DNA of 64,000 bases. It comes from Gautieria morchelliformis. Lineage: Eukaryota; Basidiomycota; Agaricomycetes; Gomphales; Gomphaceae. The notes under the pieces were generated by a model. That model was not told the DNA's origin. It did not search any database and saw only the letters and a program-made list of their open reading frames with translations. A program made the translations under genes and the position numbers. Below, one piece after another: positions 1 to 64,000 of this stretch (its first letter is position 1; each line of letters begins with the position of its first letter). Where the stretch lies: NCBI GenBank assembly GCA_015179125.1, contig WHVA01000379.1, positions 50,225 to 114,224 of the forward strand. The letters are read 5' to 3'.

Positions 1-1
1 A

Positions 2-3000
2 GCCTCCGCACGAGCTGAGGGCTGTGTTGACCCCATTCGTGCGACAAACGAGGTTAAACTCAACGCATCCGCTCTTTCGTCCTCCGACTCTCTCTCTGTT
101 CCGCTCACTTCCGACACCATTTCCGCACCCCCGTTTACAGCATTGGTCGACTCCGGTTCGACTCATTGTTTCCTCGATTCCGACTTTGTTTTGAAACATA
201 AACTTCCGTCCCGCAACATTCCGACTATTCCGCTCCGCCTTTTCGACGGGTCTTCCAACACGGGAATTTCCCAAGTTGTGGATCTGTCTATCCGTTTCGC
301 TACTGGGGACAACCATGAAGTTACGTTTTACGTTACTCCGCTAGATGCTAGCTGTTCCGTTGTACTAGGACACAATTGGCTCACCCGATATAATCCGTCG
401 ATTAACTGGGCATTGGGTCAAATACAGTTCCGTACCCCGGATCAACCTCCGTCTATTCCGACGTCGTCCGCAAAGATGGCTCAGGCCTCTTCCGCAACTC
501 CGCTCGTGGATTCAGTTCCGCACTCCGGTCCCGCTTTAGCACCTCCGCCCCTCGAAGCTCCTCGAATTGCGCTCGTTTCCGCCACCGCTTTCCGCGTATT
601 GCAACGGCAAGATGATACGACCGTCTTCCAGCTTCACCTCTCCGATTCGGCTTCAGTCAAGGCTCGTTCCGCCTCGACTTCCGCTCCGGTCGACATGAGC
701 TCAGTTCCGGACGAATATCGTGACTTCCCGGACGTGTTCAATAAGGCCAAAGCCGACAAACCTGCTGAACATCGACCTTACGACTTGAAGATAGATTTGG
801 AAGAAGGAGCATCTCCGCCCCTTGGACCGATCTACTCTCTTTCGCAAAGTGAACTCCTAACTCTCCGAGAGTTCGTCGATGAACATCTCAACATGGGCTT
901 TATCCGCCCTTCGCTGTCTCCGCACGGCGCTCCGGTCCTCTTCGTCAAGAAGAAGGATGGATCTCTCCGCCTCTGCGTCGATTTCCGCGGACTCAATGCC
1001 CTCACTAAAAAGGACAAATATCCGCTTCCGCGCATTTCCGATTTACTCGACACTCCCCGCAGGGCGAAGATCTACACCAAAATTGACCTCCGGCACGCTT
1101 ATCACCTTGTCCGCATCCGGGAAGGTGACGAGTGGAAAACCACCTTCCGCACCCGCTACGGCGCTTTTGAGTGGGTTGTCATGCCTTTTGGTCTAACCAA
1201 TGCTCCCGCCGCTTTTCAGCGATTCATGAACGACGTATTTTCCGACCTCCTCGACGTATGCGTCCTAGTCTACATTGACGACATCCTCATCTATTCCGAC
1301 ACACCGGAAAAACATCGGGAACATGTCCGCGAAGTACTCCGCCGTCTACGCAAACATCATCTCTATGCAAAAGCAGAGAAATGCGAATGGCATCGCGACA
1401 CGGTCGAATACCTCGGCTACATCCTCTCTCCAACAGGTCTTACCATGGCAGAGGACAAGGTCAAGGCAATTCAAGAGTGGCCGGAACCCCGACGTGTTAA
1501 GGATGTGCAGTCTTTCCTTGGCTTCGCCAACTTTTACCGGCGTTTCATTTATAATTTTTCCGACATTACTGTTCCGCTCACGCGTCTCACCAGGAAGGGT
1601 GCCCCATGGAATTTCACACCGGAATGCCGTTCCGCATTTGAAGCTCTCAAATCGGCCTTCACCACGGCTCCCATACTCGGTTTCTGGATTCCTGATGCCC
1701 AACTTGTACTCGAAACCGACGCTTCTGACTACGCGCTAGCCGCCATTCTTTCCATCATTTCACCCGATGACGGAGAAATTCATCCGATCGCCTTTCATTC
1801 CCGCACCTTTTCCGCCCCGGAACTCAACTACGACGTCCACGATAAGGAACTACTTGCGATTTTCGAAGCCTTCAAAATCTGGAGACATTACCTCGAAGGT
1901 CCAACTTATCCGATCGACGTTGTAACGGATCATAAGAACCTTGAGTATTTTGCAACCACTAAGATTTTGACTCGCCGTCAAGTCCGCTGGTCTGAATACC
2001 TCTCACAGTTCAACATGGTGATCCGTTTCCGCCCCGGAAAGCTCGGAGCAAAACCCGACGCACTCACTAGACGTTGGGACGTCTACCCAAAAGAGGGAAG
2101 TAGCGACTATGCCAGCGTTAACCCGCACAATTTCCGCCCAGTATTCTCCACTGAGCAACTGGCATCGTCCCTGCGTGCCACAGCATTGCAGTTTCCACTA
2201 CTCCGCGCCTCAATGATTATGGACACCGAGTCTCTCCATTCCGACATCCGTTCCGCACTCCGTTCCGACCCCACCTCCGCAGCCCACCTCGATGACCCCA
2301 CCAGTCCTGGATGGTCCCTCGATTCCGACGGATTTCTCCGGTACAAGTCCCGGATTTACGTTCCGGACAACAACGATCTACGACTTCGCGTACTCCAGCA
2401 AAGCCACGATCATCCGCTCTCAGGACACCAAGGCCAGAACAAGACCCTCGACATAATCCGACGTACCTATACTTGGCCTCTCCTCCGCACGATGGTCCAA
2501 GACTACTGCAAGTCATGCACCACCTGTATGCGAGCCAAGCCTCAACGTCACAAACCCTACGGCCTCCTGAAGCAACTTCCGATCCCGGAACAACCGTGGA
2601 ATTCGATATCCATGGATTTCATTGAGAAACTTCCTAAGTCATCCGGCTATGATACCATTCTAGTGATCGTTGACCGCCTCACAAAGCAGTCCATCTTTAT
2701 TCCAACCTACGACACCATAACTTCCGCCCAGCTCGCACAGCTCTTTGTGCTCCACGTCTTTTCCAAGCACGGAATCCCTTCCCATGTCACTTCCGACCGT
2801 GGATCCGAATTCGTGTCCTCCTTTTTCCGCACACTCGGCAAGGCTCTCGACATGAAGCTCCACTTCACTTCCGGTTATCACCCCGAAGGAGACGGACAAA
2901 CGGAACGTACTAATCAGACCCTTGAGCAGTATCTCCGCGTCTATTGCAACTACCAACAGAGCAATTGGTCCGACCTTCTTCCGCTCGCGGAATTTGCCTA

Positions 3001-3691
3001 CAACAACGCGCCTTCCGCTACCACCGGAATTTCACCCTTCTATGCCAACAAGGGCTACCACCCGAATCTCGCCATCCACCCTGAACGCGACCTCGCCTCT
3101 GCAAGAGCCCGAGATTTCGTTGTGGAACTTGACGACCTTCACCAGCACCTCCGAGAGAACATTACCGCTGCCCAGAAGAGATACCAAACTTCCGCCGATC
3201 GGAAACGCCTTCCGCAACCGGCATTCGAGATAGGCGACCAAGCCTTTGTCAAAGCGGAAAACTTCCGCACCACTCGCCCCTCGAAGAAGCTCTCTGAGAA
3301 ATACCTCGGTCCTTACGAAATCATCGCTAAGGCCGGCAGTCGTTCTTTCACCCTCAGACTTCCTGACAATATGCGCGCAGTACATCCGGTATTCCATGTC
3401 TCCATGCTTGAACCCGCAGTTCCGAATACAATTCCGAATCGAGAACAACCTCCGCCTCCGCCAGTCGTCATTGACGGAGAACCGGAATATGAGATTTCGG
3501 AAATTCTCAACTCCAAGCTCGACAGAAGATACCGCTGCCAACTCCAGTACCTAGTCAAGTGGGCAGGCTATGAAAACACTGACGAAGAGACTTCGTGGAT
3601 TTCCGCCACGGAACTTGACCACGCCTCTGACCTCGTCTCTGACTTTCACAAGTCATATCCTGATAAGCCTGGCCCCGTTTCCGCGCCCTAG
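2..3691 (+). CDS. Chromovirus gag-pol polyprotein (3' part)
   Basis: The frame is already open at base 2, so the true start lies upstream. In order it shows an aspartic protease (LVDSGSTHCFLD, about 140-175), reverse transcriptase with the YIDDILIYS catalytic box (about 1275), RNase H (TDASDYALAAIL, about 1720), the integrase HHCC zinc finger (about 2410-2530), the integrase DDE core with SDRGSEF and GQTERTNQ (about 2600-2930), and a C-terminal chromodomain (YLVKWAGYENTDEETSW, about 3550-3600). The chromodomain places it among chromoviruses, which use it to target chromatin marks. The product acts in cytoplasmic particles and then in nuclear integration. No interruption is visible within the window. 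Confidence 0.95.
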   Translation, partial: ASARAEGCVDPIRATNEVKLNASALSSSDSLSVPLTSDTISAPPFTALVDSGSTHCFLDSDFVLKHKLPSRNIPTIPLRLFDGSSNTGISQVVDLSIRFATGDNHEVTFYVTPLDASCSVVLGHNWLTRYNPSINWALGQIQFRTPDQPPSIPTSSAKMAQASSATPLVDSVPHSGPALAPPPLEAPRIALVSATAFRVLQRQDDTTVFQLHLSDSASVKARSASTSAPVDMSSVPDEYRDFPDVFNKAKADKPAEHRPYDLKIDLEEGASPPLGPIYSLSQSELLTLREFVDEHLNMGFIRPSLSPHGAPVLFVKKKDGSLRLCVDFRGLNALTKKDKYPLPRISDLLDTPRRAKIYTKIDLRHAYHLVRIREGDEWKTTFRTRYGAFEWVVMPFGLTNAPAAFQRFMNDVFSDLLDVCVLVYIDDILIYSDTPEKHREHVREVLRRLRKHHLYAKAEKCEWHRDTVEYLGYILSPTGLTMAEDKVKAIQEWPEPRRVKDVQSFLGFANFYRRFIYNFSDITVPLTRLTRKGAPWNFTPECRSAFEALKSAFTTAPILGFWIPDAQLVLETDASDYALAAILSIISPDDGEIHPIAFHSRTFSAPELNYDVHDKELLAIFEAFKIWRHYLEGPTYPIDVVTDHKNLEYFATTKILTRRQVRWSEYLSQFNMVIRFRPGKLGAKPDALTRRWDVYPKEGSSDYASVNPHNFRPVFSTEQLASSLRATALQFPLLRASMIMDTESLHSDIRSALRSDPTSAAHLDDPTSPGWSLDSDGFLRYKSRIYVPDNNDLRLRVLQQSHDHPLSGHQGQNKTLDIIRRTYTWPLLRTMVQDYCKSCTTCMRAKPQRHKPYGLLKQLPIPEQPWNSISMDFIEKLPKSSGYDTILVIVDRLTKQSIFIPTYDTITSAQLAQLFVLHVFSKHGIPSHVTSDRGSEFVSSFFRTLGKALDMKLHFTSGYHPEGDGQTERTNQTLEQYLRVYCNYQQSNWSDLLPLAEFAYNNAPSATTGISPFYANKGYHPNLAIHPERDLASARARDFVVELDDLHQHLRENITAAQKRYQTSADRKRLPQPAFEIGDQAFVKAENFRTTRPSKKLSEKYLGPYEIIAKAGSRSFTLRLPDNMRAVHPVFHVSMLEPAVPNTIPNREQPPPPPVVIDGEPEYEISEILNSKLDRRYRCQLQYLVKWAGYENTDEETSWISATELDHASDLVSDFHKSYPDKPGPVSAP

Positions 3692-3814
3692 TCAATTCCG
3701 ACCCCACTTCCGATACCCCCATTTCTTACGGTTCTTAAGTCACACACATTTCCGACTAATTTTCCATTATGATTTCCGACACTTCAAGAAACTATGTTAC
3801 AAGTTATTCGACCC

Positions 3815-5046
3815 CTACTCCTCCCTCATTGTTTCCGCCTCTTCCTTCTCCGCTTCCGCACCCTCTTCCGCATGCCCCATCGGCACACTCACCAACTCTG
3901 TCTCCACCCTCGAATCCACCACCTGGCTCGGACCCGCTTCCACACCATCCTCCTCCTGCATCCGCCACTCCATTCGTTCCCGGAGCATATTGTTCCGCCA
4001 CTGGAACTCCCGCTTGATCTGCTCCACAACCGTCGACAAAACCGTCATCTGGTTCTGGAAGCTCAACAGCTGTTGCTGTTGAACCGCGGACATCTCCTCG
4101 AGCGTATTCCGAATCCCGCGCTGGGATCTCCGGATACCCCTCAGACACTCTGCAATGTCGAGCAGAGGCGACATGTCAGCCTTCCCGGTCGCCGGAACCC
4201 CTTCCGCCGTCTTTTTCCCGCTCGACCTTGGTTTCGACTTAGGGGTTTCTGGCCCCTCGGTCTCGACTCTCCGCCTTTTCCGCTCCACCCTCGCGGAACA
4301 GCCGTCCACGACGCACCGCCTCTTCTTGTTGCGGCACCGTTCACAGGCGGTTTCCCGCGGATTTTCTGACCAGACGCATTCTAGTCCTTTTACCTCGCAG
4401 GTGTCACAGGGCGCCTTTTCTTCTTCCCCGTCCCTTGTCTTCCGTTTCCGGGTCGCGGGATTCTCCGGCCCCAACTCCCGGAGGTCGACAATGCGGGCCA
4501 TCTTGTTCTTCCTGGCCTGTTGAAATTCGTCCGCCCTCCTTTTCCGATCCGCCACAAGGTTCACAACAGGAACTACTTCCTGTTGTTTTCCCTTCCCTTC
4601 AGGAGACGGCGTGTTTTCCGCCGTGTCTTCTGACTCCGGTTCGGAATCGGATTCAACGATTATTTTCTACCAAGTTTTTTTCAGTCAGTCTCGGGATGAG
4701 GCTCAGACCCTTTCCGACTCACCCGGGATTGTTCCGTTTTCTCCGCCACGGCCTTGTTTTCCGCAGCCTTTTGGGCCGCATCCCGTTTCCGCTGTTCTTC
4801 GCGGACGCGCGATTCCTCCTCGCGACGTTTGCGGTCACGCTCCTCCTTCTCTTTCCGCTCCCGTTCCAGACGCTCCTGTTCCTCACGCTCTTTCTCTTTG
4901 CGCTCCTCCTCCAGACGCTCTTTCTCCTTCCGCGCCGCTTCCTCGGCCTCGCGTTTTTCGGCCAACTCCTTTTGCGCGAGCATGTCAGCAAAGTGTGCTT
5001 TCATCTCAGCACTGGTCATTTTGGAGAAGTCGACTGGAGTGCTCAT
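3815..5046 (-). CDS. Antisense accessory gene: coiled coil plus Cys-cluster protein
   Basis: This gene lies between pol and the 3' LTR and runs against the retroelement. The N-terminal block (5046 to about 4720) opens MSTPVDFSKMTSAEMKAHFA and becomes a long Glu/Lys/Arg-rich coiled coil. The second block (about 4670 to 3815) is acidic, then shows a Cys cluster (CDTCEVKGLECVW ... CERCRNKKRRC) resembling the binuclear zinc-cluster pattern of fungal DNA-binding proteins, then a basic stretch and a second helical, Gln-rich coiled coil. The blocks are separated by a probable short intron with GTGAGT and TAG borders near 4,670-4,720. The role is unknown; a DNA- or chromatin-binding helper of the element is an inference. 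The regular coding pattern on this strand argues against chance. Confidence 0.75.
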
Positions 5047-5168
5047 GATGGACTAAACAGAAGACGCGTCTTGTTTCCCGCCTATATTTCAAACTCCGAC
5101 GCGTTTGTTCACAGGTCACGTGATTCCGACTTGTGGTCTCGCGGGGCTCGACCTTAGAAGGGAGATAC

Positions 5169-5838
5169 TGTTACGACCGTTCATTTCCGACTCCCGATCC
5201 TCAGTTCCGCCCCTCCAATAGCTCCGCACAACGTTCCGCCCCTCCGACATTTCCGACATTCCGCCCCTTGTACATTTCCCTTGTTCTTTCGACTCTATTA
5301 CTCGGACCCACCGGACCCACCTCGCCATCCATCAAAAACATATATCCGGTCACCCTTGTAGTTCGTTGTCAGATATGTTCTTCCGACCCCTTGTTCTTTG
5401 CCATTGTTCTACCTTACCCTGAACCCCCCTTGTAGTCCCATTGTTCCCAATTAGTTAGTTCCCACACATTGTACTCGACTTCCGCTTCCTCCGGAATTTG
5501 CTTAGTACAACACCATTACTTGTTGCTCTGCGCTTTGTATAAAAACCCCCTCATGTATGTCTGTTATTCTGCAATCAGATAATCACCTTCGATACTTGAT
5601 TTCCTTCGCTCCATCTCCTGTTCTTAGCACAGCGAGTCTAGCTCGATCTCAGTCTCTCCGTCTTCCGCTTTCCGCCTCGGTTCCGACTCAAGTTCCGACC
5701 AAACCTTTGGCTCAGTACTTTCCGACTTCCGACTCATTTCCGAAATACCTAGGACGATAGTTCATTGGGGGCGCAACCTATAAGTTGAAGCCGCTGTCCT
5801 TTCCAGTTCTGACTTAGTGGAAATCTCGATACGTAACA
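5169..5838 (+). repeat. 3' LTR of the chromovirus
   Basis: The repeat opens TGTTACG and ends CGTAACA, a perfect 7-bp terminal inversion with the expected TG...CA ends. A purine tract (agaagggagatac, 5155-5168) of polypurine-primer type precedes it. A TATA-like motif (tataaaaa, near 5537) lies inside, consistent with a promoter in the LTR. The partner LTR is outside the window, so the match was not tested directly. Confidence 0.85.
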
Positions 5839-8509
5839 GAGTTAGGTTTTGTGTCGAAAGGTAGACGCGGTCGTTGGCCACGTACCTGTCGCTCGCCATA
5901 TGTTTCTTATTTGCGTGAAATGTTTGCGTCACTCAATGCTCTATGATTGCATCGCATGCCGCCATCAGGTTCCATTTTGCCTGATGTGCGAACCGGGCCA
6001 CCCCCTTGAACGGGGTGTCTGCGGCTATGGGGAGGTCTATCCGCGGCATATAGCCGTGGATCAGCTCGAAAGGAGCAAACCCTGTGGTCGCACTGACGTT
6101 GCTGTTGAGGGCGACCTCAACCATTGGGCATTTCACTGCCCAATCCTTCTGATCGTCTCTGACGACCGCGCACAATATCTGGCCGATCGAGCGGTTTGCC
6201 TGCTCAGTTGCTCCATCCGTTTGTGGATGGAAGGCAGTTGACATGAGGAGCTTAGTCCCCATGAGTCGCTGGAGTTCACGCCAGAAGATCGACGTGAACT
6301 TTGAGTCTCTGTCTGAGACGATGGAGTCGGGAACTCCGTGCAGTCGGATGACCTCCTTCAGAAACAGCCAGGCTACTACCTTGGCTGACACGCTTGTCGT
6401 GGTTGGCACGAGGTGTACGAGCGACATTAGTCGGTCGATGACTACCATCAGGTAGTCGCAGTCGTTGGATTTGGGCAGGGGCCCCATGAAGTCGATGCCA
6501 ATCGACTGCCACGGCCTATCCGGAATGGGTAGGCTGTGTAGTAGGCCTTTGGGCCGTTGTGGCCCGGTTTTCGTCAGCTGACACCTCGTGCACGATGTGC
6601 AGAACGCTTCTATGTCTGGGTTCATGCCCGGCCACCAATATGCTCTTCGAACTACGTTCGAAGTCTTCAGATGGCCGTAGTGGCCGACTATCTGATGTGC
6701 CCGATCGATGATAATTTCGATCAGCCTCCTTCCCCCTTGAAGAACAGAGCGGGGGACGGCAATGACGTCTCTCTTGAGCTGATTCTTCGTCCAGGTCAGC
6801 CCATCCCGGATCCCGAATCTTGGGTGCACGTCCGGGTGCGCCATGATCTTTGTGAACATGGTGTCCCTATGGTACGCGTCTTGTAGGACCTTAGACAGGT
6901 CTACGCCTTGCTCAACGATCCCGCGCAGGGGTGTGCCGTCATTCCCTGCGGCGATGGCTCTGACGTCATCATCGTCGTCGCTGGACGCGGCGACGTTTGC
7001 GGGCTCTGGTGAGCCCTCGTTTAATGCAGCGGCTTCCGTTACTCCCGCCTCTGTCTTCTCAGCGAGGCGTTTAGAGCGTCTTGTCGCCGCTGTTCGCAGC
7101 TCGACATACCGGTCGGTGGGCAATAACTCACCGTCCGGATCTAAACGCGCATCCGCATTCACGAAGACGTGGTCCAGGTGATTGTCATCACTCGTGTCGC
7201 TCTCGTAGCAGCACGACAGGCAGTCCGCTACCTTGTTCTCTACACCATCAACATGAACGGTGTTGAAATTGAACCGTGAGAGAAACTCCCACCATCTGAC
7301 CTGTCAGTCAGATAGGCTCTTTTGGGTCTCGAAGTACTCGAGTCCCTTGTGGTCTGTGACGAGGGTGAACCTTCGCCCCAGCAGTTTGTCCTCCCATTTC
7401 ATGAGAGCCTCGAGCACCGCGATAGTCTCGTGCTCGTGAGTCCGGTAGTGTTGCTGAGCAACACTGAACTTCTTTGACAAGAAGCCGGCTGGTCGACAAG
7501 TTTTCCAGTCAGGACCTTGGCCGTAGACCGCACTGACGCCGGCTTTTGATCCGTCGGTGATCACCCAGATCAGCTCTGGGCACCTTGCATCTACTGGACG
7601 CAGGATCGGGGCCTTACAGGCCAATGCCTTAATGCTTTGCCAGCATTTGTCGAGCAGTGGCGTCCGTGTGAATGGACGGTTATTACGCGCACAGCCCGAT
7701 AGCGGGGTGGTATATGCGCTAACATCCGGCATGTAGTGTGCCAGATACTGTACGAGCCCAAGCAAACGCTGGACGTCGTTGAACGTCTGTGGCCTGCGCC
7801 ACTCGCGGATGCGTTGCATCTTATCCTCGTCGGCATGTACCCCTCGGCCATCGATCGTATGGCCGAGGCACTCCATTCGGATGGAGTAGAGGTCCACCTT
7901 TTTCTTGCTCAGAAAGAGGTGGTTCTTCCTTAGTCTGTCAAAGACGATGTAGAGGTGTTCTTCATGCTCTTGTATTGAGAGCGAGAATATGAAGATGTCG
8001 TCCATGTATACATGGACGAAGCGACCTATGCAGTCGCGGAAAATGGCTGTCATCAGCCGTTGGAATGTTGATGGGGTGTTACAGTCCCCCATCTGTATCA
8101 CTGCTCCTGAAGGTGCCGAGGATCGTGGCAAAGGCTGTCTGTGCTACGTGATCTGGATGGATCCGGATCTGCTCGTATGCTTCTGACATATTGAGTTTAG
8201 TTCGATATTGGCAGCGAGCCATGTCGCTGCGTATGATATCCTGATCCGGGAAGGGCATGACGTCCTTCACCATGTTTTCGTTCTGCTGGCGCAGATCGAA
8301 GACGGTTCTTAACGTACCGTTCTTCTTCGGCACACACAGCATGGGCACTGCCTGCTGCGCTACTGCCGGAATCCACCACTTTGCAGTGGTGTATCGTTCT
8401 ATCTTTGCTGACAGTTCCTCTCGGAAGTGTTCGGGGCATTTCGGTAGTCGATACCGCATGTGCTTGTTGGGATCGATGAGGTTGATCTCATGGTTGATCT
8501 CCCGTAGTG

Positions 8510-9360
8510 GCGGGAGTTCTAATTTGACCAATGCATCCCAGACTTCTTTTGCTGTATGTCTCTTCTGTAGCATCAGGGCTAGTGACTCTGACACTGAGAC
8601 GATTATTTGGGTTTTTGCCTGTCCTTCTCTGGCAAGATATTTCTCCAGCTTCTCCTCAGCCTTCTCTATCTGAGTTTCCTCAGCTTCTGTGAGAATATGG
8701 CCTGGGGGCATGACTGGAGGATCAGGAGGTCGAATGGCTCTCCCTTCTATATGCCTGAGTAGATTTTTGGACTCAAAATAACTTGTGAGAGTAGCTCGCC
8801 ACAGAGGCCAATTACTTCCATCTGTTGCAAGCTTCTCCACACCCAAAAGCTTCTGCGAAGTGTCTGCGGGGCCCATAACCCTTGTTAGCAACTAGGGGCT
8901 ATGGCAGGGAAGGTTCGGTAGAGTTCTTAGAAAGCTAAAATCAAATACACTCTCTCAGTGAATTTATTGTCACTGATGTATTAATACAATACCTAAAATC
9001 AAATACACTACATGATTTTCAGTCAACATGCTATGTAAATATGAAAGATACTACTCGCCTCTCTCAGTGAATTTATTGTCACTGAGAGAGGAGTGTAATC
9101 CTGTCTCAGAAGGCATATACTTGCACCCGGCCCTTTAGCGCCCAAGGGCTCGCGCGTCGAAGTCATTTCAAACTCCGCTGGGTGCAGCCGCCTATGAAAA
9201 TAGAAATAACAGAATGGAATGGAGAGATAGGGAGTGGCTAGAAAATTTCGAAAATAAACAAGGGAATGGATGCATGATACAAGAACAGTATGAGAAAATA
9301 TTGAAACACCACACAATAAATTGAATATATTATGCTTGATTTTGGTGCAGGAGCATAAAT
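8510..9360 (-). mobile_element. Ty1/copia fragment nested in the gypsy fossil
   Basis: On the minus strand this reads as copia gag: GVEKLATDGSNWPLWRATL and the TAKEVWDALVKL block match the copia element at 14 kb in style. It is preceded by the leader motif ggttatgggccccgcag that also follows the 5' LTR of that element. The AT-rich stretch 8,900-9,360 contains repeated and palindromic units and is probably LTR remnant. Gypsy reverse transcriptase follows directly at about 8,515, so the copia piece replaced or split the host element there. It is incomplete and fossil. Confidence 0.7.
9058..9091. repeat. 12-bp hairpin arm pair in copia LTR remnant
   Basis: CCTCTCTCAGTG and its exact reverse complement CACTGAGAGAGG flank a 10-base loop. 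Part of the same motif recurs near 8,957-8,975. A similar CTCAGTG/CACTGAG hairpin is present in the LTRs of the other copia element at 13.8 and 18.3 kb. Confidence 0.85.
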
Positions 9361-12310
9361 GCACCCAACACGCGAATCTGATCGCGCTGGACCTGTAGGC
9401 GGTGTCCTCCACCTCTTCGTCCCATTCATAGTATTGGGACGGCTCAGGGTCCCATTCTTCAGTGGGCGTGTCTCCGTTATCCGGAGTGTCGTTGGGTTGG
9501 GGATCACCCTCCCCCTCTTCATCAATCTGTTGAAGAGAGTTTTGATCGGGATCCGTCTCCGGATCCTCGGCTTCACCGTCGTGCCTCACAGCCGCTGTCC
9601 TTATACCGGACCTAAGCCGGGGGCATTCTGCCTTCTTGTGGCCAGGTTGGCCGCATTCAAAGCATGTGGTATTGCTTTGGCTGCCGCTGGGCCTGTCGTT
9701 GGGCCGGCCCGACGTTTTCGTCGGTGGGGCAGGTCGCGGGGACGATCCTGACGCTTGAGGCTGTTTAGCTTCAGGCGGGCGTCCAGCTTGTGCTGGGCGT
9801 GAGGGCGGTAGCCGTTGGCCTGTTCCGCTTCTTGCGAACAGGCTGCCCGTTTGTGTCAACGGCTTGTTCCCTGTGAGCCGGGCGGCACTTGCCGTTGCTG
9901 CTGCACTTTCTGCGCAGCGCATCCCCATGTTGTATTGGGATGCCTCCTCGATCATTCGGGCCGTATCGAAGAGTTGCTCTATTGAGCTGCTCTCGGCATT
10001 ATAGCCCTTTTTGAGGACTTCGTTGCGCAGCGTTTCGCGTAGCGCCAATACGAACCGTCTCCGGAACGTGTACTCGTCTGGCGGCTGTATCATACGTGCT
10101 GCGTATTTCGTGAGCTCGTTCAGCATCTCCTGAACGGTTTTCATGCCTTGCATGACCGCGTCGAATTTATTAGATGTGTGATGGTATGTCAGTGTGTGCA
10201 GGAACCTCTTTTGAAGGCCTTGCATCACTGATTCCAGCGGTCCAGCTGCGGACCTGGCGATCGAAGCGTTCAACGTTTCAAAGGAACCACTCCTGGGCTT
10301 CGCCGGTGAGGCGAGTGCCCACATAGCCGACCTGCGTGTCAATGCTGGTTGGCCCTAGGAGGCAATTCATTTTTAGCCATCGTAGGATGGCTGCCATGAA
10401 GACTTCAAACTCTTCGAGGTCCGATCCCCCTGCATATGGCTCGGGGTGGGCCAATTTTACGCCGGCCTTCGCTAGCACAGACTTCTCCGGGTCTGTGTCT
10501 GCGGCGTCTGCCAACGCCACGCGGATCATCCATGTGATCCCGTCATATGGCTCCATTGGTACGATGTCGGCCTGGTCAGGGATTCCCTGGCCTTCCATTG
10601 GGGCCATGGATCGCTCGCGCGGTTGTGACGCCGCGCGGGGCAGGCTGTTATATGCCCTGACGGGCCCCGGGCTCGGGATCGGGAGCATTTTGTGCTCTCG
10701 GTTCCGGGGGCGTTTTGTGCCTGGTGTCCCCGGTCAGTCCCGCGTTGCAGATCCGTAGCCTGCTGTTGTAGGCTGCGCGCGCTTGCCGTGCGTCTTGTAC
10801 GGCTTGCGTGAGCTGCTCGTCGGGTAGCTGAGCGGTGTGGCTGTGGGCCACCGTTTCTTCAGCGTTCTTCGCTAGTAGCTCGAGTGCCCGTGTGTGGTGG
10901 CGCGCGGCTGCGGCTTCTTTACACTGCCAGTGTGCGACTTCGAGCTCTAAGCTCTCGGTCGTCGTTTCAGAGTCAGGCTCTGAGGCGACCTGATCCCTAA
11001 CGATCTGTTGGATCATTTTACGGCTGTCCGTTGGGGCAGCCGGTTGTTCCTGAGGCTCGTTCCCGAACCTTACGTCCTGTTCGACCGGGACGGCTGGTGG
11101 TGGCATTCGCTGTTTGTCTCGCTCCTGTCGGCACGCGTCGCGACTGCATTCGTTAGCTGTGGACTGTCGCAAGCTCGGACGAGTTGCGACGTGTTCCCCG
11201 CGTGGGCGGAGTGCTTTCTGGACGTCCTCCAGCGTGGCTGCGTCTTGCAGCCTGACCTCCTCCGCCTGGTGGAGTTCCTTGCCGATTGCCATTAGGGCGG
11301 CGGCAGCGTTGTCAAGCTGCGATGCCAGCTGATCGTGCTTATGGCGTGTCAGTGTACTTCGGTGCAGCGCAGCCTGCACCTGTTTGTTCAGGGCTTCTGC
11401 CGTCTCGTGGTCGATGGCGTGAGCCCTCGAGCTCTTGCGACTAGAGCTTGAGTATTCCGAGTCCTGACCATCGTCTGGGGCTTGTCTCTTTTGCCATCGT
11501 CCTCCTTCAGGGACGATTGTCGTCGCTCTACTTCGTGAGCGTCGGTTTGAGTCGTGGCTTTGTGCCCGTCTCGACGTTGTTGCTCTACCGTCTGACGACG
11601 GCGAGACTTCTCTGCCCTTTCCTTTGTCTTTGGGCAGAGAGAGATGCGGGGGCGGCGCTGGCTCGTCACCTGGCGTCCTCTCTTCCTCGGCCACGCTCGA
11701 TGAGACGTGGTCGGGATTTTCCTCGCCCTCTACTGAGGGGACGAGGGCGGTGAGATCTACAATCTCTCCGTCTTCTATCATCCTGGTCTCTTGGTCCAGG
11801 ATAGCGTCAGCCGTCGTGTTGCTGGGCTGCGCCTGGGGTGTGGACCTCGAGCTCATCGCTCGTGTCCGTCTTCGACTGCGTGGGATCATCATGCTCGCAG
11901 CCGACAGTAGAGGTCTACTGGAGGGTCTCAACGATTGTTAGTCGTCGACGTAGCGATCTTTTTCAAGATTGCTTCGAATCCACTATCGGCTGGTCGCGTG
12001 GCGATCAACCGCAGGATAGTTCAAAAAGGTGTAAAGATGTCGATCTTAGGACCTTGTATCACAAGGGCACTGCAGAACTTGACCAATGAGTGGTATTCTG
12101 AATGCTACGTAGTGACAGGTAAGAGTAAGATGCAATGGGGACCGCTAGCCGGTTCCCACGCATAAACTATACAGTGGGTCCTTAAGGGGCCCACTGGGAT
12201 TATGTAATAACTAATGTACATGTAGATACACGGGTTATTTACACTTTCGTACTTAGAAGAACTCGACAAGGACTCTTTCGACCATGTTACGGGATATGCC
12301 TGCACCCTTT

Positions 12311-13704
12311 ATTAAGCTAACTTATACTACACTACAGCTATTAATTTTTCATAGGGGAGTTAGTCCAGTTTGGGACCCCCTGCCTTAGGGCATATGTTTC
12401 ATCATCTTTGCAACGGTCTATCGGTAGCTACATGTGTTGTATTATCCTGCATGAGCCACAGCTCAATGGATATAAATGGATATAAAATAAAAATAAAATA
12501 AAATTTGTGTATCTATTTTTTGGTGGTAACTGCTGATGCATGATGGTTTATCTTAGATTTGGATGCACGTAGAACATAAATAAGGTGAGTACGAAGGCCA
12601 TTGTGTGGTGTACCCTAGATCAGGCTTGGATACCACACTGGGTGAGGGATAAGTTCGTGCATGCTGCATAGTCAGGTCTGAAGGCACATTATAGCATGTG
12701 TACATGGCATCTTCAGGGAGTCTGCTTGTCACTTTGATGCTGTGCTGCAGTCAGGTGCAGGGCATGGCAAGGGTTCACTGGCTGAGCATGAATACCATCC
12801 CAACAATGAACACCTTGTGCACATCCCTGCTGCCCCACCCCATCTCAAGCGAGTGCTGTGAGTCTGTGTCACCGTCTGACAGGGCACACTGGGCTCCCCC
12901 TCCACCCCCGCCCCCATACCCGGTGCCTCATTGAATGGTGCTAAACAATAGCGACACAGATGTTCGGTGTGGTTAGTAGTTGGTTGTGCATCACTGCTCA
13001 ATTTCAAATGCTAATTTTTTGTTGCCAAATGTAGCTGTATGCGTACATGCCTGCAGTATTTCCCGCTCCTCACCAGCCGGTGTATATGTAGACTGCATGG
13101 ACATGTTCTGGTGAATAACAAATTACTAGTCATACCGCTGATGCAGTCTGTTCTGCTTGTAACCAGTGCATTATTTCATAATCAAACAATGTTCATCGTT
13201 CAAATTCGAGACACCTTACAGGTTTGCCGGACTAATGGCACCTATAAGTTCATGCTTTGGGATAGCTTCCACTGTTTTCTTCTTCTCACTGGTTAACATC
13301 GCAGTTGCCACCTATGGAAATCTCAACACTTCCGTACCTGTCTTTGTGGGCAGCATCATTGTTCTTCGTTGCAGCTTCATTGATGCTCTTCTTACCCATT
13401 GAAGCAAGTATCTCCTAAGTCTTTTTTTGACCTACTCAAGACATCGAGGATGCCAAGATCAATGGTGTGGTGCATGTATTTGTGTACATTTTCCCAATGC
13501 ACCTTGCTGATGCAGACACCAAGGTGTATGGTGTCTTCTATCAGCATGATGTTGTTGCATGGCAATTATAGGGTCTTCCAGGTGGTATTGCAGGTCTGAA
13601 ATATCCATGCGTCTGGAGATTGGTCACCCACTGATATCTTGAACTCCATCGAGCAGGTCATGGCTGAAGCTGTCACCTCTATTGTCTTCACCAAGGAATC
13701 TTCC
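12311..13704 (+). other. Degraded host coding sequence, unidentified
   Basis: No intact gene is visible. Short stretches on the plus strand read as protein with membrane-like character, for example around 13,166-13,275 and, in another frame, 13,305-13,400 (LPYLSLWAASLFFVAASLML). The frame changes between them and stops are frequent. The copia element at 13,705 interrupts this sequence, which resumes after 18,518. I do not recognise the family. The part 12,311-12,690 shows nothing I can name. Confidence 0.3.
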
Positions 13705-14006
13705 TATTGGGATATGACACCGTTGGTAAGTGTGGAACGCAGCAGGGCCGTGCCCGGCATCGACGTAGGGAGGATACTCGTAGCTTCGGTCCTGCATGAC
13801 CGAAGCTAGTATATAGTTCAGACGTACAAGCAGTCACACCTCAGTGAAGCTATCGTTCACTGAGGTACGCATCGTCTCTCATAGTTACACACGCATCACT
13901 AATCGTAATGTATAGCCCATCGTACTTAGGTAGCTATACATGTTACAGTGAAGCTATCGTTCACTGAGACCATCGTACTTAGTCTACTGCGCATAACCCA
14001 TCAACA
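13705..14006 (+). repeat. 5' LTR of copia element
   Basis: The repeat starts TATTGGGATA and ends CCCATCAACA; the first dinucleotide pair is TA rather than the usual TG in both copies. It contains two copies of a CAGTGAAgctatcgTTCACTG hairpin and a tagtatata promoter-like motif. It matches 18,212-18,513 in length, with eight substitutions. Confidence 0.95.
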
Positions 14007-14010
14007 GGTT

Positions 14011-17000
14011 ATGGGCCCCGCAGAGCCCACCACGTCTTCCTCTACCTCGAAGTCCTTCGTCGTACCCAAGCTTGCCCGAGATGGCACGAACTGGGTTACC
14101 TGGAAAAGTCAAACGTTAGCCACATTAGCGTCAACTCGTGGTGCAAAACGACACCTGGAGGGAACTGCCTGCATCCCCCCCCCCTCCCCCATTCCCACTT
14201 ACCCTACTGGCCACTCGCTAACGGACGAACAGGAGGAAGAGCTAGATGATCTAGAGAAGCGTTGGGACGACTACAACCAACGCGAGGCCACGATCATGGC
14301 CCAGATCTTCACCAAGGTCCCGGACAGCGTACTCATTGAAGTACGGAACCTAATGACGGCAAAGGAGGTGTGGGAAGCGGTATGTGCCAAACACGAAAGT
14401 AAAGCACTCACGGTGAAGATCAACATGAGACGACAGATGTACGAGATGAAATGCGAGGACGAGTCGAACGTCCGTACGCACCTGGAAGGTCTCATGAGAA
14501 TGCAAGAGCAGCTATCTGGAATGAATGCCACACTCACCAACGACGGCCTAGTCACTGTCATCCTCGGCTTGCTCCCCAAATCATATCGCTCACTCATCAA
14601 CGCTATCACAATGTCTGCCGCGAACGCCAAGGCAAAGCTAGAACCAGATCAAGTAGTTAGCATGCTCATTGACGAGTTCGAGAGACTCACCATCGAGGAG
14701 CACCAGCTCAAGGCGAGTGAGAACGCCCTCACGGCAGCCAAAGGTCGCGGGAAGCCCCAAGCGCGCGCAAGCACCTCCAGCACCACGAAGATCGACGTGG
14801 AATGCTGGAAGTGCGGCAAGAAGGGTCATTTGAAGGCAGACTGCCGTTCAAAAACCAAGAAGAAGGAAGAGAAGAAGGGAGGCGGGTCAGCAAATGCAGC
14901 AGCTGAAAGCAAGGATTTTGCGTTCACAACTACCTTTGCTGGGACCACACTCGCGCTGGAAACGAGTCCATTGACTGGTCAGGAAATCGACGTCTACGAC
15001 TCGGGTGCATCAGGTCACATGTTGCCGAACAAGCATCGCTTCGTTACCTTCAAAGCAATCACGCCGCGCGCGATCAACGCCGCGGATAAGACGGTCTTCC
15101 AAGCTACAGGAATAGGAAATATGAGGATTGGCATCCCCAATGGCAAGACAACGATGCACGTCACCTTGAAAGACGTGTTATACTGCCCCGACCTCGCGTT
15201 CACCCTAATCTCACTGACGCGCTGCGATGCAGCCGGTTACTCGGTCCTCTTGCAGGACCGAAAATGTCTAATATGAGACGCGAAGGGGACGCTGCTTGGG
15301 CAGGTCCCGCTCTCGAACGGGCTCTACAAAGTAGAGCATAAGGCTACAGCAGCGGTCGCGAACATCACGACCAAGTCACTTACGGTGGACGAGCTACACC
15401 GCCGCATGGGGCACATCTCCCCACAGGCCGCCCGGAAACTTGTGCAGGATGGCACGGTGACCGGCCTCGACGTAGACGTGTCGAGCCAGCCCAGCTTCTG
15501 CACGGCGTGTGCACAAGCAAAGCTGACTCGCAAGCCCGTCCTGCAGAAGCGGGAAGGACCGCAAGCCGCGAGCTTCGGCGAGAAGGTACACTCAGACGTA
15601 CGAGGGCCCGCGAACCCCCAAAGCTACAATGGGAAAGATTACTTCGTCAGCTTTACCGATGATCACAGCAGATGGACTTACCTAGTGCCCATGGCAAAGA
15701 AAAGCAACACCTTCGACTGCTACAAGCAGTACGAGGCGTGGGTGGAGACCCAGCACGGCACGAAGCTAAAGCGCCTGCAAACGGATCGAGGGGGAGAATA
15801 CTTGTCCGAGGAGTTCACCGCTCACCTTAAATCTAAAGGGACAGTCCGCAGTTTAACCGTGCATGACACACCTGAGGAAAACAGTGTGTCAGAAAGACTG
15901 AACCGCACGCTGCTGGAACACGCACGAGCGATGCACCTAGTAGCAAACCTACCGAAGTTCCTCTGGACGGAATCAGTACAACATGCCATATGGTTGAAGA
16001 ATCGAACGTCGACCCACGCACTGGACGGAAAAATGCCGTATGAGGTCATGCACCGTGAAAAGCCCGATCTGACGGACTTACCTGAGTGGGGCGCGAGGGT
16101 CTACACTCTCAGAGAAGACCGCGGCAAACTAGAGCCCAAAGCAGACGAGGGCAGATGGGTCGGATATAGCGACAAAAGCAAAGGCCATAGGATCTATTGG
16201 CCTGGGAAACATCGCGTGAGCATCGAAAGAAACATTACCTTCAACAACTCTGTCCTGGTCACCCCGAGCGATGCACAGACTGAGGGGGAGTCAACCACCC
16301 AGGGCAGTCAAAGCGCCGCTCGACAAGACCAGCCGCCCGTACCGCCCCCAGCTACTCCGCGCGTCGATCCGCTCGAGGGCCTTGAGGTGCCAGATCCCCC
16401 AGAAGACCAGCCACTGGGCAGGGGACACCGGACGCGGAAACCGTCCGCGTACATAAGGGACATCGCCGACGGTGCAGGCAGCAGCACCGGTCGCGCGAAC
16501 GCCCCTGTGTACCCCAAGGGACTGCCCATCCCCACAGGGAACGTGGCCCTAGCGGTCCTGGAGGAGCTGGGAGAGTACGTGGAAACAGAGGGGGTGACGT
16601 GTCGCCCTCTTGAACTTTCGATGTCCGCAGCTGCACATGTGGGAATCGACCCCACTAGTCTGGACGACGCGCGCTCCCACGAGGATTGGCCGCTCTGGGA
16701 CACATCTATAAGACAGGAGCTGGACCAACACGAGAGAGTGAAGATGTGGGATCTAGTGGAACCCCCACCTGGCGCAAACATCGTAGGAAGCAAGTTGGTC
16801 TTCCGGTACAAGCACGACGCCAGCGGCGAGATTGTGAACCGCAAGACGAGGCTCGTCGCTCAAGGGTTCTCGCAAGCGGAAGGCATCGATTACAGCGAAA
16901 CTTTCTCACCCACCGCTAAGCTATCTGCAATCCGCGTCATCGCCGCCATCGCCACCAGAAACAACTGGGAGCTAGAGCAAACGGACATAGACGGCGTGTA

Positions 17001-18204
17001 TCTCAACGCTCGCCTCACAGAAACCATTTACATGCGTCAGGCAAAGGGATATGAGGCCCCTGGGAAGGAACACCACGTATGCCACCTCAACCACGCTATC
17101 TACTGATTGAAACAGTCGGGAAGGGCATGGTATGAACTATTCTACAGCGTACTACTCAGGTTCGGGTTCACTCGCTGCGAGGTGGAACACGCCGTGTTCC
17201 ACAGGCACATCGGCCAGGAGGCGCTCATCGTCGCCGTCGACGTAGACGACCTCACGATGGCCAGAAATACGAAGGAGGTCATCCGGAAGTTCAAAGACGA
17301 GCTACGCACCGTGTTCAACATCAAGGATCTCGGCGACCTGCATTGGCTACTTGGGATAGAAGTGGCACGAGACCGCAAATGACGCACAATATCATTCTCA
17401 CAACGTGCGTACATCGATAAAATACTCGAGCGTTTCAACCTGCAGGACGCCAACCCGCTAAGCACGCCGCTCGATCCCCACCATAAATTGAGTCTATCGC
17501 AATGCCCCACGACCCCGCGCCAGTTCGACGACATGCGCAACATACCTTATCGCGAGGCCATTGGCTCGCTCATGTACACTGCCCTGGGCACGCGCCCAGA
17601 CATTTCCTTCGCCGTCTCCTTCCTGGCGCAGTTCATGCAAAATCCCGGTAGGCCGCACTGGGAGGCCGTGAAGAGGGTATTCCGATATCTAAAAGGAACT
17701 AAGTCAGAGTGCCTCATCATTGGCGGCGCTCACAGAGGTCTCGAAGGATTCTCAGACGCGGACTGGGCGTCGCAAGAGCACCAGCACTCGATCTCAGGAT
17801 ACGTCTTCACAATAGATGGCGGCGCGATCTCCTGGAGCTCGAAGAAGCAAGGGATCGTCGCGCTCTCCACGACAGAGGCCGAGTATATCGCAGCCACGCA
17901 CGCCGCGAAGGAAGCGCTATGGCTGCGCATGTTCCTAGCCGACATCGCACGCCCGCTTGAAAAGCCACTCACCATCCACCTCGACAATATCTCCGCCATC
18001 TCTATCACGAAGAACGATGAATATCATCCGCGCACGAAGCACATCGATATCTGTTATCACTTCATACGCCACACCGTTCAGGAGGGGCTAATCCAGGTCG
18101 ACTACGTCCCGACAGCAGATATGGCCGCGGACATGTTCACCAAGGCTCTTCCACGGCACAAAGTCCTGCATCTGAATGCGCTCGTTGGGCTGCGTTCGGC
18201 TTAA
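14011..18204 (+). pseudogene. Copia gag-pol remains
   Basis: The parts are recognisable in order. Gag spans about 14,010-14,780 with the UBN2-like KEVWEAV block, then comes a CCHC knuckle (CWKCGKKGHLKADC, near 14,800). The protease motif DSGASGHM is near 15,000. The pre-integrase HRRMGH and integrase core run about 15,390-16,230, and reverse transcriptase of copia type about 16,750-17,500. RNase H with the usual DADWA and KHIDI blocks runs about 17,750-18,150. The frame is broken in about three places, so no full product is expected. Confidence 0.93.
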
Positions 18205-18211
18205 GGGGGAG

Positions 18212-18513
18212 TATTGGGATACGACACCGTTGGTAAGCGTGGAACGCAGCAGGGCCGTGCCCGGCATCAACGTAGGGAGGATACTCATAGCTTCGGTCCT
18301 GCATGACCGAAGCTAGTATATAGTTCAGATGTACGAGCAGTCGCACCTCAGTGAAGCTATCGTTCACTGAGGTACGCATCGTCTCTCATAGTTACACACG
18401 CATCGCTAATCGTAATGTATAGCCCATCGTACTTAGGTAGCTATACATGTTACAGTGAAGCTATCGTTCACTGAGACCATCGTACTTAGTCTACTGCGCA
18501 TAACCCATCAACA
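18212..18513 (+). repeat. 3' LTR of copia element
   Basis: Direct repeat of 13,705-14,006. The two copies have equal length and no indels, and all eight differences are transitions. It is followed at once by the CTTCC target duplicate. Confidence 0.95.
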
Positions 18514-18518
18514 CTTCC

Positions 18519-18944
18519 CTCCATTGTCCCAGCAATATCTTTGATCTCAGTGGTTCATCCATGCATCTCCTTCGCCTGAAACATCTGATCCAGACCCACC
18601 TGGGACTCATCATGTTTGTGTCTACCCGCCTCATATTGTGTGCTCATCTGGTCCATGCAGTTCTCCAATTCCCTTACTTTTACATGTATTTCTGAACAGC
18701 ATTTCAGCACTATAATGAACTGATTTATCTATGTTTCACAACTGCAATTTTAAGTACTAAAAAGGCAGAAAATCAGTGTAAATTGTTTCTGAAAGAACCA
18801 TTCTCTCTACTAGATTTTAGGGTCGCGCCAATCAACCGGCGCACTTGAATTCAGAGCACTTAAAATCCGTGTGTTCTGCACTGATATACTAGTGGTGCAT
18901 AATGTACTTAGGGTAAGTGCCCGGTCTTCCTGCAGTGTGTGGCA
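18519..18944. other. Gene-free stretch
   Basis: Continuation of the host sequence split by the copia insertion. I see no sustained reading frame, RNA gene or repeat here. Confidence 0.4.
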
Positions 18945-19676
18945 ATCAAGAGAACAGTTGTAGCGGGAGGTTGAGAAAAGCTGTGTGAGCTGGTCAGGGT
19001 TTATAAACTAGTTACAAAATTGCCACACTAAGCTCGAAATAGCCAACTTACGCGGGTAGTAGACCCAAAATACAAAAGGGTAACAAGCCCTGTCAGGAGG
19101 CTCGCTGTAAATTGACAGAAAATCATTCGGGGTCCGCAGTTGAAACGGCTACCAAGCGCCCTTTTTCCGATAAATGTAATACCCAATACTTAATAAAGAT
19201 GATCTGTATATTCTCTCACATCGGAGGAGTCGGAACATCGCTTCAAGTTCCTTGTCCAGAGCGGATGTACTAGATGACATGATCATGTATGAAAAATAGT
19301 GACGAGGCCACCGTCGATACAAGCGCTTTGTGAGATACCTAGTCCCAGTAACATCATCTTCCCGGAAAACGATACAGGTGGGTGATAGATTCCACTAGAG
19401 AGGTCACGGGGGGATGGTCACGGTCACACCCGATACTTACAACTCTTTGATTGTTCGAATGGTACACGTGTGGCTTTCCCCGCTTGTCCTCTCGTCGAAG
19501 ATCATTATTCATCAATATCCCACTTTTTTCGTGTCTAAGCAGCAGAATTGAGTGAGGAGCGCCTTCGAAGTTCGGACTTCAACGCAGCTGCCAGGACGCC
19601 ATAGCTCGGGGCTGATTACTCTTGGTTTTAATGGTTTGTGTCACCTCCCTTCACGTAATAGATGTTCCCTAACTAG

Positions 19677-19720
19677 CACGAGTCTTCTACTAGTTCTTCA
19701 CGAGTCTTCTGCTAGTTCTT
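19677..19720 (+). repeat. 22-bp tandem duplication
   Basis: Two successive units of cacgagtcttctactagttctt, differing at one base. The truncated A copy near 36,380 has a single unit, so this duplication arose in the left copy. Confidence 0.85.
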
Positions 19721-22703
19721 CTATGATCCCCTTCAAGCGGCCGTTCTCTGTGCCACCCACAGACGCTCCCTGTAAGTACACCAGGATATTATTGCTAAGA
19801 GAACAGTATTAATATGGTTGTATCGCTGAAAATATCTGGTATGGATAGGAATCGCTTGCGGACAAATTGCCATGATAATATTCTCATGGTACTCCCTACT
19901 ACCTCCGAGACCGTAAACCCAATAATCTTCTCATCTCGCAAAATCTTCTCAAACGCTTCCAGTGGTTTTAAAACAATAGCTCGCGCTATGCTGCGCGGTA
20001 TGAATAATCCCCATGTTATGGAATATTTTCAACAAAATTTACAGGGTTAGTGGTCGTTCAACACTGCTAAAATTATTTTATGCTCATAGCACGAAATCCA
20101 AGATGTACTTGCTGATACACCTCTTTTGTTGTTCATATTCAAGTCTATCAGTGGACGCGGCAAATAAAGACCGCGAATTGCAGCACTGCATCGCAACAGC
20201 TATTATCACTGGGGCACCTCCAACACAACCCTTCACACTACTCTACATGCCTCCAGACCCTTGTATGTTTCCTCCAGTTCTGATAGTGACTTTGTTGATT
20301 AATATGTCCCTTCATCTTTCCGGAGGCGGCCATGTCCAGTGCCTCTAGTGCATCTCGACAGTTTCTTCAGCGGAGTAGCGCCATCCCGAAACCCGGTACC
20401 TCCGTGGCGGCACCTACCCAGAGTATGATCCTACTATACTTATTCCCTTTGGATATAGAACTAGCATCAGATTAGCAGCTCCATTACAGACCCTGCCCTT
20501 AGCTTGTAAACAGTGAAGGTATCAGCACCGAGTTTGGCTCCACCAGGCAATCCGACAGCTGCGAGCGTCGCGCCACAGCGTAGGTACCACTCATCTGCCT
20601 GAATGTGAGCAACAGGCTGGACCACATAATGTACGCTTATATGCCTGCCATATCGCAGAAGGGACTTACGTTCGCAGGAGAGACGAGCCTCATGCACCCC
20701 TTCACTTCCGGTGGAGTGCTTTATAGCCTTTACAAGATCCTTTGTGAGCCCAAGGTCGATGAACGATTCCGCTCCTAAATATTTATTTTCGTCCTGCCGG
20801 TATTTGCAACAACATTCACGATGAGGCAGGACAATGCAGAAAATTTGAGACCTGCCGATATATAGGGACGTTATCCCATGGCACTGGAATATTGAACAGC
20901 TATGATGTGGTGAGTTTTCTCAGCCTGCCACATGAGAGTACATTGATCTATGTCGCCTAGATGTCCCAGCTCCCCGAGGACCTCTCCCTGGAATCACAAC
21001 CCAACCTCCAATGTGTGTGTTGCTTGTTGTTGTTTTAAGGGCACTATTATCAGTAACGCCTTGCAAAGTATCACCTACAAGCAACCAAAGGAAGCCAATC
21101 AGAGAACTCACTGAACTGAGGCGCGAAGGCGCATCGGCGCTTTCGTGCTTTGGGGTGGGAAAAGTATGGATGACGCAGGACTTGGTGAACTGCGCAAATG
21201 TTATAATGGCTGAGGGAACGTGGTTGGTTCTTGTCAGTGTTCGTTTGTCGTTTTGCGCTATTCTCAACACCCGTTCTCGGTCAGGTAGTTTTTGGACGAA
21301 ACTCGCAAACAGTGGAACTGATCCCCAGATGGTGAGTATGGTTACACTGTTTTATGATCAGATCTTTTATTCACCCTCAGGCGCCCATATCTGTACTTTT
21401 GTTCACCAACACTCTCATGCTGTTCTCACCTACACGTAGTAATTACACTACTTCGCCACGCCGATGCCGAGTCCGTGCCACCCCTAACTTGCTCTAAGAA
21501 GCTCGCATCCTGGAAGAATGTTCTGCGTCCCGCTCCAGGACCACAGTTGAGCATTTCCATAACACTTCTGACGCCTCACTGGAAGCCATGGATATCACGT
21601 GTGTTCATCCCATCTCACAGCGTCAGTGACCAAGCGTTGCCATCTATTTTTTGCCATCCTGACGCCGTACTGACAGGCCCGTGCAGATCCGCCGCATCCG
21701 CCTTGCAGTCATCGAGTCTGTCATGCATACATGGGCGACATCCCTACCTCCAAGAACGTTCTTCCGTCCACTGTAGTCTATCCTATTCATCGACCAAGGC
21801 CCTCTTCTTTCGAGGAGCATCCAAGGGCATAGGTACATCCACTACTCCACAGCGTGGCACTCTGACCGCAAGCCATGTTATTTGACTGGTTAAAACGCCT
21901 CTCACTCTAAGCTTTACCGGATCCACGACGTGCCAAACTCCGAACCTTGAGGCCGGCTTTGCCATACACGGCGAGCGGAAAGCAAGTATATCCATCGAGC
22001 TGTCAACCGAGACGGGACGGCAGTAACTCTACCGTGTATACAAGTATGAGAGTCCGGTGTGGAGAGCATGGATACAATGGGTACTATTGGAAGCCACGTC
22101 TACTCGTGTGATCAGCGACCGACACGTGTCCGATAGTTAGTATGGCCATTATGTGCCAATGTGAGTGCGACGCGCTCAAGTCCTTCCTGATAACTCACGC
22201 CCCTTGTTTACTTCATAACAAAAGACGCAAGCTCACCTCAACATACCATTAGAATGATAACTGGATCGACTGGCTGTGCCACGTCGAATGTTCCGCGCGT
22301 CATCATCATGTACCGACCGAACAGAAGGCTCTCGTAGGCAGTTGCCCGACTAATACCAATAGCTGGTCTAAGACACAGAAGGCATACCTCATCGATGTCG
22401 CATAAGGACTGCAGACAGGTCATGAGTCCAATTTCTAGTCATTCAAGTTTCGAAGCGTACTGCTATATCACCCAGCTACGACGAAGGTGAGTTGCTTCGG
22501 CTAATGTTCAGAAAGCAACTTACTAATATCATTCTGACACGGCGTAGCTCTCTATTCTTTCATTCATCCTGACTGTGCCTGAGGCTGCCACGGTACAAAC
22601 CCATACTGGCTGCAATTTGAGAACGAACATAGGTTAAACATGGGAGATGACAGCGCTTTCCGTCTCCATGTGTTTTCGATGGAGCATGAATAGTCATTTA
22701 CAC

Positions 22704-22724
22704 AGCCGAGGTGGGACCTCGGCT
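22704..22724. promoter_or_regulatory. 21-bp palindrome upstream of 7TM gene (left)
   Basis: AGCCGAGGT and its exact reverse complement ACCTCGGCT flank a 3-base centre. It lies about 180 bases before the proposed ATG and is kept in the inverted copy at 43,902-43,922. It could be an operator or an RNA hairpin in the leader; its role is inferred only from position. Confidence 0.5.
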
Positions 22725-22904
22725 GGTGATGGTCCAGATGGCTTCTGGTGAGTCATTGAGCTCAACCGAGATTCAATGTGGCCTCCACTTCTCTTTCATT
22801 ATCAGTATGATCTCAACTGTTGCTGAACGACTATGCCCTTCATTCTCGTCGCCTTTACTCTTGCTCTGCGTCGTTACTATAATCTGAGCTATCACCGAAA
22901 GGCT

Positions 22905-25110
22905 ATGCCCTCCATTTTTTGCGTCTATTTCCTAGTCCTGTTTTCCACCGGAGGTAATGCTTCCTTGGCAAGTTAGCATCCCCATTTATATTTACCTGAT
23001 CTCGACACACAGTGAATGCACAATCAAACCCTGTCATTCATTCATTGACGCTGAGACAGGCGGATATGGCTGCTGTGAGTAATCGTTCTCATATCTCATG
23101 TTCACCTGTTTGCGAGCTCAATGTCTTGGTATTCTTAGTGCAATGCTACATGCGCCGAACTCACGCAAGTGGAGACCAACTGCACTGTTCCACAGTGTAA
23201 ATGCTCCTTTCAGTTTCTTCACGCCCAATGACTATGTTTTCTGTGTCAAGCTATCACGCCTCAGGATTCCGCTAATGTTCAAATTCTATTGGATAGTACG
23301 TTTACCAGAATCTCTATGAACTCAAGGTACTAATCAACTGCCTTCAGCCGAGACGAGCCAGTGTCATCGAGAGGGGTTCAAGGTTGATATTCGACTTGAT
23401 CTCCCACCCGCGGCTGTGGCGGCGGTCCAGAAATTCGAACATGATAGTGCATGTGTGTTTTTGTTTATGTAGCGCCCACTGTGGTAATATTCACGCATCA
23501 TCTGGCAGCCCTCCGAAGAAGCCAAACTGCTTTCTTGGCGCTACAAATCTCAGGAGGGCACATTGGGTTGGTTGTCGTCCTTATATTCGCCTTTTTCTCC
23601 CGGACAGTTAGCCGCGATCCCACATTCTTTAACTATTGTATTACTTCTATCATTTCCAGTGTCGTGTTCTCTATTCCGTGAGTACTTCTATTTGTGGAGT
23701 ATCCATTCATAGCTTATCTCGATCCACCCAGGCTCTACCATGGAACCGAAGGTCACACCGTTGTCAAGCCGCTTGGCGAAGTGCCACGGAATGTTTGTCT
23801 GGCTCAAGCCGCGCTCACGGAAGGTGCCCAGGTGATGACTGCCTGCTCTATGATGAACCTCGTCATCCAGGTATATACAGAACCATGCGATGTTCTTGTA
23901 ACGTACTAAATTCTTCTCTTTAGTTCTGGCTCGATATTCACGATACCTTTATCGGCAACCCCAACTCTATGAATGGAATCAAGCGGTCTAGTTGGACCAC
24001 ATACGTGGTACATTCTAATTTCAGGCAATGTCTATTCGACCCTTCTCGACCTTCTGTGAATAGCTTCTTGTGACCCCGTACATCCTCCTTGTGGCATTCG
24101 CATATCCTTCCATCTTCGTGAGTTTCTAGAAAATGACTTTGGATTCTTCACTGATCGATAACGCAGGTCGGCAAGGATCCCGTCGATTTTAAAGGCGCCA
24201 TCCTTAACAGAGTCGTATCAGCAAACTTTTATTGCACCATGATTAAATTCACCGCCTTGTGAGCAGCAATTGCCCGCATATTGTCGTCTTGAAGATTGGA
24301 ATTCTTATTTCGCTTTACAGTCAGGATGTTGTTTACGGTGTCACGCTTGCTCTCATAATGGTCACCGCGGTCTTCGATGGTAAGATCCTTGAATTCGAAT
24401 GAACGTTGGGGAATCCTGTTTTGATTGGGGCCTTAAGTGCTCATTATTGGCATCCTGTACAAACACTGGCGGGCGTTCCGATTCATAGAGACAACAAGCC
24501 CTGTTTCACTTTCGATATTACTGCGCTTTATCGTGTTCAGTAGTTATCGTATCGTGGTGGCGGTGTGCGTTGTTAATCCGTATCACACTAATTACCTTCG
24601 GTGCTTACATGTTTGTCTATCACTATAGCGCGTATGGTACCCTCCTGGACAAATTGAACTCAAACGGCTTTGTACCAATCACCACTGTATTCCATGACGA
24701 CTCTACTCCCGTCCTCTTCATTCAAGTCGCCCCGATATGGATTGACATGCTGCAGGCTGCTAGTACGTTCTTTGTTGCCACACTTGCCTTTCCGTGAACG
24801 ATAGTGACGTCCCGTAGCTCCCTTGGTGGCATTTATTGTCTTTGGCCTTAATAGTGTACGGGGCCTTCCTATCCCGTGTCGCAGGGGTTGATTTTGAAAT
24901 TTGAATTCTACATAGGCAATGATTGATTCAGTCATGATCTGGCGCCGGCCCCAAGCTAGATATCTTCCCCCGGTACAACAACACACTGTCGGCAATTCGA
25001 GGGTTGGCGCATTATCCCACGCATTGGACGACCAGACGATTCTAGAAGCGGAGACCAATCTCGAATTTGTCCCCGTACAGTATGACCTTGCGGAAACCCA
25101 GACACCGTAG
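22905..25110 (+). pseudogene. Seven-transmembrane receptor-like gene, left copy (one nonsense codon)
   Basis: Fourteen exons joined by 13 introns of about 50-65 nt give a frame equivalent to the intact inverted copy at 43,721-41,509. The start is MPSIFCVYFLVLFSTG, a signal peptide, followed by a Cys-rich extracellular part (CNATCAELTQVETNC, VPQCKC), seven hydrophobic helices and a cytosolic tail ending at 25,110. Exon 3 carries TGA at 23,229-23,231 where the other copy has GGA, so this copy should be dead unless read-through occurs. Other exons and splice sites look sound. The decay therefore looks recent relative to the duplication. Confidence 0.75.
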
Positions 25111-26540
25111 AAGGGTGTTTCGACGGACAGCCTTCTTTTTCTCTCAGGGTCAGGCGAACAACTCGAGTCCGATTGTTACGACACGGATGGCAAGCGGCCG
25201 ATCTCAGAGACCTGCGCTGTCGGGTCCGCTGTTTCCAAGACTACGTCCCGCGCAGCCGTACATCCAACAACGCCGGGGCGGTGAGCATAATTAAACTGTT
25301 TATTATTTGTAAAATGACCTGCTATAAATTAATTGTAAACCTTCCATTTACCTGTTTCGTCTCAAGGTCGAGGGCGTCCTCAGCATGCCCGCAAGCCTAT
25401 CCTCGCATCCTCGTCGTCGTCCGCTGCTATGAGGCCCGTCACAGAGGTATCACGCACTCCAACCTCCTCGTCGATTACCACATCCCGCTTTGACCAAAGC
25501 CCCCGCAGCACGCCTGGGCCGAAATTGGCGACGGAGACTGGCCCTTCAGTCTCATACTCTCCCCTAAGCTTGCAGGCCAGACAATTTCCCGGAATACCGT
25601 GTCTTTTGGCGGGTTGAAGCTGGTATGTGCAATCTGTGGTTCTCCGCTGATGATGGCTTACGGGCGCTGCGCGCAGTGATCAATCCAATCATCTCCCCTT
25701 GACTGGGGCAGGCCATCATCAGGTCAAGACATAAGACTCGCCATATGACCCAGAGGAACCCTCCCTCTAGTTCCTAGTAAATGGTCCCATGCAGGTCGAT
25801 CGAAACACTTCCTCCTCAGTTATGTCATCACGATCAACACGCCTCCGTTCACATTGGGTCCCATGGATCTCGTCCCAGTCTCTTTGAAATTGACCCCTTC
25901 GGACCCTGCCACTAGCGTACACTCAGGGCTCCATCCCGTTCGGGTCAGTTGACGCATCCCTGTCGTCCACGACAAACCTCGTCGGTAGTAATTCTAATCC
26001 CCCGTCTCCGTCCTCAAAGACCACCACACCCTCGTCACATCCAGAGGACGACTGACTTGGCGCGAGATGAAAATGCCAGTGTGCATATATGTAAGAACGG
26101 TGACTCTAGTGCCTCCACAGAAGTATACAAGGTATGATGATTCTCGCGTGTTTATCCCCTAATGTTGACATTATATACAGTCATGGTCGGCGAGACGAGG
26201 CGGACGGCGGTCGTCACCCGCCGATCATCCTCCGGATAAAGTTGACCCTCAGCATCACGGGACATATGAGATAGTCGAGCTGGAGGAGCGCGAGCTCCGC
26301 ATTACTCTAACGAGTCGCAGCGGCGACTAGCCATGTCAAAATTCAGGGCGGCAGTCGACCGCGCACGGGCGCGGGACCCATCGCTGCCACCAAGCCCTAC
26401 GGGGCCGGGCGCTGCCAACTACGCCAATGACAACGAATTCAAAAAGGGAGTGCAAAGGGGAAGGTGCAGCGCGGAGTGCAATGCAGGACTAGTGAGCCGC
26501 GGGTTATAATTGATCGAATTAAGAGTAATGAAAACGCGGA
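25111..26540 (+). other. Open, spliceable stretch after the 7TM gene
   Basis: A Ser/Pro/Thr-rich frame (MASGRSQRPALSGPLFPRL, from about 25,191) continues across a plausible GTGAGC...CAAG intron to about 25,615. A further readable block at 25,870-26,330 ends ELEERELRITLTSRSGD before a stop. This may be an alternative C-terminal tail of the receptor gene, reached by skipping its stop through a GTACAG donor near 25,075, or a separate gene. I do not recognise a family. Confidence 0.3.
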
Positions 26541-27039
26541 TGTATGACGTCCTCCGGTACACTTGCGTAAGCCGATGACGCGTACAAGGTATGAAAGGAC
26601 GGTGTGGACAACTCGTCTTGTCTTTGCAAGACAAAGGAGCTCGCTATGAATATAAGAATATCTATGTATTTACATAACGATTTGGCTGACTCGCTGCAGA
26701 CTATCGAATCTACTACTTGCCACATTTTATTATACTGACACCGGTGCATGACTGTAGGCTGTTGGTTTTCGACCCGGTCATACCGGTGTCCTGGCCCTGC
26801 CCGAGCAGCACGGCAAACTCGGTCACGTGATACGTGAGAAAAGATGGTTTTTATAAATTGATGCGATCAGTCAGACCGTTCTTTCCCCACGCCGGCAACG
26901 CAAGGTCTCGCTTACGTTGAAGACGCGCAAGTTGCGCGTTTACGCACGACGTCACTTACCTCCCCACAGGGACTCGAGATCCAACCTGTGGCAGGGCCCA
27001 CGATGGGCAACCCCAGGTCAGTCATCCAGCCTGACACCT

Positions 27040-27660
27040 AGGACGGCTTGCGACCCGTCCGAGATGTCCCGACCGACAAGACGGACATCTTGAGCGGCAG
27101 GCGGGCCCAACGGCACACGTCTGAAAAAATACAACAACATTGTAAGTGTCCTACCATGGGTCTGATCCCACATCCCTCTGACTGACCTGTTGTTCGCGTT
27201 TCTATAGTCCAGGACGTTGCCGAGTCCAGGACCAGGCGCGACAAACTTACTGACGCCCGGAAGCGCAAGGCTCTTCTTACCCAGGGCGACAACGCAGACG
27301 ACGTGCCGAGCAGTCGTCGGGCCCGGATACACAGGCCTTATTCTGACGATAGCAGGACCGCCTATTGTGTGAGGCCTGGAGGGTCGCCTGCTCCGAACAC
27401 GGCATGCAGGTCGGAGCGGGTGGTGATGTGTTCAATATGGTATGCATGTCCTGACATCTCATACCCCACTCACCTGTTTTCACAGATCAAGCAGCGCGGC
27501 AGCCAGGTGCGGGGGGAGCTCAAGCGTACGCCCGTCCTGTCACGACAAGTTTGACGCAAGGGAGGAGGAGACTATGGCAGCCCTTGTCAAAGGCCTGACC
27601 TTGAACGACGACATCATCTACCATCTTTCTTTTCTGATGCGCCGAATGAAGTTCCTTTGA
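27040..27660 (+). pseudogene. DUF6532-like gene fragment
   Basis: Several short exons with clean introns can be read: DGLRPVRDVPTDKTD (about 27,041), a GTAAGT...CTATAG intron, then a basic stretch (RKRKALLTQGDNADDVPSSR), then EAWRVACSEHGMQ and, after a GTATGC...CACAG intron, IKQRGSQVRGELKRTPV. The last blocks resemble the N-terminal half of agaricomycete DUF6532 proteins, whose hallmark is a RGSxxRGELK motif. Downstream domain parts are absent, so this is probably a fragment. The assignment is from memory of the family and moderately sure. Confidence 0.4.
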
Positions 27661-27729
27661 CGGATCAAGAAAGAAAGATGACACAGGATCAGGGGTACTG
27701 AGCAGGTTCAATGTACTAGTACTACTAGG

Positions 27730-27768
27730 CTGTAAGTACACCAGGATATTATTGCTAAGAGAACAGTA
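27730..27768 (+). repeat. 39-bp isolated copy of an A-segment motif
   Basis: The 39 bases from ctgtaagtacaccaggat to gagaacagta are identical to 19,770-19,808 in the A segment, but nothing on either side matches. A much more GC-rich sequence starts directly after it. It marks a rearrangement junction. Confidence 0.8.
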
Positions 27769-28887
27769 CAGTATCAGCCCGTTCCCGCTCGCGCATTGCG
27801 CGCCGTGCGTGCACGTCTCCGACTTCGCCCTGTTCGCGCTCGCGCCGACCGGCCTGCCGTGCCTCCTTGCCCTCGTCCTCACCTCGCTCCTCACCGCCCG
27901 CTCGGCGTGCTCGGTCAAAGCAAGTTCGCTGGCATCCTGAGACCATCATCACGCCGGTATGGACCCTCTGAATGTGTTCAAGACTATCACAGTCTCTCTG
28001 TGGGGTCCTCATAGATTTAAATGTTTGCTGGATCATTGCTTTGTCGCCCACCCGCTACTACCGCTCATTTACTCGTTTGATATGTTCTTGATGACCTGTA
28101 CTTTGGCCCCTTCCTCCTGCCCGCCATTGTAAAAGATTTTGCGTTACGTCTTGGTTCTGAGAAGTGACTCTGGCTCTTTGTGTTTGCCCTCTTCAAGTTG
28201 CTTGATGACAACGCCAGTGTCTGGGGCTTACGACGGCGCCGGATCCAAATGCTCTACACACCGTCAGCCGATAAAACCGAAGAGTCAAGCACCCGATCGC
28301 TGCAACAAACGTCTCGCGAGATGCGCGGGGTAGGCCAATCACAGAGCTACATTCCCGTGACTTTCCAATGCCGCCGGCCCCGCACGCCGCCTTTGATTTA
28401 CAGTTTCGACGCTTTGTGTCTGGGAGCATCCTTGTCCCCGCGGAGATTCACTAACACGCTGTGTTCAGCAATGGCGTGCACGCAGGTCTCATCCACACCC
28501 GCCTCAAGTACTTGCATTTTGTGAGTGGTCATGCAAATAATTACTAGTAGTTGGCTGACAAATTGCAAGTGATATTGTGACATTGAGATCCATGACCCCG
28601 GCCTGTGTCAGAACAGATCATACAAAGTGCATATGCAAAGTATTGATGATTGCCGCATCCTAGATGTCGTAGTCTTGACTAGCACTCCGAGTCGTCCAGG
28701 TGGTCTCGTGGGTCTGGCTGCCGTTGACCCTCGCGCCTGCCTCAGACTTCCGGCTGTCTTGATCACCCATTCTCAACTGAAGTCCGGGGGCGAAGGCGGA
28801 GGGTAGCAAGCAGGCTTCGCTAGCGTCGCTCAATGCTCGGGTTTGAAGCCAGGCGCAGAAGACAAGCCTGACGGCTCCGACTCAGCC

Positions 28888-29524
28888 CTATCTATGGCCA
28901 TGGGTGTAGATCGTTCGACCATCCTCTAGTTTAAAGTTCGGCACTTGTTCTGGTCTCCAGTCTAGGGCTTCGCAAAGTTTCCCGATGGGAGGAAGTATCA
29001 CAACTGGCGTGGGGTCGTGACCGACAACAGACCACAAGAGCTTAGACATCTGTTAGACGTGAGCGGAACCATACACTGGGATAGCACATAGGTGTACGCA
29101 CCTTCCTGCCAGCATTAGGGGATTTCGCCTGGAACCGTCCGCTCTTGGTCAGAATCGTCATTAACGAGACCTATAAACACCACGATGACAAGGTTGATCA
29201 GCACATGACAACATGACAGGCCAAGGTCAGAAGTATGCGTGGACCAGGGAGAACAGTACGTACCAGATGTTTAGGCATGTCGGTGTAGTATGTGTACCGG
29301 CGCGGAATTATGTAAAAAAGCTCCGGCAATGTGAGTCTTAACTCGGGCGAACCCAAGATCGCTGCCACTATTATGGACTCGAATGAGGCAGTAGGACACA
29401 TTGCCTCTGGGCCTGCTCCGCTCCCTTTCACCGTGGGTGGTAACGAGTTAAGCCCTCGGGCTTCTCTTTCCTCCAATAAGCGCACTAAGGGTCCGGTGAG
29501 TGCAAGTGGCACTAATGTCGGCAT
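28888..29524 (-). CDS. Fork-head-like small protein, left copy (shortened)
   Basis: Three exons (29,524-29,264; 29,170-29,102; 29,049-28,888) with GTACGT and GTGCGT donors give 163 residues. Residues about 55-110 resemble a winged-helix fork-head fold: ASFESIIVAAILGSPELRLT, then PRRYTYY, then the recognition-helix region SGRFQAKSPNAG and LLWSVVGHD. Such proteins bind DNA in the nucleus. Compared with the right copy (52,332-53,169), a 4-bp insertion near 28,890 brings an early stop and removes about 70 C-terminal residues, though the domain itself is complete. It may still work or may be a young pseudogene. Confidence 0.6.
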
Positions 29525-31792
29525 GACATGGATATCTGCTTACGAGCGCGCACCCGTAATATCACGAATTTGGGTTGATGGTGAGCGGGGTAGTAGTCAT
29601 GGTTCTGCCCGAACAAGGTAGGTTGGGGACTAGGCTGGGATGTGCCGGTGGGTCGTGGTGGCTGCGAGACTTGCATGATCGGGTCAGGTAGCCTGCTACG
29701 TGGAAGTGTTATGTGAGTATTCCTGGTTGTAAGTATGAAAAATAAGTCAAGAGATAATCCGACTCCAGGGAGTGGGACGCGCAGGAAAGATGGAGGGGAG
29801 TGACTCGTCACAGTGGAGTGGACAGATGACGAGTTATAAGTCGCCACGCTGCACCTGTGGCGACGTACGAAGCATGGGGGGATGTCATGGACGGGAGCTA
29901 GCACTCACTGAGTATCCTGGTCGGAAATGCTCGGGAATTGAAGGGACAGGACTGTGGTACGGCACTTGTTGACAAGATAGAGAGGGATGGATGAGCTGGA
30001 TATCGGGATAGGCGCTTATATATTCCAGCAGGCGAGCATGAGAAAACACACCCGCAAATTCTAGAGCTCAACGCTTAGTGGAATTCAGATCTTGGTCAGG
30101 TACATAACTTGAAAAGAACGCCGACCACCCAATCAGGAGAGTACTAGTAGCTGATTAGGGAACATAAAAGTGCCACTGATTACTAAGAAGTACACGTTGA
30201 GTGCCCTGCAATACAAAGGAACCCTTCGGGATCTCTAGGGATGGTGCCAAAGGAGAGTGACAATATATGAAGGAGGAAGAACAGTTCAGGACAGTGGCGT
30301 GCCGAAGGTGCCGGCAAACGTGGAAAGGTTGGAAAGGTTACAGTACGAGTTCATGCAACTTCGCGACGGAAAAACCTATAAAGCTACTTACTGTAAGCAC
30401 AACCGAAGGGGTTGATCGGAGACCAGCATTTGGAATGCAGATATTACTGCAGTCGACTAACACGCGCGCTTCACGTTCGAGTTGGCTACGTACATCTGTG
30501 AGTGGGGGATGAGAAGGTTGCTCCACAAACGGAAAGGGGGAGTCCCAAGGGAGAAAGAAAGAAGTTTGCCAGTAAGCCTAGGTATTGATCCCCGGTCTGG
30601 CCTTACGTAATTGGGATACGGAATCTAGGTTTCTGGGTTTTCCCAATCCATCAACACCGTTTTGGACGTCCCTGCGAAAAACTCACTTGGCTGAACATGT
30701 GTAGGGAAACATGGTTGGGGGTTGTCACAGTTCGCTTTTTTGCGCCTATTCTCATCCTCGGAGGTCGTTTTTGGACGGAATTCAATCGCGAACTGATCCT
30801 ATTGTTCCGGCACTCTATGGTCAGAACCCTTCTGACGTCCAATTCACAAACTCTCTGTTCTACCGTAGTAATCATATCGCCAAATTCTGATCCATGAAGC
30901 TCCCGTTCATGGTAAATGCCCTGCATGCACTGACGGTTGATAGAACCGCAAGACGCTTCTTCACCCCTGCTCCACACATGGCTGCTGCTGAAAGCTATGC
31001 GTGGCACGTGTTCTCATCATGTCTCGCAGCGTGTTCAAGTGTTAAGCCGTCCAAGAAGTCGACACTGGTGGCCCGTCCAGCTCCACCGAAATCGGGGTCA
31101 TACTATCAGGCACGGACGACATCCCGACCTCCAGGCAAATTCGTCCGTCTACTGTGGCGTACCCCGTTCATGACCTGAAACAGACCAAGGCCCACTTCTG
31201 CGATACGTGCGTACGTCCACTACTTGCACCATGTGAGACTTCAGTTTGGGTATCATATTATTTCGCAGTAAGCGTGGGTGAACGGTTACGAAAAAATTCT
31301 CACTTTGTGATCCCAGTGGGTCCACCCAGCCATCTACGAGTGGTCAGCCCGTCTCTCTCGCGGCCGGCCTCGGGGTAGACAGCAAGTGGAAAACGGGTAT
31401 GCCCACCGAAGGGCATCAACCGACAAGACACCCCAGTGAGTCTTCCTGCGGTGGCTATTCCGCACTCCAGTGTGCTTAGTGCCCTATGGCAACCATGCTC
31501 AAGTCCAACGATCACTATGGGCTTACGCATCCACCCATCTTCGAAAACCAAATTCAGGTTCGATCTCAAGATCTCTCGCTGTTGTTTAGCTCATGTTCAA
31601 ACACGCAGCTCTCCTCAAGATGCCTTCAGAATGATAACGGTTCACCTGTCCTGCACACCGTCAGCCTAGAACGATGAAGAGGCAATCACCCGATCGCCGC
31701 AGCAGCTTCCGGCAGGCCAGTCACGACTACTTTCCCGTGACTGTCTAATGCATCACCCCACGATGTCTTCGGTCTCCTACACATAGCCATTC

Positions 31793-33294
31793 ATGTTGCG
31801 CGATGGCGAGGAGATCGAGAGGAAAACACTTTCTAAGGCGTCCTATCACCCGCTCTCCTCCGCCTTCATTCTTCTCCGCCAACAGATCAGCGCACACATG
31901 GCCGCACAGATACTAATCTATGGGCGCCCCCTCCGCATGTCCGACAAATACATTGAGGTGGTACCCCCACATATTGTATCGGGAAACATTGGACTCAACC
32001 TATATGAGGCCCGGATCAGGCGCGCCCTGAGCTGTGCCTTGACCATTGACTTATCATAGTCTGGGCCATTCCAGGTACGTGTATGCGTGGCCGCCGCGGC
32101 AATCCGCTCACCCACCATCCTCCGCTACTACTCAGTCACCTTCATGGGCACCGTGTCTAACATCGCCTCGCTCTGCGCAACCTACAAGTGGCTTGCCTGG
32201 CTCTGCACGATCTCTCCCGCAATCACCGGCGTCATACAGGGCATCCTTCCCAGAGGGCATCCCGACGGGTGTGGGCATAGAGCTCAGCTTGATGGATAGG
32301 TTTTTTTTTGGTTCAGGTCATCGTGAGTCTGCGCTTATCGTGTTAACTGTATTATGCGACTTGCTGACCGTGCACTCTATACCCTAGCAACGCTTCCTCG
32401 TCGTCACTCTCAGCTCCGGCATCATCTTCGCCCTGCAGGCATAATCCAGAACCCTGCAAAGGCCCTTTCTATGCTCGCGCTGAAATTGCCCGCATCGAGC
32501 ACCTTCTTCTTGACATATATAAGTACGTTATGCCTTTGTCTCCCTACTTCCGCTCACCCATCGCCTTGGTATGTCCATAGTCCTCCAAGGCATCTCTGTC
32601 ACCGCCGGCCGCTTCCTGAATATCGTCTCACTCATCATCTACTACGTCAAGCTCACCCTCCTCGGCTCCACTCCGAGATCGATCTATAGTATTTGCTACA
32701 CCCTGCGTGACGTTGCGTGGGGAACGCTGGGGTCCGATGTGACATTGTTGGTTGTTATTGGTGAGTCTTGAGCCTCGTTCTTTTCTGCTGCTCTCTGTCC
32801 CGTGCTGACGTGTCATGCTCTTCCCTCAGGTTGCCGCTCCCCATTGCTCTTTGTGCCGCTCCCCCCTGCGCCGTCCTGCCCCCAGCACTTGGATACTCCA
32901 TTATCTCTCCCATCATAAATGGCCTCGCCGTGGCCACATTTTTCCTCTTCCCTCTTCTATATGCTGTACAAATACCTCTTCACCTGGCAGCTCCAGATGG
33001 ACCCCGCTGGTGACTCGGGCGCCTCTTCTTCCCCCGCGGCCATCAATCGTGTGTTGGTTGGGGTATATGTGCAACAGGTGGGTTGTTTGCGTTGACCTTC
33101 AGATTTGATCTTTGTGTCTGCTTGTGATGGTGTGCTCTATGCGCGATTTGGGTTTAGGTTTCACTGTTTTCTCTGCCCTCTCTAATGTGTTGACGGAACG
33201 ACTTGCTGACGCTCCGTACCCGCTAGGTTTGTCTCTGCGCGCTCATCTTCTTGTCCAAGTACAATTGCCTTGTACATATATGGCGACAAATTAA
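31793..33294 (+). pseudogene. CSC1/OSCA-like channel pseudogene, left copy
   Basis: This is the C-terminal half of a fungal CSC1-like (RSN1_7TM, calcium-permeable stress-gated channel) gene with introns. The readable blocks are PLSSAFILLRQQISAHMAAQ, EARIRRALS, VTFMGTVSN (after a GTACGT intron), ELSLMDRFF, RFLVVTLSSGIIFAL, ASTFFLTYI, VAWGTL, YSIISPIINGLAVATFFLF and VCLCAL. The N-terminal half is absent. The frame is broken several times: a one-base loss near 32,050, a lost membrane segment near 32,250, and further shifts near 32,430 and 32,870. The lost segment is shared with the right copy. Confidence 0.8.
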
Positions 33295-33735
33295 GATCAT
33301 AATCCGGCGTCAACGAAGCTTTCATATGTTCCAGCATTGACATATCCTAGGGAGGAAAAGTACGGATCCATCCTCAATTGCTGTCGGTCTACTTTGACGC
33401 AGGGGCCTTCTGCGCCGCCCGCTACCCTCCACTTCCTCCGGAGTCCGCTAACAACCACCTTCAGCACCTCCTCCATTAGCATATGTAGGGCGTGGTTGTC
33501 CATTCACCAAAGCAAGAGTAGGCAAAGATGCAACCCGGAACCCTCCTCTTCCACGCCCACACTCTCTCGTCTCAGCACCCGAGAGAGAGTTCTGAGGAGT
33601 CATGGCCCTGCAAGCAGAGGTACATAAGAGTGAGTGCATAGATCATTGTGTGGCGCAGATGCGGGAGGGAGATGAGGGAGGCGCTGTGAAGTGTACGCAA
33701 CGGCCGGAGAGGGAGAATCGGGGAGGCAGGCATAA

Positions 33736-34800
33736 TGATCACGCTCACAATGAATGGAACCACAAAGGAGCTTCTTTTTACGCCATTGAGCCAATATTTT
33801 GTTCAGTTCCATTGTGATGTTCATGGACTGGTTGTTACTGTTTCGCTCCAAGGTCCCAGGGCCCAAACAACATCCAGGGTTCCGACGGCATCATGAAAGT
33901 TCCCTTTGTTCGATTCAAGCATCAATCCGTTCACCGGTTCTCACCCCACTCGGGCATGTGGCTTGAGGCGCACGTTATTCATGTCGTAAGTGTTGCGGAT
34001 AACATCATAAAATGTGGCTCATTGCTGGAAACACAAAGATTACAGAGTAACAAAAAAGCACAGAGCAACAACAAGCCATGAGCAGGGAACAAGGGAGTCG
34101 ACCAAGGTATGACCCTCGTCGCGTTCAGTCGTCTTAGCTTTCCACGTGTTCAGTTCCGTTTAGTTCTCCGTTCGTATCGCTGCAGTCTATGGAAAACCTC
34201 GTCCCGACAGTGAACATTTCCTTCTCCGACGATGGTGGACGATTTGTGGCATTTGGCCGCGTGTTTCCACCTTGAAGAAAAAGAGATATATAAGCAGGCT
34301 GGAGATGTGCAAGATCATAATCGTTATTTACCAGAAGCTTTCTTTGACCTTTCCAATGCCCATTATAAGCACGGGTGTCACTGCCAGAGGTGCGACATTG
34401 CCCACCTTGACTTCGCGAGTTTGAACACTCTCGATAGTAACCCATTCGCGGCACTCATGACATTTTCCCTGCATCAACTCTGATTTCTCCCGCTTGCAGA
34501 CTTCAGATATTGGCCTTGCGATAGTGCGAAACTCTATTGGCGGAGAAAACGGGAGTCTAGTCGCCGGAGATATACCTGGGGAGTCTGTGAGTCGCAGATA
34601 TTAAGCAATATCGCGTGCTGCGGTACATACCATGTGTATGCTGCATGTGATAGCTAAAGTGAAGATAATTTAAACCGAAAAGTTAGTATTGACCAGTTAT
34701 ACTACATGCAATTCCTCTGATAATTCGTTAGTCTGAGCCCACCTTGAAAAGGAAGAAATCGCTTACCACTTGTAGTTCGAACATTTCATGGTAAGCCATT
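33736..34800. other. Region between B and the adjacent gene, no clear gene
   Basis: Short frames occur on both strands (for example minus 34,454-34,134), but none has recognisable motifs, consistent splice sites or a match in the mirrored region. Possibly the 3' end of the minus-strand gene at 35,639. Confidence 0.3.
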
Positions 34801-34832
34801 CGGTACGATCCGTGTCTCCGCCGCGGGATGAT

Positions 34833-35639
34833 TCAAAGCATATAGGACACAATCCCTTTTTCGGCTTTCCGATACCCTGTGTGAACCGCGGAGTATACAG
34901 ATCGTAGGGATCCAAAGGCCAATTGATCTGTGCGGTGGGAGCTACTTTCGTAGCCTTGCTGTGAATGCATGTGAGTATTATTCAAAGGCAAGTTAACGTA
35001 GAGGTGATCATACTCTGCGAGGACGGAAGCACCACGGCCTTCAGGGTAGTAAAACGAAGAGATGAAAAACTGCTCGTAAAACCTTGGAAATAATGGGTTG
35101 ATGAAAAGAGAAGGCGGGAACGTGCGCTGCAATTCGGAAGTAGATTGGGTAGACGGTAGCGATGCCAAGACTTCGACACCCACCTGGCCCGGGTTGGAGG
35201 CAAAAATTTGGTGTGGACATTCTGGGGTAGATACATCAGCACCAGGGGACCTATTGGCTTGGGATGAATAATTACCATCACCCGTACCACGACTCGTCGA
35301 CTGGTTGGGGCAGTATTGCCTCTTGCCAGGGACCCTATTCCTCCATGGATTTTTCTCTTTTTCTTAAGCGGGGAACTCATTATTTCATCGTCACTGGAAG
35401 GTGGGTTTGCGTCGTCATTATGTATCTCATTTCCCCGCTCCAACTGCTTGGAGACGGGGCGATAACCCGAGAAGGCGATGGATTCATTGTCATCTGTATA
35501 GTCGTCTGTGAGTGAATTGAGAGCAAGGCCTGAGATGCTTACTATCCTGTCCGGACATCGGGTGGGACAGTTGTGGCTGCGGCGGAGGTGGCATGTGGTG
35601 CGTATGGTGTGCACCCGACAGAGATTCACCACTATGCAT
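34833..35639 (-). pseudogene. Unidentified Pro/Ser-rich gene beside A (left paralog)
   Basis: Exon 1 (35,639-35,543) encodes MHSGESLSGAHHTHHMPPPP. A 49-nt GTAAGC...CAG intron follows. Exon 2 continues in phase (DNESIAFSGYRPVSKQLERG) with a nuclear-signal-like KKKRKI. Further down, in another frame, FPPSLFINPLFPRFYEQFF and YPEGRGASVLAEYDHLYV are well formed, implying a frame break or an undetected intron near 35,300. The block DNxxxAFSGxRPxSxxLxxGN and the intron position are shared with 47,319-47,912, so the two are diverged paralogs on the mirrored sides of A. Function unknown. Confidence 0.45.
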
Positions 35640-35649
35640 GAGAATGGCG

Positions 35650-38510
35650 GGGTCGAGAAAAGCTGTGTGAGCTGGTCAGGGTTTATAAACCAGTAATACA
35701 AGATTGACATACTAAGCTTGACAGAGAAAGCTTACGCGGGCCGAAAATACAAAAGGGTAACAAGCGCTGTCAGGAAGCTCGCTGTATATTGACAGAAAAT
35801 CATTCGGGGTCCGAAGTTGAAACGGCTACCAAGTTGAAGGACCCTGCTTCCGATAAACGTAATACCCTACATTCAATGAAGTTGATCTGTATATTCTTTC
35901 ACATCGGAGGAGTCGGAACATCGCTTCAAGTTCCTTGTCCAGACTCCAGAGCGGATGACGATCATGTATGAAAAAAAGTGACTAGGCCACAGTACCGACA
36001 CAAGCGCTTTCTGAGATACCTAGTCCCAATAACCTGATCTTCCCGGAAAACGATACAGGGGGGTGATAGATTCCACCAGTGAGAACTCACAAGGCTTGTG
36101 CAAGAACTAGAGAAGTCACGGGGGATGGTCACGGTCACACCCGATGCAACTCTTTGATTGTTCGAATGGTACACGTGTGGCTTACCCCGCTTGTCCTCTC
36201 ATCGAAGATAATTATTCATCAATATCCCACTTTTTTCGTATCTAAGCAGCAGAATTGAGTGGGGCGTACCTTCGGACTTCAACGCAGCTGCCAGGACGCC
36301 ATAGCTCAGGGCTGATTACTCTTGGTTTTAATGGTTTGTGTCACCTCCCTTCACGTAATAGATGTTCCCTAACTAGCACGAGTCTTCTACTAGTTCTGCT
36401 ATGATCCCCTTCAAGCGGCCGTTCTCTGCGCCACCCACAGACGCTCCCTGTAAGTACACCAGAATATTATTGCTAAGAGAACAGTATTAATATGGTTGTA
36501 TCGCTGAAAATATATGGTATGGATAGGAATCGCTTGCGGACAAATTGCCATGATAATATTCTCATGGTACTCTCTACTACCTCCGAGACCGTAAACCCAA
36601 TAATCTTCTCACCTCGCAACATCTTCTCAAACCTTTCCAGTGATTTTCAGACAAAACCCTTATCCATGCTGCGCGGTATGAATAATCCCTATGTTATGGG
36701 ATAGTTTCAACGAAATTTGCAGGGTTAGTATCTGGGAACTGTCGTTCGGTAATCCAGAACTATTTTGTGCTCACAGCACGAAATCCAAGATGTACTTGCT
36801 GATACACCTCTTTTGTTGTTCAGATTCAAGTCTATCAGTGGACGCGACAAATAAAGACCGCGAATTGCAGCACTGCATCGCAACAGCTATTATTACTGGG
36901 CACGTCCAACACAACCCTTCCGACAACTCTACCCGCCTCCAGACCCTTGTATCTTTCCTCCAGCTCTGATAGTGGCTTCTTTGGTCAATGTACCTTCACC
37001 TTTCCAGAGGCGGCGATGTCGAGTGCCTCTCTGGCATCTCGATGGTTTCTTCAGCGGAGTAGTGCCCTCCCGAAAACCGGTACCTCCGTGTTACCCAGAG
37101 TATGATCCTACTATACTGATGCCTTTTGGATATAGAACTAGCATTGGCTTCATTACAGACTCTGCGCTTACCTTGTAACCAGTGAAGATATCGGCACCGA
37201 GTTTGGCAACCCGACAGCTACTCTCGCCGCAGCATAGGTACTACTCATCTGCCCGCATGTGAGCCGCAGGCCGAATGACATATGTACGCTTATATGCCTT
37301 CCATATCGGAGAAGGGACTTACGTTCGGAGCAGTGACGAGCCGCGTGCACCCCTTCACTTCCTGTGAAGTGCTTTATAGCCTTTACAAGATCTTTTGTGA
37401 GCCCAATTTCGATGAAATATTCCGCTCCTAAATCTTTCTTTTAGTCCTGCCCATATCTGCAAGCGACGATCATGATGAGTCAGGACAATGCAGAGAACTT
37501 GAGACCTGCCGATATATCGGCACGTAATCCCATGGCACTGGCATATTGAACAGCTATGATGCGGTGAGTTTTCTCAGCCTACCACATGAGAGTACACACA
37601 TCTATGCCACCTAGATGTCCCGGCTCCCCGAGCACCAGTTCCTGGAATGACACCCCAACCTCGTGAGTGTTGCTAGTTGTTGTTTTAAGGTCACGATAAT
37701 CAGTAACCCCTTGCAAAGTATCAGCTACAAGCAACCAAAGGAAGCCAATCAGAGAACTCACTGAACAGAGGCGCGAAGTCGCATCGGCGCTTTCGTGGTA
37801 CTTTGGGATCGGAGAAGCATGGATGACGCAGGACTTGGTGAACTGCGCAAATTTTATAATGGCTGAGGGAACGTGGTTGGTTGTTGTCACTGTCCGTTTG
37901 TCGTTTTGCGCTTATTCACAACACCCGTTCTCGGTCAGGTAGTTTTTGGACGAAACTCGCAAACATGATCCCCAGATATTGAGTATGGTTACACTGCTTT
38001 ACGCTCTGATCTTTTATTCACCAACGCTCTCAGGTTGTTCTCACCTACCCGTAGTAATTACACTACTTCGCCCACGCTGATGCCGAGTCCGTGCCACCCC
38101 TAACGTGTTCTAAGAAGCTCGCGTCCTTGAAGAATGTTCTGCGTGCAGCTCCAGGACCACAGCTGAGCATTTCCATGACACTTCTGGCGACTCGCTGGAA
38201 GCCATGGATGTCACCTGTGTTGTCTCATAGCGTCAGTGACCAAGTGTTGCCATCTATTTTTTTGCCTTCCTGATGCCGCACTGGCAGGCCCGTGCAGATC
38301 CGCCGCATCCGCGTTGCAGGCATCGAGTCTGTCATGCATGCATGGGCGACATCCCGACCTCCAAGAACGTTCTTCCGTCCACTGTGGCCTAACCTATTCA
38401 TTGACCAAGGCCCTCTTCTTTCGAGGAGCATCCAATGGCATAGGTACATCCACTACTGCACAGCGTGGCACTCTGACCGGAAGCCATGTTTTTTGACTGG
38501 TTAAAACGCC
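35650..38510 (+). repeat. Segmental duplication A, truncated middle copy
   Basis: Matches 18,967-21,895 in direct orientation, with small deletions, and ends inside the conserved frame that reads SRPPRTFFRPLW. The 7TM gene is missing. It abruptly joins sequence leading into a copy of the B border at 38,557. Confidence 0.85.
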
Positions 38511-38556
38511 AAGCTCACCTCAACATACCATCAGACATGCACATCCCCCTTATTTA

Positions 38557-38682
38557 AAATTTGTGAGTGGTCATCCATATCAAGTTCATAATCAGTTGGC
38601 TGACAAATTGCAGGTGATATTGTGACGTTAGGGTCCATGAAACCGGCCTGTGGACAACATCATATACTATACGAAGTGCCCA
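38557..38682 (+). repeat. Third copy of the B border
   Basis: Matches 28,516-28,640 (gtgagtggtcat, ttggctgacaaattgca, gtgatattgtgac, ccggcctgtg) with several substitutions. The same sequence is the mariner landing site in the right B copy. Confidence 0.8.
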
Positions 38683-38689
38683 TGGACGG

Positions 38690-39990
38690 CATCGTTGTGA
38701 GCACTGCTCCCTGAAAATATGTCAACAGCGTTCCTGACTCACACCGGTATCAGATAACTATTATCGCCACGGTGTACACCTTACTCGGCTGGATCGGCTG
38801 CACTGGATAATAATTCCACAGGTTTCCGGCCCACGCGGAGACGAAGGCGATGGTGGGGAACTCAGCGTATCGGAATATCATTAAGCTTACCGCTATCCCT
38901 TACCTGTTGAGATCTGTGAGTACCATGGCAGTCGTCCACCGTAGTGTGATGGCTGATGACTTTACCCTGCTTCAGAATGATCTCAGTTATCGCAACTATC
39001 CCACGAGGGTCTGTTTTCAGTTGTGTCTCAGGCTGAGGAGTAATCACTTCACTTTGGGACGACTGTCTTTACCCCAGATCTCAGTGGGAATTGCCTATTG
39101 ACTTTTCTCCGGTCCTTCTCCATTCACAAGACTCCCAGCTGCATCTACAATTGTGACATACAAACTTTCTCAGTTGCCTTCAGTTAGGCTCGTGGCAAGT
39201 CTCTGCTCATTATGTTTTGCTAAACAAGGACAACAGTTGGGTAGACTGGTCACTAGTCTAATTCACATCCACTCCACAGGATCACAATCTTGAGGTGCCT
39301 GGTCGGTGGCCATTGAGTAGGCGTATTCTTGGAATGTCACTTCTCCAAATCACTGACTCCAGCTCTGGCTGCAGCGCCTCTCGTTGGACTCGGGCCTCTC
39401 TTATTAATTCAGACTTTTAGATATGCGATGGTGAGTCCACCGCCACAGCAGGGCGGCCTTTTGTTTAAAGGTCAACGTTATAGCACCACGGTCCCCAATG
39501 ACACCATGGCAAAGCCAGATGGCGACATGTATGGTAGCTCCGCCAATAATGTCCATTCGGGATCAGTGAATATAATACAAATATAATTTCTCTTCCAAAG
39601 ATATAGATGTGTTCAGAACAATCAGGAGCTGCCCCATGGCTTAGTTGGCTATAGCGTCCGACTGTTATGTTGTGCGATCGGAAGGTCGAGAGTTCGAGCC
39701 TCTCTGGGGCAGGTACATTTTGGGCGGTACAATGAAATACTTTTCCAGGCAACTATTTATTTAAACATCATCGAAGTCGTTTCAGTCATCCCGAGAAAGC
39801 TCTCCTATTGTCAACACGTTCCCACTGCAGCCATTATGGGAATTCCACGGCCGAACCCGCAATAACTTTCGTGGCTGATTGCATCTCACCCGTCCATCAC
39901 TCACAGACTCGTCGCAGACAGCCTAGTGTGGCACCACGCTAACGTGAACGGTGATGTTAAGCGACAGAACCGGACCCGACACATTATCCC
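38690..39990. other. Unique spacer at the palindrome centre
   Basis: Apart from the tRNA-Asn at 39,630, nothing complete is visible. Short membrane-like readings at 38,760-38,920 and 39,345-39,430, with possible intron borders, could be gene debris. I do not recognise them. Confidence 0.4.
39630..39712 (+). tRNA. tRNA-Asn(GTT) with 9-nt intron
   Basis: The cloverleaf folds fully: acceptor TGCCCCA/TGGGGCA, D arm GCT/AGC, anticodon stem TCCGA/TCGGA, T arm GAGAG TTCGAGC CTCTC, discriminator G. The anticodon loop reads CT-GTT-A followed by a 9-base insert (39,668-39,676) at the canonical intron position after base 37. It decodes AAC/AAU codons. A T1-A72 first pair is slightly unusual. It stands alone in the spacer between inverted duplications. 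Confidence 0.85.
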
Positions 39991-41508
39991 TGTCATGGGC
40001 GTTTTCATTATTTCGTTAAATTATAACCAGCGGCCGCCACGTCCCGCGCTGCACTCTGCGCTGCCCGACGCCACGCGCAGTGCCCCCTCTCGCGCCGAGT
40101 CCCGCAGCAATCGTGTGGTCGGCGCCTGCCCTTTCCGTGTACTGAACTCGTTGTCACTGGCGTAGTTGGCAACGCCCCCTCGATCCGTAGTTGATGGCGG
40201 GTATGGTAATCGCGATGGGTCCCGCGCACGGTCGACTGCCTTCCTGAATTCTGGCATGGCTAATCACCGCTACGATTCGTTAGAGAGTAATACGGAGCTC
40301 GCGCTCTTCCAGCTCGACGACCTCATATGTCCCGTGATGCCGAGGGTCAACTTTATCCGGAGGATGAATCGGCGGGGACGAGCGTCGTGCCGCTCGTCTC
40401 GCCGACCATGGCTGTACATAATGTCAACATTTAGGGGACAAACACCCGAGACTCATCATATCTTGTAGACTTCTGTGGAGACACCTGTAGAGTCACCGTT
40501 CTTACATATATACACACTGGCATTTTCATCTCGCGCCACGTCAGCCTGAGTCGTCTTGCTGGATGTGACGAGGGATGTGGAGGTCTTTGAGGACGGAGAC
40601 AGGGGATTAGAATTACTACCGGCGAGGTTTGTCGTGGATGACAGGGATGCGTCAATTGACCGGAACGGAGGGTTGTTGACTTCGAGACGGTGCTCGACGA
40701 CAAGCGCGATGGAGCCCTGAGTGTACGCTAGTGGCAGGGTAAGGGTTAATTTTAAAGAGACCGGGACGAGATCCATGGTCCCCAAAGTGAACAGAGGCGT
40801 GGTGATCATGATGACATAACTGACGAGGAAGTGTTTCGATCGACCTGCATGGGACCATTCTGGGTCATAAGGCAGGTCTTATGTCTTGACCTGACGATGG
40901 CCTGCCCCAGTCAAGGGCATGTGATTGGATTGATCACTGCGCGCAGCGCCCGTAAGCCATCATCAGCGGAGAACCACAGATTGCACATACCAGCTTCAAC
41001 CCGCCAAAAGACACGGTATTCGTGGAAATTGGATGGCCTGCAAGCTTAGTGGAAAGGATGAGACTGGAGAGCCAGTCTCCGTCGCCAATTTCGGCGCAGG
41101 CGCCCTGCGGGGGCTTTGACCAGAGCAGGACGTGGTAATCGACGAGGAGGTTGGAGTGCGTGATAGCTCTGTGACGGGTATAGCAACGGACGGCGACGAG
41201 GATGCGAGGATAGGCGTGCGGTCATCGTCAAGACGAGTGCTGAGGACGCCCTCGACCTTGAGCAAGACGAAACAGGTAAAGGGAAGTTTACAATTAATTT
41301 ATAGCAGGTCATTTTACAAATAATAAACAGTTTAATTATGCTCACCGTCCCGGCATTGTTGGACTGCCCGGGACGTAGTCTTGGAAACAGCGGACCCGAC
41401 AGCGCAGGTCTCTGAGATCGGCCGCTTGCCATCCGAGGCGTAACAATCGCACTCGAGTTGTTCGCCTGACCCTGAGAGAAAAAGAAGGCTGTCCGTCGAA
41501 ACACCCTT

Positions 41509-43721
41509 CTACGGTGTCTGGGTTTCCGCAAGGTCATACTGTACAGGGACAAATTCGAGATTGGTCTCCGCTTCTAGAATCGTCTGGTCGTCCAATGCGT
41601 GGGATAATGCGCCAACCCTCGAATTGCCGACAGTGTGTTGTTGTACCGGGGGAAGATATCTAGCTTGGGGCCGGCGCCAGATCATGACTGAATCAATCAT
41701 TGCCTATGTAGAATTCAAATTTCAAAATCAACCCCTGCGACATGGGACAGGAAGGCCTCGTACACTATTAAGGCCAAAGACAAGAAATGCCACCAAGGGA
41801 ACTACAGGACATCACTGTCGATCACGGAAAGGCAAGTGTGGCAACAAAGAACGTACTAGCAGCCTGCAGCATGTCAATCCATATCGGGGCGACTTGAATG
41901 AAGAGGACGGGAGTAGAGTCGTCATGGGATACAGTGGTGATTGGTACAAGGCCGTTAGAGTGCAATTTGTCCAGGAGCGTACCATACGCGCTATAGTGAT
42001 AGACAAACATGTAAGCACCGAAGATAATTAGTGTGATACGGATTAACAACGTACACCGCCACCACGATACGATAACTACTGAACACGATAAAGCGCAGTA
42101 AGATCGAAAGTGAAACAGGGCTTGTTGTCTCTATGAATCGGAACGCCCGCCAATGTCTGCACAGGATGCCAATAATGAGCACTTAAGGCCTCCCAATCAA
42201 AACAGGATTTCCCAGGGTTCATTCCAATTTCAAGTATCTTACCATCGAAGACCGCGGTGACCATTATGAGAGCAAGCGTTACACCGTAAACAACATCCTG
42301 ACTGTAAAGTCAACTAAGAATTCCAATCTTCAAGACGACAATATGCGAGCAATTACTACTCACAAGGCGGTGAATTTAATCATGGTGCAATAAAAGTTTG
42401 CCGATACGACTCTGTCAAGGATGGCGCCTTTAAAATCGAGGGGATCCTTGCCGACCTGCGCTATCGATCAGTGAGGAATCCAAAGTCATTTCCTAGAAAC
42501 TCACGAAGATGGAAGGATATGCGAATGCCACAAGGAGGATGTACGGGGTCACAAGAAGCTATTCAAAGAAGGTTGAGAAGGGTCGAATAGACATTGCCAG
42601 AAAGTGTACCACGTATGTGGTCCAACTAGACCGCTTGATTCCACTCATAGAGTTGGGGTTGCCGATAAAGGTATCACGAATATCAAGCCAGAACTAAAGA
42701 GAAGAATTTAGTACGTTACAAGAACATCGCATGGTTCTGTATATACCTGGATGACGAGGTTCATCATAGAGCAGGCAGTCATCACCTGGGCACCTTCCGT
42801 GAGCGCGGCTTGAGCCAGACAAACATTCCGTGGCACTTCGCCAAGCGGCTTGACAACGGTGTGACCTTCGATTCCATTGTAGAGCCTGGGTGGATCGAGA
42901 TGAGCTATGAATGGATACTCCACAAATAGAAGTACTCACGGAATAGAGAACACGACACTAGAAATTATACAAGTAATACAAAAGTTAAAGAATGTGGGGT
43001 CGCGGCTAACTGTCCGGGAGAAAAAGGCGAATATAAGGACGACAACCAACCCAATGTGCCCTCCTGAGATTTGTAGCGCCAAGAAAGCAGTTTGGCTTCT
43101 TCGGAGGGCTGCCAGATGATGCGTGAATATTACCACAGTGGGCGCAGTGGGCGCTACATAAACAAAAACACACATGCACTATCATGTTCGAATTTCTGGA
43201 CCGCCGCCACAGCCGCGGGTGGGAGATCAAGTCGAATATCAACCTTGAACCCCTCTCGATGACACTGGCTCGTCTCGGCTGAAGGCAGTAGATTAGCACC
43301 GTGAGTTCATAGAGATTCTGGTAAACGTACTATCCAATAGAATTTGAACAATGGCGGAATCCTGAGGCGTGCTAGCTTGACACAGAAAATATAGTCCTTG
43401 GGCGTGAAGAAATTGAAAGGCGCATTTACACTGTGGAACAGTGCAGTTGGTTTGCACTTCCAGGAATTTGGCGCATGTAGCGTTGCACTAAGAATATCAA
43501 GACATTGAGGTCGCAAACAGGTGAACATGAGACATGGGAACGATTACTCACAGCAGCCATATCCGCCTGTCTCAGCGTCAATGAATGGATGACAGGGTTT
43601 GATTGTGCGTTCACTGTATGTCGAGATCAGCAAATATGGATGGGAATGCCAACTCGCAAAAGGAAGCCTTACCGACGGTGGAAAACAGGACTAGGAAACA
43701 GACGCAAAAAATGGAGGGCAT
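41509..43721 (-). CDS. Seven-transmembrane receptor-like protein with Cys-rich ectodomain
   Basis: Fourteen exons, all introns short with GT...AG ends and phases that agree, give an uninterrupted 484-residue protein. It starts MPSIFCVCFLVLFSTV, a signal peptide. The ectodomain has a CFEM-like Cys pattern (CNATCAKFLEVQTNC, VPQCKC, FLCQ, SQCH). Seven helices follow: HIGLVVVLIFAFF, NFCITCIISSVVF, LTEGAQVMTACSMM, LLVTPYILLVAFA, VVYGVTLALIMVTAVFDVL, LSILLRFIVFSSY and MLQAAIPLVAFLVFGLN. A hydrophilic tail ends ETQTP. The layout suggests a plasma-membrane sensor of the agaricomycete 7TM class; the ligand is unknown. A GTACAG donor just before the end of the tail could instead splice into a Ser/Pro-rich extension reaching 40,996. 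A 21-bp palindrome lies about 180 bases upstream. Confidence 0.8.
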
Positions 43722-43901
43722 GGCCTTTCGGTGATAGCTCAGATTATAGTAACGACGCAGAGCAAGAGTAAAGGCGACGAGAATGAAGGGCATAGTCGTT
43801 CAGCAACAGTTGAGATCATACTGATAATGAAAGAGAGATGAAGGGCACATTCAATCTCGGTTGAGCGCAATGACTCGCCAGAAGCCATCTGGACCATCAC
43901 C

Positions 43902-43922
43902 AGCCGAGGTCCCACCTCGGCT
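43902..43922. promoter_or_regulatory. 21-bp palindrome upstream of 7TM gene (right)
   Basis: AGCCGAGGT CCC ACCTCGGCT, the same perfect 9-bp arms as at 22,704-22,724, at the same distance from the start codon. The arms are unchanged although neighbouring bases differ. Confidence 0.5.
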
Positions 43923-46900
43923 GTGTAAAATCACTATTCATACTCTATTGAAACACATGGAGACGGCAAACGCTACGATCTCTCATGTTTAACGTATGTT
44001 CCTTCTCAAATTGCAGCCACTGTATAGGTGTGTACCGTGGCAAGCTCAGGCACAGTCAGGATGAATGAATGAATATAGAGTTAGACTGTGTCAGAATGAT
44101 ATTAGTAAGTTACCTTCTGAACATTAGTAGAACCAACTCACTTTCGTCGTAGCTGGGTGATATAGCCGTACGCTTCGAAACCGGAATGACAAGAAATTGG
44201 ACTCATGACCTGTCTGCAGTCCTTATGCGACATCGATGAGGTATGCCATGCCTTCTGTGTCTTAGACCAGCTATTCTTATTGGTCGGGCAACTGCCTACG
44301 AGAGCCTTCTGTTTGATCGGCGCATGATGATGATGGCGGAACGTTCGACGTGGCATAGCCAGTCGATCCAGTTATCATTCTGATGGTATGTTGAGGTGAG
44401 CTTGCGTCTTTTTATATGAAGTAAACAAGGGGCATGAGTTATCAAGAACGACTTGAGTGTATCGCACTCACATTGGCACATGATGGCTACTACCTATCCA
44501 CCACGTGTCGGAGGCTGATCACACGAGTGGACGCGGATTCCGATAGTACCCATTCTATCCACGCTCTCCATACCGGACTCTCATACTTGTAGACACGGTA
44601 GAGTCACTGCCGTCCCATCTCGGTTAACACCTCGATGGATATACTTGCTTTTTGGTCGCCGTGTATGGCAAGGCCGGCCTCAAGGTTCGGAGTTTGGCAC
44701 GCCGTGGATCGGGTAAAGCTTAGAGTGAGACGCGTTTTAACCAGTTAAATACCATGGCTTGCGGTCAGAGTGCCACGCTGTGCAGTAGTGGATGTACCTA
44801 TGCCCTTGGATGCTCCTTGAAAGAAGTAGGCCTTGGTCGATGAATAGGAGAGACTACAATGGACGGAAGAACGTTCTTGGAGGTCGGGGTGTCGCACATG
44901 CATGCATGACAGACTCGATGCCTGCAAGGCGGATGCCGCGGATCTGTACGGGCCTGCCAGGGCGGCGTCAGGAAGGCAAAAAATAGATGGCAACGCCTGG
45001 TCACTGACGCTGTGAGATGGGACGAACACACGTGATATCCATGGCTTACAGTGAGTCCTCAGAAGTGTCATGGAAATGCTCAGCTGTGGTCCTGGAGCGG
45101 GACGCAGAGCATTCTTCAAAGATGCGCCGAGGCGACTTCGCTCCTCTGTTCGGTGAGTTCTCTGATCGACTTCCTTTCGTTGCTTGTAGCTGATACTTTG
45201 CAAGGCGTTACTGATTATCGTGCCCTTAAGTTGGGCGTCGTCCCAGGGAGTGGTGTTCGGGGAGCTGGGACATCTAGGTGACATAGATCAGTGTACTCTC
45301 ATGTGGCAGGCTGAGAAAACTCACCACATCATGGCTGTTCAATATGCCAGTGTCATGGGATTACGTGCTTATGTATCGGCAGGTCTCAAATTTTCTGCAT
45401 TGTCCTGACTGATCGTGATCGTCGCTATGTTGCAGATATGGGCAGGACTAAAAGAAAGATTTAGGAGCGGAATCGTTCATCGACCTTGACTCACAAAGGA
45501 TCTTGTACAGGCTATAAAGCACTCCACCGGAAGTGCAGGGGCGCATGCGGCTCGTCACTGCTGCAAACGTGAGTCCCTTCTCCGATATGACAGGCATATA
45601 AGCGTACATTATGTAGTCCAGCCTGCGGCCCACATGCAGGCATATGAGTAGTACATACGCTGGGGCGGGACGCTCGTAGCCGTCGGGTTGCCTGCTGGAG
45701 CCAAACTCGGTGCTGATACCTTCACTGTTTACAAGCTAAGTGCAGGGTCTGTAATGGAGCTGCTAATCTGATGCTAGTTCTATATCCAAAGGGAATCAGT
45801 ATAGTAGGATCATACTCTGGGTAAGTGCCGCCACGGAGGTACCGGGTTTCGGGAGGGCGCTACTCCGCTGAAGAAACCGTCAAGATGAAACAGAGGCACT
45901 GGACATGGCCACCTCCGGAAAGATGAAGGCACATATTAATAAAAAAAGTCATTATCAGAACTGGAGAAACATACAAGGGTCTGGAGGCAGGCAGAGTTGT
46001 GTGAAGGGTTGTGTTGGAGATGCCCCAGTGATAATAGCAGTGCTGCACTTCGCGGTCTTTATTTGTGGCGTCCACTGATAGACTTGAATGTAAACAACCA
46101 AAGAGGTGCATCAGCAAGCACATCTTGGATTTCGTGCTATGAGCACCAAAATAGTTTTGGCATTGTCGAGCGACCATTCCGGGTACTAACCCTGCAAAAT
46201 TTGTTGAAAATATTGCCTAACATGGGGATTATTCATACCGCGCAGTATAGCGCGAGGTATTGTTTTAAAATCACTGGAAAGGTTTGAGAAGATGTTGCGA
46301 GATGAGAAGATTATTGGGTTTACGGTCTCGGAGGTAGTAGGGAGTCCCATGAGAAAATTATCATGGAAATTTGTCCGCAAGCGATGCCTATCCATACGAG
46401 ATATTTCCAGCGATACAACTGTATTAATACTGTTCTCCTAGCAATAATATCCTGGTGTACTTACAGGGTGCGTCTGTAGGTGGCACAGAGAACGGCCGCT
46501 TGAAGGGGATCATGGCAGAACTAGTAGAAGAATCGAGTACTAGTTAGGGACCATCTACTACGTGAAGGGAGGTAACACAAACCATTAAAACCAAGAGTAA
46601 TCAGCCCTGAGCTATGGCCCCCTGGCAGCTGCGTCGAAGTCCGAAGGCGCTCCTCACTCATTTCTGCTGCTTAGACACGAAGAAAGTGGGATATTGATGA
46701 ATAATGATCTTCGACGAGAGGACAAGCGGGGAAAGCCACACCGTGTACCACTCGAACAATCAAAGAGTTGTATGGGGTGTGACCGTGACCATCCCCCGTG
46801 ACTTCTCTAGTTCTTGAACAAGCTTTGTGAGTTCTCATTGGTGGAATCTATCATCCACCTGCATCGTTTGCCGGGAAGATGGTTGTACTAGGACTGGGTA

Positions 46901-47318
46901 TCTCCAGACAGCGCTTGTATCGGTGCGGTGGCCTCATCACTATTTTTCATACATGATCATGTCATCTAGTACATCCGCTCTGGACAAGGCACTTGCGATG
47001 TTCCGACTCCTCCGATGTGAGAACATACAGATCATCTTTACTGAGTGTTGGGTATTATGTTTATCGGAACCAGGGTCCTTCAACTTGGTAGCCGTTTCAA
47101 CCGCGGACCCCGAATGATTTTCTGTCAATTTACAGCGAGCTTCCTGACAGCGCTTGTTACCCTTTTGTACTTTCGGCCTACTACACCCGCGTAAGTTGGC
47201 TCTTTCGAGCTTAGTGTGGCAATCTTGTATTACTAGTTTATAAACCCTGACCAGCTCACACAACTTTTCTCAACCTTTCGCTACAATCGTTGTCTTCTTG
47301 ATCGCGCCATAGCCCACC

Positions 47319-47912
47319 ATGTCTTCTTTTGACGGATCGACCAAGCTTGATACAAGCTCGAGATATCTCCCTCCTCCTCGTCCTTCCTTCCCCGGTGGCC
47401 TCCCCGCAAACTTTTTCTACACCCCTCCCAACCCAGAACGGGTTACACCCAATATCGAGGGCGGGAGGACCGCTGGTGACACGCTGGACAGACAGCGTAG
47501 TAAGAATATCAGCCCATGCACTCAATTCACTCACAGATGAATACACAGGTGACAATGGATTCAGCGCCTTTTCTGGACGCCGTCCCTTCTCCCAGCCGCT
47601 GGGCCAGGGAAATTCCCTTGGTCTACTTATCGGACCCCAAACGTAGGTCAATCATAATGATGCGAACCATAGAGTTCATGCACTGATTTCTCCGTACTTA
47701 TTACAGTTTTACCGACGCTGGACGATCATATGGTATGTTTTTCTACAGATTCTGTCGCCATACCCATCAGCACACCCTTAACATCTCCAAGCTTTCCACC
47801 AGGGCCCACAGTTTGTCCCTCAACAGGGTCAGGTGGCATTCGGAAGACTACTAAACGAGGGGGCAGGAGAGTCGAAGAAATGTACGTGCCCGCTGTGTAC
47901 GAAGAACCTTGA
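47319..47912 (+). CDS. Unidentified Pro/Ser-rich gene beside A (right paralog)
   Basis: It starts in a good context (caccATG). Exon 1 (47,319-47,499) encodes MSSFDGSTKLDTSSRYLPPP and a Pro-rich stretch. A 49-nt intron (GTAAGA...ACACAG) is followed by an exon reading DNGFSAFSGRRPFSQPLGQG up to GPQT. A second intron (GTAGGT...TTACAG) leads to FTDAGRSY. After that the exon structure is unclear; the frame to 47,912 is Ser/Pro-rich. It is paralogous to 35,639-34,833 and divergent from the A copy next to it. Function unknown. Confidence 0.5.
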
Positions 47913-48599
47913 GTGAACTAGCTTAAGGTGCGTCTCTCCCCAATTCTCCCTCTCGGGCCTTTGCGTACCCTTCACAGCGCCTCCCTCACCCCACTCCCGC
48001 TTCTGCGGCACACAATGATCCATGCACTCACTCTTACTTACCTCTGCTTGCAGGACCATGACGCCTCAGAACACTCTCGAAGGTGCTGAGGAGAGAGTAT
48101 GGGTGTGGAAGAGGAGGGTTCCGGGTTACACCTTTGCCTACTCTAGCTTTGGTGAATGGACAGCGGACTCCACAGCAACCCAGGATGGATCCGGATTTTG
48201 GCTATGTCAAAGCTTCGTTGACACCGGGTTATAACCTCAATTTGTATTGATTTATGTACAAGACAATGTATTTTGACGAAGTCAAATATTCCTTAGTACT
48301 ATACTAGGAATACCGACCAGCAAGCTAGCTCCAAGGCCTTACTGGGATGGTTTTACAAGCACTATCAGGTAGCACAAGCTATGTGCTATTGACGGTGAAG
48401 GCGAGCAGCTGGACGTAAAGCGTGAGCTTGGGGCGCACGTCGACGGTCCTAGTGACCATGCATGTTCCGCGCGACCGAACACCAAGAATGACATTGGATG
48501 AAAGCAGCCAGGTGCCCGACAGAAGTGTATCGTATGCGAGCATGTATGTACATGTGGTTTATCTACTGTACGTGACGTGCGTTGAGAGTTTCGTGCGTC

Positions 48600-50097
48600 C
48601 ATGCCTTGCGTATTGTGTATGCGTTGTCGCGCACCGCAGCCTGCTTCCCACGATCGTTCTGCGCGAGGAAGAAGAGCGCGCAGAGACAAAGCAAGGGTAC
48701 GGAGCGTCAGCAAGTCGTTACCGCAACACATCGGAGAGGGGAGAGAAAACAGAGAACCCTAAACCCAAACGGCGCATAGAGCACACCATCACAAGCAGCA
48801 CCCAAAGATAAAATGTGAAGGTCAACGCAAACAACACACCTGTTGCACATACACCCTAACCAACTCATGATTGATGGGGCGGGGGAAGAAGAGGCGCCCA
48901 AATCGCCGGCGGGGTCCAGCTGGAGCTGCCAGGTGAAGAGGTATTTGTACAGCGTATAGAAGAGGAAAAACGTGGCCACGGCGAGGCCATTTATGATGGG
49001 AGAGATAATGGAGCATCCAAGTGCTGGGGGGCAGGACGGGGCAGGGGAAGCGGCACAAAGAGCAATGGGAAGCGGCAACCTGAGGGAAGAGCATGGCACG
49101 TCAGCACGGGGCACAGAGCAGAAGAAGAAGAACGAGGCTCAATACTCACCAATAACAACCAACAACGTCACATCGGGCCACGGCGTTCCCCACGCAACGT
49201 CACGCATGGTGTAGCGAATACTATAGATCGATCTCGGAGTGGAGCCGAAGAGGGAGAGCTTGACGTAGTAGCTGTTGAGTGAAACGAGATTCAGGAAGCC
49301 GCCCGCGGTGCCAGAGAGGCCTTGGAGGACTATGGACATATCGAGACGATGGGTGAGGGGAAGGAGGGAGACAAGGTGTATAAAGGCCTAACGTAATGAT
49401 ATATGTCAAGAAGAAGGTGTTCGCGTCGGGAAATTTCAGCGCGAGCATAGAAGGGACCTCGGCAGGGTTCTGGAATATACCTGGCAGGGCGGAGATGATG
49501 CCGGAGCTGAGAGTGACGATGAGGAAGCGTTGCTAGGGGATAGAGTGCACGGTCAGCAAGGTGCCAGAATACAGTAAACACGATAAGCGCAGACTCACGA
49601 TGGCCTGAAACAAGAAGAACCTATCCATCAAGCTGAGCTCTATGGCCACGCCCGTCAGGATGTCCTCTGGGAAGGATCCCCTGTATGATGCCGGTGACGG
49701 CGGGAGGGATCCGTGCGGAGCCAGGCAAACCACTTGTAGGTTGCGCAGAGGGAGGCCATGTTAGACACGGTGCCCATGAAGGTGACTGAGTAGTAGCGGA
49801 GGATGGTGGGTGAGCGGATCGCCGCAGCGGCCACGCATACACGTACCTGGAATAGCACATGCCCAGCTCAGGGCGCGCCTGATACGGGCCTCATATAGGT
49901 TGAGTCTAAGGTTTTCCCCATACAATATGTGAGGGTTCCACCTCAATGTATTTGTCGGACATGCGGACCGGTCGTCTAGAGATTAGTATCTGTGCGGCCA
50001 TGTGTGCGCCGATCTGTTGGTGGAGAAGAATGAAGGCGGAGGAGAGCGGGTGATAGGGGACGCCTTGGAGAGTGTTTCTTCCCGATCTCCTCGCCAT
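48600..50097 (-). pseudogene. CSC1/OSCA-like channel pseudogene, right copy
   Basis: Same 5'-truncated gene as 31,793-33,294. Blocks read HPLSSAFILLHQQIGAHMAAQ, VTFMGTVSNMASLCATYKW, ELSLMDRFFLFQ, STPRSIYSIRYT and YSIISPIINGLAVATFFLF, then after an intron LCLCALFFLAQNDRGKQAAV. It lacks about 30 bases near 49,860 that encode part of a membrane helix and shares the internal loss after GIIQGILP with the left copy. An upstream shift near 50,060 is private. CSC1 proteins are calcium-permeable plasma-membrane channels; no product is expected here. Confidence 0.8.
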
Positions 50098-51321
50098 TGC
50101 GCGGCACCGAATGGCTATGTGTAGTAGATCAAAGACATCATGTGGTGATGCATTAGAAAGTCACGGGGAGGTAGTCGTGCCTGGCTTGCCGGGAGTTGCT
50201 GTAGCGATCGGGTGCTTGCTCCGTGATCGTTCTAGGCTGACGTTGTGCAGAGCAGGTGGACCTTTATCATTCTGAAGGGATGTAGAGGCGAGCTGCATGT
50301 CTAGACGTGAGCCAAACAACAGCCTGAGATTTCGAGATCGAACGTTTTCGCAGTGGATGCGCAAGCCCATAGTGATCGTGGGACTTGACATGGATGCTGG
50401 CCATAGGGCACTCATCATACTGGAGCCCGGCATAGCCATAGCAGGAAGACTCACTGGGGTGCCATGTCGGTTGATGCGCTTCGGTGGGCTTACCCGTTTT
50501 CCACTGGCTGTCTCCGAGAGAGATGGGGCTGCGGAATAATATGATACCCAATCAGAAGTCTCAAATGCCAGTGGTGCACAGGCACGTATCGCAGAAGCGG
50601 GCCTTGGTCTGCTTCAGGCCATGAACGGGGTACGCCACAGTAGACGGATGAATACGCTTGGAGGTCGGGATGTCGTCCTGATAGTACGACCCACTTGATG
50701 TCTGATTGAATGTGATTTCGGTGGAGCCGGACGGGCCGCTAGTGTCAACTTCCTGGATGGCCGAAATTGGCTTAACACTTAAGTTCCATGCATAGCTTTC
50801 AGCGGGTCGTCAGCCGTGTGCGGAGCAGGTGTCAAGAAGCGTCTTGCGGTTCTGTCAACTGTCAGTGCATGCAGGGCATTTAGAATGCAAGCTTCATGGA
50901 TCAGAACTTGGCGATATGATTACTACGGTAGAACAGAGAGTTGGTGAAATGGTCGTCAGAAGGGTTCTAATCATAGAGTGCCGTAACAATAGGATCAGTT
51001 CGCGATTGAATTTCGTCCAAAAACGACCTCCGAGGATGAGAATAGGCGCAAAAAAGCGAACTGTGACAACCCCCAACCATGTTTCCCTACACATGTTCAG
51101 CCAAGTGAGTTTTTCGCAGGGACGTCCAAGAGGATGTTGATGGCTTTAGAGGCCTGATTGGGAAAAGCCACAAACCTAGATTCCTAGAAAGGTATCCCAA
51201 TTATCCCAATTACGTAAGGCCAGACCGGGGATCAATACCTAGGATCTTCATACTGGCTGGCCTTCAAACTTCTTTCTTTCTCCCCTTGGAACTGCCGTTT
51301 TCCGTTTGTGGAGCAGCCTTC

Positions 51322-51669
51322 TCATCCCCCACTCACAGATGTACGTAGCCAACTCGAACGTGAAGCGCGCGTGTTAGTCGACTGCAGTAGTATCTGCATT
51401 CCCCTGGTCTCTGATCGACCCTTCGGTTGCCTGAGGCTGTGCTCACAATAAGTAGCTTTATAAGTTTTTCTGTCGCGAAGTTGCATGAACTCGTATTGTA
51501 ACCTTTCCACGTTTGCCGGCACCTCACCTCCGAGGCTCCGGCTCGCCACTGACCTGAACTGTTCTTCCTCATTCATATAATTCAACCAACATAGATAAGC
51601 GTTGTCACTCTCCTTTTGGTATCCCGATCCCGATGGGTTCCTTTGGGTTACGGGCATGTCGAACAACAT
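51322..51669 (-). pseudogene. Unidentified frame conserved in both B copies
   Basis: A 115-codon frame containing VPANVERLQYEFMQLRDRKT and, later, TRASRSSWLRTS. The left copy near 30,270-30,520 keeps the same blocks in shifted frames, and a GTAAGC...GCAG intron may separate them. No family recognised; probably gene debris. Confidence 0.25.
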
Positions 51670-52331
51670 TCAACCCGTGCTTCCTAGTAGTGAGTGGCAT
51701 TTTTATGTCCGCTAATCGGCTACTCTGCTGATTGGGTGGTCGGGGTTCTTCCGGCTTATTCTTGATACCAACGCCCATCTCCCTTACGTACCGGTTCAAT
51801 ATCTGAATTGCACTAAGCGTTGAGCTCTAGAATTTGCCGCTGAGATTTTCTCATGCTCGCCTGGTGGAATATATAAGCCTCTACCCCGATATCCAGCCCA
51901 TCCACCCCTCTCGATCTTGTCTCTCTCTCTATCTTGTCCTCAGTTTGACGAGTGCCGTACCCCAGTCCTATTCCTTCAATTCCAGAGCATTTGCGACCAG
52001 GGTACTAAGTGAGTACTAGCTCCCGTCCATGACATTCCCCGATGCTTTGTGCGCCGCCACAGGTGCAGCGTGGCGACTTTGTAACTCGTCATCTGTCCAC
52101 TCCACTGTGACGAGTCACTCCCCTCCATCTTTCCTGCGCGTCCCACTCCCTGAGTCGGATTATCTATTATTTTTCATACCTACAACCAGGAATACTCACA
52201 TAATACACATATAGCCTGCTACCTCACCCGATCATGCCAGTTTGGCACAGGGAAAATTCGGAATATTACCTCCCGTTTCACCAAACCGGATTCAAGATAT
52301 TAGTCCAGCGCCGTAAGCAGATATCCATGTC

Positions 52332-53169
52332 ATGCTGACACTAGTGTCACTCGCACTCGCCGATCCCTTAGCCGGCTTACTGAAGAAAAGAGAAGAGCTT
52401 GGGCTTAACTCCTTGTCACCCGAGGTGACAAGGAACGGGCATCCTACTGCATCTTTCGGGTCCATCATCAAAGCGGCTATATTGGGCTCGCCTGAGTCCA
52501 AACTCTCCGTCAAGGAGCTGTGCGCCGTCATCCCACGGCGGTACACGTACTACGCCAACTTGGGTAAAAGCGAGGTACGTACTGTTCTCCCCGGTCCACC
52601 CATACTTTCTCGGATCTTTTGACCTTGGCCTGTCATGTTGTCGTGTGCTGATCAACCTTGTCATCGTGGTGTTTTACAGGCCGTGTTAAGGAGCTTTATG
52701 AGACAGAGCAAATTGTTCGAGGCGCAACTCCCCGACGCTTATGGGAGGGTGCGTACACCTATGTGCTATCCCGATGTATGGCCCCGCTCACGTCTAACAG
52801 ATTGACTTGTGGTCGGTTGTCGGCCACGCCGACTGCATAATCCAGTTCGCGCCATCGATGGATCTATTTTGTCAAGCGCTCACCTGGACGCCAGGACAGG
52901 TTCCAGAATTTATTCTGGAGGATGGTCGAAGGATCTGCACCCGTGACCATAGGGCTGAGTCGGAGCCGTCAGGCGCCTGGCTTCAAACCCGACCATTGAG
53001 CGACGCGAGGGAAACCTGCTTGCCACCTCCCGCCTTCGCCCCCGGACTTCAACTGAGAACGGGTGATCAAGACAGCCGGAAGTCTGAGGCAGGTGCGAGG
53101 GTCAACAGCAGTCAGACCCACGAGACCACCTGGGCGACTCGGAGTGCTAGTCAAGACTACGACATCTAG
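52332..53169 (+). CDS. Fork-head-like small protein, right copy
   Basis: Three exons (52,332-52,574; 52,680-52,748; 52,801-53,169), introns GTACGT...ACAG and GTGCGT...ACAG, all phase 0, give 226 residues. Residues about 45-115 match a fork-head winged helix in outline: SFGSIIKAAILGSPESKLSV, RRYTYYANLG, VLRSFMRQSKLFEAQLPDAY and LWSVVGHAD. The tail is hydrophilic and ends SQDYDI. It probably acts as a nuclear DNA-binding protein; the target is unknown. It differs from the left copy at many residues but keeps the splice sites, suggesting it is the functional partner. Only 136 bases separate its stop from the mariner insertion. Confidence 0.65.
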
Positions 53170-53306
53170 GATGCGGCAAACTATGACCTAAGAATGATCA
53201 ATACTTTGCATGTGCACTTTGTATATTCTGTTGTCCTGTTGTCTGGCACAGGCCGGGGTCATGGATCTCGACGTCACAATATCACTTGCAATTTGTCAGC
53301 CAATTA

Positions 53307-53602
53307 CACCTGTTTGCAGTACGCAAGGCGCGCGTCAGGTTTGCCTCCGTTTTAGCGCGCAAGACTCGAACAACGATTTCTCGCTAGTTTCTGCTCGGAT
53401 TGCCTTGAGATTTTGTACCTGAACATAAGTTGACCATAGCTAGGGCACAGAAGTATGAAATCCAAGTAAAACAAACTTTTGAGTTTTGGATTTTTGGCCA
53501 CTAGGCTGGGTGGTCAAACACCCTTCTGTGAGCATCCAAAGGTTTGCATTACAATGAATAACTACATATTCTTCATGTACCTCTAGATAGAATAATGGAT
53601 AG
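53307..53602 (+). repeat. Left terminal inverted repeat of mariner element
   Basis: It matches the reverse complement of 63,211-63,515 over its full length, with scattered substitutions and small indels. It runs to ctagatagaataatgg, just past a possible upstream ATG of the transposase at 53,595. Confidence 0.93.
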
Positions 53603-53684
53603 TCATTGTTGTCGATACTTAGCTAAGACTTTGAAGTCGAAGTCTTTGTTTCGGGAACTTCCGGAAACACTGTACGTCATCCGT

Positions 53685-54889
53685 ATGCCTCGCCCTCTCA
53701 ACCCTCATCCTGTTCGCCGCCATTACAGCAAGGACTTGCGGGATCGGGTTATACACCAGAAATTCAAGCTTCAAAAGACATCAACTCAGATTGCCATTGA
53801 TCTTGACATGTCATTGCGCGTTGTTCAGCGCACAATCAAGCTCTGGCGCGATATCGGAGATGTTGTAACAGAGCCAAGACGGCTCTCTCGTGGTTCAAAG
53901 ATGTCGCCAACTCAGATTGAAGTAAGCTGTTTGTACCTGGGTTTAGCTATCACTTATTTTATAATAGTTTCTTCTCGCGCTTCTTGAACGCTCACCTGAC
54001 CTTTACCTTGATGAACTCGTTGAAGAGCTAGAAGTACAGCATGGCGTTACAGTAAGTATTTCAACTGTATGGAGGACACTCCATAATCTTGGTTTGCAAA
54101 GAAAAAAGGTGAGTTGTTAAATCCTGCAGGAGCACACAATCCTTATTGCTTCCAATCCAGCTTTCCCGGGCAGCAGCAGAGCGCTGTGAAGGTTCACGGA
54201 CAGCTTTCCAGTTATACATCGGTGCTGAGCCACCCGAACGCCTAGTTTTTACAGACGAAAGTGCGATAGATCTTCGTACGACTTACAGGCTAATGGGATG
54301 GGCTTCTAAGGGCTGCAGACCTCGTGTTCGGGCACGCTTCCAAAGAGGCGAGAGGTGACGGTCTGTATATAATTCTCTTTTATGTATCACTGACGTTGAT
54401 TTAGGTTTTCAATCCTTCCGGCACTATCCCAAGATGGCATTATATATAGTGACATCAAGTTGGGCGCATACGATGGCGACGCGTTTCTTGCGTTTCTTGA
54501 AGGTCTGTTAGAGGTCATGAACCCTTATCCGGCACCTCGAAGTGTTCTCGTCATGGATAATTGCGCCATACATCACGTACCTGAGGTCAAGGTCCTGTGT
54601 GCCAAAAGGTATCTTACCGACTGTCTGTTTGCGCAAGCAGTGTCTAATAATGTTGTATGTTTGCAGAGGAGTCAAACTAGTATATCTTCCGCCATACTCG
54701 CCCGATCTCAACCCCATAGAAGAATCATTTTCGTTTATCAAAGCTCACCTCAGACGTCACGGTGCTGAGTTCCGCGCCTGCGTTGCAAGTAAAGAGAAGG
54801 CCCGACCATTCATGTTTCTGTATGAGGCACTGGATCAGATTACGTCGAGACATGCGCAAGGATGGATGAAGGACTCGGGTTATCTGTAG
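53685..54889 (+). CDS. DD34E transposase (Tc1/mariner, DDE_3 type)
   Basis: Five exons (53,685-53,921; 53,968-54,108; 54,161-54,354; 54,405-54,608; 54,667-54,889) with matching phases give 332 residues. An N-terminal helix-turn-helix ([33 protein letters not shown]) should bind the terminal repeats. The catalytic triad is D in [11 protein letters not shown] in [11 protein letters not shown], and E in [12 protein letters not shown], with 34 residues between the second D and E. No break is visible, so it could be active. An in-frame ATG at 53,595, inside the terminal repeat, would add 30 residues; I prefer 53,685 because [17 protein letters not shown] begins a typical N-terminus. Confidence 0.88.
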
Positions 54890-55229
54890 GACTGGAGGAT
54901 ATGCTACTGTGGGAAGCATGAGTCTGTAACTGCAGTGTACTTGATTTTTGTTGTAGCTCACGTTACCTGAGCAGTATATGATGAGTTTTGGTGTCATTAG
55001 TGTTTCACATCCTGTGAGGGATATGATCGTTCATATCCAAACTCCTCGAAACCTTGCATTTGCTATCCAACATAGTACATGGATATTCAAGAAACCTCAA
55101 ATAACAGTATACAGTAAGCCATCAATCAAATTGCTCAAGGGGGACTACAGCGTTGTTAAATGGTTCATAGCACTCTGGAGAGCTACACGTTTTACTGCCT
55201 TCTGAGCTTTCAGCAATGCTATTGAGTCC
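54890..55229. other. Spacer inside mariner element
   Basis: No gene, terminal-repeat copy or recognisable fragment is visible between the transposase stop and the first cargo piece. Confidence 0.4.
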
Positions 55230-55490
55230 ATCATGTCCTCCTTGTCCCTCAATTCTTCTTTGTTTGGGAAAAGGCGACTGCAATTGGTGAGTGTTAGTGA
55301 CGTTCATCTTGCAGAAATGGCATACCTATTCCACCAGTGCAGCAGTTCCTGTACCTCTTCCTCAAAATCCGGGTCTTCTAAAAACTTCACCAGTGCCAGA
55401 AAAACTGGGTGTTATCGAATGAACGGCCGATCTTTTTATTCGTCTCCTCCGAGGATAACGCGAATCGGGTCTGGGTGAGGTAGAGACCAG
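55230..55490 (-). pseudogene. Unidentified protein fragment in mariner cargo
   Basis: Minus-strand blocks HPVFLALVKFLEDPDFEEEV, QELLHWWNR and, beyond a GTGAGT-free gap, LFPNKEELRDKEDMMDSIAL read as protein but are split by stops. They resemble repetitive agaricomycete proteins of unknown role. This is distinct from the TOM1 fragment that follows. Confidence 0.3.
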
Positions 55491-55649
55491 ATCAACGGTA
55501 ACCAGCGATTGTCAGGCCTTTTCTCACCTGTGTTGTGACATACGCCAGAGATCGGCGAGTAACCTGTAGCATGTCAGCCAGTCATAGACAGACAGGCATC
55601 GACTCGTAGAAGCCAAGGACGTACCCGACTTCCGTGTCCTTCTCGACAT

Positions 55650-58308
55650 TCATGGCTGCCATCTGGATAGTCTCGATGGTTTCATCTTGCTGCTCAACGA
55701 AAGGAGCTTCAAGCAAAACTGGAAGATATTTTGTCGAGCCGCGGGATATGATGGTTCATCTGTAATGGCCTGTTGAGAAATTTCCTCATCTTCCTGTGGA
55801 ATGGTAATGGTGTGAGGTTCATCCCCCATGACAAGGAGTGCCTCCGGAACTAAGAGATGAGGTGCTAACCATTTGGGGACGACGGAGGTCTCATTGTCAG
55901 CGTTAAAAGGATGCGCTAGCAGCAGAGCAAGAAAAACGTCCATCAGTTCCTTGGAGGCGTTGGCAGGCAGTCGGGTCTCCAATGATCCAACCTCATTGAG
56001 AACTAGCGCCAGCAAGCGGCAATGAACAGCAAGGGGTTGCTCGTGGATCTCATATGCACCCGGCGAGAAATCTTTGATATCTTGAATAATGAGAGGTAGA
56101 GTTCGTGATGAGTATCCATCTAAAGGCCCAATGAATGCGTTCTTGACGTCGAAAATAAGCGACGGATGTTCGTCTAGAAGACGAAGAGCGCCTCGACCGA
56201 CATCTTCCTTGACTGATTCTCATTGCTCGCCAAGTCCTATTCGCCATTGCTCTGAGGTCTTCGCAACGGTTACCTCAGGTGCCGTGTCCTCAGGTTCGAC
56301 ACGAGTTGATGCCACGTTAGTGTCAACTACTGCAGTCATCTCGGTATCAGTTGGGGTGTCACAGATGCTGACCACAGGCTCTGCTTCGACACCTAAAGGT
56401 TCGTTTGAAGCCGGAGGGTCGAGAGCAACATCTTTGGAGTTGGCGTCATCTGGATCCACGTCAGGTGGGAATGGCAATGGTTGTGCTAGAAGGTACTCGG
56501 CGGCAGCGGTGACATTATTGCGCATTTGAACCAATGCACGTTCCGCGGCAGCGCGTGGAAAGCCCATGTCGCACAACTGTTGTATACCGTTTTCATCCGG
56601 CCCAACATGGCGGTGAAGGACATTGGAACCCCCCACTGACGTAGGCAAGACATCGGGAGCAGACTCGCCTTTGGGCTCCTCGTTCTCGCCAGCCATGAGC
56701 TCTAGCATGGTCAGGACAACAGATTTGCAGACGCTCAGTGGCGCCTGAACCAACCACGGCGACTCCCATAGTTCGCGCACAAAGGGCAACACAGCCGATC
56801 TCAATTTGACAAGAAAGTCTTGAGGCTCGAAGTATTCGGGGTCTGTGTCTTTCATATCCCTGGTCACGAGCAAGAGCGTTTGCAGCGACTCAAATAATGG
56901 CTTTGATGACACCAGCGAGTGCAACAGATGGAGTGCGACCTTCAGACCGCCAAAGACGTGAACAGGTTGCTGCTTGTCATCTTCGCTGCCGTCAGCAGTC
57001 TTGATCTGAACAATACGATCCACGGCGGCGGCATATCGGCGACAGATGGCCAACAGTGTGTCTAGGCCTCCAACCCTGCGGAAGGCCACGATGAGCATCA
57101 TGTGGATGTTGCTGCGCTCTGCAATTGTCCATTAATAACCCGTGAAATTGTGGCTCTAATTGCACATACCCTCAAACAGTAGGACCGTAATTAGGCCCAT
57201 CATCACTGTCCAATAAGCATAAGATGCCAGTATGTCGTCTTCAGAGCACATCTTAGTTAAGGTCGACTAACATGCAACAACAGCATACCAGATCCTTCCC
57301 ACTCAAGATGACATAAGGCGACCTTCGCAACATGGCTTCCGATCGTAATAGCCTGACGCTTCTGTCCAGCGTCCGGGCTCCGCCTATGCAACGAAGGTAA
57401 CTTCACAACGGCTATGACAAATGGGTCATGCACAGAGGATAGGGTTGCTGCCACCGGGCATACCTTGAAAGAAAGGTGTGAGAGAGGTAGGAATCTGGGT
57501 CGCAATATGTTTCAACGCCTTTGCAGTGCGTTCCCACGGGCCATCCTTTTTTACACCTTCCTTTGATTTTCCTTCGTCAAGTGATTGCTCCGATTCTGGG
57601 AGAGCCGATCCAACTTCAACCTCATTTGATAGGTCAGTTGCCTGACCGGCCAACGAGATACCATCTGAGGGACGCCTGGATTACTACGGCTGACATTGAC
57701 ACCTCGTGCTGACAAAGCACTTTTCAAGACTATATTTTCCCAAATGCATGCACGGTGAAGAGCACCAATATCCGGAAGGATATCCGAAGCGTCAGTTCCT
57801 GTAAGGCCTGACAGCAACGACAGCGAGGCTCTCCCATGCGTATAAGTCGATGACGAAAATATATCGGCCATGAGAGTGACACGAGTATGAAGGGCGATAA
57901 GCTTGCGGAATTTTAGGTTACCCTCAAGTAGTTGTTCGTCCGCTGAGAATCTACGGTTAAGACAAAGAAGGCACAAACGAACTCGAACTCACTCGAGATG
58001 TCCACGTAGCACAACAATTTGGACTTGCTGTCCATGGTGCCCCAGAATTCGCGAGTTTCGTCTAATGAAGCCCGGACTTGGCCCAAGACCTTGCTTATGG
58101 TCTGGGTAGGTGCTACATCTGTCATGGCACGTAAAACCTGAACCAGCGCGTCGGATCCAGGGGAGCTTGCATAATTGTAGGGGATGCACGGAAGTGTCAC
58201 GATCCTACCCAAGCGATCAAGGCCATCTGTTTTGGTGATAAAATCGCGACAGCGTGGAGTATGTTGGAACAGGCCCTCGAGGAACTCATCTAATAGGGAT
58301 GACATCAC
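55650..58308 (-). pseudogene. TOM1: TOM1/HUWE1-type E3 ligase fragment
   Basis: Minus-strand exons run through the N-terminal third of the giant HECT ubiquitin ligase TOM1. The DUF913-like part is LLDEFLEGLFQHTPRCRDFI, GLDRLGRIVTLPCIPYNYA and FRKLIALHTRVTLMADIFSS. Then come TQIPTSLTPFFQ, a long exon (57,101 down) with ARM-like helices, and a UBA domain (GIQQLCDMGFPRAAAERALV). The frame has one in-frame TGA at 56,220-56,222 and then continues to 55,650. Introns are kept, so capture happened at the DNA level. The catalytic HECT domain is absent, so no ligase activity is possible. Confidence 0.85.
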
Positions 58309-58319
58309 AGCGCCCTGCG

Positions 58320-58925
58320 AAGGTCTGCTAAGGACTTACATCACTGAAGAGCTGCGCCAGCTCGCCCAGAGTACGCTCAATTCATTTAATGTCTTCGTGG
58401 CGCTCTTGGACATCACGATAGGCCGCGCGCGACTCGCCGTAGCGATCGGAAGATTGAAGCTATTACGCGGGATGAGATAAACGAAGCACAAAAGGAATGA
58501 ACCTTACAGCTTGAGCGAAGATCTGTCCGCCCTGGTCGTCGTTGACTACCACCTTGACTTCATTGGGGGTAGCATCAGGCTTGACTAGACAGAAATCAGC
58601 TTGAGGGCATCGACAGGTGACTATTGACTACCAATCTTGAATTGCTGCTCCATGCGTTGTTTGTACTTAGCCCGGTACTGCTGTTCCACCTGTTGATAGT
58701 TTTGAATGGCCTCGACGAACTTCTGCTTCACCAAGCCCATCTGCATTTTCCATCTACGGTGAAGCGAATATATTCGGTCTATCACAGGTGGTACGCACCT
58801 GTTGCTTGCGGATCTGTCCATCCCTTCCGCTGCCACCCTTCCTTTGAAGGTTCTTGATGTGAACCTTAAGTTCACTCACCTCTTTGAACCAGAGTCTGAT
58901 GAGTTCGAAGGCGTATCAGACAGCG
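58320..58925 (-). pseudogene. Syntaxin (Sso-type t-SNARE) fragment
   Basis: Minus-strand exons encode the Habc/linker part of a plasma-membrane syntaxin: SGRDGQIRKQQ, then VKQKFVEAIQNYQQVEQQYR and YKQRMEQQFKI, then VKPDATPNEV and NDDQGGQIFAQA, then DRYGESRAAYRDVQERHEDI and IERTLGELAQLF. Short introns are kept. A TGA replaces the usual Arg codon between HEDIK and IERT, and the SNARE motif end and membrane anchor are missing. It directly abuts the TOM1 fragment in the same orientation, making a chimeric capture block. Syntaxins drive vesicle fusion; this piece cannot. Confidence 0.85.
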
Positions 58926-59404
58926 AAGATGACGAGGATACAAGGAAGATGATGAGGATGAGGATGGAGATGGTGGCGAAGGATATAGCTGTGTGAGCTA
59001 CCACACCGTGATGGTGCTAACATGATATCGATGAGAGAGCTGGAACGGATACTTCAAGCTTGTAAGTAGGTGAATCCCTTGGACAGTACTTACAGAGCCT
59101 CCATGATGCTTATTCGATGATTATGATGGTTTGAAACGACTATAACATAATAATTGGCAGCCCCAAGCCTGCCTGCACATTATAGGGCTCTGAGCGTGTA
59201 TCGGCTTACAAATTCCACAAGCGCTTATACGGTAGTAGCATCCGGTGCTCATATCCTTCATCACAGAATACCTATGTGCCCGGCGCTCACCTCCAATCAC
59301 TCCCACTCCTCCACCCAAAGACGTAGCGCCCTCTGTAAAACACCGTACGTCCAAAGAGTCACTTATATTCTTGGTAGTATCATGCTGACATTCTTTGGTT
59401 ACTG
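58926..59404. other. Spacer inside mariner cargo
   Basis: Apart from a short acidic plus-strand reading ending near 58,996, nothing recognisable is seen. Confidence 0.35.
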
Positions 59405-60003
59405 AATAGCTCCCGGAGATCGTAGTCACATACCAGAGTCGTCTAAGCCTGCGTATAGCGTCCTCTCAGAGGAGCTGAGATGTTTAAGGCAAATTTCCCC
59501 CGTACGCACGATTATTATGTTAGTTGCCCATTCCTGACCTGTTGATTTAGCCACAGCAAAAGCGTATGGTTGATGACACGGAATGACGACTGGATGCCCT
59601 TTTCGATGCTCTCAACTGTGAGACGCTCTCAAAACCCGTTGTTGAGCAGTTGGTGAATTTGACAAACGGTACGATATTATCTTGGGGTAACTTTGATGAT
59701 CTTCAATGGAGTTTTCTTTCGCAGCGTAGAAATCGAGATGCGGCCATGGCTTCGAGTCCGTGTATCACTCTGCATTGCCTCCGACCATTTCGCAGACGCG
59801 ATTTTACTTGCAGTCAAAGGAGTCGTGGAGCTCTTGCAAAATACGCAGGCCTATTTCGAACGCCAGACGACTATTCTACCATACCTTCGTCTATATCAGT
59901 CGATCGTGACCAATGACCTCACGGACATCATTCAAAACGCAGACCTGCGCGAATGGCAGGAAATTTTCGTTGGCATTGGTGGCAAAAGCTCAAATTATTT
60001 TTA
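59405..60003 (+). pseudogene. SEC31: SEC31 fragments in shuffled order
   Basis: Two pieces of the COPII outer-coat protein Sec31 lie side by side on the plus strand. The first (59,405-59,660) is from the C-terminal end: KPAYSVLSEELRCLRQISP, PQQKRMVDDTE and LFDALNCETLSKPVVEQL, with an intron kept and a stop after DDTE. The second (59,692-59,990) is from the middle of the protein: ADAILLAVKGVVELLQNTQA, YFERQTTILPYLRLYQSIV and DIIQNADLREWQEIFV. In a real Sec31 the second precedes the first, so the pieces were rearranged during or after capture. An AT-rich tract follows. Confidence 0.8.
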
Positions 60004-60054
60004 AATTTTATTGTTGGCTTTTACAATATTGTTCTGAGTAGGATTAAAAATATT

Positions 60055-60076
60055 AAAAAAAAAAAAATTTTTTTTT
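60055..60076. repeat. A13-T9 tract
   Basis: Thirteen A followed directly by nine T, at the edge between the SEC31 fragment and the SAM-like gene. It may be a capture junction or a slippage-prone tract. Confidence 0.7.
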
Positions 60077-60205
60077 AACGTCTCGAGCTCCATATAACGA
60101 AGAACATTATATTTAGACTGATGTTCGTCAACAACGCATGCGCTAAATCTATAGCAATGACTCGTGTTCTACTGATCCTCATAATGATCCATGACCGTCT
60201 CCCAC

Positions 60206-61849
60206 CTATTCCCTGACAAGATTCCTAATAGCTTTCCTGACAGCCCGTGTGATAAAGTTAGCGTCACCCCATGACAATCCAATGTTTGCCATGATAGTAT
60301 CTACCGCTATGTCCTTTAGTTCGTTTAGAAAATACACCTGGTTGGTTTCAAATCTTTCTTTGAGGGAATCGATGTTTCGGCCTCTGGCTTCGGGCCAGGT
60401 ACGAACCTCCTCAAGAAAGTCATTGATGCTAGGAAAATCAATGTTCCCAGGTGTTGTAGGAATGGGCTCACTCTTTCGAGAGTTGGGTGGAGTGGCGGGA
60501 TGGACGGGATAAATGTTTTGAGCAAGTGCTCGATAGTCGTATTGTGGGAAGAAGCCAGGAAACTGCATGACGGGAAAAGAGCCTTGAACGCCGAGTGGGG
60601 CATGACCGGGTATGTTCTGCATCGGCACCTCTTCAGACTTTTCTTTTGGAACCGCATTTTCTTCTTTACGGTAATGGAAGTCTCGGAAATGTGAATTGTT
60701 TGGTGGAGTTTTCAGAGTGACACCATGCATCTCAGAAACCTATTTGTGCATTATTAGCAGTGAGTAGCATGGATACAGTGTATGTACATACCAAGGCCAC
60801 CACCCAGGATTGCAGTTGGTTCCAGGACAAATGTGCATGCTCTCCATTCTTGGTTAGCTTGCAAACCTTTGCAACGCAAGTGCTCTTGCCGCAGTTAGAA
60901 TATTCCGCCTTCAACGCCTCCATGTAATCCTTTTCCCGTTTTGTCAACTGGCCACGCTCTTCGATGTCAGACCCTGAATTGGCATCAGAATCAGCGTTCA
61001 AATCGTGGATCCGAGCTTCTCTCTTCTTTCTGCCCCTGCCACCATTATTTGCCACCGTTTTTCCTTTTTTGCCAGAAAGTGCGTGCCGAAGTGATGCCAT
61101 GTACTAAAATACTACAATATCAGATACGGCTGCCATGACGATCCATATGCACACTTACATCTTCATCCAGGACGATCTCTACTTCTACCCCACTCGCATC
61201 ACCCTTTTTCTTCTTTACCTGAGCGCTCTTCACATCATCCTTGAGAGTGGCCCAGTCATCTTCCTTGGCAAGCTTCGAGAGATGCTTGTCGCGCACTCCT
61301 TTGAGGCGGTAAGCTAGCTGGGGCATTTTTTTCACATTTTTGTAGCACCCAATGGCTTTGAAAACACGCTCCTCCACGTCATTGAAGTGCGCACTAGCTG
61401 GGATTTTGACACGTTCAATAAATCCTTCCGGTTCGGTACAATCCGGAACACGCAAGACAATGTCTAGATAAAGCATGAGCATATATATAATAAAAATATT
61501 AAAATACATACTAGGCTCATCCTTTACCTGTTTATGAACGACATCTACTGGCTCCTCAGATTCTGAGCCGTCCGGTAGCTCGTTGGACTCGGCCTCGGAT
61601 ACGGTTTCCGGTCGAAACTCTTCTTGATCTGAGGCCGGTTCCATCATGTCAGCGAATTGGACCTTTTTTGCTGCCTGACGCTTCGGTCGAGAAGTGCCGG
61701 TTTCATCAGCTGGTAGATCATTTTGTCAGTTTTTGATGAAATTCCATTATTATAACATACTGACCAGGTAATGTTCTTTCCAATGATTCATTGACCATAT
61801 TATCTCTACCAGACTTAGAAGGCTTCCTTTTGTTCTTACCATTCCCCAT
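60206..61849 (-). CDS. SAM-like, basic/acidic nuclear protein gene within mariner element
   Basis: Five exons (61,849-61,765; 61,709-61,512; 61,463-61,159; 61,103-60,792; 60,739-60,206) with consistent phases give 477 residues and no break. The N-terminus is basic (MGNGKNKRKPSKSGRDN), then comes an acidic part. The middle block (VPDCTEPEGFIERVKIPASA ... LKGVRDKHLSKLAKEDDW) has a beta-grasp-like feel. A Cys/His block follows (CGKSTCVAKVCKLTKNGEHA). The C-terminus (FPSINDFLEEVRTWPEARG ... DIAVDTIMANIGLSWGDANF) resembles SAM-like domains. Similar proteins are abundant in Agaricomycetes and I associate them with transposons, but I know no assigned function. It may be an accessory protein or cargo. 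Confidence 0.7.
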
Positions 61850-62313
61850 CGTTGCAGCGGCTACAGCAAGTCGAATCGGGTCGGATAACGCCGACTCATT
61901 TTTACGTGTGAGTAACGTACTTCACGCTCGCTCGTTCCTTCTACTCTGACATTATATCTTAGCGCACCTGCAGACACAGTGGAGGTAATTTTTCCTTCTT
62001 TGAATCTACATTCATGATGCTGACTGGATCTGTGCTTTGTTGCATTGTGCTCTCTGGAGTGCTTGTCGCAGGCTTGTTTCTATCTTTTTTTCAAGTAAAA
62101 TAGCAAGTCCTGTGCAAAATAATGGAAGGCCCCCTGCGCCAGTCAGAGCGTTTGGGCCAGCTTAGGTCTATTGGCAATTCCCGGCCCAAAGCTAAGGTGC
62201 GCATTCTTTACGATGTGACACGCATTGCCAGCAATCATATTATAATCTTAGATTTCACCTATACCTGTTTGCCCGCATTATGATCACCAAGATCATCATT
62301 CACAAGGATACAA
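61850..62313 (+). other. Region upstream of SAM-like gene
   Basis: A short plus-strand reading MEGPLRQSERLGQLRSIG begins at about 62,123 and meets a GTGCGC donor-like site after 25 codons, so it could be a first exon, but no continuation is found. Otherwise this is probably the shared promoter region. Confidence 0.3.
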
Positions 62314-62359
62314 TCATCCTGAAGAATTGTCTAATACATCATACGGTCTTCCATGCCGA

Positions 62360-62910
62360 CCCCTTAATTCCCGCGACACCCGCCTGGGCGGTCGTTCCTC
62401 TGCGACCGCACCGGGCGCCGCCGCCTCTTCCTCCTCTCCTGCGCGGGGATGTCCCTCTTCTTCACGGTGCAGACCATGTGCAGCGCGCAGTTCGCGATCA
62501 CCGGCTCGACGGCGGCGCACGCGAGCTCCGCGCTGGGGAGGACGGCATCGACGCAGCAGAGCGCGCGGCGTGTGGCCTGACGCTGACGCGGAGGAGGCGC
62601 ACGCGGGGCCGACGGTGAGCGTGCTGAGGCGTGGCGGGAGGCGCGCGGCGAGGGCGGGCCAGTGCGCGGGGGGCACGTTGACAAGGGCGAGGCGCGCGAG
62701 GCGGGGCGCGAGCGCGAGGATGCGGTGCACGGCGGCGAGGCACGCGGGGGGCCACGCGAAGGTGTCGAAGGGCGCGGCGGAGGCGGCGTCGTCCAGGGCG
62801 AGGGCGGGACAGCCCGGGGCGCCGATGGGCACTCTAACAAAAGGCGAGTTGCTTCTAAGGCACGCTGTTACGATCGATATACTGCGCGGTCCAGGCCCAC
62901 TCGGGGAATA
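62360..62910 (-). pseudogene. GC-rich F-box/LRR-like gene fragment
   Basis: The minus strand reads SPFVRVPIGAPGCPALALDD and then CLAAVHRILALAPRLARLAL, VNVPPAHWPALAARLPPRL and STLTVGPACA, in the style of leucine-rich tails of agaricomycete F-box-like proteins. Continuing downstream the frame changes to low-complexity Arg/Ala and becomes meaningless, while another frame reads VEPVIANCALHMVCTVKKRD. The core is visibly above 70% G+C, against roughly 45-50% around it, so it came from a compositionally different place. It lies between the SAM-like gene and the right terminal repeat. Confidence 0.5.
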
Positions 62911-63210
62911 TTTGTGCATGTGATCCACGAGTTTACCCGGGCCGCGAGGATTGAAGACCTCCGAGCGAGCCAGTCGAGCGGTCGTAGTACGAGTACGAGT
63001 ACTGCCTAGAGTAAGGAGTATTATATATGTGACATCTGGTAGCGCGGAGCGCATTACTAGTTACTGGTGTAGAGTCACCTTAAACCCGGTATTTATCATG
63101 CAGGAGAGGCACATTCGAGCATGAGGCGGCGGATGTGCGTCTGCTATCCTTGGTAGTAGGTCGAACAGTCTTCTCTTGGGGCTTATGGACGTGGCGGTAG
63201 CGGGTCAACA

Positions 63211-63515
63211 ACTAGCCATTATTCTATCTAGACTGGTACCTATGAAGAATATGTAGTTATTTATTACAGTGATGCAAACCTTTGGATACTCACAAAAGGG
63301 TGTTTGACCACCCAGCCTAGTGGCCAAAAATGCAAAAACTCAAAAGTTTGTCTTACTTGGATTTCATACATCTGTGCCCTAGCTATGATCAACATATGTT
63401 CATGTACAAAATCTCAAGGCAATCCGAGCAGAAGCTAGTGAGAAATCCTTGTTCGAGTTTTGCGCGCTAAAATGGAGTCAAATTTGACGCGCGCCTTACG
63501 TACTGCAAACAGGTG
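63211..63515 (-). repeat. Right terminal inverted repeat of mariner element
   Basis: Reverse complement of 53,307-53,602. The outermost 17 bases (CGTACTGCAAACAGGTG) mirror the left end exactly. TA follows at 63,516-63,517. Confidence 0.93.
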
Positions 63516-63517
63516 TA

Positions 63518-63651
63518 ACTTATTATTTGATAACCACTCACAAAATGCAAGCACTTGACGCGGATGTGGATGACTCGGAGACCGGTGCGCACGCCATATA
63601 TTGCTGAACACAGCGTGTTAGCGAATCTCCGCGGGGACAAGGATGCTGCCA
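63518..63651 (-). repeat. Continuation of segment B beyond the mariner element
   Basis: Matches the reverse complement of 28,427-28,547 (accactcacaaaatgcaagcactt, ctgaacacagcgtgttagcga, ctccgcggggacaaggatgct). Homology ends at 63,651. Confidence 0.85.
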
Positions 63652-63817
63652 AGCGCGCAACCAAAGACAAGGAGGAGCTTTCTCACGCCTACCACCACAT
63701 CCAAAAACCAAAAAACCCACTTCATAGCCACACGGCCACCCAAACACCTCCCAGCCTATCGCTGACCAAAGTCGGCGATAGCATCCAGCTTCCTCAAAAG
63801 AAGAAGCGACCAAAACG

Positions 63818-64000
63818 ATGCCTCCGAGCGTCGAACCCCAAACGCCTGCCACGTCACAAGGTCGCACGAGAGCTAGCACCACGCAGCAGGCGAACAACAA
63901 AACTAGGGCCGAGCTGTTACTAGAGCCAAATACGTCAGTACGGACGAGGGAACAAGCGCGGCAGTACCTCGACAAACATGGATACTACGCGAAAGAGGAC
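63818..64000 (+). CDS. Start of an unidentified gene, cut by the right edge
   Basis: An ATG at 63,818 opens a frame of 61 codons without a stop to the last base: MPPSVEPQTPATSQGRTRAS, then LLLEPNTSVRTREQARQYLD, then KHGYYAKED. The helical Arg/Gln-rich pattern looks like real coding sequence. I cannot name the family. It might equally be a first exon. Confidence 0.4.
   Translation, partial: MPPSVEPQTPATSQGRTRASTTQQANNKTRAELLLEPNTSVRTREQARQYLDKHGYYAKED

Follow-up and report, generated by a model that had tools for sequence, protein, structure and literature searches.

A 10.2-kb Tc1/mariner-type transposon with an open transposase and host-gene fragments in Gautieria morchelliformis

Limits of the element and its transposase

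We characterized a 10,209-bp unit (53307–63515) inside a 64,000-nt stretch of contig WHVA01000379.1 from the basidiomycete Gautieria morchelliformis; this whole stretch is called the window, and all coordinates refer to it. Short introns, similarity to an SSO-type syntaxin and the retroelement content of the DNA also point to a fungal host. The unit is bounded by terminal inverted repeats (TIRs) of about 300 bp, of which the left one starts right after a TA dinucleotide and the right one stops right before another. A spliced transposase gene lies near the left TIR, and 8.3 kb of other DNA, the cargo, separates its stop codon from the right TIR. The features that define the element are as follows.

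53305–53306, no strand: left TA target-site duplication (sequence)
53307–53603, plus strand: left TIR (self-BLAST against the right arm)
53685–54889, plus strand: DD34E IS630-Tc1-mariner transposase, five exons, 332 aa, no internal stop (splice model, DDE_3, IS630 model, catalytic spacing)
63211–63515, minus strand: right TIR (self-BLAST)
63516–63517, no strand: right TA target-site duplication (sequence)

By self-BLAST, the two arms align over 308 columns with 90.9% identity (53304–53603 against 63518–63211; E = 9.5e-114), and their outermost 17 bp are identical. When 53000–64000 was searched, the longest other inverted pair was 37 nt at 70% identity, and the pairing of the TIRs is therefore far beyond chance. 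The 9% difference between the arms indicates that this copy of the element, or its source, is not young. With either arm as the query, the window yielded, besides the two ends, only matches of 17 bp or less (E = 1.9 or worse). Within the element itself, no self-BLAST match to an arm exceeded 14 bp. An exact-match search of the TIRs for direct repeats of the Sleeping Beauty kind found none of 10 bp or more. The 17-bp end also matched two viral contigs, each of which aligned with the element over at most 23 bases by blastn, and we took these matches as chance.

The transposase is encoded by exons at 53685–53921, 53968–54108, 54161–54354, 54405–54608 and 54667–54889, separated by four GT-AG introns of 46–58 bp. 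The splice model gives a stop-free frame of 332 aa, which ends at a TAG codon read from the sequence at 54887–54889. The protein contains a DDE_3 domain (Pfam, E = 3.2e-29), helix-turn-helix families match its N-terminal part, and the score with the NCBIfam IS630 model is 165.9 bits, where the cut-off lies at 100. We positioned the catalytic triad by eye on the motifs (D158, D242 and E277), with 34 residues separating the last two. A search of the PDB returned six matches, all at E = 0.069 or worse and none of them a transposase. Pattern searches for relatives gave two matches in viral contigs and 12 in bacterial and archaeal genomes, none of which was confirmed.

The element combines TIRs and a TA target-site duplication with a DDE transposase of DD34E spacing, the combination that characterizes the IS630-Tc1-mariner group. 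A preliminary description of this DNA had proposed a 10.2-kb Tc1/mariner-type element at 53307–63515 with inverted ends of about 300 bp, TA duplications and an intact-looking, spliced 332-residue DD34E transposase beside one end. Its coordinates proved exact, and the inverted ends, both TA dinucleotides and the five stop-free exons near the left TIR were all recovered.

An element-free copy of the insertion site

We found that the flanks of the element belong to a repeat that is present again in the window, in inverted orientation and with the element absent.

28421–29549, minus strand: element-free paralogue of the flanking repeat, with the join at 28542–28547 (BLAST and alignment)

The left flank (52308–53306, the last bases of which are the left TA) aligns to 29549–28548 with 77.1% identity (E = 6.5e-149), and the right flank (63522–63651) aligns to 28541–28421 with 84.7% identity (E = 5.8e-30). 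The two matches lie only 6 bp apart in the element-free copy (28542–28547); in the filled site, the corresponding space is taken up by the element, followed by the second TA and 4 bp. This paralogous site, which is an addition to the preliminary description, identifies the whole 10.2 kb as additional sequence at a single point. The earlier claim of 8.3 kb of other DNA ahead of the opposite end is likewise supported, as DNA unrelated to the transposase lies between the same two ends.

A shorter relative of the repeat (38560–38652) matches 28518–28607 straight through the join with 83.9% identity. Because the join is uninterrupted at two places, the alignments fit a site that predates the insertion better than an ancient excision, with copies too diverged for the exact join to be read. 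As judged from these alignments, the element-free copy fixes both ends of the element and makes them secure, and it is silent on whether all 10.2 kb arrived at once.

Contents and origin of the cargo

Between the transposase stop codon and the right TIR we distinguished five features.

55650–58335, minus strand: probably one Tom1/HUWE1-like gene in pieces, with a DUF913 end and a UBA domain, in-frame stop at 56220–56222 (Pfam)
58340–58879, minus strand: SSO1/2-type syntaxin gene fragment with three GT-AG introns, in-frame stop at 58382–58384 (PDB, Pfam)
59720–59970, plus strand: possible SEC31 fragment, weak (best PDB matches at E = 0.63 and 0.7, with unrelated proteins close behind)
60206–61849, minus strand: intact-looking gene with five exons and four GT-AG introns, 477 aa (splice model)
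62350–62860, no strand: GC-rich island, possibly another captured piece (base composition)

The syntaxin piece corresponds to a mid-protein portion of SSO2, matching chain residues 101–208 of the PDB entry (E = 4.3e-18). The spliced piece, in which the acceptor of the first intron was read by eye, matches the Pfam Syntaxin family above the curated cut-off (E = 2.6e-8), while a single ORF from it falls below that cut-off (E = 5.9e-5). Since its introns are retained, this piece would have been captured from DNA and not from mRNA.

The neighboring pieces are also on the minus strand, with 55650–58335 marking the limits of their open frames and not those of homology. The DUF913 end (Pfam, E = 3.6e-7) lies at about 58290–58174, and the UBA domain (UBA_7, E = 1.3e-11) at about 56597–56481. 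The DUF913 piece has an open frame that begins at 58335, slightly below the splice donor at 58339 that closes the syntaxin piece, and the match itself starts about 45 bp beyond that frame start. In the UBA frame, the stop at 56220–56222 splits two long open stretches, and the ORF at 55650–56219 has no Pfam match. In the PDB, the DUF913 piece had no match up to E = 1, and the UBA ORF had 16 weak matches up to the same limit, mostly to UBA-domain proteins (a RAD23 homologue was best at E = 0.0042, and the HUWE1 UBA domain followed at E = 0.021). DUF913 together with UBA is, we presume, the combination of the Tom1/HUWE1 ligases, and it is on this pair that both the name and the common origin rest; the two matches probably derive from one Tom1/HUWE1-like gene.

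The other three features are of less certain kind. The candidate SEC31 scrap has no match in Pfam. For the 477-aa gene, we found no relatives in Pfam or the PDB, and the one pattern match in viral contigs was not confirmed. The GC-rich island stands at 74% GC, compared to 48.7% for the whole element, and the four ORFs that cover it have no Pfam match.

As read from these matches, the 8.3-kb cargo is, at least in part, a mosaic. Fragments of host genes (syntaxin, DUF913 and UBA) lie between the TIRs, as in Pack-TYPE or transduplicating elements. In-frame stops occur in these pieces and introns are kept in the syntaxin fragment, while the transposase frame has no stop. With moderate confidence, we favor the explanation that an IS630-Tc1-mariner transposon was enlarged to 10.2 kb by capturing pieces of host genes at the DNA level (transduplication, or Pack-type capture). 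The arrangement suggests that in fungi such elements may acquire host DNA and transport it. On the other side, the window shows a single copy of the element, no parental host gene was encountered, and the divergence of the TIRs speaks against a young copy or source.

The TIRs, the insertion point, the transposase frame, the gene fragments and the introns are observed in the sequence; the capture mechanism, current activity and mobility as a unit are what we infer. The transposase would bind the long TIRs, excise the unit and insert it at a TA. After an excision, the gap could be repaired from a homologous copy, with synthesis switching its template to host genes; alternatively, the repair of a break inside a resident copy could have brought in the cargo. 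The enlarged element would retain both TIRs and the transposase, with the cargo placed between the transposase gene and the right TIR. The cargo would then be carried passively, decaying while the transposase frame stayed open.

A rather less probable history starts with a short Tc1/mariner element of about 1.9 kb that landed at the TA and was filled there afterwards by one or more further insertions; the 10.2 kb would then never have transposed as one piece. A Helitron able to capture genes might have done the filling, or some other element whose ends escaped recognition. The mixed origin of the cargo, including one weak piece in the opposite orientation (the SEC31 candidate), fits such a history, and the 477-aa gene could be part of another element. 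The window is, moreover, full of repeats and retroelements. Against it, our scans for a nested mobile element found neither a nested TIR pair with a target-site duplication, nor a Helitron-like end, nor LTR-like repeats. A nested pair of 12-bp TIRs with a target-site duplication of at least 4 bp was observed zero times within the element (20 block shuffles gave 0 or 1 each). A Helitron 3′ hairpin followed by CTRR was likewise observed zero times on both strands of 54890–63210 (0–2 in each of 20 shuffles), when defined as perfect GC-rich stems of 6–10 bp, then CTRR and T, a definition that degraded ends escape. Within 54880–63215 no LTR-like direct repeat exceeded 27 nt; the direct repeats form eight families, the longest at 27 nt and several inside the GC-rich island. 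Because the shuffles also gave approximately zero, the scans are poorly suited to detecting ends that are short or degraded. Additionally, in the available part of one study, intact Helitrons of Pleurotus were described as free of host gene fragments (PMC4289320).

Gene-like scraps are present in the flanking repeat as well, which also speaks for filling in place. As a control, we used the repeat-rich region between 18.5 and 53.3 kb, which contains 25 ORFs of at least 120 aa. We scanned 22 of these against Pfam (two at E up to 0.01 and 20 at E up to 0.1), leaving out 20936–21439, 25086–25493 and 48419–48811. RSN1_7TM was matched by two of the 22, at E = 0.00097 and 0.00018, neither of which reaches the curated cut-off; the two are copies of one another, one in each inverted copy of a single repeat. 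The element set held 20 distinct ORFs that were selected by eye and included some below 120 aa, so that its lengths are not strictly comparable to those of the control. Three of the 20 (UBA, DUF913 and Syntaxin) hit Pfam families other than those of transposons with E values of 0.01 or lower, UBA and DUF913 above the curated cut-off. Cargo and surroundings differ little by count, and the pieces in the element are clearer by match strength. Two more matches in the element (E = 0.03 and 0.12) fell well short of the cut-off, and we attribute them to chance. Since the flanking repeats hold gene scraps too, the case for capture by the element itself is weakened.

Quite improbable, in our judgment, is a functional cargo transposon, in which the 477-aa gene is maintained because it serves the element or the host and the element acts as an autonomous gene mover. 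The gene model remains open over five exons, with GT-AG borders at all four introns, beside fragments that carry stops. That reading is opposed by the presence of a single copy of the element in the 64-kb window and by the absence of a homologue of the 477-aa protein from Pfam, the PDB and viral contigs.

Relation to known elements

Tc1/mariner-type transposons are usually one to three thousand nucleotides long. Ant1 of Aspergillus niger, a fungal element of the same type with a piece of an amdS-like gene, has a length of about 4.8 kb and short TIRs, and is smaller than the 10,209-bp element described here.

The preliminary description had also proposed a new kind of gene-moving element. This proposal did not hold, because two of the cargo pieces are ordinary, host-type gene fragments with in-frame stops, and because gene capture by fungal DNA transposons has been published, including capture by a Tc1/mariner element of Pyrenophora tritici-repentis (PMC3538342). 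In the available text of that study, a foreign ORF was captured by a family of 46 members, 31 of which have both coding regions at full length. Like our element, the transduplicating element is fungal and holds foreign coding DNA between its TIRs; it differs in carrying one ORF, compared to gene fragments plus a 477-aa gene in a single copy in the window, and no length is stated for it in that text.

Large fungal DNA transposons with a captured housekeeping gene are also known among the hAT elements that carry histone H3, which reach about 9.5 kb in Pseudocercospora fijiensis (PMC6710886) and about 5.6 kb in P. tritici-repentis (PMC3538342). As far as the consulted parts of these papers describe them, they belong to another superfamily (hAT) and exist in many copies, those of P. 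fijiensis having an 8-bp target-site duplication and 20-bp TIRs (PMC6710886). The Pack-Mariner elements of rice and maize share mariner-type TIRs around pieces of at least one host gene (PMC8903248). In the portion of that source at hand, Pack-TYPE elements are described as non-autonomous plant elements (PMC8903248), whereas an open transposase is present here; the element consequently departs from the plant definition, which calls for non-autonomy and the lack of a transposase.

In terms of size, a close comparison is Tc1-OP1 of Ogataea (5,659 bp), a fungal Tc1 element whose TIRs are also long (169 bp) and which was called the largest Tc1/mariner to date in 2023 (PMC9977792). According to the available part of that paper, a 1,155-aa ORF and an extended 3′ UTR account for the size of Tc1-OP1, whose motif is DD40E, in contrast to the 10,209 bp, gene fragments and DD34E spacing found here. 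The element is approximately 1.8 times as long as Tc1-OP1 and joins several gene fragments to an open transposase, without constituting a new kind. Among the matches listed by our search of open-licence literature, as far as their accessible portions extend, we found no Tc1/mariner element of about 10 kb that bears gene fragments. If the element moved as a unit, the upper size of Tc1/mariner elements would be well above 5.66 kb (PMC9977792, consulted in part). Tc1/mariner elements, in addition to hAT elements, Helitrons and Starships, would then be capable, in fungi, of collecting pieces from several host genes while still encoding a transposase.

A further reading extends to a whole fungal lineage of autonomous Tc1/mariner elements able to move over 10 kb of DNA, with pieces from several host genes mixed inside long TIRs and with a conserved accessory gene of their own, in parallel to the Starships; we regard it as unlikely. 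No tyrosine-recombinase captain of the Starship type was found by Pfam in the transposase, the 477-aa gene or the 20 distinct ORFs inside the element. "Icarus," a putative Starship of 294 kb in P. tritici-repentis, similarly has a fungal cargo region, terminal inverted repeats and DDE genes at the captain position (PMC9594970). It is far larger, and the part of the report available gives no Tc1/mariner assignment; there the authors also weigh the possibility that the DDE genes inserted later and that the element is disabled (PMC9594970). Captured pieces within inverted terminal repeats are described outside the fungi as well, with Turmoil-1 of C. elegans as a Harbinger example in the excerpt available (PMC2572040).

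Joins within the cargo

A splice donor (58339) closes the syntaxin piece captured in the transposon's cargo. The open frame bearing the DUF913 match has the same orientation and begins at 58335, with the match itself running from about 58290. Judged from sequence, a chimeric syntaxin/DUF913 transcript across 58290-58340 is possible. An AT-rich stretch (60006-60080), in which A runs are followed by T runs, separates the SEC31-like scrap from the 477-aa gene and is possibly a junction in the cargo.

Large repeats around the element

Self-BLAST identified large repeats, some copies being direct and others inverted:

18948-26441
28421-33725
35651-38510
40143-47296
47936-53306

Long matches between these repeats have identities of about 77-92%, and the arrangement is A-B, followed by an inverted A'-B'. 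We found no transposase by Pfam among the scanned ORFs of these repeats (22 of the 25 ORFs of at least 120 aa in 18.5-53.3 kb). The flanking repeat, into which the element sits, may also contain a gene scrap, as a weak RSN1_7TM-like stretch was detected by Pfam scan in both copies:

32327-32689 (+), one copy
48707-49138 (-), the other copy

Retrotransposons in the window

Pfam scans located two Gypsy-type polyprotein ORFs:

2-3691 (+), 1229 aa, C-terminal chromodomain; open at the window start
5933-8143 (-)

One further element has direct terminal repeats:

13705-18513, Copia-type LTR retrotransposon

Its terminal repeats are 302 bp with 97.4% identity (self-BLAST of the window), and the ORFs between them carry copia gag and pol domains (Pfam). 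We consider this element comparatively young.
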